Shown here: positions 1 through 64,000 of the stretch, piece by piece | Position numbering within the stretch: the first letter of the stretch is position 1 | How the letters are laid out: each line of letters opens with the position of its first letter | Source: Arthrinium phaeospermum | Taxonomy: Eukaryota > Ascomycota > Sordariomycetes > Amphisphaeriales > Apiosporaceae | Reading direction: 5' to 3' | Length of the DNA stretch: 64,000 nt | Assembly: GCA_006503535.1 (NCBI GenBank) | Contig: QYRS01000007.1 | Span: 2,480,001-2,544,000, forward strand | The notes under the pieces: model-generated | What the model was told of the DNA's origin: nothing | Databases searched by the model: none | What the model saw: the letters and a program-made list of their open reading frames with translations, nothing else | Translations under genes and position numbers: made by a program

Positions 1-2
1 AC

Positions 3-410
3 GACCGGCGCGTCGGGCACATCACGAGCCAGGCGCTCGACGCGCTGCGCCTGGACCCCACCCTCGGCGCCCAGCTCCGCCGGCTCCACCTCGTGGACCA
101 GGAGGTCCGCTTCCAGGCCGCGGAGAAGCTGTCCAAGAAGCGGCGGAACCTCGAGATCGTCGAGGGCCGGACCGACGGGGACGGGCCCGGCGCGCGGATG
201 GTGGGGTCCATGATGGGCGGCGGCTCCATCACCACGTGGAAAGGCGGCAAGATGGACGACGGGTTCGGTGGCGGGTTTGGTGGTGGCTTTGGTGGATACA
301 CTCCGCGGGGACGAGGACGAGGACGAGGACGAGGACGGGGCCGGGGGCGAGGTGGCTCACGGGGTCGCGGTGGACAACGCGGGCGAGGCGGGCAGCGCGG
401 ATGGTGGTAG
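3..410 (+). CDS. Leucine-rich-repeat-like protein, C-terminal part with RGG tail (5' end outside window)
   Basis: An open frame runs from the window edge to the TAG at 408–410; the true start lies upstream. The first ~55 residues resemble the last helix/strand unit of a ribonuclease-inhibitor-type LRR protein (LRRLHLVDQEV, then KLSKKRRNLEIVEG). The tail is glycine-rich, then becomes an uninterrupted Arg-Gly run coded by a GACGAG-type triplet repeat, ending RGGQRGWW. RGG/RG tails usually bind RNA or are arginine-methylated, so a nucleic-acid or ribonucleoprotein role is an inference. A clearly related but broken copy of the LRR end lies at 4.5–4.7 kb. That copy lacks the RG tail, so the tail may be a recent addition or a paralogue-specific feature. 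The function of the full protein cannot be judged from this fragment. Confidence 0.7.
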   Translation, partial: DRRVGHITSQALDALRLDPTLGAQLRRLHLVDQEVRFQAAEKLSKKRRNLEIVEGRTDGDGPGARMVGSMMGGGSITTWKGGKMDDGFGGGFGGGFGGYTPRGRGRGRGRGRGRGRGGSRGRGGQRGRGGQRGWW

Positions 411-744
411 AGATTGTCAATATTGAACTGATCGATGGCTGGCACATCGACTCTCCCATCGAAACTGCCGCTGTAGCATGGGGCCATGGTCTGCCATGCC
501 GTACGGGTGACATCTATCTTACTGTGCAGTTTTGTGTCACATCAATAGTACCAGTACGATTTGTGCCAAAATGCCCAGCTCCGCATACTTTTCGCGAGTC
601 TCTGTCTCCAGTCGTCATTTACATAAGTATCCGGATATCGAACCCTCATTCAAGCAAGGGCGCAGTGACTTGGTGACTGATTGCCTCGTTCCCATGGAAA
701 GTAGCAAAGACCCAAAAGAAAGAAGAAAAAAAGGAAAAAAGAAA
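411..744. other. Intergenic, 3' flank
   Basis: There is no coding signal beyond short chance frames. The stretch holds the likely 3' UTR of the LRR/RGG gene and, at its right end, an A-rich tract that is the downstream side of the minus-strand tRNA. Confidence 0.6.
735..740 (-). terminator. RNA polymerase III terminator of tRNA-Ser
   Basis: On the minus strand the tRNA 3' end is followed within a few bases by T-runs (six T at 735–740, more at 725–732), the usual Pol III stop signal. Confidence 0.7.
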
Positions 745-846
745 CGACGCGAGCAGGATTTGAACCTGCGCTCCCGAAGGAAATAGATATCTAGAAATTG
801 AAATTCAATTCGAGTCTATCGCATTAGACCACTCTGCCATCGCGCC
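745..846 (-). tRNA. tRNA-Ser (anticodon CGA), with a 20-nt intron
   Basis: The minus strand folds as a class II tRNA. The acceptor stem GGCGCGA pairs with TCGCGTC (one G·U). The A-box region is GGCAGAGTGG, a short variable arm (TTTCCTTCGGGAG) is present, and the T-arm is GCAGG TTCAAAT CCTGC. The discriminator base is G, as in serine tRNAs. The anticodon stem ATAGA/TCTAT closes perfectly once a 20-nt intron (789–808) is removed after position 37. The loop then reads CTCGAAA, giving anticodon CGA (810–812), which decodes UCG. Intron-bearing tRNA-Ser(CGA) is normal in fungi. All arms look intact, and a Pol III terminator follows directly. Confidence 0.93.
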
Positions 847-1445
847 CTTCATGGTCATCTCAGCGTGGGATAAAAGATGCCTGCTAATTCGAATTCATAT
901 TGAGGTGGGTACCGAGAAGCTTATGGAAGTTGTCGACCGATATGAAACAGAAACACTACTGTGGCAAGGTAGAAAGAGCGTTCTCTGCGATGCATCAGGC
1001 GTCCTGGCGGGTACATGAACAGCGATATGACCCGGCCATGAAGCAAGGGTATTAGTAGATCCGCTTGATATTAGGGGTTTCATTAGAGTATAAAAAAGGT
1101 AATCGAGGGGAGCAGCAATAAGTTTGGTCATGTTACTGGCGAGGGCTATATCTTTCGGATTACTACATAAAATAGCTGTCTGATGCATAGCTAGCCCGTT
1201 GACACTGATGATACATACCAGAAAACATAACATATGGGTTGTTGTCTACTAGAGGCTTTCTCTGCGTTCTCGTGGAAACGAGAAGACGCCTCGGAATTCA
1301 TTGCTTAGGGGTCTCTCGAGGAGACAGATCTGTGGCACAAACTCCTAGGTCAGCGAAACAAAGTTTGTCTGGTGCCCGTGGCTTACGCCTGGCAACCAAG
1401 ACGGGAGACGCGCAGGACAAGTGACAGACGCATCGGTGTCAAGAT
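847..1445. other. Intergenic region
   Basis: No convincing gene or RNA is seen. A minus-strand open frame at 895–1233 has no recognisable domain and no supporting splice context, and I treat it as chance. Confidence 0.55.
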
Positions 1446-2543
1446 TTACTCATCAGGATAGTCGTCCGTCAGCTCGGAGAGCCGAGCGACGTTGCCGACT
1501 CCCAGCGAGAGTAGCTTGCCCGGGGTCTGTCTCTTGTAACGGTCCTTAAGGACCTCGAGGACATCATTCGCGGAAGTGGGGTATCCGAGATGGAACCATG
1601 TAGTCCAGTGGACCGTCATCGTTCCGTCCGGGGCGGTCGACAGACCGGCCTGCCAGTCTACTCCGCAGTAGCTGCAACCGTGGACCGGGCCAACCACAAG
1701 CGTCGCAGAGCGACGGTGATCCTCGCCCAGCATCACGGTCTCGACCGTGTCGTGCGGGGACGGCAGACCGGTGCGGAACCGCGTGACGATCGCGGCCGTG
1801 AGGTCCTCCTGCTGGATGGCGTCATAGTCCACGATCTTGGTGTTGGCATTGCACGGGCAACAATACTCTACCTGCGAACCCGCCCGGTCGTCGAAGAAGG
1901 AATACGAGACGCGGTGGCGGACAAATAGTCCACCAATAATGCGCCAAACCGCATTCCATTCTTGCAGGCAGGAGGACGAAGCGCCCTCGCGCAAAGTCTT
2001 GCACGAGTCCAATTTGGCCTCTTCACGCAGGGCTGCGGTATCGCGGCCCCGCTGCGAATGGTAGAAAAGGGCGTACATAACTAGGGGGTGCCAGGAGGAT
2101 GGCCGCCAGTAGAGGGACGCGTTGCGTGTGCCTCCTCCCTCGTGGGCAAGGCGACTGACGTCCTGGCAGGCGAAGCCCTTGCACTCCGGATCGATTGCGA
2201 CCGTCGGGGCGTGTACATTGCAGCACCAGTTGCAAGCAATGTAGCCGTACGTCTCGGGGACGCACGACTCAGCCGTCAAGACCTGGTGCCATTGCATTGT
2301 GCCGGCCGAGGTCAGCAAACCGCGGATATGCAGGGGAGGGTCCTGCCAGACCCAGCCGTTCATGACGGGGCGAACCACGGCACGAAGCTCCTGGTTCACC
2401 TCGGACAAGCTTGCCTGGTCGGCCAGCGAGAGCCGGCCAACAATCAGGAAGAGCACCTCACGAGGGCCACTGCACATTCGATGCACAATGGTGCGGCCAG
2501 CGGCACCGCCGCCGGCATACAGGACAACTTCGTTCGAAGCCAT
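1446..2543 (-). CDS. F-box-like cysteine-rich protein, intronless (365 aa)
   Basis: A single uninterrupted frame starts at ATG 2543. Residues ~26–55 (PREVLFLIVGRLSLADQ) have the hydrophobic spacing of a fungal F-box-like helix pair, which would link substrates to an SCF ubiquitin ligase through Skp1. No WD40, kelch or LRR substrate-binding repeats are seen. Three cysteine pairs are spaced along the rest of the protein (CNWCC at 104–108, CCPC at 228–231, CSYC at 290–293), suggesting metal or disulfide sites, which is inference. The large number of such orphan F-box-like proteins in filamentous fungi fits this reading. The F-box is weak, so 'hypothetical protein' is the safe alternative. Confidence 0.7.
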   Translation of the reverse strand: MASNEVVLYAGGGAAGRTIVHRMCSGPREVLFLIVGRLSLADQASLSEVNQELRAVVRPVMNGWVWQDPPLHIRGLLTSAGTMQWHQVLTAESCVPETYGYIACNWCCNVHAPTVAIDPECKGFACQDVSRLAHEGGGTRNASLYWRPSSWHPLVMYALFYHSQRGRDTAALREEAKLDSCKTLREGASSSCLQEWNAVWRIIGGLFVRHRVSYSFFDDRAGSQVEYCCPCNANTKIVDYDAIQQEDLTAAIVTRFRTGLPSPHDTVETVMLGEDHRRSATLVVGPVHGCSYCGVDWQAGLSTAPDGTMTVHWTTWFHLGYPTSANDVLEVLKDRYKRQTPGKLLSLGVGNVARLSELTDDYPDE

Positions 2544-3462
2544 GATTTGTGAATTTCACCAGGATGGTGGATTCAGATCCTGTGTCTCAAAAGTAAGCGA
2601 TGAAAGTAGTAAACAAGGAAGAATACGTGTGATCAGAGGAAGTAGATCGGTGTGAGGAGGAAATGAAATCGCCATCAATCTTGGGGCAAGGCGTATATCA
2701 TCTTATACCTCCGTAGGAACAATGCTGTCCATAACACCACAAAACAAAAACATGGCCTTGTTAGGGCTCACCACGGCGGTTATTGTCATCTCTCTTTGAA
2801 AGAGAAAGTGGAACCTTCGCTCTTTTTCAAAAGCCCATTTCGCTATTGACTTGTTTAATATGCCTATTGGTCAGTCCATTCATATATTCAGGGTTCATAA
2901 ACATCATCCCTGTTGAGCGTACCAGTTTGTAAGGTCACTGCACGAGACGATTAGATGCGTAACGCGATATTTCTACTGTATGTACTAGAAATCCTTAGTA
3001 CCGCTTCTAGCTCCCGCACTGCGGTATTCACTGTACTTATAATGCTCCATTGGGGAAGGTTTGCGCCATCGGGGGACACATTACTGTACTTACGGAGGTA
3101 GCAGTAGGAATGAAAAAATACTACGGCGCAGACTCGCATCTTCTGACAATATTCCGCATAGTGGAAAAGGTATTCCGGTACCGAGGGTGGTGGGCAGTTC
3201 TAGCAGATGCAGTAAGTGACCTAATTGTTATTTTCTCCTGTCAGCCGAGCTTCTGTCTGTGCAAAAATAACGGACTTCACTCGTCCATGCGGGTACACCA
3301 AGTTAACTTTGCAACGAAACCCATGGTGACGTGACGCAAATCTGTCTGTGCATAAACGAGCTAAGAGCATTTGTTCTCTTACATACCTAAGACATTTATC
3401 ATTCTGTCAATTCAACCGTTCACAGATCATATTCTTTCCAAAGTGACTCATTTCTAGTCCCT
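2544..3462. other. Intergenic, AT-rich
   Basis: No gene is recognised. The region would contain the promoter of the F-box-like gene and 5' sequence of the next gene. A short perfect hairpin (TCTCTTT-G-AAAGAGA, 2791–2805) is present; its meaning is unknown. Confidence 0.5.
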
Positions 3463-4107
3463 TTGTTGACATCAAGTATGCTCGGAAGATTTGCTCATGC
3501 TACCCTCGGGCAACGGCATAGAGCGCCGAAACGGCCCAGAATCCGTGGACCTCACGACGACAACGAGGACGGCAGGGAAAAGAAGAAACCGAAATTGTCT
3601 GAGATCCTAGGAGAGGATGAGAAGAGGAAGGAAGAAGCCATTCGGAAACAGCCTCTGCCGCCTTTAGACTTCCCAAAATCGAGGCAGATCGTATGGGGTT
3701 GTACCGGCGATTGGCACGAGGCAAGGGAAGGATCGTTTGGATGGCAAACGCGCTTACGCATTGGCATCAAGGGCATCGTCTTTGGCATTGATTTCGACCT
3801 TACAGAGTAAGTAGAATTCTTGATCCAAAGACGGGGTTGGCTTGCTTCTTGGAGGCTACCTGCAGTGTAGTTCAGTACCTCGGGGACAAATTGGAATAGT
3901 GCAGTAGCTAACACTCTCAGCACCCACTTGGAGGCCCTTGCCAAAGCCCCCGCCGAGTTCCGCGCCGAGGTCATCGGCATCGCGTGCAGAACCCGCCGGA
4001 TCAGCGACGAGGAGCAGCGCAGCGACCGCAAGGGCCCCGCCCTCTCAGGCGGCTGCACAACCGCCGGCTGCGATGCCCCGAAGCTTGCTAGGCAAGCTCA
4101 CCCATAG
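3463..4107 (+). CDS. Hypothetical basic protein, two exons (possible remnant of an LRR gene)
   Basis: Exons 3463–3806 and 3921–4107 join across a 114-nt intron (GTAAGT…CTCAG) and keep phase, giving about 176 residues. The N-terminus is very basic with nuclear-localisation-like clusters (KRPRIR, KKKPK). A tryptophan-containing middle segment (IVWGCTGDWHEA…FGWQTRLRIG) looks folded. The end (HLEALAKAPAEFRAEVIGIAC) resembles the start of an LRR/RNI region. About 280 bases further on an LRR block begins, and it is clearly broken. The frame may therefore be the 5' part of one decayed LRR gene cut short at 4107, or an intact small gene. No known family was recognised. Confidence 0.45.
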
Positions 4108-4216
4108 CTACAGCCCTAAATACAGCTATGGAGAGACCTCATAGGTAGAGGTAGCAAACAATTCTTCCACCACCAGCACCGGTACAGTCCACTGGTGGAA
4201 CAACCAACTTTCAGTG

Positions 4217-4290
4217 GCATGATGGCTCAATGGTAAAACGAGAATTGTGGCCTTATCTCCCGGCGGTCTCGGGTTCGAGTCTTGTACTTA
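4217..4290 (+). pseudogene. tRNA-like relic (A and B box present, stems decayed)
   Basis: A good A box (TGGCTCAATGG, 4223–4233) is followed ~39 nt later by a good B box (GGTTCGAGTC, 4272–4281), with tRNA-like spacing. The acceptor stem has two or three mismatches and the T-stem pairs only weakly, so a working tRNA is unlikely. It could be a degenerate tRNA or the head of a tRNA-derived SINE. It sits between two parts of a broken LRR gene, so an insertion that helped break that gene is possible but unproven. Confidence 0.4.
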
Positions 4291-4385
4291 ACAACCCTTG
4301 AGGCCAAAGGGGACGGTTCTCCCAGGTCAGGAACGGTGGGGGTTCCTGTGGATAATTTTTATTTCTTTGGTTTGTTGTTTTCGCG

Positions 4386-4779
4386 TCTGCCGTCGTCGCG
4401 CTCGCCCGCGCCTACCCCCAGCTGCAGAACCTGGAGATCGCGGGGTTTTCGGCCCTGGACGACGAGGACTTCATGGACACCCTCCACGCCTGTTCCAAGC
4501 TGCGCCAGCTGTGCATCACGGGGACCCGCCGTCGGGCGCGTGCTGAGCCGGCTGTGGCTCCTGGACCAGGACGTCACGCAGGAGGAGTGCCATCGATTCA
4601 AGGCCTTCCGGAAGTTGTCGAAGGCCAGGCCCCACCTCGATGTCGTTGAGGGGGTGATGGCCAAGATGCCCGCCAAAACACCCGAGGTGACTGCTGAGCC
4701 CGATGAGACCACTGAGCCTGTGATTACCAAGGAGCCCAAGGCAAGAAAACGTCATGGTATCACCTTGGTACCCGTGTGA
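4386..4779 (+). pseudogene. Decayed LRR gene fragment related to the gene at the left window edge
   Basis: From 4386 to about 4527 one frame encodes an LRR-type unit (AYPQLQNLEIAGFSALDDED, then CSKLRQLCITGT). The pattern then stops and resumes in another frame from about 4528 (RLWLLDQDVTQEE, then KLSKARPHLDVVEG), ending at the TGA of 4777–4779. The second part aligns by eye with the left-edge protein (RRLHLVDQEV, then KLSKKRRNLEIVEG). The change of frame plus the apparent loss of at least one repeat point to a deletion with frameshift. The 3' end lacks the RGG tail and carries a Thr/Glu/Pro-rich tail instead. No intron with proper signals rescues the frame. Confidence 0.6.
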
Positions 4780-4803
4780 TCCCCAGGAGAGAACGGGGTT
4801 AGA

Positions 4804-5351
4804 ATGGAATACGCCTCCTCGTGGGACGGCGGGTCCTCCTCCCGCTCCACCAACCCGGTCATGACACCCCCTGGCCGCCCCGCCGGCGCGAGCACGTCGA
4901 CGGCCGCATGGCGCAGTGGCGGGCCGGCGTCGAAGCCTCCATTCTCCAGGGCGAGGCGCGCCGCTGCCGCCACTCCCCCGCAATGTTCGGCGAGGGCGAG
5001 TGGGAAGAGTGGGCGCGGGCCTAGTACGGCTGGGACACGGACGACTGCAACAACCATGGACGCCGGGGCAGCCAGTCGGGGGGCGACACCGACTCGAGCG
5101 GGGAGGCCTGGTATGCTGCCGAGCCCGGGTTCGACTACACGGAAACTACCCCGAGAGACAGCGAGAGCGACGAGAAGGAGATTCTCCCGAGCCGGAAGCG
5201 GCGAAGGAGGAATACTAGCTTTTCCCCTTCGCTTGATTGCCGCTCATATGTTTCTGCCGGGGAGCCTTGGTATGGATCGAAAAAAAGATGCTTATTGAAC
5301 ATCACCAGTCAGTCGCTCGGAGGGCTTCGTCGATTGATGTCATGTATATAG
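4804..5351 (+). pseudogene. Broken reading frame with acidic tail and basic C-terminal cluster
   Basis: Coding-like sequence (GC-rich, few stops) begins in one frame near 4804 (SSWDGGSSSRSTNP) and continues in a second frame after about 4870 (EHVDGRMAQWRAGVEA, then FGEGEWEEWARA). It meets a TAG at 5022–5024. The same frame then goes on with similar composition (YGWDTDDCNNHGRRG, an acidic Ser/Asp/Glu segment, and the basic cluster SRKRRRN) to a stop at 5349–5351. One shift and one internal stop suggest a dead gene. The family is not recognised. It may belong with the neighbouring LRR relic, or be an independent gene. Confidence 0.45.
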
Positions 5352-5515
5352 CTTTATGGTTTTACTTTCATTATTAGGATTTGGCTTCTGAATATTATTA
5401 AATCCTTCAACCAACTATTACTTTTCTCTATCCCTTTTCCAGTTTAATACCAGAAATCAACCAAATGGGGGCTCTTCAATCCACAAGTAAGATGAACTGT
5501 TGTGTATGTTGCTAC

Positions 5516-6294
5516 TCAGTGGAAGCACCCGCCGAAGCACTTCCCCGTCGCGGCCAGCCCGTACAGCATGATGGTGCCGACACCGGTGAGCCAGGACCCG
5601 ACCCAGGCGGCCACGGTGTTGACAGAGCCGATCTCGCAGAGGCCGCAGCACCCGGCCTGCTTGTCCGACTCGTACTGCTCCTTCTCGCGCCGGCCCTGCG
5701 GCGACAGCGAGATGCGGTCCTTGTAGAAGGCGACCTGGCCCTTGTACGGGTCGGCCTGGTGCTGCCGGCAGGGTTTGGGGTGGTGGTCGTACTCTACAGG
5801 GTCCGGTGTTAGCATAAGCGCTACTTGAAGTAATTGGTTGGTTGGGTAAGCTTGGTGGTGCTTGGTGGCTAGAGCATACCTGGTGGGGGAGCGGATTGGG
5901 GTCTTTGGTCTAACACCACCGAATCCAAACTCCAGCAGGGCGAGTTCTCATATCCGGTCGAGTACCAGCTATTTCGCCCGTAGGGATTCCTTACGGGAGG
6001 CCGAGCAGACGGGGGTTGCAGCCGGTTTGGGTCGAGCTGCTGCTGCCGCTTCTGCTCTGACCTTCGGAGCAGGCTCAGGCGGGTTTTCAGCCCAGACGGC
6101 AGCCGCGACGTGTTTCGCGGCGGACCTTCGTCGGACGAGCTGACAGAAGTGGCTGAGACATTCCTCATGTGCCGTGTGTAGGAGTGCTGCTGCCCATATT
6201 GCGGCCGGTCGGGGGTGCGTCCGCGACCGGGCGAGGATTTGGACCGGCGGGAATCGCTACGGCGGCCAGTGTGCAACGTTGAATCAATTGACAT
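5516..6294 (-). CDS. Small hypothetical protein with C-terminal membrane/Cys-rich segment, two exons
   Basis: Exon 1 is 5880–6294 and exon 2 is 5516–5793, joined across an 86-nt intron (GTATGC … GCTAAC … TGTAG) in phase, giving about 230 residues. The first two thirds are polar and Ser/Arg/Pro-rich (many SR and RR pairs), probably disordered. The end carries CCGLCE, a hydrophobic stretch of roughly 20 residues (WVGSWLTGVGTIMLYGLAA), and a terminal GKCFGGCFH. The cysteines beside a membrane-like segment suggest a tail-anchored or lipid-modified protein, which is inference. No known family was recognised. The textbook splice signals and the codon-like composition support a real gene. Confidence 0.6.
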
Positions 6295-7731
6295 ATAAGT
6301 TGATGAACGAGGGGTTTGATATTGCGTGGTTCTCGACTCCGATTGGGTAGGTCATATGAGTAGGTATATACCTGTATGCATACCGAAAACTTTTCCATGC
6401 ACGAGACATGGGCATCCTGCTTTATATCTACAGCTCCCAAGAAAAAGACTTCATTCACGTTGCACCCGATGCACGTCGTACCTGTTGGTGGCAGGTGGTG
6501 CGAGGTGGGATGCAGCCCCACCGAAGACTCTAGCAGGCCCCATGACGATTGGCCCTGCCAGGTTTGCAGGTCCCTCAATCCCGCGATGCGCACTCCACGA
6601 CCCCGAATCAGGGACGAATCTCTGGCGAACCAAGGCCGGGTTAGGTAACGGATCTCCCGGGTTATGGAGAACCAACCACGCGTCACCGTGCTCAGCCATC
6701 CCAATTGATGCAATTGCTTGCCATTCTGTTACCTAACCGGCGATCCGAATACTCGGCCAGCACGGCTGCTTATGGTACGACACAAGAGCTCCAAAAGGGT
6801 CTAGAAGCATTGGCGGGGGCGTTTCCAGGCCTTTTAGCGATTCCCGGGAATTCCTGCCAGCCTGCAGCCCCTGCGGCTAACTGTGGGGGAGACCACCCAC
6901 GGCTGATCTCACGCACCAAACAGCCGACCGAGATAGGGCTTTTTTCATAACGATCATCGCATTGCGAACGCGGCCTGATATGTCAATCCCCCTGTCAATC
7001 ATTCGTCTAAGACCTCGTGCTCTTTGCTGGAGGCCCTTGCATTCAGTCATGAGCCCTATCTCCCCTCTGTAATTCAGTGAATACGATGTTTTGGCAACTG
7101 GAACCTCCACGTCAACTAATGCGCACACTCGCTTACAAAATTTCAGGCCCGTCGTCCAAGTTGGTCGCAACTCGCAATGGGTCTTCAACAACCTCATTTC
7201 AATGCGCTGATCGTCTGATTGAACACACCACGAATCCAATGCTATTCTATTAGTTGGTCATCCCACTCTTGATATCATCGGAACCTGTCTCAAAGCGAGC
7301 GATATGATACTATCACAACCTTGATGAGTGGGTGAGGCCGTACTTGTTGTAGGCACTGCGCCATTTAGTGGAATTATCAAGAGGACCTGAAGAAGGAAAC
7401 AGAGTGTCAGAGGGTCACAGCCCGTTGAGCGCACTTGTCAACAAACATTTCCGCCTTTCGGTTTTCAGCTTTCAGCTCGATGGATCCAAAAGTTGCCTGT
7501 CGCTGTGTACAATCCGACGGGATTCCCCCGCCTTTAAGGGTGCCACTTCACCCAGACGATCGCCTTCCAAAGATCTGTCCAGTTGCGAATTCAATCAACA
7601 TTAACGACTGGAAAGCCCCCCACTACCAAGATCAACTTGCTCTCAGTCCCATTTGATGCTATACAACTGGCTGTATTTCCGGTCTTGATGTTGAAACAAC
7701 ACACAGATCCGTACAAAGTGGGTCTTCATCC
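6295..7731. other. Intergenic region (1.4 kb)
   Basis: Several short overlapping frames exist on both strands, but none shows a domain or usable splice structure. The right part is the promoter of the HET-domain gene at 7732. Confidence 0.5.
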
Positions 7732-9678
7732 ATGGCTAACTTGTCGTCCCTGCTGCGCACTGGCCAGGAGTTGTTGGGCTTCGATCAAGCAATTGCTCCC
7801 GATGTTGGAGGGGATATTATATATAAGCCTTTGGATCCAGATGCGTCGGAAGTGAGATTCCTACATGTGCTACCAGGCCGGTTTGACGAGGCAATCCACT
7901 GCAATCTGCAAGCTTGTTCCTTGGACTCTGCTCCAGCCTACGAAGCACTGTCCTACGTTTGGGGAAATGCTTCCGTGACAAAGCCCGTCTATGTGGACGG
8001 CCACCTGTTCAAGGCCACCACCAACCTGGAGACCGCCCTCAGGCACCTGCGTCACCGCCGGCGCCCGCGGCTTCTTTGGGTGGATGCCATCTGCATCAAT
8101 CAGGTCGACAATGCGGAGAAGAACTACCAAGTGCCGTTGATGGGACGGATCTACTCGGAGTGCTCTCAGACCGTCGCCTGGCTCGGCCTGCCGACGCCCG
8201 AGATGATGCCGGTCATCGCGCTGATGAGCCCTTATCTCTCTGTGCGGTACTGGCGTCAGAAGCTCCGGCAGATATACCTGGACATCATGGCCTATACCTC
8301 TGCCGACAACAGAATGAGGAGAAACATATTCTATCGAAAGTTGGGACTTGCTACCATCCTGGTTTCCCAGTTTCCTTACTGGTCCCGTATCTGGACGTAC
8401 CAGGAATTTTGGTTGCCCAAAAAGGTAACCTTCGTGTGTGGAAACATGTCATTCGAACCTCTTCTTCGCTCAACCAGACGCGATGCCCAAATGATCATTC
8501 GAAATGCCTATTCCGTCCCCGGTCGCCTGCGCAACGTCAAGGCGAGCCTGTCGGAGGAGTGGAACCGACTAGAGAAGGCCATGGAAAAGCACAATCTAGA
8601 GCACGGCCTGCAGTACGGCTTCATGCTCGAACTGTACGGCGCGGCACCCCCGACCCCAGGAATGGCTTTCGCGTTGTTGTTATTGAACACCACGGGCCGC
8701 CAATGTACCAATCTCCGGGACCGGGTCTACGGGCTGTATGCGTTCAGCCGCCGCCTGCAGGAGGTGTATCCCGTGGACTATGGCAAGGCCCCCTCGGTCG
8801 TGATGCACGAAACCACGGCGGCGGGCATTCAGGAGACGGGCATGGTCCTGTTTACGGGCTTCTCCCTGCACAGCGGGCCGCCGCCTTCTGCGGGTGCACC
8901 CCCGGTTCCGTCGTGGGTCCTGGACTTCAACCAACCCTTCACATTCCCTACGAAGATCCCCATGTTGTTCGTGCCTGAGGTCGCTGCGGAGCCCGGTAAT
9001 AATGCCTGTCCTGAACCTAGGGCATCCATCCCACGCCGTTCCACGCTCCGTTTCCCGGCCCATACGATGGGGACCTGCTCAAGCCCCCTACAACTCAGCC
9101 ATGACCACACCATCCTGGCAAGACAGCTTTCGCAGCTTTTAGAGCATACAGATGAGCTTCACATGCGCCACCGGGTGGCCTTGTCTTCGTTTCTCGACGT
9201 TGACAAAGTGACACGCAACCCGTTGATGCTGCAAGATATGCTGCGACACTTTTCGCAGCCACGACCACATAACCAATACCTGGGGCGAGAATGGGGAATA
9301 ACGCCCACATCCTTTGAGAAGTTGGTCTTGAGGCCGCTGGTGGGCAAGTCGTTGGCTCTGTTTTATGCCGCGGAGGCTTTGCCCGGTTCAGACCAGGGGG
9401 CGTCGGGCAAAGTTTGCATCATATCGGGAAGTGCCTCCGTGGGCGACTTGCTGGTCCTGCCCGCGTGCGATGGGCCAGTCATAGCACTGAGACGGGAACC
9501 GCCCCCGAACGAGGAGGTTCCGGGACCGGATCCTCCTGCGGCGACGTTCTACTCCATGGTTGGGGTGGTATGGGTCGAAGGCATGTCGGGCACGAAGGAA
9601 GAGGATATGACTGATGATGGGAAACGCCTGGTGGCGGCCACTCGTTTAACGAAGCACGCCGACTTGCTTATACACTGA
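7732..9678 (+). CDS. Heterokaryon-incompatibility (HET) domain protein, intronless (648 aa)
   Basis: The HET domain covers roughly residues 69–230 and shows the classic blocks: YEALSYVWG (70–78), then LLWVDAICINQ (114–124), then RIYSECSQTVAWLG. HET domains act in fungal self/non-self recognition and trigger programmed cell death, and they are related in fold to TIR domains. After the domain come a block with RDRVYGLYAF, typical of this HET subfamily, and a long C-terminal half without known domain. The length fits stand-alone HET proteins (600–750 aa). The frame starts at the first ATG, 39 codons before the domain is clearly recognisable. Its partner gene, if any, is not obvious. The next gene is a convergent transcription factor. 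Confidence 0.92.
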   Translation: MANLSSLLRTGQELLGFDQAIAPDVGGDIIYKPLDPDASEVRFLHVLPGRFDEAIHCNLQACSLDSAPAYEALSYVWGNASVTKPVYVDGHLFKATTNLETALRHLRHRRRPRLLWVDAICINQVDNAEKNYQVPLMGRIYSECSQTVAWLGLPTPEMMPVIALMSPYLSVRYWRQKLRQIYLDIMAYTSADNRMRRNIFYRKLGLATILVSQFPYWSRIWTYQEFWLPKKVTFVCGNMSFEPLLRSTRRDAQMIIRNAYSVPGRLRNVKASLSEEWNRLEKAMEKHNLEHGLQYGFMLELYGAAPPTPGMAFALLLLNTTGRQCTNLRDRVYGLYAFSRRLQEVYPVDYGKAPSVVMHETTAAGIQETGMVLFTGFSLHSGPPPSAGAPPVPSWVLDFNQPFTFPTKIPMLFVPEVAAEPGNNACPEPRASIPRRSTLRFPAHTMGTCSSPLQLSHDHTILARQLSQLLEHTDELHMRHRVALSSFLDVDKVTRNPLMLQDMLRHFSQPRPHNQYLGREWGITPTSFEKLVLRPLVGKSLALFYAAEALPGSDQGASGKVCIISGSASVGDLLVLPACDGPVIALRREPPPNEEVPGPDPPAATFYSMVGVVWVEGMSGTKEEDMTDDGKRLVAATRLTKHADLLIH

Positions 9679-9963
9679 GCAGGTTCAACCGCCCTCATGT
9701 ACATTTCCCGGAACAGAAAAGCGACATGCAATCGCTAAGCTCCCCCAGAGCGATATTGATCCCATGGTACATGAGTGTATTGAAGACTTTTGAGATATTT
9801 CCCTTACCTGTTTGTCGTATTACATACAGATCCCTCCATTCTGGACGCCCGTTAACTCCTTTCGCATCCCAAACACACAGACCACCCCCTCACCAAAGGA
9901 CGGTATTTATTGTACACTACCAACTCCTTCTAAAGCGGTTCTCATCCAATAGTACCATGGAAT
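9679..9963. other. Convergent 3' intergenic spacer
   Basis: This short spacer lies between the HET gene and the converging transcription factor; nothing else is seen. Confidence 0.5.
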
Positions 9964-12621
9964 TCACCACCCCCTCCCCGTACCCCACTCCAACGAGTTC
10001 CAATACCCCTGGTTATTGAAATCCAGATCCACGGGCAGATTGGGCACTTGACAGCTGGGATCCGAACCGTCGAGGCCGCCGCCGCTATTGCTGAAAAGCA
10101 GCGGGTCCGGGCTCGTCTCCTCGTAGGCGGTGCTGTCCTGCATTACCCGATCAAAGGAGTACGCCAGGTTCGCATTCTGCCCGAAGCCGCTCATGGGCAT
10201 CGCCATGATGAAGTTGTTGAAGTCGAGATGATCCATATCCACTAGCGCGCTGCTGCCGATGCTGCTGCCCCCCGACGCCGTGGTCAGCTCCGGCGTGACG
10301 GCAGCGGAGGAGGAGGCCGGGGCGCTGGCGCTGGCACTAGCAGCGGCGGCCGCCTGGGCCTCCTGGTCCAACTCGACCAGCATCTGCCGAATCATAGGCA
10401 CCAACGGCGGCGGCGTCAAATCCGGCTCCTCCCCGGCCTCCCCTCCAATGTCCCTGCCCCCCTTCGCCGCCGCCACGGCCCGCTTCCGCGCCGCCTCGAA
10501 CGCGTCCCACGCCCGGAGGATGAAGTTGCCAAAGATGTTGAACATGGGCCGGAACTGGGGCTCGACGGGCCGGAACCGCGCCATGAAGCTGTCGCTCATG
10601 ACCTTCCAGGCCTGCGCCGCGTGCCGGGCCAGGGGGCGGCGCCGCAGCTCCTGCACCACGTAGACGTACGCGGGGAAGGGGAACTGGTCCTCGAGCAGCC
10701 AGCGGTACCCCTTGCACAGGGGCGAGCCCATGACCTTCTCGTCGCACTGCAGCATCGCCAGCGCGTACGAGAGGGCGGTGGCGCGCTGGGCCTCGGTCGG
10801 CGGCTGGGATTGGGGTTGGGGTGGTTGGGAAGAGGAGGCCGCGTCGGTGTTTGGGCCCGGGTTGGAAAATTTGGCGTAGTGAGCCAGGAGGCGGTGCTTG
10901 GCGATGTAGCTGCGGACGGTCCACTTGCTGAGCAGCTGCAGCGGGTTGTCCTCGTCGCAGCGCCGGAGGTGCTTGTCCTCGATGATGCGGTGCAGGGCCG
11001 CGAGGTCGCCGCCCTCGGGCAGCGGCCGCGCGATGGGCTTGAGGATGGGCATGGTGAAGTCGAGGTGCGAGGGCGTGTTGCGCACAAAGTCGGCCATCTC
11101 GGCCCGTACCACGGCGAAGAGGGCCTCGGTGGGCTTGCCGTGCGCCTCCTCGGCCGGCGGCTCCTTGGTCTCGGCCCGCAGGTCGCAGTCGTTGACGTTG
11201 AGCGGCACCCTGCAGTCCCACGTCGGCACCAGCGACGACGAGTGCATCTGCGTCTTCTCGCGCGTGCGGTGGTCAAAGATGACGAGCGACCACCACAGCC
11301 GCCGCCGCATCTCCGCTTCCAGCACGCTGTGCTTCGCCAGGTCGGCCTCGCTGTCGAGGCCCATGCGCTCGGCGATGCGCACGGCGATGCCGAGGAGCGA
11401 CGACAGCGACGAGGGCATGGTCGCGGTTCTTACCGAGAGCTGTAAAAAGTTAGGTTGTGGATTCATAACTGCATCATCATGAGAGAGAGTTGTTACTCAC
11501 CAAATAAAGAAACATCGCGGTCAAACAGTCGCGGTCGTTACACCGCAAGAAACTTGCGTTCGACAAAGCCTGTTGGCAGGCGAACTGGTACTTGGTGGTC
11601 AGATCCTTCTTGGTAAGGCCGAACATGCTCTCGCATTCGTCCTTGTCGAGACTGAGGATGGCCATCGAGTAGATGCCGAACATGAGGGCCTCGAGGTTCC
11701 GGTCGATGCCCTTCAGCCGGCTCGCCGCGTCGACGATGCGGCCCTGGAGGGTCGGGATGTGCGTCACCTTCAGCAGGGGGTCCACGTTGTCGAGGTAGAC
11801 CTGCCAGAGCCGGAAGATCTGGATCGGCTCCGGGTGCAGGGTCGAGAGGTCCACGGCGCTGTGGCTGTCCCGCGACCCGAACAGCAGGTGGTCGTCGTTG
11901 TCGTACATCTGATTCATGGCCGTGTGCACCATGAGCTTGCTGATGCCCAGGGTGAGGCTTTCAATGTCGTTATTGACGTTGGTCTCTCGGAACTAAAGCG
12001 GGTCAGTAAAAGCTCCATATGGATTGTGTACTGAGGGGCAAAGTCGTACCGCTGAGCCCATGGCTTGCCAAAAGTCCCTGCGAGGCGTTAGTCATGTCTA
12101 GGGGGCATGAAAGATTAAAGAAGGTGCATATGCTGGAGCAGTCTGATTGCGCGGGCGACAGCACCGCTGAGACGGAAAAGTAGGACATACTTGGCTTGGT
12201 ATGAGGCTGCGGGAGGAGCCGGCGAAGGGCCTAGCGCGACGACAGTCTCGGTCTGTTGTTCGTCGCCCGACTCATAGCTGCCCTGCGGCGAGTCTTTATC
12301 ATCGTCGTCGTGGACTGACGACGGCTGGGACGGCCCGTGGAGGGGGTCGAACTTGATCTTGTTTTGGCGCAGCAGGTCCTCGTAGTACCGAAGACGGGCC
12401 AAGAGGTCCCGCTCCGGAAAGCGCCGCCGCCGCCTGCGGGTCTGTGTAGCAGGCACGCACTGGATCCCGTGTTTGACGCAGCCGGAGCAGGGGAACTTGC
12501 GGTCGCACTTCACCTTGCGCTGCTGACAGAGCACGCAGGCCAGGACCCGCTGCGATTTGACGCCCGCGGCGGCGGCAGCAGCAGCAGCTGGTACCGCGTC
12601 CGGGCTATGCGGAGCAGACAT
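9964..12621 (-). CDS. Zn2Cys6 (GAL4-type) transcription factor with fungal-specific transcription-factor domain (808 aa)
   Basis: Four exons (12191–12621, 12050–12077, 11501–11992, 9964–11439) join in phase across introns of 113, 57 and 61 nt. The start at 12621 (MSAPHS) follows a stretch without conserved sequence. The N-terminus carries a Zn2Cys6 cluster at residues 29–55 with exact spacing C-x2-C-x6-C-x5-C-x2-C-x6-C, followed by an Arg-rich linker and a short coiled-coil-like LLARLRYYEDLLRQ. The middle domain has the usual blocks (DFWQAMGSAF from the 28-nt exon; LSSLLGIAVRIAERMGL; MRRRLWWSLVIFD). It is a DNA-binding nuclear regulator, probably of CGG-type elements. Its target is unknown. 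It lies about 6 kb from the isocyanide genes with HET and membrane genes between, so cluster membership is only a possibility. Confidence 0.93.
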
Positions 12622-13022
12622 GATGTAAATAAACGAGAAAAAAAAAGCAAAGGCCCGAATACTCGGGAATGGGGAAATTAGCCAAAGACCATTGACTAAG
12701 CTGGTCTTGGGTTTGAAATATCTCGTTTGCATGAAACGACGTAACGTCGATTTCTCTCTGGTCGAGTCAGCTTCAAAGCAGCTCGGGCTTTGGCAATGTC
12801 CGAGCTTACTCCCACGGGCTTGGCCTAGAGGAGTAAGAGCCAGCCCCAAGTGGGGTTGGACAGTGTGCGTAGAGATCCCTGCTGCTGTCAGCTCAGCTTA
12901 CAGACGGGATTTATCTGTCCGTCAGATGAAGTAAACCAGTAAACCAGACCCGGGAATTGACAAGTTGAGAAATGGAAAACGTTTCTTTTCTCTTTCAATC
13001 CGTAATACCCGTCAATGGGGTA
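12622..13022. other. Intergenic / promoter of the Zn2Cys6 gene
   Basis: No gene is seen here. An upstream extension of the transcription-factor frame exists but contains no conserved sequence, so the ATG at 12621 is preferred. Confidence 0.55.
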
Positions 13023-15301
13023 CTATGTAATCGTGAGACTCATCTCGACAGCGTTCTCTAGCCAAATCGGTAGCTGATCGTCCTGTTCAACCTCGTCGAG
13101 GGGCAGTCCATCGCCATCCACATAAACCGTCTGCGGATCCGAGTCGCTGACGGCAGCGGGACGTGTCTTCGCGAAACCAGAGATCCGTACAAGGCCTATG
13201 CGCCGGTAGTGCTCCTTTTGCTGTGCATCTTGTTTCAAAAGGATGATTGTATTCTTCCGACTTGACAAGGGGGGCGGAGGACAAGGCCCAATATCTTACG
13301 GTCGAGCGAGACGTCCTCATCCATGTATGCGTAGGCCATTTGCGTGACCCCTTGGCGAATCGGCAGTACCGCATGCGCTCCATTGGTGAAGCTCATTCCG
13401 GCGAGGCGACTCATCCGGCTGAGGTTCTCATTGAGTTCGGTCCAGGATTTCTGCACGCATTGGACATGGACCACCGGCGCAGTAATACGCAGAAGCCGAG
13501 GGGTATTCTCCGATAATACGTCGGGGTTTCGCACCGCCTGCTTATACCAGTCTTGTAATGAGAAGACGCGACCGTCCCTTTCGACCAGCTCGACCTCGCA
13601 ATCGTCCGGGACGCAGAGGTCAGGCTCCTTCATGCGGACGCCGCCTTCCCAGCCGCTCCAACTCCAGCTGGGAAACTGGTGTCGTCGTCGCGCGCCTTGG
13701 ACTTCATGGTGCCAGGCTGGGGCGAACTCGAGACGCGAGTCTTCCTCTTTTTGCAATATACGGAGGGGTATGCCGTGGACGTGCCGGATTCCTTCCGGCT
13801 GCAATGCGCGAAAAAACCCTAGTATCGCGTTGAGCGAGTCGTTGTCGTCTGTCAATTGGCGTCTCGTGTAGCTTGGTAGATGGCTCCGTTTCAGGTCGTC
13901 CCAGACATCACTGCGCCCAAAGCCAAGGGAGCCGCTGGGCGCCGGCGCCACGGTAGGTAGGATGTCCAGAAAGGCGGTTTTGCTCCCGATCAGTTCCGAC
14001 CTGGACAGCCTCTTCGGCTTTCGGACGGTCTCGGCTTGGTGGGCCGTGTTGCACAGGTAGGAGACCTGGTGGTCCGTGAAGATCAGGCGTCGATGCGACA
14101 TGTAGCCCTCCTGGTACGTCCAGCCTCGCCGGGCCCACGCCGAGCCGTTGAGCTCCGAGGACGTGTGCGGGAAGATCTGGATCATGTCGACACCCCCTGC
14201 GACGTTGACGTGGCCCTGGGGACGACGGGGTTTTTCGCCGACGCCCGGCAGGCCGTATGAGGAGTCTTGACCGGCCGCCGCTACTAGTGTCAAATACGCG
14301 TGCGCGTATATCTTGTCCATATGGGCGATCTGGCGGGCTTTCATATCATCGTCGTTCTGGTTGATACACTATTCCAATTCGGTGGTGAGAAGAAGTCATG
14401 GCGTGAAGTATTCGCACGTAGGAGCTTTGCTGTTTCTTACCATTTGGTCTACCCACAGATACCGCTCGCCGAGAGCCACGGTCACATCAATGGCGTCGAT
14501 CACGACACGAGGTAAAACAGAGCCTGCTTGTTTGGGATCCCACCTCTCCCCGTCCAGATCAGAAGCCAGGCGTTTACCCCAAACGTACGACAACGCGACA
14601 TAGCGACACGTTGCCGGCGCCTCGACGGGCCTGCGGGTGTGGCAGTCGATAACCCGCAACCCCTCCACCTCGCCGCCCCCACCGACACCGGGCTCGCAGG
14701 TGCCGCGGTGGTGCGTCTCGCAGTCCCGCACCCAGCGCCCGACCAACCCAAAGTCCACCGTCGCCGGCGCGATCCGCCGCGGCCCCGTGATGGGGATCTC
14801 GTTCTCGTTGTCGCCGCTGCCCACGAGCGCCAGGCAGCCGCCCGCGTACCAGTCCCGCTTGATGCGCTGGCCGGCCGTCGCGTCGGCGAACTTGGCCTCG
14901 GGCACGGGGAACAGCACCGTGCAGTCCGAGTAGTCGACGCGCTCGAACCAGCCCACCCGGCGGCCCAGGATCGCGAGCGACGACGACAGCGCGACGAGGC
15001 GGCAGTGTTGGCCGTCCAGGTGTCGGGGCGTGATGTCGGCGAGCAGGCGGCAGACGGGGCAGGGCGACTGGCGGAGGGCGTTGCGGTCGACCATGCCCAG
15101 GTCGGCTGCCTTCCTGCCGGTCCTGCTCGCTGGCGGGATGTCGGCCAGATCTTCCCACTGTATCTCTCGGCAGCGATTGCACAAGGCAGGCCCATCTCCC
15201 GCTGAATCACTGAGCAGCAATCGTTTCCTCGCCGGAGACTTGTCTCCTTCCCCGGCCAGTTCCCTCTTTTGAGTGCCGCCGAAAGGCAAGGAGTGCTCCA
15301 T
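13023..15301 (-). CDS. HET-domain protein, two exons, C-terminal tail out of frame
   Basis: Exon 1 is 14441–15301; exon 2 runs from 14368 to the TGA at 13235–13237. The 72-nt intron (GTAAGA…GGAATAG) falls inside the HET signature: YVALSYVWG (234–242), then YLWVDQM|CINQNDDD. The N-terminus has paired cysteines (CNRC, CPVC) typical of this HET subclass. The downstream blocks RGWTYQEGYMSHRRLIF and GFFRAL also fit. As written the protein has 664 residues. In family members the GLVLRP block is followed by an 'ExYRRIGL' tail, and here that tail (KEHYRRIGLVRISGF) continues in a different frame from about 13268 to 13023. The switch happens at a run of six C (13268–13276 area). One extra C would join both, so this is either a real frameshift or a base-calling error. 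Confidence 0.85.
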
Positions 15302-15859
15302 CGTCGCAAGAAGCCATTAAGTTTTAGGTTGTTGGCGAATCAATCCTGCCAATTTGTTCATTGGGAATAGGTTGGTGCCTCTCAAAGGGAGTCAATGACG
15401 CCAGAGCGGCTGGAGTTGAAATCGGGTTCGACTACTAACTACACAGCCCTACTGCAGGTACGGTGGTCTAGGGTTGGCACAGTGTGGATCTACGGTGCCT
15501 GTTGTTGCCAAATTTCCATGGTGTTCAGCTCGGTCTTCTGGGAATTCCGCGTCGCCAACTGCTTTAACCTTAAGGCCCCTGGCGCTGGCGTTCTGTGACA
15601 GGGGTAAAACAATATCAGCACTCAGAAGATATGTACCCAATTGACCATTCATTCAATATTTTATCAATACATATATCTACCCAATCGCAGAATAGGCCCC
15701 AGAATACAACTGCTCGTGGCAAGAAATGCTCGACCGTAAATGCACACCCACAACTAGCTCCTATTTTAGTAAATGACATGCCATTTTAGTGACTGGATGC
15801 GCCCAATTGGAAAATGACCCCTTCCTGGCTACAAATGAAAACCCGATGCGATCCGTTCG
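15302..15859. other. Intergenic, AT-rich
   Basis: This is the promoter side of the HET gene and the 3' flank of the membrane-protein gene. Nothing else is recognised. Confidence 0.5.
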
Positions 15860-17011
15860 TTAATACCTGTCCAGGACCGGCGCCCTCGACTTGGAAGGCT
15901 TGGCCACCGACGGCATCACGAACATGGACGCCCCCTCCTTCGGCCCGCCCAGCAAGCCCGCCTCCTCTTCGCCGTCCTGCACGGGGCCGCTGGGTCCCCA
16001 GACCCCACGGCGCCGCGCGCGCCGCGCCCGGCCGCGGCAGCACAGGCGGACGACGGGCAGGCCCGCGAACCAGAGCCCCATGTCGGGCGTGCCGGCGCGC
16101 ACCCACAGCCCGAGCACGACGAGCGTGCCGACGACGCAGAGGATGAAGAGCGCCATCGGCTCCCGGACGAGATAAAAGAACGGCAGGGGCAGGTAAAACG
16201 TAGGCACGAACAGCGGCCCGCAGATGGTGCGGCGGACGGGCCAGGTGGTCGAGGGGAAGTCGCCCGGGACCCCGCTGACGAGCAGATCGACCGTCTTGGC
16301 CCGGTTGGCCGCGTAGGCGCCCTCGAGGGACGTGACCGAGACGCCCTCGAACGAGGCGAGCAGGCCGATCATGCGGTCCGGGTCGCGGATGGCGCGGGGG
16401 CCCGGGAACCCGCCCCAGAGGTCCATCTCCTTCCAGACCTCGACGCGGCCCGGCGCGGGGCTGTAGACGCGCAGGTCGACTTCCTTGTCGCCCATGCCGT
16501 GCAGCACGTCGCCCACGAGCACCTTGTCCGTCCACCGGAACCAGGGCATATTAATGAAATCGTCCGTCGTGCCGTGCCGCACGCGCGCCGTGACCCGGTC
16601 GCCCAGGTACCAGCCCTTGCCCGCCGCGTCCGCCTCGTCTTTACCCGCCGCGAGGGCGGCGGCCTTGTTGTCGGCGCTCCGGAGGGCGGCGTCGGTGAGG
16701 TTGAGGCGGGCGTCGCCGAGGCGCAGGACGAGGGCGTCGGTCTTGGTGTCGGGGACGAGGCGCCAGTCGAGGATGAGGGCGCCGCAGTCGTCGCAGGCGG
16801 CGCCCCGCACGCGGTCGACGGTGCCCTTGTAAAAGTCGGCGTAGGGGTGCAGCGTCGTCAGGGCGCCGCCGGTGCGCAGGATCTGCTGGATGTAGGCATC
16901 GCGGTGGGCGGGGGGCACCTCGGGGAAGGGCAGGAAGAGCCAGGTGCCGACGAGGCAGAGCCAGGTCAAGGGCAGCAACCCCAGCACGCGCGTGATCGAG
17001 CAGCGAGGCAT
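15860..17011 (-). CDS. Hypothetical membrane protein, intronless (383 aa)
   Basis: One GC-rich frame starts at ATG 17011. A hydrophobic stretch at residues ~9–29 (VLGLLPLTWLCLVGTWLFL) is a signal anchor. One or two further membrane segments lie around 270–312 (VPTFYLPLPFFYLV and ALFILCVVGTLVVLGLWV), followed by an Arg-rich, probably cytosolic, tail. The region between is soluble and likely faces the lumen or outside; it has a CDDC motif near 73–76 and a possible NLT glycosylation site. No enzyme family was recognised. It is transcribed towards the HET gene and away from the isocyanide cluster, so no link is proposed. Confidence 0.7.
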   Translation of the reverse strand: MPRCSITRVLGLLPLTWLCLVGTWLFLPFPEVPPAHRDAYIQQILRTGGALTTLHPYADFYKGTVDRVRGAACDDCGALILDWRLVPDTKTDALVLRLGDARLNLTDAALRSADNKAAALAAGKDEADAAGKGWYLGDRVTARVRHGTTDDFINMPWFRWTDKVLVGDVLHGMGDKEVDLRVYSPAPGRVEVWKEMDLWGGFPGPRAIRDPDRMIGLLASFEGVSVTSLEGAYAANRAKTVDLLVSGVPGDFPSTTWPVRRTICGPLFVPTFYLPLPFFYLVREPMALFILCVVGTLVVLGLWVRAGTPDMGLWFAGLPVVRLCCRGRARRARRRGVWGPSGPVQDGEEEAGLLGGPKEGASMFVMPSVAKPSKSRAPVLDRY

Positions 17012-17689
17012 GCAGGAGGCAATGTAGCTGAGTATATTTCCTTCAACGAATGGACGCGAACAGACCCAGTCGCAAGAAAAAAAAAACAGATGGGCTGGAA
17101 CTATGGCAGGCCAAAAAGCGATTCCATGATTTCATGGGAGGGCAAAAAAGGGTCTGTTCGTAGAATTGAGTCTTAGGGGGCTCCCTTAGCGGGCTGCGTT
17201 AGTGGCATTACGCACGTCCCAGTGGGGGCGTTTCTGCTGAAAGAGGCTTAAGTGACCGCTGATCCCTCCAGCACCGATATCTCCGCGAAATCGTCCCCAG
17301 CGGGATGGCTGTTTTCCATTTGTTTCATGGCATTGAGAATGAAGAGGTGTCAACTACGAAGTACCAGCTCCTAATTTAGCAGCATTCTCACTTCTGTACG
17401 ATATTCAAGCGTTCAAATTGTGAATGAAGGCTCCATTTGGATGTTGGCTTAACACTGTTGAATCTCATTTTCTACCACTCCACCGTCACTGGTTGCAAGG
17501 GTTACGATCTCAGCACGGGCGACTTTTCTCGTTGGAATCACCCAAGTTCACGTGAGCGCCCATTGACTGGACACCGAGAAGCACCAGGATCTGTAGTGGG
17601 GGTTGTTTGCTTCATTCCGAAACGTCTTACAATCACGAGTCCCCCCAAGGCTTCTGCGCCAACAGTGAGGGTAGTGCTCTTCGCCCCTT
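17012..17689. other. Intergenic, divergent promoters
   Basis: This region separates the membrane-protein gene (minus) from the next gene (plus). No coding or RNA signal is seen. Confidence 0.5.
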
Positions 17690-18506
17690 ATGACTTCTCA
17701 CCGGCATGACGACCAAAGGCCTGCGAAAAGAGCACGGGCGGAGGGCCTTTCCGACGCTCCCCATGCGGGTGCATCAGGTGCGACGCCTTCATCGCCAAGG
17801 GCGCTCCAGCCCGCATTGTCGCGCAAGGGCTGGCGACAGCTGGAAGCTGATCTCGAAATGTTGCCCGACGCGGTGGCGAAGGAGATCCTGGTCCAATACG
17901 CCCCCATGCTCCCTGGTCTGGCCCTGGGCGTCATCGACAGATGCGACGAGCTTCGGCTGCAAGAGGCCCGGACGAAGCGCAACTACGACTCTTGTGCCAA
18001 TGAAACTGTAAGATAGAGTAGTTGGTGCTTTTGCCTGGTGCCCGGAAGCTGACACGGAAAACCCACAGGACTATCTGATGAACGCGAAATACAATAGGAG
18101 AATGAGGTCGGGCGAGGAGTGGGAAGCCGCCCTTGACGTCGAGACTGAAATCGGCAAGATGTTCGAGAAGATGGATTCGGAGATCAAGCCGTATTCCTCC
18201 TTCTTCTCCAAGCATAACGCGCTAAAGAACATGCTGCAGATGTTTGAGTCGGTCATGCAATGCGGCGACGATAATATCGGCGACATCGTGGGGCGCAGCC
18301 ATCGCTGTAGTAGGTGGGAGGACTTGTTTCTCCGGGTCCTCGGTCGCCTCACGCCCGATGAGCTGGCAAGATTGGGCGAACCCAAAGTGAAATTGGTCTG
18401 GAAACTGGACATTGTCGTCGGGTACGCCGACTCTTACGGCCTTTTCGGGAGGATTAGAGACGCCTATGATATTCTGAATCCCGAGGTGGTGGTGTTATCT
18501 GACTGA
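17690..18506 (+). CDS. Hypothetical helical nuclear-type protein, two exons (251 aa)
   Basis: Exons 17690–18007 and 18069–18506 join across a 61-nt intron (GTAAGA…CACAG) in phase. The N-terminus is basic (RPAKRAR), like a nuclear-localisation signal. It is followed by helical, leucine-rich segments (MLPDAVAKEILVQYAPMLPG), a long amphipathic helix region, and a helical C-terminus. The general plan (basic N-terminus, then a helical bundle) faintly recalls the Cut8/STS1 proteasome-tethering family, but the similarity is too weak to assign. It is transcribed towards the isocyanide synthase gene. Confidence 0.65.
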
Positions 18507-18885
18507 TAGGATGGAGGAATATTTGGGGTGATGCAAAAGTCTAAGTAGCAGAACTTCTTTTGGCCGACCGTTCCTCCATACGAGCCGGCTTTACTCAATC
18601 ACCGGATTAGGGGGCTGGGGCATTCTCGACGTTCTACTCAGGAGGGACTCGACAAAAACTCGGCTGGTAAACCTATCTGTGGCATTGGACGAGGACGACA
18701 CCTGGAGACCCCATGGATCCCGATCATTTGGGGACCTCTTGCGCGCCCTGGTATAGCATGTTGGATGCGTTCATGGTGATATTGTTGGGCAAAAATGCCA
18801 CATCAATCTACTGAAACTTTTGTGTCGACTCAAACCCTGGATATAATACATGGAGTTTCCCTTCCACCTACACACACCTTATTGC
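18507..18885. other. Convergent 3' intergenic spacer
   Basis: This spacer lies between two converging genes. No feature is seen. Confidence 0.5.
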
Positions 18886-21119
18886 CTAGTCAAAATGAAT
18901 CCTCCACAGCTCCCGGTCGCACCCCGCCGTGAAATCGCTCCGCGTGTGCATAGCGAGGATATTATCGCTAACCAAGAAATCCCCCTTCTCCCAAGCGTGG
19001 TAGTACGCCACGCGGCGATCATGCAGCAGCTCCGCGAGCCCCGCGCAGATCCTCTCGCTTTCGGCGGTCTCCAGGCCGTCGATGGACACCGCCGTCGGCT
19101 GGAAGCGCGTCTTGCTCTGCGGCCACGGCTCGTGGAACCGGAGGCACGGCCGCCCCGTCGTCGGGTGGTCGACGAACAGCGGCAGGCCGCCCAGCCGCAG
19201 GTTGTCGAAGCCGCCCGTCGCGACGGTCCATTTTAGGGGTTGCAGCTCCGCCAGGGGCGGCAGGGCGGCGGGGGGCAGGTACTTGGTCACCAGGCTCGAG
19301 GAGGCGAAGAGGGTGAAGCCCGTGTCCTTGGGCGAGGAACTGATGGCTGTGAACATTTGGAACCTGGGGTGGTTTGTGTTAGTACTCGGGCTAGGTCTTT
19401 TCGCAGTTACAGTTACTTAAACACTTGTGCGACTTACTTCGGGGGTGTTGAGACGACCGTCTCGGTGCCGTCCTCGGGATTGGTCCGCGTCTCCGTCTTG
19501 AACAGGCCGTCGTAGTGCCACGGCATCCACTCCGCCGACAGGACGTTGTTGAGCCCCTGGGTACTCGACCCTTGGTCCTTGACCTCGAGGACCAGCCCAA
19601 ACTTCCACGGCGTAGGCTCGCCGAGCTCGTGCGCCTTGGCTACGAAGCGGTCCCGGTCCGTCGTCCCGGCGAAGCCTCGCAGCACCACGGGCGAGTTGTG
19701 TTCGGCAAGACCCCTCAGCTTCTGGGGATCGATGTCGCTTAACGATGGCACGCCACTAGGCCCATCGACAGGACGGACCAGTAAGCCAGCCGGGTAGACG
19801 GGGCTCACGGAAACACGAGACTGGCCGTCTTCGTTCTTATCCTCGCCCGCTAGCGAGTACAGATCGGACCGCTCCCGGAAGAAGCTGGGCCGTCCGTTCT
19901 CATGGACGAGCTCCCAAGAGTTGTCGTTCTCGAAGAACTCCCGGTGACCCGTCGTCGTCGTCCCATCGAGCCGGAACGCGATGGTGCTGTGCCAGGGGGT
20001 GGTAAACGAAGTGTCCGTCGGCAACAAATTGACCGAGATCTTGTTTTCAAACGTCGACGGATGGATCGAGAGCCGCAGCTGGTCTGAGAACCTTTCTTTC
20101 ACGGCCCGGGCAAACGCCTATCAAAAGTTAGTACTGACATCGGCAAGCAAAGCGACGGAAACGAAAAGCGGGCGGAAGCTGGAGACTCACATCACCCCTG
20201 TACAGCATCTTCTTGGCAATGTACTCGATCCCCTTCTTGTACTGCGACTTGGACCGCCGCGGCCCCGTCGGGTAGACATTCAGCAAGTCCGTCGATAGGA
20301 AGCGGATGTAGCCCCGGTACGTCATGCAGGTGTCGTCGTCCTCCTTGATCCGGCACGACACGTCCAGACCCTCGTCGCCAAATTGGGCCAGGAGGGCGTG
20401 GCGGAAGTTGCTGGCGTTGCAGACGTAGACGATCTCGTCCGGCTCGCCGTCGGGCAGATCGCTCTTGGCTTGCACCATGTCCTTGAGGCGCGCGAAGCCG
20501 ATGTGGCGGCTGAATCCCTTCTCGACACTCAGCTCCCGCAGCGCCGTGCCGTAGGCCCAGACGTCCCGGTCCGATACGCCGAGTAGGTCTGATTGTTTTT
20601 GTCAGTAGCAAGAACCATGATAGATATGGAACTGTGGCGAGAGCACTTACCATTGTACACAAGCCCGTCCGAGATGATGGTGAGCTTGGCCCCGGGTTCG
20701 TAGATGCTCTGGATGGCGGCGCACATGCCGTGGAGATGCGCGAGGGCGAACTCCTCGGCCTTATCCGGCAGCCGTCCCAGCACTTTGGTGGAAGTGTTGG
20801 GGGACTTGAACGGGAACGCCGGGAGGCACATGCGAACCTCCTGTCCCTTGGAGACGCTGGCGGCGATCTGCTCCAGGAACTTCGCATTGCTTTCCGAGGA
20901 GATGTCCGGCTGGCCTGGTCGCAGCAGCCTGTAGCGCTCTATTATCTCAAGGATCTTAGATGCCGTCTCATTGCTAGAGTTGACGGCGGGAGTGTTGTGC
21001 CCGCGCTCCTTCGGAACCAGCTTGGGGCCATCATGAGGGACATGATGCTCCAGCGTGGCCGGGAGGGGGGAAGAGTGATAGTAGACATGAGAGTTCTCTG
21101 CCTCGACGGATTCGAAACT
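18886..21119 (-). CDS. Isocyanide synthase (Dit1/PvcA family) fused to TauD-type Fe(II)/2-oxoglutarate dioxygenase
   Basis: Exons ending at 20651, 20191–20588, 19438–20117 and 18886–19363 join in phase across introns of 62, 73 and 74 nt. The N-terminal half is a Dit1/PvcA domain (EIIERYRLLRPGQPD; then DLLGVSDRDVWAYG, GFARLKDMV, MTYRGYIRFLSTDL). This family turns the amino group of an amino acid into an isocyanide. The C-terminal half is a TauD-like dioxygenase with an H-x-D iron site (His codon 19515–19517, Asp 19509–19511, in MPWHYDGLF) and a distal His (18946–18948). The fusion mirrors the separate bacterial PvcA–PvcB pair. The start is unresolved: the frame is open from 21119, just after an in-frame TAA, with no ATG before the domain. 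A short 5' exon is likely, for example ATG near 21289 spliced to about 21098. Confidence 0.88.
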
Positions 21120-21752
21120 TTAATTAAAATGATGCACCTTGAAGCAGGTCGTGCGCGGGTTGTCAGAAGCGGAAATGCAGGTCACCAAGTTCGGCTCTTT
21201 GGTCGAGCCCGCAGCTTTATGTCTAGACACCCCTACGGAGTATTAACACCGCTGATGCTTGCCACTCCCACCTCAGCCCTGTTTCTGTCCATCCCACTCC
21301 CTTCCCGATCGGACCATACGCATGTAGCCCTGGAAACACTCGATAATTCATGCTTACCAAGAAGGGTGTCATCGGTGATGGGGGCCCGGGTGCATGGCCG
21401 AAGTAAGGCCCCCTTGGCGAGAGACCGGGTCCTGATTGATGGTGGGGTACGTCGCATTAATCGGGCGAACCCCCTTTCGGAAACAGAGGGCAGGATGGCC
21501 AGTGCCGGGATTCAAATGCCGTATCTGCTTTGAGTGGAGACCTCCCACAGCTGAACCGGTTCATGCATGTGTCCAGACTGACATGCGTTCTGACATGCGT
21601 ATCCACAGCCTGCCTCGCGGCAAAGCCCGCATGCGTATCGCGACCTTATGCAATGCGTGTTAAATAGCATCGTCGTTTCCCACCAGGTCTCCTATGCCTA
21701 TTACAGAGCCACCCAAATTTTATCGGAAACCGCTTACTCGAGAAACAGCAAG
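21120..21752. promoter_or_regulatory. Shared divergent promoter between isocyanide synthase and FAD monooxygenase
   Basis: About 630 bases separate the two head-to-head genes, so both are probably driven from here. Part of it may hold the missing 5' exon of the synthase. It contains repeated ATGCGT motifs. I looked for the copper-response motif TGTGCTCA known from Aspergillus isocyanide clusters and did not see it. Confidence 0.6.
21579..21638 (+). repeat. Direct repeat TGACATGCGT with a third ATGCGTAT copy
   Basis: TGACATGCGT occurs at 21579–21588 and again at 21591–21600 (12-bp period). A related GCATGCGTAT lies at 21629–21638. They lie 115–175 bases before the monooxygenase ATG, a plausible regulator binding array. 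Confidence 0.5.
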
Positions 21753-23877
21753 ATGGGTTCGCAAGCTCAGGAAAATGTTGATATCGTCATCGTCGGAGGT
21801 AAGTTCACCCACCCCCCCGTCTCATCCAAGCATTATTCCAAGCATGCTAACGCGCAAGAAGGTGGTCCAACAGGCCTGCTTTCTGCCGTCCTGGCTCGGC
21901 AGCTGGGCCTCTCCGTTTCCGTCATAGGTATGTCCTCGCACTAGCAACGACTTTGTTTGCTCGCCCGCGGCATCATGATGGCTCTGACCGAACCCAGATG
22001 AGAAGCCGTCGTCTTTACCAGTGGGCAGAGCCGACGCCCTCAATGCCCGGACGCAGCAATATCTCGAAGTAGTCGGGACGCTCAAAGCGCTGAGACAGAA
22101 AGGCATCGAATGCAACAGTGAGTTTTCTTCCCGTCTGGGATGGGTGAAAGTTTATCCCCGGGTGTGGGCTACGTCAACTTACATACACCCTGGCAGCCAG
22201 CTCGACCTTCGCCGAGGGCGACTTCAAGTCTAGGCAGAGCAAGTGGTGGACCGGCCTCGAGCATTGCCACCACAAGAACTTCCTGATGATTGGCCAGCCC
22301 GAGGTCGAAAAAGCCCTGCTGGGCCAGCTCGACACGCCCGTTGTCCGGTTTGGGGAGCGGGTCGCCTCGATCGAGGAGGACGACGACGGCGTGACCGTGA
22401 CGACCGACGCTGGCCGGACCATCACGCGCGCCCAGTACGCGATTGGCGCCGACGGGGCCAGGTCGAGTGTGCGCCAAGCCCTTGGCATCGGCTTTGAGGG
22501 CACGAAACCGGAAATGATCTGGGCGGTCCTGGACTGCTTCCTCGACACCGACTTCCCAATCTGCTCCGAGATCATCACCTTCCAGCTCAATGGCCAGTCG
22601 CGCGTCTCGTGGATCCCGCGCGAGAGGGGCATGTCTCGCTTCTACGTCCTGCTCGACGGCGAAGTCACCCAGGAAAAGGCCGAGGCGTCCATTCGCGAAC
22701 ACCTGGCGCCCCATCGGGTGGACTTCGTGCGGACGGAGTGGTTCAGCACCTTTGAAGGTATGTGACGAACTTTTGTGTGTGTGTCGTCTGATCAATCATC
22801 AATCCCGGTGTGTGGGTGGGGACACCGGCAGTGGTGGGATATCGGTCGAGGTGGGATACCGGTGGTGGTGGTGGTGGGATACCGGTAGTCGTGGGATGCC
22901 GGTATTGGTGGTGGAGCTGTTGGGTGGTTGGTGCAACCATGCTAGGGCCCCCCTTTCCCTTTTTTCTCTGTTTTTCTCCACGTTTTAGACCACTAACCCC
23001 CGACCTGTCTACCAGTCCGGGAACGAATCGCATCGGCCTTTGTCACCAAAGAGGGAAAGGGCCGCATCGCCCTAGCCGGGGACGCCGCGCACGTCCATTC
23101 AGTCAACGGCGGACAGGGCCTCAACACGGGTATCGCGGACGCCTTCGGCCTTATCTGGCGTCTCAAGCTGGCCTGCGACATGGGCAAGGCCGCGGCTGAT
23201 CGGACGGGCGTGATCAGCACATACGACCTCGAACGACGTACGGTCGCCCAGGACGTTATCAACGTGGCCGCCCGGCTCGTACGTGACACGATGCACACTG
23301 CCAAGCAATATGTGTCCACCATTGAGAAGAACGCCGGGTATATTACTGGTGAGTTCTTTTTTTTTTTTTTTTTTTTTACCCACAACGCCACCCTTCCAGT
23401 GGCCTGCCCATTCGATTAACGTCTGACGAATCTAATCTGATCGTGTCACTCAATCTAGGCATGGGGGTTGCATACGGCGCAGTTGGATCTTGCCTTATTG
23501 CAGAGTCAGAGCGGGGCATCTGGAAAGCGGGCAGCAGATGCCCAGATCTGACCCTGGCCAGCCGGAAATTGGCCGACGAGCAGCAGCAGCGCATCTACTC
23601 TCTGGCCCAATATGGCCGGTTCCTCATCTTGGTAATCGGTGGTGCGTCGAACGATGATGTGCAGGCGTTGCAACAATTCCGGCACGTCTCGGATCTCTTG
23701 GCTCTTGTAAATCCGGCCGAGGGTCCCATTGACAGCGACGGCAGCGCTCGGACCTTTACCTCAGACCTGGTGGCTCCAGCGGACAAGTTCACCGTCCTCG
23801 TGCGACCCGACATGTACATCGGCTATGTCGGCGACGCTAGAGGTGCTCAGCAATACCTGCTGAATCTTTTCCCTTGA
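21753..23877 (+). CDS. FAD-dependent monooxygenase, phenol-hydroxylase type (514 aa)
   Basis: Six exons (21753–21798, 21862–21927, 21998–22117, 22197–22757, 23016–23348, 23459–23877) join in phase. Motifs are in order: the nucleotide-binding GGGPTG (15–20), the DG motif GADGARSS near 163, and the FAD ribityl-binding GDAAH at 286–290 followed by GGQGLNTGIADAF. The C-terminus has the thioredoxin-like end of this class (LVRPDMYIGYVGDA). Such enzymes use NAD(P)H and oxygen to hydroxylate or epoxidise an aromatic or related substrate. It is divergent from the isocyanide synthase and followed by a transporter, so tailoring of the isocyanide product is the natural inference. Intron 4 is unusually long (258 nt) with tandem repeats, and intron 5 has 21 T in a row. 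Confidence 0.92.
22814..22913 (+). repeat. Minisatellite-like repeats inside a monooxygenase intron
   Basis: Four to five imperfect copies of a GGTGGGATACCGGTxGT unit (17–23 bp spacing) lie within the fourth intron. The repeats are G-rich on the coding strand and probably unstable in length. Confidence 0.75.
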
Positions 23878-24160
23878 CGGCGCGGTCCTTAATCCGGGAT
23901 GGTGCTACCTAGGGGAATGATTGGGGGTGGAGGAGGGGCACGCATGTAGCAATAACAAACGATGAGACCCCATTATTACCAATGCAACCTCCCAGTACGG
24001 AGTACCCGCAGTGGATCGCTTCTATTATACCCCATACTTGTGTCACCCATGCAGCAACGGCTTTTTTGTTTATTTCTCGGCAGATGTCGCTTGGCACCAA
24101 CCCAGGACAACTTACCTCGCTGCAACCTGCTCAGCTCGTAGTGACAGTGACAAGTGAAGC
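23878..24160. other. Intergenic spacer, promoter of MFS gene
   Basis: This short spacer separates two genes transcribed in the same direction. No other feature is seen. Confidence 0.5.
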
Positions 24161-25592
24161 ATGCAGGAACAAGTGACTGACAGGTCATCGTCCTCGGTGG
24201 TGCCTGCCGCCGTCCCAGACACTCGAACCGAGGAGAAGACCATCATGCAGAGTGCATCCCGACCGGCTCCCAACTCGGGCGTTACCGCTTGGCTCCAAGT
24301 CCTGGGCGCCTTCTGTCTCTACTTCAACACCTGGGGTACGTGATGCCCTCCCTACCACACGCTGCCTTCCCTCCCCCGACGCCAACTAACCAAGCGACAA
24401 CGCGCGCAGGTCTGCTGTCCACCTTCGGCAGCTTCCAAGCCTACTACCAGACCGAGCTCCTGGCCTCCGAAACGGCCTTTGCCGTCTCCACCATCGGCTC
24501 GCTGCAGAGCTTCGTCCTCGTCTTCCTCGGCTTCCTCGCGGGGCCCCTCTACGATGCCGGCTACGCGCGGCACCTGCTCACGGCCGGCTCGGCCCTCATC
24601 GTCGTCGGCACCGTCTGCCAGAGCTTCTGCGCCACGCTCTGGCAGCTGCTGCTGGCCCAGGGCCTGTGCATCGGCATCGGCTGCGGCTGCCTCGCCGTCC
24701 TGAGCGTCGCCATCCCGTCGCTCTGGTTCACGACCCGGCTCCCGATCGCCAACGGCGTCGCGGGCATCGGGAGCGGTTTGGGCGGGTGAGTGCACGACTA
24801 AAATCCCTTCGCGCAATATTCGAGTCCCTAAATCGTCGCTAACCCTCTGCCAGCGTCATCTTCCCCATCATGGTCCGCAACCTCCTCCCCACCATCGGCT
24901 TCGGCTGGACCGTCCGCGCCATCGCGCTCGTCAACCTGGTCCTCCTGGGCCTGGCGAGCGCCGTGCTGCGGACCCCGCCCGCCACGGCCCGCCGGCGCCG
25001 CCTGGTCGACACGGCCTCGCTGACGGACTGGCCGTACGTCCTGTTCGTGCTGGGCTGCTTCCTCGTCTTCCTGGGGCTCTACACGCCCTTCTTCTACGTC
25101 CCCACCTTTGCCGCCACGTCGGGCTACACGCCCCGCGACGAGAGCTTCTACATCGTCATGGCCATGAACCTGGCCTCCATCCCCGGCCGCGTCGTGCCGC
25201 CGCTCCTGGCCCAGCGCTGGGGCGGCGGCGTGCTGCCCGTCATGGTGGGAACCGCCGTCGCCTTGGGCGCGTGCGCGCTTGGATTTATCGGATGCATGGG
25301 CATCGCCAGCGTCTATGTCGTGGCATGTTTCTACGGGTTCTTCACCGGCTCCTTTTTTGCGCTCCAGCCTACTTGCTTCGTCAGTCTGACCAAGGACATG
25401 AAGGTCATGGGGACGCGGTTTGGGATGGCGTTCACCGTGCTTTCGGTGGCGTTGCTCTTTGGATCGCCCATCAGTGGGGTGCTGCAGGGTAGATACGGGT
25501 ATTATGCGTCTTGGGTCTGGGCCGGGGTGGCCCTTTTCACAGGAAGTCTTGCTATTTACGCTGCCCGCGCAATGAGGACGGCGGCTCAATAA
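24161..25592 (+). CDS. MFS transporter, monocarboxylate-transporter-like (429 aa)
   Basis: Exons 24161–24335, 24410–24785 and 24854–25592 join in phase (introns of 74 and 68 nt). A hydrophilic N-terminal tail is followed by about 12 hydrophobic segments. The first is WLQVLGAFCLYFNTWG with the FGSFQAYYQTELL block typical of fungal monocarboxylate-porter-like MFS proteins. The GxGxG-rich region (LCIGIGCGCLAVLS) and GSGLGG are also typical. It sits at the plasma or an internal membrane. Lying directly behind the FAD monooxygenase on the same strand, it is a good candidate exporter of the isocyanide product or importer of a precursor. Substrate cannot be read from sequence. Confidence 0.9.
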
Positions 25593-25775
25593 GTTGGATT
25601 GGATGAAGGGCACTCTTTCCATCTAGCCCAGCACTCAGAGTTGTGTCCTTGTAATAATCTCATGTGCTCAGACTCCCACGCCAGGGCCCTCGACCCCGTT
25701 GTAGGCTTTTCTCCGTGTCCATATAAACCGTGCATACACTACATGAACCGTCTATACGCTTTTCGTTGATAGTGG
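25593..25775. other. Convergent 3' spacer, probable right edge of the isocyanide cluster
   Basis: This 183-base spacer lies between the MFS gene and the converging HET-ankyrin gene. Nothing else is seen. Confidence 0.5.
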
Positions 25776-28700
25776 TCATTCAATTGGATATGGCCAAGGT
25801 CGGATAGTGAATGCACCCATAATATGCTTGACTTCTTGGACGGAGATGCTGGGCTGCTGCCTCGGGCGCCGCGACAGAGAACCCGCGTACAAAGACCTTG
25901 AAAAGGGATGGACAGCGCCACGGAGCCCATGCAGTTTCTCTCGGCGCAGCAGATAGTCGGCAACATCGGAATGATAATACCGCAGCGCGAAGCCCAAGGG
26001 ATCCGTGCGCGAGGTGTCCACGTCCACTTCAATTTCTGCGTCGATGGCCTTCTTTTTCCAGCCGTGGATCGTCATATCCCGCACGTTGGAGCGGCAGCCG
26101 AAGGCACAAAGAGCTTGTACGCAGCCGAGATGGCCGTTGGCCGCGGCTATGTGTAGCGCCATGTCTGTATCGATATCGTCTCGGGATGTATAGCATAGAA
26201 GTTCCTCCACAATAGGCGTGCTTCCGACCAAGCATGCCAGCTGTACGGCTGGATATTGCGGTTTGGCTCCAGCTTTCAAAAGTATCTTGACCACTTCAAA
26301 CCAGTCCCCTCGACATGCGGCGTGCAACGGGGTCCTCCACCGCTTGTCTCTTGCATCGTAGTCTGCACCATGCCGCAGGAGAAGATCGACAATCTTGGCC
26401 GATCCGGCAGCAGCCGCGTGCCAGAGAGGCGTCCGGTTCTCCACATCACCTATTTCAATATCGAGTTGCTTGTCCAGCCGTAGTATAGCCTTGACAGCCG
26501 CCAGGTTCCCCATGGCCGCAGCACGGTGCAAGGGAGTCTCGTGTAGCCAGTTGAATCTTGCGTTGGTCCAAGGTTTCGATTCTGCCCACCCAAAGGGACC
26601 AGTTGACGAGAAGTGCAGACAGGAATGCGATGGCTGAGCAAGTGCCCGTAAGATGTACTTGACTTCGCTTGACGTCACATATGCCGCTGCCAGATGTGAT
26701 GGGGAATCCAGAGATTCCGCCCATGTTCTGTCGCTCCAGTAGTCCGCCGACCATATCTTACGAGACGCCTGCGGTTCCTCGTCTGATACGAGATAGCGTA
26801 TCGTGTCCAGATTGCCAAAGAACAGAGCAACGTGAAGTGGCGTCAGGCCGTAGGTCGTCCTGGTGTTAATCATTGCCTCGTTCTTGCAAAGCAGACGTAC
26901 GCCGTCTAGACCGCTGTAAGCTGCGGCCCAATGCAGGGGCCTGAACCCGTCGAATATAGCGGCATACTCTCCGGATTTGTCGGATTCATATGAACTGGAG
27001 GTGACCGCCTCCATGGATATCTTGTTGAAACTGCTCGCCATTATCCCGGCGATCACAGCAGTATTGTTCCCAATGCATGCTTTGACGAGGAGCCGGCTGA
27101 AATACCGGTGTAAGGTGTCTTCCTCATGATCGCCCTGAAGCCCACCGGTAATAGTTATCTTCTGCCTATCATGAGTATCGCCCATTTTCATCAGCTCATA
27201 GTGGGGAGGGACGCGGATAGTGGCTGGAGGATGCGATCGTACTTGTCTGATTCCAGGAAGTCGTCCCAAGGCACAGTCCCAAGTACTCTCGCTGGTACAT
27301 GATTGGTATAGAGCCTCGTACCATTCTTTGTAGGGAGTGAGGCCGGATTCTGGGCCGATGTCGGGCATCTCGGGCGGCCTGATGTGTGGCGGGTGGAAGA
27401 TCTTCGCACGCGATGGATATAGTTGATGCATCCCGCGATAGAATTGTCCCGGAGCGGGGGAGATCCGTATCCGGGCTGGGTTGATGCGAGCTCTAATGCC
27501 TTTGTGTATTGACGCATCAGTAAATTTGTTGGTCTTGTGTCGCGTGGAGTCATCCAAAAACATCTTGGCAGCGTCCTCCAGCGTAAGTTCAAGATCGCTG
27601 TCCTTTAGCGTACACCAATAGGACCATTCAGGACATAGAGTACTCCATTCGTCCGAGGAAGGGCCAAAGTAAAGATCAAATGTTGTGCCGACCGAATTTC
27701 CAAGTCGTAAAGCTGCGAGAGGTTCCCGTCCAGATGTATCAAATTCGATCTTTGAGTCCAACGCCATTCTGGGATGCGCATCGAGTATCTTGATGGGTAT
27801 GCCGTCATCGATATCAACACTGAGTCTCGGGAGGGACAACCCCGCGTGCTGTTTTACGTATATGGAGGTGCGTTGTTCCCCGTGCTGTCTGTCACAGGTG
27901 TAGATTCTGTGAGGGTTACACCGAGCGAAATGGCTGCCACCCAGCGATACTAGCAGAATTGCCAGTCGAAACATATCGTAGTCGTCCTCATCCTCGATGG
28001 ATGCATCTGCGGCGTCCAAGATGGCAAAGAACCCGGTCTGGTTAGGTGGAATTCCCGGACGTATCGACTTTATTGAATTTGCTCGTATAGAGGGGAGTAG
28101 GTCAAGTTGTGTATGTAACCCCAAATTGGTAATCGAACACGGGACTATCGCCGAGTTCTCACAAGGAATTATACTCCTAGAGTCCGCGAAAAACGCAGGA
28201 CTAGGTGCAAACAGTCCACAATGACTATAACGAAGCACATTGTTGTCTGGACATTTCCATAAGAATATGGTATGATCTGTTGATCCTGCTCGCATTGTCA
28301 GCGCCCGAAAACAAAAAGTGTGCTGCACACCAACCTTTGAGTATCTCTTCTTGGAGGCGGATGAACGCAAGTTCCCCCTCTCCATATAAGAGAGGCATAT
28401 TGACATCGAAAATCCCCATCAGACAGTACGCAACATCTTCGATTCTGGTTGTTTTACGCCTCGCAGCCCATGACATCCGCTGCGCGATGCTGAAGTCGCT
28501 CAGTACCAATGTACCGTCGCCAACTAAAGCCTCTCGAGGTATGCCTGTGACATCCGTAACAAGGCCTGTCATGTCCGAAATAGGATTCATGTGTTGCCGC
28601 CACTGTAAGTCTTTCTTAGAGCCAATGAGCTGCCATTTTCTGTTATAGAAATTGACGTTAGGGGACGCAACGAGCTCCTGCAATGTCCAGCCTCGGGTAA

Positions 28701-29157
28701 ACCAACGGCTTTGTGTTGTTTTCTTTACAAGTGTCGTAAGCCTCTCAGACTCACCAGATTCATGTACTTGCTCGAGTTGAATATCGACATCCACATCGAT
28801 CAGATATGCATAGCATACAGCAGAGTCGCGGTAGTACCGGTACATGGAGTTAATGGCTTCTGATAGCTCGGCGCTGGAGCTCTTGTCGATGCAGCAGGTG
28901 TCGATCCAGATGTAGCTATAACCTTGCGATTTGGCCAATGCCGCAGCATCTCGCACCTTGGCAAAGCCGGGCTTGGCATATATCGAACGACACATCCACT
29001 CCGAGTAATAGGCTTGATAATTCATCAGCTGCTTGATGTCGTCGAAGCTGAGTTCCTCTTCGTCCTTTCCCCAGGTATGGGATAATATGGCGTAAGGTGG
29101 AAGGTCATTGTCGTATTTTGTAACGAGGGCAAGTGTTGAAGTGTTCAGAAGTCGCAT
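25776..29157 (-). CDS. HET-domain protein with C-terminal ankyrin repeats (HET-E-like N-terminus, 1110 aa)
   Basis: Exon 1 is 28335–29157 and exon 2 is 25776–28285, with a 49-nt intron (GTTGGT…GAGCAG) in phase. The start at 29157 gives MRLLNT, the hallmark opening of HET-E/HET-D/HET-R-type proteins. The HET domain (1–~145) has YAILSHTWG (22–30) and YIWIDTCCIDK. The conserved follow-on blocks ATRIEDVAYCLMGIFDVNMPLLYGEG-like and CGLFAPSPAFFADS span the splice site. Where HET-E has NACHT and WD40 repeats, this protein has a linker and then about eight ankyrin units (for example NRTPLWHAAAAGSAKIVDLL and RWRTPLHAACRGDWFEVVKIL). It likely senses a non-self cue through the repeats and signals through HET. 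Confidence 0.9.
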
Positions 29158-30994
29158 TGTCAAAACAGGACCACCGAGTTCTGATCTATGCCAATAATTT
29201 GACGCTGTTTGGGGACAAACTTGAGTAAATTTGATATCTAGGTGCAATTGTCTGTTCCGTTCAGCCTCCTTTCCACAGTAAGCGAGCTGATGTAAGACGA
29301 ATGTGACTGTGTTACGTTCATGCACTGCCTATTGGTCAAACTTGCGGCGGAATAAGAAATATCCGCGCGCGCTTACATAATGCATATTGGCAGTTTTGTA
29401 GCCGGCAGAACACATACCGAAAATATGCGACTCAACAGAAAGGAAAAAGAGAAAGTATCATCAGATTGACATGGAGTTGCATGAACACGAGCCAGACCCC
29501 AAGCATAGAACAAGTTATGGGTTAGGATGCACAAACTGCAAGAGGTCTGGTAAATTAGCCAGCAATGGTTCCAAGGACAAGTCACTGCCAGCTGGATTCT
29601 AGTCGTCCCCGACTAAACAACAAAGTGCGAAGGTGCCAAAGCCCGAGGTCATCTCGGGGTATCCCAGAGATGATAGGCAAGCAGAACACCAAGCTTCCGT
29701 CACATAGTATAGACAGAGGCCTACGGCGCAAAAAGGAAGGGGTTGACAACTTGGTCAGTCACCTACTAGCACGTAAACAGGTCCCTTTCCGATGTTCAAA
29801 TCCCTTCCACATCAGTAAGGAGGTTGCACAGGGTGCAACCCCTGGCCCATATATAAAAACAATGAAAAGGCGGCTGGTAATCGCTGCTTATCGGATCACC
29901 GGGGCCAGATGGTGGCTGGAATTTGCTTTTTCTAATGCAGGTACCCACTTGCAGCCCCTTGGTGCGAGTATCATTTTAGGGGATGACCCGAGAGTCAAAC
30001 CAATTCGTCGGGTGCCTCCGCAGGGACAGACTGGCTGGTCAAAGTGTAAACAGCTCGGAGGAATTGACCTCGAGTGCGTTGCGCCGGGTTATAGGGATGT
30101 CTCTAGCGAATGTAACGCGCGCGAGCCCCATTGACCGGAACCGAGTGGCCGGAAATCATAGGGGGCTCGAGCATTGCTCCCTCGTACCAGCAAGCAAAAT
30201 CCAAATACGACGCGTATAGGATTACGAGGGACCAAACTGGCAGGTCTTAGCTCGCTGCTTGCTTTGCCTAGAATGATATTCAGTATAATCTCCGAACGCC
30301 CCGTTTTAGATAAACCTTAAGTTTAAAGTCTCCGCTATAAAAATAGACTAGGTAGGTCTGCACAGGTACGTACCTATTGCTTCAAATACTTATTTAGATA
30401 GATGGAATGTCTAACAGCAACGACCCTAACCCGGCGACAAAACTGAGGCCATTGAACCGTCGACTAATGGTCACCTTAATTCACCCTTTTAGACGATGTT
30501 GTGGTTACTAGTCAGCGCTGCAGGGTGCAGGTTCGTGTGCCAATGTCGGGGCAGTTCCGAACTGGGGCCAGGCACCGGCTTAGTCTCGTATCTGAGACAA
30601 AACAAGTTGCTATGATATGCTGCTCTGGCCTGAAAAGGAAAATCTCTTCGCTTTTGTGAGGGCATCAATGTCTTATAATCGTCATGCACACGTAGTCGAT
30701 ACCCCATAACTTGTAACTAATGAGTGTCGCTGGTTATTAGTTGACGACGGAGGGTCGTCTCGTTCGTGACTGAACAGTGCCCCTGTCTCATATCTCATAC
30801 AAGGTGCCGCGCGGAGCGGAGTGCAGGCTTGCAGATACCGAGGTCAGTGGCAGATACTATGTAAACGTAGCGGTGTCAACCTGCCACGCCCCGCGGCCAT
30901 GCCCCGGCCCTGAACTCTGAACTCTCCTTCTACCTCGATCTGACTACACAGAAAGCTCTGCAACTTCGCATAGCCTTCTCATCCATCTTTGAAC
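29158..30994. other. Intergenic region (1.8 kb), partly AT-rich
   Basis: No domain-bearing frame is seen. A 189-codon plus-strand frame at 29565–30134 looks random. The stretch from about 30240 to 30500 is AT-rich. The right end is the P450 promoter. Confidence 0.5.
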
Positions 30995-32788
30995 ATGGGT
31001 TTCCAGGCCCTCCTTGTGATGCCCCTGGGGTTCCTTGCGCTATGTTTGTTCACCTTCCTGAAGACCAACCTGCTCTATCAGATCGCTATTCGGAATAAGG
31101 AGGTCGAAAAGGAGCCCCCGATACTGCCGCACAGCATACCCTGGCTCGGCCATGTCTTTGGCTTCCTGACGCCGGTCCCAGGCCGTTTCTTCTCCAAGGT
31201 GCTTTCGTGGTTCCCGAAAAGCCATGGCGGCGCGTCCATGAAGCTGGCCGGCCGAGAGGTTCGGCTCATCTTTTCGACCACGGCGGTCCAGGCACTATTG
31301 AGGAGCAAGCCGGAGGTGGCCAATAGCGACACCATGATCAAGGACATGGCGTGCAAGGGCTTGAAGATTGGCCCCGCCGATTACGCCAAGTACTTTGAGT
31401 GCCGCCACCTGGAGCACGAGCTGTCCAACAAGTACCTACTACGCCCCAAAGCCGCCGACGTCCTGCTGCGCCAATTCGACCGGTTTATGAAGCAAGGCCT
31501 CTCGCAAGAAAGCCGCCGCCTCTCCGCCCCGGCGACCCAGATGGGCGAGGCCGTCAACCTCTACGAGTGGCTCCAGGGCCTCATGTTCAAGGCCTCGGCC
31601 ACCGCCTTCTTCGGCGAGCGCCTGTTCGCCGAGTACCCCAACATCCTGCGCGACTTTTGGGACTTTGAGCCCCTGTTCCTGGGCCTCCTGTTCGGCGTCC
31701 CGCGCTGGGTCAACTCGAAGCCCCACGTGGCGCAGGAGAACATCATCCAGGGCCTGACGGCGTGGGTCGAGGCCAACGACGACGACATGCTGCGTGGCGA
31801 CAAAGGGGTCGCGCCCGACCCGGACGTGCCCGATCGGGATTGGGAGCCGCGCTGGGGCAGCCGCTTCGTCCGCGCCCGGCAGCAGTTCTTCCAGCGGCTC
31901 GGCCTGAGTCCCCGCGGCCGGGCCAGTCTGGAGCTGGGCCTCATGTTCGCGCTCAACTCCAACGCGGTGCCCGCCACGGGCTGGATGCTGATGCACATCC
32001 TGGACCCGCGCAAGCCCGACGTGCTGCCGCGCATCCTGCAGGAGATCCAAGAGGCCGTCGACGTGGCGGCTGCGAACAAAAACAACAACGGGGGCGAGGG
32101 CGAGGACGAGCTGGACTTCGACCTGCCCACGCTCATCAGCCAGCCGCTGCTCCAGAGCATGTTCCAGGAGGTGCTCCGCTTCTACGTCGACGTGCTGGTG
32201 ACGCGCGGCGTGCACCAGGACATGCGCCTGCCCACCGAGGACAGCCAGACCACGCTGCTGATCAAGAAGGGCACCATCGCCATGGCGCCCTCCTACGTGA
32301 ACCACTACGACCCGACCGCCTACCGGGGCGCGCCCGTCGACGAGTTCGACGCGGAGCGGTTCCTTGTCCCCGCCGGCGAGGTCACCAGCGCCGCCGCCAC
32401 CACCAACAACCAAAACCTATATAGCAGCGACAACCACAGCGAGCCCTCCTCCGACGACGAGAAGTCGTCTTCAACAACCAACACCAACAGCAAAGTCAGC
32501 CAGAAGCCCTACGCCTTCAGCCCCGGTGCCGCGGGCGCCAAGATGATCCCGTTTGGGGGCGGTCGGACCATGTGCCCCGGTCGCGTCTTCGCCAAGCGCG
32601 AGGTCTTCTCCGCGCTGGCGCTGGTGCTGCTAAACTTCGACATCGCGCCGCTCGCGGGGCCGAGGTCGTACAAGGTGCCAGGCCACGTCTCCTCGTACAG
32701 CGGTTCGGGCATTATTGGGCACGGGGGCGACATCAAGGTCCACATCAAGAGGCGAACGACGACGACGGCGGCGAAGTCGCAGAGTTAG
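30995..32788 (+). CDS. Cytochrome P450, microsomal, intronless (597 aa)
   Basis: The ATG at 30995 opens with a membrane anchor (LLVMPLGFLALCLFTFL) and a proline-containing hinge (EPPILPHSIPWLGH). The helix-K E-x-x-R lies at 392–395 (EVLR). The heme loop FGGGRTMCPGRVFAKRE has the cysteine ligand at residue 527. The overall type resembles fungal proteins described as cholesterol 7-alpha-monooxygenase-like. An unusual low-complexity insert rich in Ser, Thr and Asn (about residues 465–505) lies between the PERF-like region and the heme loop and makes the protein longer than the usual ~500 aa. The terpene synthase 1.6 kb downstream on the same strand suggests it oxidises a terpene, which is inference. 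Confidence 0.93.
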   Translation: MGFQALLVMPLGFLALCLFTFLKTNLLYQIAIRNKEVEKEPPILPHSIPWLGHVFGFLTPVPGRFFSKVLSWFPKSHGGASMKLAGREVRLIFSTTAVQALLRSKPEVANSDTMIKDMACKGLKIGPADYAKYFECRHLEHELSNKYLLRPKAADVLLRQFDRFMKQGLSQESRRLSAPATQMGEAVNLYEWLQGLMFKASATAFFGERLFAEYPNILRDFWDFEPLFLGLLFGVPRWVNSKPHVAQENIIQGLTAWVEANDDDMLRGDKGVAPDPDVPDRDWEPRWGSRFVRARQQFFQRLGLSPRGRASLELGLMFALNSNAVPATGWMLMHILDPRKPDVLPRILQEIQEAVDVAAANKNNNGGEGEDELDFDLPTLISQPLLQSMFQEVLRFYVDVLVTRGVHQDMRLPTEDSQTTLLIKKGTIAMAPSYVNHYDPTAYRGAPVDEFDAERFLVPAGEVTSAAATTNNQNLYSSDNHSEPSSDDEKSSSTTNTNSKVSQKPYAFSPGAAGAKMIPFGGGRTMCPGRVFAKREVFSALALVLLNFDIAPLAGPRSYKVPGHVSSYSGSGIIGHGGDIKVHIKRRTTTTAAKSQS

Positions 32789-34345
32789 TTGATGATGATG
32801 CTGGCTATTTACTCAGGTTTGGCCGGGACAGGAGAAAGGGAAATAGTATGCGAGGGATATAGCAGCATCAGATTTTCGATATGTATGATTTGACACGTGG
32901 TACGCTGGAGTTACACAGGGAGGTCTTATTTAGCTTCGTCTCACTCGGGGCTTTCGTTTTCGAAGGATGTGCCCAAACGGGAATTGTTGCCTTTCAGGGA
33001 AAGAAGATGCATGTCAGATACTTTGTCACCAAGCCTCCTACGCTGAGGCGTGGGGGAGGCTTGAGTCTAATTCGAGTGCCACATTTCCTTATTCGATGAT
33101 TACTCCGATTTTGCGAGCCCACAATTTGCCAGTCCATCTGATCTTGGCTGAGGCTTACCCACGGACCCCACCTCGTACGGAGGCTCTTAGTTAGGAGGCT
33201 CTTACTACACTAGCCCAAATGCTAATACGAGTAGCGCCGCCAACATCTACTCGTGAGGCAACGTTACTGGACAATGGCTACGAGCCTATTGACTAGTATT
33301 AGATAAGGTATAAGAGTCGATCGACTCCACGTGTGGCGGGGACGAAAACCAGATCCGGGGTAACCGTGTACTTGGTAGTCTATCGCGGTTACACATCCAT
33401 ATAGCGAGCAGAGCCCGACCGGGTGATCCCGCGGCATCCGATCGTGACATGGCCGGAGCACGAAGAGTTATACGAGCTCCGAGAAGGTAGAAAGCCGATC
33501 CGAGCAAACACCGACCACGCGGTACGAGTAACTAAGACATAGTGGATTACGTAGTACGGCGTACGGCGTATTGCGATCAAGTGTATAGTCCGCGATCAAA
33601 GGTTACACAGTGCCACGGCGGTGAGAGACACAACCGATGTCTCAGAACGGGATGAGCCGGCTGTCACCGTCGAAAAGAACAGGCGCAGGCTACGACGTTT
33701 ACGAAGGATTGGCGACCTATATCACAGACATATATGAGGCTGAACTACTACGCCACCCACCAGGCTGACGTGTATCTTTGTCGACGGGGAGCAGTCGTCC
33801 CATGACCCACACCGCATCTTGATCACGGGATCCAGAATCTCCTTCGGGATCTGCATCTTGACAGCCCTACCCGTCTGCCTGTTGATCCAGATCGTGTCAC
33901 GGAGCTGCAAAACCCGCGCAACCTGGTACGGGGTACCCTACGACCACGAGGTAGGACTTGTGAGGCTTATACCGTAGGGCTGAAGATAAGGATCCCGACG
34001 CCGGTCCGAACGGTTGGTAATAAGACAACGTCCTAACAGGTAGATGACATGGTATCCATTTATTTCGGTGTAAAGAACAGATGGGTTGATGTTGCGATCA
34101 TCTACGTCATGCCGAGGACACCTCACGAGATGGAAAGAGCGAAACGGCGCCATCCGGTCCCTAAAGCTCAGCTCGTGGAGTATGTATATCCGTGTATATA
34201 AATACTAATCGGGGGCACCCCTTGCTGGACGGATCACGATGCCTCTCAGCCTCACTGCCCCGCCCTCTATTACGGCCGAACCTAACTCTCCAGCATTTAT
34301 CACAATTTTCACCACGTTGGGCATACCGAGAAACACCCCTTCAAG
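32789..34345. other. Intergenic region (1.6 kb) between P450 and terpene synthase
   Basis: No gene was assigned. A minus-strand 62-codon frame at 33722–33910 (DTIWINRQTGRAVK) reads like a coding fragment but matches nothing I recognise. The last 150 bases are the terpene synthase promoter. Confidence 0.45.
34195..34204 (+). promoter_or_regulatory. TATA-like element of the terpene synthase
   Basis: TATATAAATA lies about 140 bases before the start codon in an otherwise GC-balanced stretch. Confidence 0.5.
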
Positions 34346-35365
34346 ATGCCTTTTACGGAAAACCGAATCACGATCCCTGACTTCATGGCCTCGTGGCCGA
34401 CGGAAAGGGGCTGGCCCTGGGAGGCAAGACACCACGTCGACTCGGACAGCATCAAGGCCGAGTCAGAGCAGTGGCTACGCAACTACGAGGGCATCGATGG
34501 CACGTTCGTAGACAAGATCATCCAGGGCCGCTTCCCCGACATCGCCTGCCTCATCTACGGACACCAGACGCGAGACCATTGTCTACTGATGGCCATTATC
34601 ATGCTCCACTTCTTCGTCATCGACGAGGTGACGGACCACGACGATGAAGCAGCCGTGCGTCAGAGGGCAGAGGCGATGACCCACGCGCTCCAACGCCCCG
34701 GGTCCCTCGCCTCCTTATCACCGGACGACACGTGGGTCGGCACCCGCATGGCCGCCGACATCACGACCCGGTACCGAGACGCGGGCACGTTCGCGTCCTG
34801 GAAGTTCTACGTGGACACCTTCATCGACTACATGGACGGCGTCGCCGACGAGGCCGCCGCCCGCACCAAACCGATCCTGTCGCGGGCCGACTACCTCGCC
34901 CTGCGGACCAAGACCATCGGCGTGCTGCCGGGCATGGCCATGGTCCTGATCGGCTGCGAGCTGCGGGACGGGTTTCTGGACCGGCCCGTGGTCAAGTCGC
35001 TGATGGGCCTGACGGTGCTGATCCTCATCCACCAGAACGACATGTACAGCTTCGACAAGGAGCGGGCCAAGGGCGAGGACGGGCACAACGGCGTGCGCGT
35101 GCTCATGGAGGAGCGCGGGATCGGGGTGCAGGCGGCCATGGACAGCCTCGGCGGCGAGACGGGCGGGCTCGTGCGCGAGTTTGTGCGGCTCTGCGAGAAC
35201 CTGCCCGTGTTGGATCACGAGACGGACAGGGCGCACTTGCGCGTGCTGCGGGACGGGTGCATTTCCTGGATCATTGGGATGGAGGTCTGGTCCACCCAGG
35301 TCACGCACCGGTACGGCATGCAGAACCTGGGCGCGGACCGGTCATATAGACCAGCCCAATGCTGA
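34346..35365 (+). CDS. Class I terpene synthase (sesquiterpene-synthase-like), intronless (339 aa)
   Basis: Both metal-binding motifs are present and correctly spaced. The aspartate-rich motif is DEVTD at 93–97 (FFVIDEVTDHDD), and the NSE triad is NDMYSFDKE at 231–239. The RY pair that contacts diphosphate is at 322–323. The length of 339 residues matches fungal sesquiterpene synthases. The reaction is Mg2+-dependent ionisation of farnesyl (or geranyl) diphosphate and cyclisation in the cytosol. The product cannot be predicted. A P450 on the same strand upstream and a hydrolase-like locus downstream form a possible small terpene cluster. The start at 34346 has a good AAGATGC context. Confidence 0.93.
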   Translation: MPFTENRITIPDFMASWPTERGWPWEARHHVDSDSIKAESEQWLRNYEGIDGTFVDKIIQGRFPDIACLIYGHQTRDHCLLMAIIMLHFFVIDEVTDHDDEAAVRQRAEAMTHALQRPGSLASLSPDDTWVGTRMAADITTRYRDAGTFASWKFYVDTFIDYMDGVADEAAARTKPILSRADYLALRTKTIGVLPGMAMVLIGCELRDGFLDRPVVKSLMGLTVLILIHQNDMYSFDKERAKGEDGHNGVRVLMEERGIGVQAAMDSLGGETGGLVREFVRLCENLPVLDHETDRAHLRVLRDGCISWIIGMEVWSTQVTHRYGMQNLGADRSYRPAQC

Positions 35366-35826
35366 GTACAGACTCGCATTTGCGTCGTGTTTTTTTTTTT
35401 TTCTTCTTCCTTTCTTTTGGCGCGTAATCAGGGCGTACAGGAAGCACTACACTCATTGACGTGAACGGACATTGGAAGTGGCGCAGAGATTAGGGTGACA
35501 TGATTTGTCTATTTACGATAATCAATAATGATGTCAACGAATTCAAAATGGCTATGATATCTTATTCACTGTGCCGGTGTGGATGGCGTCGGAGCAAATG
35601 ATGCCTTGGGATGCACAATCCGCAGCGGCCCATGCGGTTGGTACAGCAAGGTCTTGGCTGCATAGCAGATTTCATAGACTGAATTCCACCAAATGTCACA
35701 CCGGCTGGGGGCGGTCATGGTCATCGATACTCACGGCTTATTCGTCACTTTTGGACGGCCACGTAGCGGAATGTGGACTAGCTCATAAGCAGTAAGAGCG
35801 AAGACTGGGAATGTCGGATTTGTGGT
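35366..35826. other. Convergent 3' intergenic spacer
   Basis: This spacer holds a pyrimidine tract (15 T from about 35390) soon after the terpene synthase stop. No gene is seen. Confidence 0.5.
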
Positions 35827-36897
35827 TCACTGCTCTCGCTGGCGTTTCATTATCCTGGTAAGCATGTCCTCGCTATAATCCCATATTGAGTAATGGTTAT
35901 CATTTGCCCCAACTTTCATAAGGTAATGGGGCAGCCATTCGCGCATGTAATGTATCATGCTAATGGGCACGTTTTCATCCTTGGCCCCGTGGAAGATCCG
36001 AACCTTGGGTTCGTACTTGACGTCTTCGAGCCGGAACCCCCACGGGTTACCCAGCAGGTAGGCCTCGCGGATTAGGCCGCGGGCGCCCTCAGCAATGGGC
36101 TCGACGAGTATACGCATCTCCCGCTCCCGCCGCGCGGCGGTGGCCTCGGGCGTCTTCTCCTCGGGCGGGAGTTCGGGCTCCACCTCGCCGGGGCGAAGAT
36201 ACTTCTTGGCCTTCCGGGCCATCCTGGCGTCCCAGTACTCCCTGCCCGTCTCATTGAAGGTGTCGCGGACCATGAAGCCTATCAACTGTTCGTAGATCCA
36301 CGCCGTCAAGGACGGGCAGGGCGTCTCGGTGAAGGAAAAGGGATTAAAAGGCATTCTCTAGCGCTTCGGGCTGGCCTCGCAGGGGCCGGCGCTGCTCACC
36401 AGACCGACACCGGTTAGGGTCGTGGCGGGGATGACGCGGGCGCACGCGAGGGCGTACGGGCCTCCCCCCGAGCAGCCGAGCACGGCGTAACGGTCGATCC
36501 CGAGGTGGCGGGCCAGGTTCTGCACGTCGCGCGGCCAGTCGGTGATGACCCGGTCTGGGTAGAAAGTGGAGCGACCGATCCCGGGTCGGTCAGGAGCGAT
36601 GAAGCGGATCTTGAGGCGACGAGCCAAGCTTTCGAAGTCAAATGCCACGAGGCGCGATCCGGGCATTCCATGAAAATAAAAAAGAGGATCGCCATTGGGG
36701 TCGCCGGTCTCCGCCCACGATAACGTGCGGCCGTCTGGGAGCGTCATCGTCTCGTAGGGCTCGGGAAGGGCGACCTTGCTGGCGAACCGGTATGTGGTCA
36801 TTGCCGGCTGATGTTGGTGTTGAAGACTGGGTCGGCGCTGGGGCCTGGTGAATGGGCCAAGCCGGATGCAGCTACGGCGGAGTACTGGTGCCGACAT
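35827..36897 (-). pseudogene. Alpha/beta hydrolase gene interrupted by an in-frame TAG
   Basis: A single frame of 357 codons runs from ATG 36897 to 35827 but is cut by one TAG at 36358–36360. The first part has the oxyanion HGMPGSRL, the DRPGIGRS block and the nucleophile elbow GCSGGGPYAL. The part after the stop carries the catalytic Asp (FHGAKDENVP) and His (GANDNHYSI). Both halves are in the same frame, with a three-residue step between stop and next ATG (36354), so this is a nonsense change rather than two genes. No intron with normal signals removes the TAG. A shortened product would lack Asp and His and be inactive. Stop readthrough or a sequence error are alternatives. Confidence 0.8.
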
Positions 36898-37966
36898 TGT
36901 GCGATGGCGGTATCGAGACCAAAATGTGCGGTCTGTAATGATGACACTGTTGGGGCGATTCGTCGCGTTTTGGAAAGCGCGTCATCCCGAGTCACGCCTC
37001 ACAAGGAATGAAAGTGATGCATCATAGTGCAGCAAGTGTTGTGGTTGGTTCTGTCAGGTACCTACTTAGATAGAATGGATCGTAAGTAATTGAGCTGAAG
37101 TGCACAGCGTGCGGCTCACGTGACTGGTTTTAGAGCGAGGGGTTGCTGCTGTTAGTGGGCTACTCCAGGGGGAGCAACCACCCGCTGACAAGTCCACATT
37201 CGCTAACTCTCACTGCCTCGAGGCTACACCACTTCAAACCCGAAATCCTTCTTTGAACTCAAGAACATCAATCTTACAATTAAATAGATACGCTGGTTTC
37301 CTTCTCATATCCTATTATTGACAATAGCGTATCTTCGCATCTGCTCGAAAAGACTAACGAACTTTGGATTCGGGCTTGAAATGGGTTTTGTAGACAACAT
37401 GTTACAGACTGACTCTGTGTACTGGACCCAATAGTTTCCCAATTTCCAAGCCATTATACCTAGCAATAAGATACATTATTCAACAAGGGACATTCACTGC
37501 CGATTCAAACTCTCGAACTTCGGATACGCAAGGACCATTTTGAGCGGAGGACATTGTTGAATGTGATTGAAACTCTCGAGCGTTGAAAACAAATTCACGA
37601 ACTTCGGAGGCAGAGAACAATATCTTTCGCCCTCTTCATATTGGTCCATATAGAGATCTATCTCCACTTCCGTCGGCTCACTGAGAGTCCGGGGGGGACA
37701 GGATGGGAACCAACATGAGTGAATGTACGCAGCGATAGGTGGAAGCCTTGACGGAGCAACAGTGGCGATGCTCTGATTGGACAGGCTATCCTTTGAAACG
37801 GATTGCAGATACCATTGACCTTATTTCCCTCGACGTTTCTACCCCGCCTCCGGGGTTGGGACCTTTTGTCTCCCAAATTGCGTTATATACATATGTATCA
37901 ACATGCAGATTTTGTAATCAATCTTGTAGAGCTAGTGACCATGTTCCCTTGCGGTAATATATGATA
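36898..37966. other. Intergenic region (1.1 kb)
   Basis: No gene is seen. Imperfect repeats of a CGAACTTCGGA motif occur around 37515 and 37592, with a weaker copy near 37360; their role is unknown. Confidence 0.5.
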
Positions 37967-40900
37967 TCAATCATCCGCTGCGGACCGCTCTCCAGAGTCA
38001 CTCTCGTCGTCGTCGCTAGAGTCACTGCTGGACTCCGTAGATGACTCCTCGACAGCCTCGCTCGCCAGTCGCTCCGAACCGGCCCTCGAGCCCTCCGGTG
38101 GTGATTCCTCGGTGAACTCGGGGCCGATTTCCTCGAAGGCGTGATCGGGGTCATGTAAGATACTGCGCTGGGCATAGCACTTGTAGCAGAAATCGAAATC
38201 CAAAGGCAAGCACCCCAAGCATCGATAGCGCAAACCGGCGAGGTCCTGTATTGTGAGCCTTTTGTCCCTGAAGTGTATTATCGCAAAGGGGAACGATCAA
38301 TTTGGGAAGTAGTACTTACACTAAAGCAACAGTCACACCATCCGTTGTGCGATGTGATCCGGTGATCCGCAGGAACCAATGGCGTCGCCCCCTTTTCGTT
38401 CTTGAGAGCATGTTCAGCAGAAGCCAAGAAATCAAGAACACCCTTGTCGCGGCCGTGATAGGTCGCGATATCATTTGGTGTCCACGCCTTTCCCGGCAGG
38501 CCCGATCTGTGCTGCACGTCCGCCCCCCTCTCGACGAGCCTCTTCAGGACCTCGACCTGCGTAGGCTCGTCCACCAAGTTACCAAGGAAGCTGTTGCCGG
38601 AGCCACGTGCCGCCCAGCACAATGGTGTCCATCCGGCTCCATCCTGTTGATCGATACCCGTGGGACCGACCTTTGTCAATATCAGACCCAATACGCTCAG
38701 GTTGCCGCCCTGGGCGGCCCAGTGCAGGGCTGTCCGCCTCGTCTTGTCCGTCGCCGTAGCATCTTCTCCCGCATCCAGTAGGATTTCGACGCGTTCCAAT
38801 TCACCGCGCAGGGAGGCAAGGTGCAGCGGCAAGCGCCCCATGGCGTCCGGGGTCCCCGCCCGGCCGCCCTTGGCGATCGCCAGGCGTACCATCTCCGTGG
38901 TCCCCAGAAACGCCGCCTGTCCAACCACCGTCCCAAGCGATCCGCGTGTCGCCGCCACGTCTGCGCCGTGTTCGACGAGCAGGTCTACAATGGCGCCGCA
39001 CTTGTCCTCCTCCCTTGCAGTATACCAGTGGCCGTGGGAGAAGGTGGACAGCAGCGGGGTGCCGGCGTAGCTGGAGACCGTCGAGTTGACGTCTGCATCC
39101 AGGCTGACGAGGGCTTTGACAAACTTGAGTGAGCCCAGTTTGCAGGCGACGTGGAGCGGTGATCCGAACTTTAGGGTGGCTTTATTCACGTCCGGTTTCA
39201 GGGTGAGCAGGTACTCAGCCGCGGCCGTGTTCTCGCTGCGCAGGGCTTCCAGGAGGGGCGTGATGTTTGTCGAGTCCGTCATGTTCACATCGGCCCCTGC
39301 CCGCACCAGCAGTTTGATGTTTTCCAACGGCGTGTCGATATCGATTTCGTGTAGTGGTGGTCTCCCCAAATTGTCTAGAGCGTTCGGGTCCGGTCGGAAT
39401 TCGAGGACGGTGGCGAGGCCGGGCCACTCGATGGCCTTGTGGACGAGGGTGCGGCCATCGGACCACCGACAGGCCATGTCCGCGCCGTTGTCGCCGAACA
39501 GCCGGACCATCTCCTGCTGGCCGTACCGTGCCGCCCACTCCAGGGGATACCACACTGCATCATCTAGTTCTTGACCCGCCGTGTTGATGCTCGCCCCACG
39601 CTCAAACAGCAATCGGGCCACGTCCAGCTTGTTGTCGCGCACGGCGGCCATCATGGGCGATTCTTCATTCTCATGGTGGAGGTTCGGATCTGCCCCCTTA
39701 TCCAAAAGGAGTGTAACAACGTCGATACCCGCGTGCGCAATGGCCAGTTTGAGCGGGGTCCATCGATTGGGCCGGGGACAGTTGAGTTCCAGGCCGTCTT
39801 CTTTCAACAGCCGCCGGGTCATTGCCATATCCGACTGCGAGACGGCCATGTGCGCCGGGCTGAACCCATTGTCGTCCTCGTGGTTGATGTCGGCGCCGTG
39901 TTCGAGGAGCAGCTCCATGATGGCAAGCCGGTCGGGGTCGTCGATGAAGAAGACCTCGAGCAGCGGGGATCTCCGGGAGGGCTCGGACGAGTTGACGCTG
40001 GCGCCAAGTTGGATGAGCAGCCTGACCATCTCAAGCCGTCCCTTGTACCCCTTGTTCACCAGGACCATCGTTAGGGGGCTCCACGAATCGTTCCTCGGGC
40101 CGCCGTTGACGTCGGCCCCCTTTTCGACGAGCAGTTTGCAGATGTCCAGCGACTGGGCCCCGACCGCGTAGACCAGGGCGGGGCCACCAGGCCCTAGCAT
40201 GTTGGGATCCGCGCCGCCTTCTAGGAGTGCACGGGCACACCCCAGATGTTTCTCCGCCAAGGCGGCCGTCAAGGGAGACCAGCCTGGAGCTTCGGGATCA
40301 TCGCTGGAACCGGTATTGAGATCGGCTCCCTCAGCAATGAGGACCTTGGCTGTTGCGTAGTTACCCCACCGACACGATTTGTACACTGGGGTGCACAGAA
40401 GGTCGTCCCGGCTGTTGAGGCTAGCACCCGCCCGTAGGAGGAGCTCGACAATCTTCGGGTCAGCCGACTTGGCTGCCAGGTGTAACGCTGACTCTTTGTG
40501 CTTGTCAGGCAGGTTGGGGTCGGCTTTGTGTTCGAGCAGTATCCTGACGGTCTCGAACTTGTTGGCGCGAATTGCCAAACGGAGCGGGTTCGTGGGGTCA
40601 GGCTCTTCCAACGGGCAGCCGCAACCTATCAGAGCCTCCAGCGCATCACTGTGTCCAAGCCAAGATGCTCGGGCCACGTGATGGCCTTGTTGGTGCCAAG
40701 GGTACTCGGGATAATGGGCCTTGATGTGGTCAATAAGGGATAGCCAAATGGACTCGTCACCATAAGCCCCGGCCGCGACCAGACCATGGTCGAGCGATAC
40801 GGCCGAGTGACCAGACCCACGCAGAAGCTTTACAGCGATGTCTGAGTGGCCGTGGAGGAATGCCTCTACCATGGCCCTTGATCTATCCTCATCATCCATG

Positions 40901-43840
40901 TTCCTGAATATGTCAAACTCGTGGCAAAGTCCTGCTGCGACTAGAGCCGCGTATATATTCGTGTGCGGTTGATGACTTCGAGTGTATGGGTTTGCCAGAG
41001 CCCAGGTTGCAGCCAAAAGGGATTTTGCATTCTCGGACTTCATCAACGGGCCCAAGCAGCCTTGAATGTCAAAGCTGTCATGTTTGGCGGCTTGTGAGAC
41101 GTGGTAGAGCCAGAACTCGACGGCAAAGTTGAGCAGGCTGCTACGGTCCGAGGACATGGCCATATGCGTACCTTCGTGTTCAGAAACGTCGTAGAGGTCT
41201 TCCAACTTCTGAATTATGCTCTCGCTGCTCAGGTATGCGACGCAGATCTTGCCGATAACTTGGTGGGGCCTGTCCCTGATCTTCTTGCAGAACACACCAA
41301 GGTCCGTATCGTCCAGGGGATAGGACATCAAGAGGTCTCGTATCTCGCCTTGTGCCATGGACAACTCGTTCCCCTCTCGCGAAACGATGCCAACGAGCCC
41401 TTCTAAGCTTTTCTCCGCCGAGGCGGTCCCTTGGGAAATAGAAATAGCAGTTTCGAATAAACCTGACAATTCGCCATAGAGTATCGCCTCACGCATCTCT
41501 GACACGGTAGGCGGCCGTGGGCTGTGCAGGATCCACGACAAAACGAATAGGGCTATGTCCAGACGTGGTATGCGGCTCAGGATGGTTTGGATACCGCTTT
41601 TCAGTGACAAGCCCTCGGCAGGCCCAAAGATATCGTGAATTGTCCGAGACTCTGACCACGACCCGCTTTTCGTCATGTAATCGATTACCATTCGACTAAT
41701 GCCTGGTTCCACCTCAGCTATGCTTGCAACTTCTCCATGGACCAGTCCCTTGCAGGGCCGGAGCTCCGGATGCTCTTCCAACAATACAGTGGCCGGGTCG
41801 AGGTCCTCCACTTCTGCCAGCTGCAGTTGAATGGCATCTTCTGTCGGCCAATCCTTCAGGCGTGGTGCGGCCTCGCGGCACGTGATGAAGAGCTTCCATG
41901 GATGTTCTTGAATCGTGGAGTTATAGGCAAAGGAATCGAGAAACGCTTTACTGGACACCGGATCGCACTCATCCAGATGGTTGATAACGCACGTTATGCC
42001 GTCGATCCAGCCATATAGACGAAAGAGGTTGAACCAGACGAGCAGGTCCTCGAAATTCCAACTACGCTGGAGCCGGAGCTGGTCAAACTGCGTGGCGACA
42101 ACGAGGTGGTGGGTCCGAAAGTGGCCGATGATCTGGGCGATAAACGTGGTGAGCATGTGCTGGATGTCGTTGCGTCTGGCGTCGTAGCGGTCGAACGTGA
42201 AGTACAGCACCACTTGGCCGAAATGGGCGTCATGCCATGCGCTTATGTTGAAAAAGACGTATTTGGAGGCGGCCCTGGCCTTTTCGCCGCTGTAGCCGAG
42301 CAGATATAGCAGCTTCGGCTTTCCCAGCTTGAGCCACGACTCATACGACGGGTTGCTGCTGATCTGGGCGAGCAGCTGCGTCGGCCCGAGAGTACTCGTC
42401 ATAGATACCAGGGATGGAGCGGCCGAAAGCAAAGCCCGGACATCGCCTACGCGGGGCTCGGAAGAGGCTAGCCCTGGTATCACGTCCTCAAAGCCTGCTG
42501 CTGCGTCAGTTGCTGCTCCAAGTCGAAGGTTCCGTCCATTCTTCACCTACGGAAATCTATCCGCTTCATGATGGAGCCGATTCTTTCGGATATCCCGTCG
42601 CTGCCAGTCTTGTATTCGATGGAGGCTTCAAAAGACGCACCCATGGTGCTGCAGTAAACATTGAAGACCTGTGCATGTTGGTATCTCATGAAACTCAACG
42701 GTATCATAATCAACGGTGGATGCAGCTTACATGGTCCATGCCATCATCCTCGTCCCCCGAGTAGACGCTTACGATGACAGAATGATAGTAATGCTTAGAC
42801 TCAAGAAAGAGGTTGTTGACATCTTGAACCGTCTCGGCTAAATATGGGACTGAGCCAGCAGTCCCTGGCGGTAGTTGTATCGCGTTATGGGGTAGATAAA
42901 CTGCGAAAGCCTCTGTTGCATGTTCAAAGGACCCCTTCCGCGATGGGGACAACCATAAAATAGCTGTATGGAAGTTAGCTCTCGGCTGGTAGTTTGAACG
43001 AACCGCGGTTTCTAGAGCTTACCAAGATGCGAGTGAAGTCAAATATGCCCCCAAATGACTTAGGATCGAGACCAGCACGGACTAGTGCCTGCAATAATAT
43101 GATTAGCTAAGTTCACTGTCACACTATTGATGTGTCTCTCTCTCTCCGTGTGTCTGTCGTATTCACAAACCTCCTTTACTATGATGCACCCCATGTCATG
43201 GGCAACGAACACGATAGGTCGGGCCTGTGGCAGGTCAGTGACGACACTTTGGGGTGGGTTGAAATGAGTCAAGCCCCCACCTTGTCCCGTGTGCTCCTCT
43301 CCTTCGAGAGGTCGCGCAGTAGCCCAAGGGCTACTTCGCGAACACTGGACCTCGTATTGCGTCCCGATGCCAGCATCGATGCGTCGTAGCCAAAGGACAT
43401 CAGATGACAGCGATCAAAAGAGCTTTGCGTGCCGACCCAGGCAGAGTTGCCGGACCCAGGATTGTTCCATGGTGGCCGTCGCGCGCCCATCAGCCCATGG
43501 ACAACCACAATACTAGACAGGAGTTAGCGGTATACTGAAACTGTATCAAGATGAGTTGTGAAAGCTCTTACTCGTATTCCGATGCAGCGTCCGCTGCAGG
43601 CTCATCGGAAGGATACCGAAGGGTTATGAGTCCCTCGGCACCGTACTCCGGCGGTTTATCACCGGAGACGTACTCGCGATACTCTTCCGACACGGAGGCC
43701 TTGCGTTTGGCTTCGTCTTCCGACCCGATGTCTTCGGAATCCTCATCTTCACTTGGCGCTACGGCAATTCCAGTGTTGTCGACACGTTCCTGGGCCCCCT
43801 TTCTTGAGTCTGCTGCAGCGTTTTGCGGTGAGTCGGCCAT
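37967..43840 (-). CDS. NLR-like protein: inactive hydrolase-like domain, NACHT-like domain, ankyrin repeats, ZZ zinc finger
   Basis: Eight exons fit: 43572–43840, 43281–43512, 43171–43224, 43023–43088, 42731–42963, 42551–42668, 38320–42494, 37967–38245. The order of parts follows. First comes an acidic N-terminus, then an alpha/beta-hydrolase-like domain (HGLMG; FVAHDMGC; FYGCPHRG), where Asp177 replaces the catalytic Ser. Next is a NACHT-like domain with a poor P-loop (GYSGEKARAASKYV) and a Walker-B-like VINHLDECD. About 20 ankyrin repeats follow. The ZZ finger at the C-terminus (CDCC, CLGC, CYKC, HDPDHAF) is completed by splicing to the last exon. Roughly 1,800 residues. Exon 5 is 233 nt and breaks phase by one base between CPHRG and the LFLESK block. 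That is either a true frameshift (pseudogene) or a sequence error. Likely an intracellular sensor. Confidence 0.8.
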
Positions 43841-44321
43841 TTTGTCGGCCTGTAAAGAAGACTGTCTGTGATTTCACATAGAGGCGCATTCCGTGGGCAC
43901 AGTTGGCACCTGCAGACCTTTCTCCAGGTACATTCAAGCCGTGCTCCAAAGGCAGGCTGGGGATCATGGAACAGGGGTGGTGCGGGGTTCTAAGAAAGCT
44001 GGGTTGTAGCGCCGTAAGACTCAGCTTCTCGTTAAGTATGCCTATCAGCAACGCCCGCACTGTGGACACCACAATTCCCGTTACTTTCCTCTGAATGACT
44101 GCCCATTAAAGATAATCTATTATACCACTTCTTGCGCAGTTATTACAACACTGGAATAAACAAATACGAACTATAGCATAATAGGCAATTCCAAATGAAC
44201 GATACTGGCTTGCGTTGATTACACCCTGGCGCATCCAATTCAAGTATTAACCATCCCATTCATTGCCAATGAGGCCAAACATGAGATGACAGACGGGGGT
44301 TGTCTCCCCGCCTCATCTGGA
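43841..44321. other. Intergenic spacer
   Basis: This is the upstream region of the NLR-like gene and the 3' flank of the next minus-strand gene. No feature is recognised. Confidence 0.5.
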
Positions 44322-45316
44322 CTAGGTATTAGTGAACTCCACCACCGCGAGATCCTGGAGCTGAACTGCTCCCAGGTTTTGCACATCGTACATCGCGTTT
44401 GTTGGCGGGAGGGAGGGATCGTACAGGATCGGATCATCTTTCGGAGTTGACCGAAACAGGGCCCCGATCTTGCTGACCAAGTCAGCACGCGACTTGATCT
44501 GGTATTGACACTGGAACTCCGTGTCGTCGTCGTAGCGTTTTAGGAGAATCGCTACGCGTAGGTGTGCTGGCACCCCCGTTTCGGCTGAAGTGTTTTCCAG
44601 CAGGGTCCAGGACGCCGTATTGGGCTTGCCGTAGTTGCGCTTTTTGAGATCCATGGAGCCGATGATCCTGGTCGCATCGGTTGTTTCCCTGTTGATGGTC
44701 TTCTCCCATTTGAGACTGCCACCAATCTGGGCACCAAAACCTGCCAATTCTTAATATTAGTATTACAATTTTTAAATAGAAAAGATTTTTCGAATTCAAG
44801 ATTTTTGCCTTTCTCGTAAGAAAATAAAGAAACCGGGATAAATACAGGAAAAAGGGGAATGAACGTCGAATAAACATTAAAAGAAACAATATAAAAGGCA
44901 AGCTTACCATCAGCGCCCGCAGAGAGATCCGTAGAGCTGGTCTTGGTTTCGGTTTCGCTCGTCTCGATCAGCGTCATGCGGCCATTCGGGGCAACATTGA
45001 GCACTTCTGGGGAAGGAGTGCCGTTTGTTGAGTAATAGAAGAACTCGATGTCCACAGATGTGATGCGCCTGGCGACCTTCCGCGGATCGAATTGAAAGTC
45101 GTGCACAATGAGCGTCGCAGGCCCTATCCCATCCTCCAGGTAACCGTGAACAACGTCTCGGGCGGTGCAGCGAATGTCTATGGTGCCTTTTCGCTCGACG
45201 ATGTTACTTCGCTGCAGGGGTGCTGAGGGGTCATTTTGCGTGCGGAACGAATTGCCCTCCTCTCCTGCCTCGACCAAGCCGACTTCAAAGTCGTAAGCGT
45301 CAAGATCCGAAGTCAT
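44322..45316 (-). CDS. Uncharacterised fungal protein, two exons (275 aa), divergent from a subtilisin-like gene
   Basis: Exon 1 is 44908–45316 and exon 2 is 44322–44740. The intron is 167 nt and very AT-rich, and phase is kept. No signal peptide or membrane helix is seen. The sequence alternates in a beta-rich way (SVDIEFFYYSTNG; NVAPNGRMTLIETS), has a Gly/Ser-rich central turn (AGADGFGAQIGGSLKWE), and a conserved-looking block NTASWTLLENTSAETGVP. It resembles a fungal family of unknown function that I can recall only by this block. Its size and its head-to-head position next to an ankyrin–S8 protease recall gasdermin–protease pairs of fungi (HET-Q1/HET-Q2), but I do not recognise it as a gasdermin. 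Treat the function as unknown. Confidence 0.75.
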
Positions 45317-45842
45317 GGCTCGTTAGTTGGTACTTTCAACGAACTAGATCTCGTTGGCAACAGGTCCCAGATAGTTCATCATACTATTTATCGTTCTATT
45401 TGTTTATTCCAGTGTCGTAATGATTTAGCAAGAAGTCGAATAATGGTGGTAAGTTGGTAATGGACAAAAGTACGGGCTATTCCTGTAGTCGCTTGCCCCC
45501 GTGCCTGTTGACTGTCCGAGCTGACACTGTGCAACTTTTGTCAGCCAATTTTAATAACGGCAAACCATTGGCCATCAAAACTCAGGTCAGCCACCACCAG
45601 CTTGCTTTTGGGGGCGGCAATTGAAAGTGACTCCGTGATTGGTAGACTCCCTGCATGTCAGCATTTAGCACCATCCCAGCGCAGCGGTGGGCGAGCTGCG
45701 AACCAGCCTTCGCATGAACTGCAAGCCCCTAGGTCGAATAACTGCATCGTAGGTCTGGCCTCCAAGCCCCACCACAGACGTTCATCCTCTCGCCTATTAG
45801 ACTTCAACGAATGTGGTTCGACTACGTCAGTGAGTTTCTACC
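45317..45842. promoter_or_regulatory. Divergent promoter region (unknown protein / ankyrin–subtilisin)
   Basis: These 526 bases separate two head-to-head genes, so they may be co-expressed. No specific motif is recognised. Confidence 0.45.
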
Positions 45843-48800
45843 ATGTCGACGGAGGGCATTTCGCCAGAGACGACCAACCGTCATAGCGACGACCTGCGAG
45901 AAGAAGACCGCGGGGACAACTTGCCCGACGGTGCAAATGACTCTTCGAGTGAGGAAGAAGAAGATGAAGATGAACAGGAAGACGAAGGGGAGCATGAAAT
46001 ATCAACACCCGTCACACGCAAAGACCTGACCAACATTATCGACGAACTTAAGAGAAACGGCCCTGAGAAAGCTATGTATTACGATTTGGACCTAACCAGG
46101 GACGACGATGTCAAGAAGTTCATGAGTGACAACAAAGCGTATACCGACAAGAGCCCGGAGCCACAGAAGCAGAACTTGCTGCACCTTCTCGCCGAGGAGT
46201 CCGACAAGGACGCTTTACCACCTGTCAAGAAGCTGAATAAGTTCATCACGGCTCTTGTCAAACTGCCGGGAGATCTACTGGCGAGGAAGGATGACAACGG
46301 AAACACGCCGCTCCACAAAGCCATCTCCTATCGCAACCGCCGCTTGGTTCGTTGCATGTGCGCCGCCCACGACGAAGTCAATAGAATCCTGGCAACCCAG
46401 ACCTTCAAGTCTGCCAACTGTCTGCATCTGGCTTTGGAGAAGCGGTCGTCGACCAGGGATGACGTTGTGTTGTCCATGCTCATCGACAAGAGCAAAGAGG
46501 ACACACTATGCGCCGTCAATGAAAAGGGTCTCACTCCTCTCCACTTGGCCGTGGCCCACAATCTATGCGACGACGCTCAACTCAAAATCGTCCAGGAGCT
46601 AGTTGCCAAATGCGACAGAGCCATTGCAGCAGACAAGACGAGCAGGCTGGGCTCGCCCTATCGCTACCACGTCCACACCTGCGAGGAAGCCGCGGAGAAG
46701 CGCCGGACGGAGACGATGCCAGAGCGCCCGCAAAGGGCAGAAGAGACGGGACCGAAATCAAAAGGAGTGGGCAAGCTGTACGCCAAGACAGACAAGAAGG
46801 CCGACTTCGCGGCGGGAGAGAAACCCCAACCAAGCATGGAGGAGAGCCGGAACGGCGCTCAAATGAAGCCTGTCCAGATCAACCTGGACAAAAGGCCGAC
46901 TGGCAAATACAAAGATGTCCCGGAGCCTGGTCGGGCCTTTCTTGCGCGTTCCGCCACCATCGAGATGCCTTCGAGTCCTGTTGCGGCCCCGTCGGTCAAC
47001 GGAGACGAAAGGAAAAGAACTTCTTCGAGAAAAACGGGGACGGCAAAGATCCAACCAACCGACATTAGTGTGTCGGCGATCAAGCAGTACCTCAAGAAGT
47101 ACATCTTGCGAACGCGCAACCACGATCAGGCGATGCAACTGCTATACGGCAGCCAACAAGGTAGGAGGGTTGTGGGCTCTTATTTGCTTGCGATGCATCA
47201 CTAATAGCCACGCAGAGAAGCAGATAAACTTCGACCTGAGCAATCTGAACCAGACCGTCGACTCGATCTCCTTGAACCAAATCACCCAAGGATTGCATCA
47301 TCAGGCTTTCGAGGACGTCTTGCAGTACATTGCCATACCACAGCTGAGAGTCGAACAGGCCGCGGCCCCCTCAAAACGGGAGGCTGGACAACGTCCGGCC
47401 AGGTCAGACGGGACCGGTCGAACGGACTTGGTAAACATATTTAGGTGGCTCACTAGAGATAAGAAGGTGGAAACCGTCTTCAAAATCATCGTGGACGACC
47501 TGAAAGAGCCATCACACCAGGACGACGCCATTGAGTCTTGCCTGGAGTCTGTTAAGGGGCTGGAGACGTGGGATTGGAAAAAGCTCGACCTTTCCCCCGA
47601 CGTCATCCAGAGGGCGGCTCCAGATGCCAGAATCGTCCACGTATATTGGAGCGGCAAGAATGCAGTGCTGCGTGCCTGGAGTGAGCCAGAGGGTCTTCGC
47701 AAGTTGAAACAGCTTGAGGAGGTTCATCTCCATACCCAACAAGTGAGTGGTATTAGTTTGTGTCCGACCCGCGGCATTGTTTGTTAACCAAATGAATAAC
47801 CGGATGCAGGGCTCGGAAACAAAAGCTCGAACGCAGAGAAATGTCGCGGAATTCAAACAGCGTATGGAAACGGGGACCAATATCCGCGTAGTGGAGTCCA
47901 AGCTGAAAGGCGACAACCCAAAGAAAGCGAACAATCCCACGTACACAGTCAAGGACGAGTACGAACGACACAAGTGGGTGGAAATCATGGAGAACTTTGC
48001 CGAGTTCCTGCAGATCGCCGAGACTCGGACCGCGACTCAAATCACCATGAAGGAGCCCATCAGGATCGCCGTGATTGACGACGGTGTGAACAGCTTCGAC
48101 CCGACGATCGACTCCAAGGTCATGGGTGGACGGAGCTTCTCCTACCGAGACGAGGAGCAGACTCTGGTGAACCCCTATTATGTATCCAGCGAGGGGCACG
48201 GGACCGCAATGGCGGGGTTCATTCGCAAGATATGCCCCAACGTCGAGATATACGCCTTGCGGTTGGACGAGTACTCTGTCGAGCAGGGCAAACGGTATTT
48301 CACGGCCGCGAGCGCCGAGAAGGTACGTGCGATGACACGAGACGGAATAGAGAAGAGGGGTTTCACAGTGACAGTAGCCGCTGACACCCACTAGGCCGTG
48401 CGAGACGCCATAGAAAAGAAAGCCCACATCATCTCCATGTCCTGGACCATCGAGAAGACCGAAACCAACAAGACCGAGGTCGAGAAGCTGGAAAAGGCCA
48501 TCGCCAGGGCGGCCGAGGACAACATCCTCATGTTCTGCGCCGCGGCCGACGGGGGCGCCCAACGGGACCGCACCTACCCGGCCGCGACAGCGAGCACCAA
48601 GAACATCTTTAAAATAGGCGCGGCCGAGCCGGCAGGGACGGCGACGAAATGGCTGGGCGAGACGCTTGTCGATTTCATCTTCCCGGGGCACGAGGTCGTA
48701 CGGGAGAGGCAGGACGACCCGGGCGTCACCAAGTACACACCCAAGACAGGCTCATCGGTGGCCACGGCGTTGGCATCGGGGCTGGCTGCGCTGGTGTTGT

Positions 48801-49090
48801 ATTGCGTGCAACTCGCGGCGGTGGCACGGCAGAAGAAGGGGGTGGCGGGTGGGGGACGGACGACGGCGATGACAACATCAGCGCAGCAGTCGCTCGGCAA
48901 CCTGGCTGGCTACCAAGCTCTGAAGAACCACGAGAGGATGAAGGAGGCCTTTTTGCAGATTGGCACGACCAAGGACAAGTATATCAGGGTGTGGGAGCGG
49001 TTCGAGAAGCCGGTGAAGGACGCTGAGATGAAACCGAAGGATGAATGGATTGATTGCGTGGAAGCTCTGGCGGAGACGTTCACACGGTAA
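45843..49090 (+). CDS. Ankyrin-repeat protein with C-terminal subtilisin-like (S8) protease domain (1017 aa)
   Basis: Exons 45843–47160, 47216–47742, 47810–48322 and 48395–49090 join in phase. An acidic N-terminus is followed by ankyrin-type units (NGNTPLHKAISYRNRRLV; GLTPLHLAVAHNL), a charged disordered stretch with basic clusters, and a helical region. The S8 protease domain carries Asp705 (IAVIDDG), His745 (EGHGTAMA) and Ser907 (TGSSVATALASG). The oxyanion position usually held by Asn looks like Asp (AAADGG). There is no signal peptide or propeptide, so this is an intracellular protease, not a secreted subtilisin. Fungal NLR-type proteins often use S8 domains as effectors. Here ankyrin repeats probably sense or recruit and the protease cleaves a partner, perhaps the divergent neighbour. 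Confidence 0.92.
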
Positions 49091-49438
49091 AAGTAGCACG
49101 AATGTGACCTTGGTCAAATGTCAGACCTAAAGCTTATGTAAAAGCCATCCCATCTGAGAAACGCATATTGCAGTCTACCCACCTCTGACACCTTGGAAGT
49201 CATGAATGATGAGCCATGTAAAATGACCAGTCGCTCGCATGGGCCGTTGTGTGAGGCTACGGATGAAGCTTCGAGCCTGTGAAAATGGCGCACGTCGTCA
49301 AAATAACCTTTTACTTAACGTCAAAAGCTGGGATCTCCAGCTCATAGATGTACGTATATATCCTGTCTTAAAAACACCCAAGAAGAAGAAGAAAAGAAAA
49401 ACCATTAACTATCTGCCGTGAAGTACCAGACTTAATCA
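49091..49438. other. Convergent 3' intergenic spacer
   Basis: An A-rich tract (about 49370–49405) lies near the middle. No gene is seen. Confidence 0.5.
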
Positions 49439-52400
49439 TCAAATCCAGGCCTCTAAATCATCCCACCCAAAGTTTTGAACCTCATCGATCCTTTCATCCA
49501 GTATTCCGAGAACAGGGTCTCCAATAATTCCACGCATTTGAGAGAACGACTCCCTATGTACTTGCTGGTTGTTGTCGTCGTTCTCTCCATCGTAGCACTG
49601 CTCCGTCCCCAAAGTCAGTTGTACAGAGTCCGACGAGACCCTGGTCGACGATGAGTCTGGCTCAAAGTACCGCCCTTCATCGGACCATACGTTATCAGGA
49701 TCATCATCGATGCAGTCCTCAAGATCATACGGTATGTCCCATGGATCTACGAGGTTCTGCAATGCTGGATGGCTCCAGAATCTCTCGTCTTCTTCTGTCC
49801 AGGGCCGGTGTGACTTGAGCAACTCTTGGACCTGTATGTGCCCACACAGAGATGCGAGACGAACGGCTTTGATATATGGGAGCCGCCCCGCACCTTCTGT
49901 CTTGAACCCATTTCTCAGTAGTAAATGTGTTATATCAAGCCTTCCGTGCATCGCCGCCATCTCCAACGCAGTACCCAAACAGCAAGTGCTTTGCAAATTA
50001 GGGTCAGCACCAGCTCTTAGTAACCGCATAACTATTCCAATATGACCCTTTTCACACGCAGCGGCCAAAGGCGTTTGAGAGCCGTCGTTCCCCAGTCTGT
50101 TTACATCGGCACCTCTCTCAATCAACAACTCAACGATGTCAAATTTTCCATGGGCAATGGAAATCGATAGAGGAGTCTCTCTAAGAAACGATTGACTACT
50201 CTTTGAGACTTCCTCACTGACTTCAACATCAACACCAAGGTCCAGGCAGTCCCGAACCGAAGACATGTCCCTTTTTGCGACGGCAAATTTCAGAGGGCTC
50301 CCTTCTGCATGGTGAGAAACCTCGTTTTGGACGCGATGCCCATTTCGTACCAGACTCCGGATTCGATCTTGCTGGTGCTCATTGTTGAGCAGTAAACAGA
50401 GACATGACGGTGTCAATGGAGAACGGCGGTTGACGAAGAGGTCGAATATTCTTGACTCAGTATGAGCTGCAAACATTTGTACGGAGCCAATAGTACCCCG
50501 ATGCCAGAAGCCACCCGAGAAGTACCTTGGAAGCTTCAAGGGGTCAAAGGTCGTCCCAAACCAATCCGAGTCATGTCTGAGCGCAGGTGTGATTGCTTGC
50601 TGGGACCATGGCAACTGCTGTCTTAGTAGTGTCAAGAGGTCCCAGTTCTCGCTCTGAGCAGCAATACCTATTGCGGTCATTTCTTGGTAGGGCTGATTCG
50701 CATCCTTGTCATGATACTCAAAACGGTTGTTCAACAGCGCTTTGACAATTCCAAAGTCACCACCGCTCTTGGATGCAACCAGAACTGCGGCGCATAACGC
50801 ACCAGCAGTATATCGGGCTGGATTTAGATCGAGTGCCTTCCTAGCTACTTCCCGGGAGCCGGAAAGTATCGCAGCTTCTAAGAAGGATACTTTGACTGGT
50901 CCACTAGTCCTTTCAACCTCAATGGTGTGATAAAGATCACGACACTCGATGGCCAATATCTTGGTAACAAGTTGCCAGTCCCCAAGGAAAGCTGCGTTCG
51001 CGGCGTCTCCTGGGCGAACTTGGGTACCCGTATCTACCAGAATGTGGGCAAGTCGTATCTCAGCTTCCTTTGACCAATCAACTCTTTTATAGAGTTCTTC
51101 GCCTCTACCATCGTAATACTCGCCTTCCTCGTCTTCCTCGTCGAACTCATTTTCCCAGTAATGGGGTCGAAATAGCATCGGAGGATTGAGGTAAAGGAGA
51201 TGTGCAGCCAACTTCAACGCCATGGAAAGCACATCAAAGTCGTCTGTATGCAGTGCTAACTGCTCCAATATAGGTGGAATTTCGGATCCACTGTTGACGA
51301 GGTATCTGCATATGTCTTGTCTTGTACACGGACTTATATGGAAGTTGTCCAAAGTAGATTCCAAAGGCGTACGCAATGGCGTTGAGGTTGGTGCAATAAA
51401 TCGCGTACCCGCATCGCAGTAATATCCACAACGCCTGTTGAGTTGAGCACCTTCTAGGTGCAGAAATTTGACCGTGTCCACACAACCGTACATGCAGGCC
51501 ACTTGAAACAGCGACGGGGATCGCGGGTCCTCACACTCCAGCTCAGCTCCAGCTTGTAAGAAAAGTTGACAAATCTGGATCGAGTTCCACTTAGACGCAG
51601 CAGCTACGTATGAAGCTGTTAATCCATTCGGATCGGCCCAACTAAGATAGTCATGTACACCGCGTCGTGATGTGGTTGGAGTGCCATTTTGATGAGATAT
51701 CAAATACTCCAGAACAGAGATTTTACCGCTTCCGGAAGCGTGTATGAACACATTGTTCCAATGGACCATTTTACTGTACTCGCTATGACCGGAAAGGTAT
51801 TTTATCAGGGATGTTGCAGCCTTGTCTTTGAGTGAATGTAGTATGTACGATAGAGGTGTCTTGTAACAACCGCTGTAGTTGGGCTTGCTATCCATGGCAT
51901 CTCTCTCCAATATACTGTAATGTTCGATCGCTAGCTCATGAATAGGCAAGCCGAATTCTCCAACGCGCTTTGCAATGGATTGGTCGGACTCGCTCGAGAA
52001 CATGACAGCTAAGAACAAGGGATGGAGGCATAGCTGTTGCTCCAGGATAACTGTGTACTCCTCATATCGGGATCCGTTCGGAATAGCTCCACAGTCAAGT
52101 AGCTGCGTTGCTAGGTCGGTTAAAGAGAGAGCTAAAGATATCTGCAGACCTGATGTCCGCGCAGGTTCATCTGATTCCCATATTGAAATCGGTGTATTTG
52201 GGTCTTGGCCGGCTCGCAATAACCATTTGAGCACCAGAATCCCTCTATCAGTGCCATATCGGATCTTGTACTCCAACTTTGAAGAGGCATACCAAAGGAA
52301 CAGGAAGGTTTCCTGGAAAAGCTTTTCGCAAACAGCCCGAATACTAATATCGTATTCTTGCAGTGTGAGCGAAGCCAAAAGGAGTCCTGACCTTTCGACA

Positions 52401-53373
52401 AGACTGAGTAGATGGTCAAACATCTGCATGTCATGTCCATGCAAATTGACAGAGAGGTTTTGATTCGACAATTGCAATAGTAGCAACTTGAGCCGTTCTT
52501 CAAGTAATACTTCTGATTGCCCCGAAACAATAAGACCCAATCGCCTCATGGAATCGTCACTTTTTAGCTCTGGGATTTCGCTCGCGATATTTGACAACCA
52601 CCGATTGCCGTGTCGACTGTACAAGTATTCTTGAAAACCCAAATAGTGAAGGTATTCATTGGGTGGAACAGGCACTGCGGCATGGTCGGATGTTTGGTGA
52701 CTTGGGATTACTGGACACCGTCAGGAAAGCCCAAAGGGCATTAAAACTAATGATTCGTACTCACTTCGAAGCTGTTGTATACTCGATACCAGCCATGGCA
52801 AGTCCTCAGGCCACGGAATATCTACCTCTGCCATTTTCGGTGTGGCCGAACGTATAGCAATCTGTAAGGTCTCAATGGGCTGTGGCGTTGGAACTGAATT
52901 GTACGTTAGCATATGTAATCCATTGGCTACCATGACAGGCCTACCGAGACCAAGATTGTATGAGTGAGTTTCAACATCATAACGCCTGATTTGCTTTACC
53001 CAGTTCCTTGGTCTCATGCGCTGCCTGTTACCGAGGACGAGCGAGCCCAATCTATAGTCACTGTCTGCTTGCTTTGACTGTTGCAAATGACGTGCGGCTC
53101 GCCAAAAGTCAGCGGCGTAGCCTCTTGGGGCCCTCCTACGCAGTCCCCAGATCTTATTCAGTCTGTAGTTCAGTTGTTGCTTTCTGTCTGTATCGTTAAT
53201 GTGAAATCCAGGGGTGATACAAGGACAAAATCTTACGTGACGCGAAAGCCTTGTTCCTCTAGCCAATCTCTGATTTCGCCGAGGCTGAGGCTCTCTCTGA
53301 CAAACTTGCACTCAATGTCCTTTTTGAAGGTCTCCCATTTGAGGCTTTTCGCAAGTCGCTTGCTGGATCCCAT
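49439..53373 (-). CDS. Clr5-domain protein with long ankyrin-repeat region (about 1263 aa)
   Basis: Exons 53237–53373, 52765–53183 and 49439–52674 join in phase across introns of 53 and 90 nt. The N-terminus is a Clr5 domain (WETFKKDIECKFVRESLSL, then GFRVT|KQQLNYRLNKIWGLRR across the splice), a small helical DNA-binding-like module common in fungi. The start at 53373 fits; an in-frame ATG at 53430 would add 19 residues. A variable middle follows, then ankyrin repeats mostly in the last 700 residues (FLRETPLSISIAHGKFDIVE; SQTPLAAACEKGHIGIVMRL). The C-terminus is acidic. Such Clr5–ankyrin proteins are numerous and of unknown role. It is a probable nuclear or regulatory protein. Confidence 0.88.
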
Positions 53374-54115
53374 GATTCCGAGGTGCAGATTGAGCGTAGG
53401 AAGATTTAGAAAGATAGGCCAGGAGGCCATGATTCAATTGCAGCCTGACGGCCCTGATGTATCCATTTTGCGGCATCTGGAGACGCCCTTCAGTGCTGAA
53501 AAGGGGTGGGCTCCGTGGTAGAGCTACTGTTACTTGATTGGTTAAGACCACTATTTGAATATGCATGTCTTAACAAGTTGGGCGTTGGTGCTCTGCATGT
53601 CATCGCCTCAATGGTACCCATCTGCACAGCCTGAACCAGTGGACGGCTCGTAGAGCTTGGCCATTCCTACCACACATGGTTTCGTCAGGTCCTGATTGGA
53701 GCTTGACATTATCTAAAAACGCGAAAACCCCTCAAACCAATTACAGTCCCCAACCCTGCAGTAGCGATGTCACGTATCGACAGGCAAGTTTACAACGGTG
53801 CAATACGCTCTCTGGCCTCCGATTGGGCCCACCCGGTATCTGAAAATCTAGAAGGCTGACCACCTATGTTTGGCACTGGTCGAGAACATATAGCAACGGC
53901 CAACTACAATGTAGAATGACATGACCAGGTATACTTAACATAAAAAGGCTATTCCATCTCCAAGACCATGGAAACTATCGTGTATTTTGCAACAATGCAC
54001 ATCTCTTAATTAGATCAAATTGGATTGACCACTGTTATACGCATTTCGAACCCCTTATAAAAAAATAATCACCAACCCCTTGAGTACCACTCAACAGCGA
54101 GTTCATATATCAAGC
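53374..54115. other. Intergenic region (0.7 kb)
   Basis: These are divergent promoters of the Clr5–ankyrin gene and the small membrane protein. Nothing else is recognised. Confidence 0.5.
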
Positions 54116-54352
54116 ATGGAGTTCACGAGCCAAGCAGTCATCGGCATAGTTGGAGTAGTAGTAACCCTACCCCCAACATCCCTGGTGGTCTGGAGATGCT
54201 GGTCCCGTGGCGAGCGTAACAAGCATAACGAACAGGCGAACGGTGAGTCTGGAGAAACAACCGTGCACCCCGATATGACAGGGCTGACTATAAACCTCCC
54301 AAGCCATATCATCATCGCAACCAACCGTCGAGACCCCAGTGTCCAGCGCTGA
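54116..54352 (+). CDS. Small single-pass membrane protein (78 aa)
   Basis: The frame starts at ATG 54116. Residues ~6–26 form one hydrophobic segment (AVIGIVGVVVTLPPTSLVVW), followed by a basic stop-transfer cluster (RCWSRGERNK) and a polar tail with a hydrophobic patch (TGLTINLPSHIIIA). The order suggests a type III membrane protein with a cytosolic tail. Small proteins with this layout are common in filamentous fungi but uncharacterised. It lies beside a stretch of NLR- and ankyrin-type genes; whether the tail patch is an interaction or amyloid-type motif is speculation. No intron is needed. Confidence 0.55.
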   Translation: MEFTSQAVIGIVGVVVTLPPTSLVVWRCWSRGERNKHNEQANGESGETTVHPDMTGLTINLPSHIIIATNRRDPSVQR

Positions 54353-55089
54353 TATGGCCTGAAAGTGGCTATTTCGGTTGAAGCATTGAGGATGACGTAT
54401 AGGCAAGCTTTACAACAACAACCAGTACAAGCGCGGCCGCCGGAGAAGAGTTCTTAGGGCCTGATGAACTGTTGAGGATTAGCTAGACTAAAACATATAC
54501 ACAGTGTTGTTAATATGCCCAACGACACTCAGATTCTCTCCACAGACGCCACCCTTCAGTAAAGTGACTATTGTAAATCACTTCAAGTCTAAAGAGCCTG
54601 CCAACATAGCCAATTCTCACAACCCAGAGACTCAACGATAACCAATCGGCTTGTTAAGATATGTTTCTCGTTAACTCAATGTATCGTTCAGTGAAACAGT
54701 CGGCGATATGCTTGCCACCCGTCGTTTCCACAGTCGGCCAGTATGTTCTTCGTTGTTATGCCCCTGAATCGGGCACCGGTACGATGATACGCGACCTAGC
54801 CCCTTTGGGTCTACTCTATTGTGACTAGGTCAGATTTATCGGCTGTAGCAGGTTTCGAAAGGGCCTAGTTGTGACGATACGACCGGAATACGCCACATCC
54901 TTTTAAGTATACCACTTTCTCTTGCCGTTGGGATGATGGCAGCAAAATTGACAGATAACTTAGTATGATGTGGTAGAAAGAAGCCCGGCGTCTCCCATAT
55001 ACGCCTTGCACCCGGAAAAATAACTCATGCTTCCGCGTGACCGTGCGCTTCAGGCTCTCCGAGGCTTCCTTCGTGTCCCCCAAGTCCAC
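54353..55089. other. Intergenic region (0.7 kb), convergent
   Basis: No gene or RNA is recognised. Confidence 0.5.
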
Positions 55090-56576
55090 CTAGGTCTCGC
55101 TCGTGCGCGGGGCTACCCCCGGAATACTGGTGCCGCTACCGGTCTCGCACGTCGTGCTCTTCTGGGCGTTGCATCCGAGGTCTTCCACCCGGACTTTGGA
55201 CGTCCCCGCCTTGGCGATGCGGTCTTCGTCACCCCCCGTGCCGGCGATGGTCACGAAGCGGTGGCTGTTCTCATTGTCGTCGAGGCTGAAGTGACACCGG
55301 TCGGACGATTGCGTGGACGACCGGTCGCGAATGTATTTGAAGAAGCCGCGCAAGGATGGGAGCGAGCCGGCGATGATGCCGACGCCGCACTCGACCTCGG
55401 ACCAGATGACGATGTGGGCGCATTTGTCTGTGCATCGGGGAAAGTTTTACATGTCAGCCTATCTGCGGGTGAACGCAGTGAGTTCGGGTAGGTGCAGAAA
55501 CTCACAGTAGTGGTCCACGGAAGTTGTGTAGGCGCTCAGATAGGGCAGCCGCACAATGGTAGACAAGCTGGCCACGGCGCCGAGCGCCAAGACGAGGGCG
55601 ACGGAGACCTTGACCTTTCGCTTTATGTTCATCTTCCAGAGGATGAAGTAGGGGAGAACGGCGCACGTCCAGTCGGTGATGATGGACGAGACCGAGATCA
55701 AGTAGCTGGTGTTCTGGATGATGGAGTAGTCCTTACAGCTGCCCGCGTTGGTCAGGGCTGGGTCCCAGTTCTTTGCGACGGGTTGGCAGGTGATGATGAT
55801 GGCGACCTAAGGAAAGAAACAGGAGTAAGTATGAGTTGCTTGGATGGTTGTAGCCTCCCCCCAGCGACCAGGGTCACATACGAATCCTAGCATGGCGCTA
55901 ACAGTGGACAATATCATGACACCCCAAAGCGGGATGGTATGCCGCCTCTCGTTCGTAATACGGAAAAGTGAAAAGCAGATGCTGCACTTGATGAAGGGTA
56001 GACTCCAAGCATATGTAATCTGCCTACGTTCCCCTATCATTAGCCAAGACTCTCAATCTTTGCGACTATTCATCACCACGAAAGCAACAAAGGACTCACC
56101 AGAGTACAAAATACTACAGAAACGAATATTGTTAACACTACGTCCATCCGAACCTTGATCTGAGTCGATTTACCATGGTCGCAGCCGGGCCATTCCAGGG
56201 GTTCGCAAGGACCTTCTCATCGCGGCTTCCCAGGCCAGCGAAGCAGGCAAGACAGCTAAAAATAGAATTGGTGACGAATAGGCACTGCGATCCGGGGGTT
56301 TCGTCTGTTAGTTGGGCCTCGGATGTGGTGGGCGGCCTTCCGCCATGTCCTTTCTTGACTTACAGCTGCGATGACCATGAAGGCATCATCAATCCCCAAC
56401 GCGTCGATGGCGTGGCGGGCGTAAAGTCGCAACCCCACCACCATGATGGCGAAAACGGCCAGAGCAGTCGTGATGATCAGGCACGTCACAGCGAGTGCGT
56501 CGGCATCCGTCAACCAGTTCTCGGGCAGGTCGCTGAAGGCGACGATCGGTGGGATGGGCGCCGTAGGGTCTGCCAT
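55090..56576 (-). CDS. Rhodopsin-domain (PTH11-like) seven-helix membrane protein (372 aa)
   Basis: Six exons (56364–56576, 56174–56284, 56100–56113, 55882–56023, 55506–55806, 55090–55427) join in phase, including a 14-nt micro-exon. Family blocks appear in order: LRLYARHAI…DDAFMVIAA, GLGSRDEKV, QITYAWSLPFIKCSICFSLFR, CQPVAKNWDP, SSIITDWTCAVLPYFILWK, and IWSEVECGVGIIAGSLPSLR. This is the fungal rhodopsin-domain family that includes PTH11-related receptors. It has seven membrane segments, an extracellular N-terminus and a Ser/Thr-rich cytosolic tail. It probably acts as a surface sensor at the plasma membrane. The N-terminal CFEM domain of true PTH11 is absent. Ligand unknown. Confidence 0.88.
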
Positions 56577-57471
56577 TGTCGAAAGGCTGGGTGGTCAAAG
56601 ATCGGTATCGAAAATCGGTGGATGAGTGAAAAGTCCGGCGGTGAAAGTAGTGACCGTGGCGAAGAGAATAGGCAAACGAATGTCGGTTGGCGAGTCCGAG
56701 CTCACTCGATTGAAATACCAGATCTCGGGAAAAATGAGCGGAAGTCACAAAATCAAGTGACGGTGAAGAGATGTGGCGGCATCGAAGGACGTCGTCGTTG
56801 GTGATCGTGTCTTGAGGGCTTCTTATCAAGATATGACCCGTTGCATCTCGCTGCGTGCGAGCATCGCAAGAAGAGAAGATTCCAATTTCGGAATCGAAGA
56901 ACATCGTTCTATTACCCGGATGGTCCCAGTCCTTGCCCACCACGTTGTTATTATGGAGCACATCTTAGCAAGTTTATCCTGGCCCCTGGCCTATCGGAGT
57001 GTATAATATCGACGACTTGTGGAGGGCCCAGCCTTGATAGCGAGTTCCTTTTCCTACAAGGGCTTAGTATGAGAGGGTTCTCGGGACATTATTCAGGATG
57101 GACTTCTGTGGGAAGAAAAGGGGATCTGCGTTCTGACATGGACCATTAAGAACAAGGCTCCCTATAACTTTATTTCGCTTCTTTCCATTATGGACAGTGG
57201 GGAAGAGTCTCAGAACTTGGTAGATCGATCACTTTGTGACATCTTTCTCGGTGCTAATGTCTGCTTCCTCACGAGTTGCTTGCTATATACCTGCTCTAAT
57301 CAAAGACAACAGTCTTGACAGTCTCATTCTATTAGACGCTTCTCGCGTGGGCAAACTAGTACTTGAGCAGCTTATTAGTCTCAAATCGAGGTCATTCAAC
57401 ATAGAGAACCTCTTATGACCGCATCGATACGACGGTGGTATTCTATCTGGAAGGAAGAAAGAAGCTAATAT

Positions 57472-57492
57472 TAGATCCTAGATCCTAGATCC
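57472..57492 (+). repeat. Short tandem repeat (TAGATCC)x3
   Basis: Three contiguous copies of the 7-mer TAGATCC occur in a non-coding stretch. Confidence 0.8.
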
Positions 57493-58735
57493 CTGATACT
57501 GATCATCCTAGATCAGCCTGCCGAAGAAAAAGAAGTGAACAGGACATGGAACCGCATGACTCGTGAACGACCAGCCCGGATTCCAGAAGATATGAGCTGT
57601 TGTATGATTTGCCAGGTCCACTTTGGCAGGACCCTGCTCATGTACGGACAGACTCTCCAGCCTTCAAGGATGCCGTCAGCAACTTGGAAATTCTTGACGT
57701 GGGGAAGACCATTGGAGAGGTGGCTGCATACAATTTCCAAAAGGTTCGAAATTATGCTCATGTAGTATAGGATCCTGATGCATGATAATATGTTGAACAT
57801 AACCTGTTGTCGACGTTGTTTCTCTTTGAAGAACAATGTAGTGAGGCCTAGCACGCCGCGGTAGATCACGGTACGGTCGGCGAGCTCGGATCAGCGGTGT
57901 CGAACCCGGCTCCGTGAGACCCTTGCCGGGCCCCGCCAGACCCGTTATATTCCCAAACAGGTGGACTCTATCCATCTGTGATGCCACCTTGTCTTGTTCA
58001 ATAGCCAATGAGCGGCCCGCCCCGACAGCACTGGTGGCTAGTGTGCTGATTTTACTTCCGCAGAGATTACCTAACCAAGTAGGGGGCCTTCAGTTCGTGT
58101 GTGTGTCTGCAGTTGCAGCCTCCGCATTCCTGGCGTGGAAATGACAGGAATGTCTATGTCAAACTCGGACTTGACCAAGGCGGCCCCGTTTTAAACGCCC
58201 CTTCTTTAACGCCGAGTCGACGCCGAATTTCTTGTGGTATGGACCAGGTGGTCGCGGCTCTTTGCGACTCTGCGATCCCTTGTCGACGGGGCTGTCAAAC
58301 GTCAAACAAGGCGAGGCCGATAGCCTCCCGCACTTGCACCGTTTGGGAAACCAGCGCGGGCTGGATTCAGGCCATCGAAAAGATCGTCTCACTGACCACA
58401 TCAATCCAACGACGGACGGGCCACATCTTTTGCGCCTTACAAGCATCAGGTGGTGGAATATTGTGACGGCTCACATCCCCCCGCACTCGACCCTGGAAGG
58501 ATACTTATGTGACAGCAACTGGGCGAGAGGGGAACTTCTGGATAACGCAGAGCCTATCATATCACGAGGTTCGCCTTCCCCACCTGCGCCGCAATAGGTA
58601 TCAGAAAAACGCATTCCAGTCTGACCCTTTTTCCCACACTCCGGCTCTCGGGCTCGAGAAACGATACATCACATTCTGCCGAAGATAAACCTAAATTCCC
58701 CTATAGAGGGACCCATTTTCAGATCGCACTCTCTG

Positions 58736-58754
58736 ACACACACACACACACACA
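58736..58754 (+). repeat. (AC)n microsatellite just upstream of a start codon
   Basis: About nine AC units end 9 bases before the ATG at 58764, probably within the 5' UTR of the SCP2–PhyH gene. Confidence 0.85.
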
Positions 58755-58763
58755 TACGCAAAG

Positions 58764-60491
58764 ATGGCTGGCGTCGCACCAGGCAAGACCTACACGCCCG
58801 GTCTCGACTTCAGCGGGGTGACCTACACCTGCCCCGCCAAGAAGGCCCAGTCGGACGCGGACAGAGCCCATGAGATCATCAAGGAGAAGTTGCCGCTGCT
58901 CAGCCAGATCAAGGCTCTCCTCGCCGTGACCTTTGGCGATCGCCCCACGTTCTTCGTCGACGGGCGCGCTAACGAGGCCAAGATTCTAGACTCGTGCGAT
59001 GACGAGCCGGATTGCCGTCTGAACATCAAGCCTGAGTATGAGCCTCATACCCACCTGTTGGGTTGATTTTACTGACGTCCGGCATCCCAGGTATATCATC
59101 CAGTTCTATGAGAACAAGTTGGAGCCACGATATGGAGTCCGTTTCCTCCTTTGCCCCGCTTCACTCTCCTGGTGCAGATAGACTGGGCGTGTTACTAACA
59201 CAGTGCCCCTGTAGCTGTTCAAGGACGCCTTCTTCAACGAGGCTTCCATGCCGTCGGGCAAGATCCCGGTCGCCATCAAGTTCGCCGACTTGTTGACGCC
59301 GCACCCGCCCACGCCTCCCAAGCCAGCCAGCGCCTTCTCTAGACTGCCTGAGCCGACGGAGGATGTCGAGCAGGTCAAGCGCGACATTGAGGAGTTTGGG
59401 TATGGCTTGGCCAAGAATGTCTTGTCTCCGGAGCAGGTGGCGATCATGAGAAAAGGTAGGGTTGACTCAAGATTATCCCTCTGTATGATACCAGTAGAAG
59501 TCACTGACGTGATGGCCCCGACATACAGCGGTCGTCGAGCAAGCCGCTGGCGAACGAAAAGCAGGAAGTAAGTACCATATCTCTCCGACAGATACCCTTT
59601 CACGGATCAGCCCCGAATACTGCTTGCTAACCACTGCACGCTCTGCAACAGTTGCCCAAGTCGATGGCGGTCCTGACGGCCCCAACCAGCGGCTATGGAC
59701 CCTGATCAACAAGGGCGACGACTTCCTCGACCTGCTCAACCACCCCATCATTGACGAGTTCGTCCCCTGGGCCCTGGGCGAGCATGCCGTCATCACGACC
59801 TACACTGCTAATATTGCGCGTCCTGGTGAGTTTCTGCCCTATCTACCCCCCTCCCATGTACATGTCTGTTCCGTCTCTCTCAGTCGCAGGCTGACCGAAA
59901 TTTCGCTCTTTGCAATAGGCAATGTTCCCATGCAGTTGCACACGGACCAGGTCGCCGTACAGCCGCCGATCCGCGACATCGCCTTTGGCATCAACATCCT
60001 CTTCTACCTCGAGGACGTGACCGAGAAGAACGGTGCGACGCGCGTGTATCCCGGCAGCCACCTGGGCCAAGTCGCCCCCGAAGACGTAAGCACCTGACTA
60101 CCGCAGATACCACTACTGACAGCAAGCTAACCAACCCACCACCCAGATCTTCACCGTCGAAGGCTCCCACCCCGCCGAGGCCCCCGCGGGCACGGCCCTC
60201 ATCGTCGACAGCCGGATCTGGCACGCGACGGGCCCGAACCGCGAGGCGGCCGGGGAGCGGCCCCTGATCCTCCTATTCTTCATGCGGTCCTTCGTCCGGC
60301 AGCAGGAGAACAACTTCCTGTCGCTGCGCCGGTCCGACGTCTGGCCCAAGCTGTCGGACCGCCACAAGCGCATGCTCGGCTTCTACACGACGGGCGCCCT
60401 TGGCGGCGTCGACGGCGAGGTCCGCGAGGGGGTGTTTGTGGAGTGGAAGGAGGGGGTGGGGGAGATGCGGGAGCCGAATGACCGGAGTTGA
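58764..60491 (+). CDS. SCP2 sterol-carrier domain fused to phytanoyl-CoA dioxygenase (PhyH) domain (427 aa)
   Basis: Seven exons (58764–59035, 59091–59136, 59215–59455, 59529–59567, 59652–59825, 59919–60085, 60147–60491) join in phase. The donor after exon 2 (GTCCGT) is non-consensus. Residues ~35–130 match an SCP2-like lipid-binding fold (FFVDGRANEAKILDSC; then a PDC-type turn and KIPVAIKFADLL). The rest is a PhyH-type Fe(II)/2-oxoglutarate oxygenase with the H-x-D motif (LHTDQ) and a distal His (WHATGPN). Such enzymes hydroxylate lipids, fatty acyl or natural-product substrates. The attached SCP2 domain may hold the hydrophobic substrate, which is inference. An NmrA-like reductase lies downstream. 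No peroxisomal SKL-type end is present (it ends NDRS). Confidence 0.88.
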
Positions 60492-61499
60492 GCAGGGGGT
60501 TCAACCTTGTTTGGATCACAGTAGAAACTCGTGGTTTACAGACATGAATATTGAACCAAATCTATTGGGCACGCGGTTGGGTCGATGCTTACGGGAGCCA
60601 GCATTCTTAGGTCGTCACTATTACTACCCCAGAGGGCCGCGGTGCCGCAAGCAGCGACATGGCCTGGTCGAGAAAATGGTAGTCACGGAAGCCGTCGGCC
60701 ACGAGAACCACGTGCGACCCACGTCCTATTGCTCGCAGTACTAGGTGGTAGTACCAGGGGTTTCCATGTCGTGACGTTCACGGTGCAGCATTTGCGTGTA
60801 GATTTGACATATATGCGGTGTTCAAGAAGTTGTTTCCTAAAGTTGCGCGTTGGCAGCTTGGTTGCTGCTTACGTTTGTGTCTCACTGAATCGTGCTGACG
60901 CATGGGGCCACTAATATCTGCCAAAGCACATGGCCTAGGTTACTTGACACGTTCATTGTGGCAGATTTCTTTGCCCTTTGAGTAAGACGGGGCGCGTAAA
61001 TTCAACCACAAGATAACCGAGCCTTAGGCACTGGAGTCATATGGGAATATTTGGCCCCTAGGAGTCAGCGTTCGTGGCTCAGTCAACACAACCAGGCCCC
61101 CTTTTGGTGTCCTACGGATTATGGGCTCTTGAAGGTGATATTGGCGGTCTAGGTCCCAGTGCGGTCGACACCCAGCCACAGCTTGAGGCCTGCATGGCAT
61201 TCCTGCTTGCAGCCAGAAACCCCATACCGTCGAATTAATGGATAATTGACCGTGATGGTGGCTGATAAGAGGCATTTAAATGTCTTGTACAGGAACTCTC
61301 ACAGCATTCTGTATCAGACACCAAGGCAACCAACCTACAGGGACTTCAGGGGCTCGAAGGGCTAACTGATGGTCCATAGCGGGTAAATTCGAAAATCATT
61401 AGTGGGTCAGTTCTGTTTGCGATACCCCGCATTCCCATTAAGCCTGCCCGTGCTCAAGCTACCCCTCTCCCCCTCGTGGCGGCAGGCCGTTGCCCTAAC
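60492..61499. other. Convergent intergenic region (1.0 kb)
   Basis: No gene is recognised on either strand. Confidence 0.5.
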
Positions 61500-62616
61500 C
61501 TACTGGTTTTCCCCACGAATAGCCCTCTGAACCACGGCGCTGAGGGGCTCCATGTCCCGCGGCGCGAGCCCCAGCGCCTCGTTGTCCGTCTTCTCGTAGA
61601 GCGTCTTGCCTTGGGCCCAGATCCGGCGCAGCGTGAACGTGGCCGCGGCCGGGTCGCTCTTCTCCCAGGCCTTCTTCTCCTCGGCCTGGAGGTCGTCCAT
61701 GGCCGTGTACGTGACGTCGAACGTGGCGCCCGTCTGCGACTCGAACTCGGCCAGGAGTTCGCGCGGCGTCTTGACAAAGGACTGCACCTTCAGGGCCTTG
61801 TTCATTGATGCTTCGGGCTTGGCCAGGGCTGCGACGACGAGTTTGCCGACACTGTACCGGCGTATTAGATTCAAGTATAGACAGAAAAGTGGCAGGTAGT
61901 AAGGTAGTGGCGGGAGTGTATAAGACTTACTCGGGCATGGTGGTGAGGCCGATTTTATCATTGCCGTCCCCAATCAGAACGGCCCTGTGGGTCTTCGCGT
62001 CGAAACCGCCCGCCGACTCGAACCCAGGCTTGAAATCCAGGAACATGTCCGCATATGGTCCGGTGACCACGTAGGTAATCTTTAGCTTCTTAACCTCGTT
62101 TCTGCGCGTGAACGTCAGCCAACACTTTGCCCCTTATCATCCTTGAGTGCATCATCCAGTTGGTTACCTGATGAAGGCTCGGACCTTGAGCTTGTTCTGG
62201 TGCGGCTTCTCGTCCCTGCTGGTGGCGTCGTACTCGATATCGGTGCCGTACTCGCTGGGGAAGAACCACTGCACGCTGCTCGCCGCCTCGTCGGCCAGGC
62301 GCAGCAGCTCGATCTGCTCGAGCAGCGCGGTCCGGCCCAGGCAGCAGACCACCGTGTCGACGTCCCGGTAGGCGCTGCGGACGTCGTCGGCGTTGCGGAT
62401 GTCGCCCGTGAGGACGGACAGCCCTTGCTGCTTCCAGGACGCAAGGAGGGGTTGCTTTTGAGGGCTGGCGGCCGTGGCGGCCGAGGTTAGGATGGACACG
62501 CGCGAGACGGACTTGAGGGAGGCCGAGGCGATGGCGCTGGTTATGTGCTTGCCGATCGCGCCCGTGGCGCCAATAATCAATATCTTGGAAGGTAATGAAG
62601 CTGCCATGATTGCCAC
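61500..62616 (-). CDS. NmrA-like / isoflavone-reductase-type NAD(P)-dependent protein (323 aa)
   Basis: Exons 62168–62616, 61931–62101 and 61500–61851 join in phase (introns of 66 and 79 nt). The N-terminus has the Rossmann motif GATGAIGKHI of the atypical short-chain dehydrogenase NmrA/PCBER group. The blocks VDTVVCCLGR, the YGTDIEYD segment (FFPSEYGTD) and TYVVTGPYADMFLD are typical of isoflavone-reductase-like fungal proteins. These either reduce small molecules with NADPH or act as redox sensors that bind transcription factors. The first ATG (62616) gives MAIMAAS; the next at 62607 is equally possible. Converging with the SCP2–PhyH oxygenase, it could share a pathway. Confidence 0.9.
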
Positions 62617-64000
62617 GTTATTTCAATTGCCGTATGTGTCCTTTCTTTGGATATTTTGCAATGTTGACTTTGGCAAGATATCCTCCAGATGACGTGCTGT
62701 TGGGGTTGAGCCTATTTGATTGAAGCTACTAGCGCGCGCTCTTTGTGCATCTACAGCGCCCTCCGACCAGAGCTCCGACAGGTCGTCAGTTGTCTCCCAG
62801 TGGACTGCGTTTACCCCACTTAATTGAGAAAGGCGCTTTTCTTCTTGCCCCCTTCTTGCCCGAAGGTCCGGTTCAATACTCGATATACATGATGAAAACT
62901 AGTGTACTAATAACAGATTATTAAGGTAGACATACTTGGAGGTATGTCAAAAATTGAATGGCTTGCTCATGATTTATGTTCAGCTGTGGCTTCTGTCAGC
63001 AGTCGTGCATTGCTTAGCTTCCGGGTCCACCAACATGCACGGAGGGGCACAATCAATTGACTGTGGACCGCTGACGTCGGCTTCAATAACCCCTTATTCC
63101 TCTGACTGCCCTTGAATCAATGGGCTTCCGGTAGCGACCCAAGCGGCAGTGATACAATGACCTACCAGCGATCTAACACTGGTCATGCCTAGCAGTATGC
63201 TGATGAATAGTCCAGGCGCTGTTTTTGCTCGTCTCTGTGTACTGTATCTTCGAATCGTTTACACCTCCGTACCACTGTCCATGGAGGTCGACCCAAGTCC
63301 GAGGTATTGAACTCCACGCCTGGTAGATCCGGATCGCCTATTCCTCTCCGATATCTATTCAAGAGTAACGAACGGTAGATATTGCGCGCCTCAAGGCGGC
63401 ATTCGCCGTGTCTGTCCTTATCGGTACGCTGGATGTGCTTTCTGTCGTCAGTCTGCCCTGCGACTGGGAACACATCCAATATGGCTGCCACTGCATGATC
63501 CACTGCGGGACGCGTTGACTCGTCGCACCTCCGAGTCGAGCTGATTCAGAACGATGACCTCTGATAAGGACCTAAAGTGGGCATCCCGTGTCCCAGGGTA
63601 CCACGGTGCTTCGGTTCTACGTCATCAAGATGAAAGCTTTGCCAGGAACAACCCAAGGCGTCTTCCTTCCTTATCAATTTCCATCTCCAACCTTTGAGTC
63701 TGATGTGCCTATGTTGATCCACAATCTTGACTAAACCAGATTATATTCGTTCGTCTTAGAAGTCTGAAACCAACGTTCGTCGCATCATACCTGACAAGCA
63801 AACCTAGTACCTGCTTTTTGTTTTCATTCCAATTGCCTTCTGTCAACGTTCGATGATCTGCCAAACAAAAGGTCGATACCCACGGCAGTCGTGAGCGGCA
63901 GTCCCCGGCCTGCTGCCTGACCCCCAGCTTCGTCGGTTTCAAGTAGCCAGCGGCCGGCCCTCATAGGTGGAAAGACAGCCGACGACCTGGTCGTTCGGCG
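62617..64000. other. Intergenic region to window edge (1.4 kb)
   Basis: No clear gene is seen. A minus-strand 104-codon frame at 63189–63503 has no recognised domain and may be chance or an edge fragment. Confidence 0.45.

Follow-up and report, generated by a model that had tools for sequence, protein, structure and literature searches.

The question raised by this locus is what its three neighboring genes make and whether they make it together. The window (the whole stretch of DNA analyzed, 64,000 nucleotides) holds at 18886-25592 a minus-strand gene for a DIT1/PvcA isocyanide synthase (ICS) fused to a TauD dioxygenase, followed on the plus strand by genes for a phenol-hydroxylase-type FAD monooxygenase (FMO) and an MFS transporter. 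We consider the trio to be probably an Apiospora isocyanide cluster which, judging from its sequence, would convert tyrosine into 4-hydroxystyryl isocyanide, oxygenate the ring by means of the FMO, and export the product through the MFS protein. An earlier note on this DNA had proposed an isocyanide biosynthetic unit here, and by its domains and residues the locus looks like one.

Gene content and gene models

18886..19363, minus strand: ICS-TauD exon 4; dioxygenase half with the distal His, the 2OG-binding Arg, and the RFHEP diagnostic position; stop codon at the low end
19438..20117, minus strand: ICS-TauD exon 3; end of the ICS domain, linker, and start of TauD with HYDGLFK
20191..20588, minus strand: ICS-TauD exon 2; ICS domain
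20651..21119, minus strand: ICS-TauD exon 1; 5' limit provisional, as the start ATG of the relatives (21088) is out of frame here and the reading frame has no ATG upstream of the ICS domain
21120..21752, no strand: intergenic stretch separating the divergent ICS and FMO genes, presumably their common promoter region
21753..23877, plus strand: FMO, FAD-dependent, phenol-hydroxylase type; 514 aa, 6 exons (21753-21798, 21862-21927, 21998-22117, 22197-22757, 23016-23348, and 23459-23877 with the stop)
24161..25592, plus strand: MFS transporter; 429 aa, 3 exons (24161-24335, 24410-24785, and 24854-25592 with the stop)

The spliced ICS-TauD frame (18886-21119) comprises four exons and 674 codons with a single terminal stop and GT-AG borders at all three introns, and its product is 95% identical to an A. 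marii (Apiospora) protein. The FMO and MFS models are each open from a start ATG to their only stop codon, and their introns have GT-AG borders. For the ICS gene the 5' end, and with it the expression of the window copy, is uncertain: where the relatives have their start codon, the window has an ATG (minus strand, first base 21088) that is out of frame with the remainder of exon 1, and in the reading frame itself no Met occurs before residue 97, which lies within the ICS domain. A scan for candidate 5' exons yielded 17 combinations, none of them convincing. The displaced start and the internal first Met would fit a decaying gene and a cluster that is silent in this strain, as would the fact that the 95% identical A. 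marii model begins further in than the other Apiospora models. We regard decay as unlikely, however, since the 674 codons hold no internal stop, all three introns are GT-AG, the FMO and MFS genes are intact, and the ICS-TauD protein is highly identical to its relatives. A base-calling error or an unrecognized 5' exon would give an identical picture.

The ICS-TauD fusion and its predicted product

In a profile search with the spliced window protein, residues 86-354 matched PF05141 (E 3.4e-98) and residues 415-671 of the same chain matched PF02668 (E 1.5e-27), which confirms the coordinates and domain calls of the earlier note. The dioxygenase H-x-D and distal His that it had pointed out are also there, as HYD in HYDGLFK (residue 490) and in MHTRSDF (residue 654), and with WRIHFD the protein has the facial triad H-x-D...H plus the 2OG/substrate Arg. 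Among 44 aligned relatives, H477 and D479 are invariant and H633 and R648 are found in at least 90%. Counterparts of PIsnB H101, D103, H250, R265, and W74 are all present in the window protein and are invariant or at least 90% conserved across the 44. Of 515 relatives found, 120 were listed, and every one of these 120 carries both PF05141 and PF02668; a strict pattern for the distal-His stretch matched 95 of them, the other 25 having no match to that strict pattern. With the A. rasikravindrae orthologue P0002 as the query, the ICS half matched PvcA (3e59) at 1.9e-32 and also PIsnA (9dh4/9dhm), and the TauD half matched PvcB (3eat) at 6.8e-19 and also PIsnB (7tcl). Structures were predicted for the Apiospora orthologues P0002 and P0122 instead of the window's own spliced proteins, and the top relatives of the predicted P0002 structure were the same as those found by sequence.

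According to the published rule, vinyl-isonitrile enzymes have K or R at PIsnB position 107 and N or H at position 188, and single mutations at these positions are reported not to switch the product (PMC9467999). The window dioxygenase has K at the K107 position and H at the N188 position. Among the 120 listed relatives, 116 have K at the first position, 1 has R, and 3 have neither; for the second position, the motif was located in 113 relatives, all with H, and not in the other 7. Both diagnostic residues fit a vinyl-isonitrile enzyme, and we predict a vinyl isonitrile and not a coumarin. An ICS, an Fe/2OG enzyme, and a flavin ring hydroxylase do match the pvc operon in outline, and a PvcB-like dioxygenase half would make the trio's product a paerucumarin-like isocyano-dihydroxycoumarin. 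We rejected this as a first choice because the window protein and nearly all listed relatives carry vinyl-isonitrile residues at the diagnostic positions, and we consider such a product quite improbable. The amino acid substrate is less certain: on the NCBIfam tyrosine isonitrile synthase model, P0002 scores 128.7 against a cut-off of 600 bits, and because it falls so far under the cut-off, Trp or another amino acid may be used in place of tyrosine.

The monooxygenase and the transporter

The FMO matches PF01494 at 1.6e-42 (453-aa piece as the query) and the transporter matches PF07690 at 3.6e-23 (401-aa piece as the query). The FMO has the GxGxxG, DG, and GD motifs, the catalytic Asp/Arg/Tyr, and the fold of a phenol-hydroxylase-type class A flavin monooxygenase. 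The VibO/phenol-hydroxylase residues R97, D99, R287, and Y289 are kept, and among 120 listed FMO relatives the PRE....RFY pattern occurs in all 120 and GxAD in 104. At the five VibO pocket positions that were compared, D99, I279, and Y289 are kept, whereas F265 is replaced by Ile and A366 by Gly; the VibO and phenol hydroxylase chains are also longer (602-652 residues versus 523 in the modelled FMO orthologue). Published phenol-hydroxylase-like FMOs perform hydroxylation or Baeyer-Villiger chemistry on one fold, and the window FMO may do either.

Conservation of the trio

Members of the trio are present, among the matches listed, in many ascomycetes, including Trichoderma, Fusarium, Colletotrichum, Metarhizium, and Hypoxylon. 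Consecutive locus numbers mark 14 ICS-FMO pairs and 3 full ICS-FMO-MFS runs among those matches whose displayed names include such a number; in Cosmosporella the numbers run in tens, and in Hirsutella minnesotensis the two numbers differ by 7. When contigs of equal size were taken as the same contig, 43 of the 120 listed ICS rows shared one with a listed FMO row and 77 did not; this count drew on all the listed ICS and FMO rows (120 each) and, for MFS, on the first 62 of the 120 listed. Since the rows are 90% clusters, ICS-FMO linkage is undercounted, which accounts for part of the 77. Sharing a contig does not mean adjacency when contigs are long, and 14 of the 43 pairs sit on contigs of less than 200 kb.

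Trees were made by a quick method from chosen subsets (45, 42, and 29 rows, the window among them), and two lineages had the same unexpected placement in all three gene trees. ICS and FMO distances correlate (r 0.895, with the species tree not corrected for). Groups were named for the AU tests once the trees had been viewed; the set called Hypoxylaceae consists of 8 Hypoxylaceae rows plus Durotheca (Xylariaceae according to NCBI). Hypoxylon sp. FL1284 carries the name given in its source. The dothideomycete test for ICS includes Corynespora, a long branch, and that for FMO is borderline with two rows only (p 0.047). The Pseudocercospora rows differ by gene (P. musae for ICS, P. eumusae for FMO, and P. 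fuligena and P. musae for MFS), and the dothideomycete Fulvia groups with Pseudocercospora in the ICS tree and has its MFS relative placed elsewhere. To judge from their sequences, the ICS, FMO, and MFS genes share a history as a trio.

The genes could also be adjacent by chance, with the FMO serving another pathway. An FMO paralogue elsewhere in the genome (C3:4111787-4113575) lies beside SDR-like and Zn2Cys6-like ORFs (by eye, from the translations), and no ICS is found in the 9.9 kb read around it, so this FMO family has other settings too. The 14 consecutive pairs, the 3 full runs, and the unusual placement common to all three genes nevertheless largely refute chance adjacency, which we regard as very improbable; the proposal that the three genes belong together has thus held up on both neighborhood and gene trees.

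Other ICS-related sequences were seen in this genome. A second ICS at C12:318104-319084 has no TauD domain visible by eye in the ORFs of at least 120 aa at that locus, and a further match at C4:2398085-2398312 is under the Pfam cut-off. The genome has 30 exon-level PF02668 matches, so PF02668 alone does not mark an isocyanide gene here. A search for bacterial relatives gave three loci. The intergenic regions contain no copy of TGTGCTCA, which we take to be the copper-regulator motif, and this is weak evidence either way; the window as a whole has a single copy, downstream of the MFS gene at 25663, where 2.0 would be expected by chance.

Proposed pathway

In the pathway that we favor, the ICS half would condense a carbon of ribulose-5-phosphate onto the amino group of L-tyrosine, and the Fe(II)/2-oxoglutarate-dependent TauD half would decarboxylate and desaturate the resulting tyrosine isonitrile to 4-hydroxystyryl isocyanide, a vinyl isonitrile. 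The divergent FAD/NAD(P)H-dependent FMO would then oxygenate the phenol ring, by default through ortho-hydroxylation to a catechol, and the MFS protein may export the product. We infer tyrosine as the substrate, the order of the steps, the action of the FMO on this intermediate, and the outward direction of transport. PvcC, the flavin ring hydroxylase of the pvc operon, belongs to a family other than that of the window FMO. With a catechol as the default FMO product, the trio would parallel bacterial PvcA-PvcB-PvcC in function, with a nonhomologous ring hydroxylase.

The FMO may instead go beyond the catechol. The carbon count of the Trichoderma isocyanide acid of the older literature, eight skeleton carbons plus the isocyano carbon, fits the product of a ring contraction. 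The FMO would insert oxygen next to the OH-bearing carbon of 4-hydroxystyryl isocyanide in the manner of VibO, the lactone would open, leaving a carboxylic acid and a carbon in aldehyde or enol form, and the isocyanide-bearing vinyl carbon would close onto this carbon to form a five-membered ring that carries a propionic acid side chain. VibO is described as performing a Baeyer-Villiger-like or ring-opening oxidation on another para-substituted phenol. We hold such opening and reclosure to a Trichoderma-type cyclopentenyl isocyanide (homothallin, trichoviridin class) as a tentative, unlikely alternative, and it is doubtful that the trio is a widespread route to the cyclopentenyl isocyanides of the homothallin, trichoviridin, and dermadin class.

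Comparison with known isocyanide systems

The earlier note had treated the fusion as special, and this view did not stand. It is not unusual, since XanB of the Aspergillus fumigatus xan cluster, in its published description (PMC5974471), is a one-chain ICS-dioxygenase fusion like that in the window, ICS-TauD proteins account for 36.2% of the fungal ICS proteins in a published survey, and all 120 listed relatives are fused. Three architectures of fungal ICS proteins have been published, and fusions such as XanB are one of them; XanB and the window protein have the same two expected opening steps from tyrosine (PMC5974471). The window differs from xan in its partners: xan is described with the Dit2-like P450 XanG, the putative hydratase XanA, the methyltransferase XanE, and the regulator XanC, whereas the window has the FMO and the MFS transporter. 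The only P450 among 20 window ORFs scanned lies at 30974-32785, close to a terpene cyclase and separated from the trio by ankyrin and HET genes, and the hydratase family PF01965 has no match within the 64-kb window. We rejected membership in xan, as no P450 adjoins the ICS-TauD gene and PF01965 has no match in the window, and in crm, as there are no NRPS-like domains and the ICS-TauD protein has PF05141, PF02668, and a WW_1 match below the cut-off only. Dit1 of S. cerevisiae shares PF05141 but is described as a monodomain protein with a P450 partner (Dit2), whereas the window has an ICS-TauD fusion with an FMO, and we rejected dit membership as well. The remark of the earlier note that an FMO partner is not known from the familiar xanthocillin and crm clusters agrees with the published descriptions of xan, crm, and dit.

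The ICS-TauD families of Nickles et al. (GCF 6, 7, 9, and xan) have the same backbone as the window, and GCF 6 is reported to span several Ascomycota classes, as the window relatives do. The words FAD, flavin, and monooxygenase do not occur in the main text of that preprint. The catalytic domains of bacterial PvcA/PvcB and PIsnA/PIsnB (paerucumarin and rhabduscin) are homologous to those in the window, with conserved active-site residues, but they are separate proteins in these bacteria and one chain in the window.

Significance

The fusion enzyme is of a known type and, as far as sequence relatives indicate, its trio with an FMO and an MFS transporter is widely shared. The product may be new; among the titles and abstract openings listed in searches of open-access literature, including those on trichoviridin biosynthesis and FMO-linked ICS clusters, none assigns a product to the trio. 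Isocyanides are ligands of transition metals, and antimicrobial activity is known for several. The trio has a predicted first intermediate and is small enough to be rebuilt in a laboratory mould. Tyrosine is the precursor of the Trichoderma cyclopentene isocyanides, and if the FMO does contract the ring, the Trichoderma route from tyrosine to these compounds would be explained.

The trio and its gene models

The isocyanide trio is real, conserved and of known architecture. The assembly that holds it comprises 48.4 Mb in 19 contigs, and spliced gene models with GT-AG borders at every intron bear out the coordinates that the earlier note had proposed for the three genes:

18886-21119, minus strand, ICS-TauD gene (DIT1/PvcA and TauD fusion), 4 exons, 674-codon open frame
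21753-23877, plus strand, FAD monooxygenase (FMO) gene, 6 exons, 514 aa
24161-25592, plus strand, MFS transporter gene, 3 exons, 429 aa

The domains had also been called correctly. A Pfam profile search placed PF05141 (E 3.4e-98) and then PF02668 (1.5e-27) on one ICS-TauD chain, and searches with pieces of the other proteins found PF01494 in the FMO (1.6e-42) and PF07690 in the transporter (3.6e-23). The ICS-TauD protein shares 95% identity with a protein from Apiospora marii (Apiosporaceae, subclass Xylariomycetidae), and on this basis the fungus is assigned to Apiospora. FMO intron 5 holds a run of 21 T (window 23357-23377) and intron 4 a GT-rich near-repeat (TGGGATACCGGT..., about 22840-22915).

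A short variable leader opens the ICS-TauD relatives compared at the N-terminus. The window ATG that matches their start (minus strand, first base 21088) is out of frame with the remainder of exon 1, and no Met occurs in frame before residue 97, within the ICS domain. A true frameshift could account for this, as could an error in base calling or a 5' exon that went unrecognised; a scan for such an exon yielded 17 combinations, none of them convincing. The A. marii model has its start placed further in. The catalytic residues lie downstream of the disputed region.

The fusion is of an already known kind. Excerpts from Lim et al. (2018, PMC5974471) distinguish monodomain ICS, ICS-dioxygenase and ICS-NRPS forms in fungi and show that XanB of the xanthocillin cluster is, like the window protein, an ICS-dioxygenase fusion. 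In the excerpted survey of Nickles et al. (2023, preprint PMC10153163), ICS-TauD proteins make up 36.2% of fungal ICS proteins, and MFS genes are the commonest neighbours. Both domains were present in all 120 ICS-TauD relatives listed, of 515 found.

Conservation of the trio

That the three genes form a unit, as had been proposed, is supported by locus numbers and shared contigs in relatives. By displayed names among the relatives listed, at least 14 ICS-FMO pairs have consecutive locus numbers (Neoarthrinium moseri, Conoideocrella luteorostrata, Neonectria ditissima, Lecanicillium saksenae, Aphanocladium album, seven Fusarium, Emydomyces testavorans and Cosmosporella), and all three genes are numbered as a run at least three times (Neoarthrinium, Cosmosporella and Fusarium NRRL 66182). 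When equal-sized contigs were taken as one, 43 of the 120 ICS rows listed shared a contig with a listed FMO row (14 of them on contigs under 200 kb), 17 did so with any of 62 MFS rows, and 8 with FMO and MFS rows alike. The other 77 had no listed FMO row on a matching contig, partly because the rows represent 90% clusters. Two fused gene models are probably merged neighbours: P0057 (Tolypocladium capitatum) joins ICS-TauD to PF12706/PF23023, and P0237 (Fusarium oxysporum) joins the FMO to an MFS domain, which agrees with FMO-MFS adjacency.

Evolutionary history

In quick trees of chosen subsets, the trio genes agree in an unusual placement for two lineages. Hypoxylon sp. FL1284 groups with Apiospora in the ICS, FMO and MFS trees (SH-aLRT 100, 99 and 100), apart from seven other Hypoxylaceae rows and Durotheca in the first two; in the MFS tree it is the sole Hypoxylaceae row. 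In each of the three trees, the dothideomycete Pseudocercospora is nested within a group of Xylariomycetidae (96, 98 and 99). Constraining the Hypoxylaceae and Durotheca rows together was rejected for ICS (p 2.1e-5) and FMO (p 1.4e-7); constraining the dothideomycetes together was rejected for ICS (p 3.8e-8) and borderline for FMO (p 0.047), with groups named after the trees had been seen. Horizontal transfer could explain these placements; so could an ancient duplication followed by losses, or a strain carrying the wrong name. Fulvia speaks against a simple story: its ICS groups with Pseudocercospora, and its MFS relative is placed elsewhere. Across 44 taxa, and with the species tree ignored, ICS distances correlated with those of the FMO at 0.895 (maximum of 2000 permutations, 0.187).

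Related genes and surroundings

A second, apparently monodomain ICS gene lies elsewhere in the genome (C12:318104-319084; about 4550-5790 in locus L008), with no TauD domain seen nearby. A weak PF05141 match below the cut-off (C4:2398085-2398312, L011), near a short MFS-like ORF recognised by eye, is possibly a relic. An FMO paralogue (C3:4111787-4113575, L029), 49-63% identical by stretch, stands beside SDR-like and Zn2Cys6-like ORFs, with no ICS gene in view. The genome has 30 exon-level PF02668 matches, so TauD-like genes are common outside the fusion.

The trio is flanked by the following:

left of the trio, HET genes
12118-12897, left, Zn2Cys6 regulator
25779-29328, right, ankyrin gene and HET gene
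30974-32785, right, past the ankyrin and HET genes, P450 (PF00067)
34286-35362, near the P450, class I terpene cyclase (PF19086)
36361-36981, alongside these two, alpha/beta hydrolase

The P450, cyclase and hydrolase (30974-36981) likely form another, small terpene cluster. Two ORFs left of the trio (18012-18503 and 15863-17131) had no Pfam match. PF01965 had no match within the 64-kb window, the nearest on the contig being about 134 kb before its start. AT skew is strong (0.252) at 46001-48000, a stretch with an ankyrin-like ORF, and a subtilase fragment follows (48395-49087).

Predicted chemistry

The halves of P0002, the A. rasikravindrae orthologue of ICS-TauD, match the bacterial pairs PvcA/PIsnA and PvcB/PIsnB in sequence and, in a predicted model (mean pLDDT 84), in fold. 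Excerpts from PMC9467999 describe the metal- and substrate-binding residues of PIsnB and a rule based on positions 107 and 188: vinyl-isonitrile enzymes carry K or R at the first and N or H at the second, and isocyanoacrylate enzymes L and C; point mutants at these positions did not switch the product. The window motifs HYDGLFK and RFHEP supply K and H. Among the 120 relatives listed (of 515), the first position is K in 116, R in 1 and neither in 3; the second is H in all 113 in which the motif was found, the motif being missed in 7. We infer a tyrosine substrate from the family and the phenol-hydroxylase-type partner, and these residues would then lead one to expect 4-hydroxystyryl isocyanide. 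The NCBIfam tyrosine model matched P0002 far under its cut-off. No product assignment for the trio was found in the literature searched.

It is conceivable, and in our judgement improbable, that the trio would build cyclopentenyl isocyanides through FMO-driven ring contraction. The chemistry of VibO, a flavin monooxygenase compared with the FMO, leads on to a cyclopentene, and the cyclopentene compounds of Trichoderma derive from tyrosine. Among the relatives listed, ICS-TauD and FMO families are both present in the genus Trichoderma, adjacency aside, and the FMO family is present in Paramyrothecium; Cladobotryum, the neighbour of Trichoderma in the ICS and FMO trees, has both genes on equal-sized contigs. 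Isocyano-, amino- and formamido-cyclopentenones are products of Trichoderma and Myrothecium, and related cyclopentenones come from a Botrytis and a Streptomyces (excerpts from PMC12734637). If ring contraction were true, the trio family would be of more interest than the window copy.
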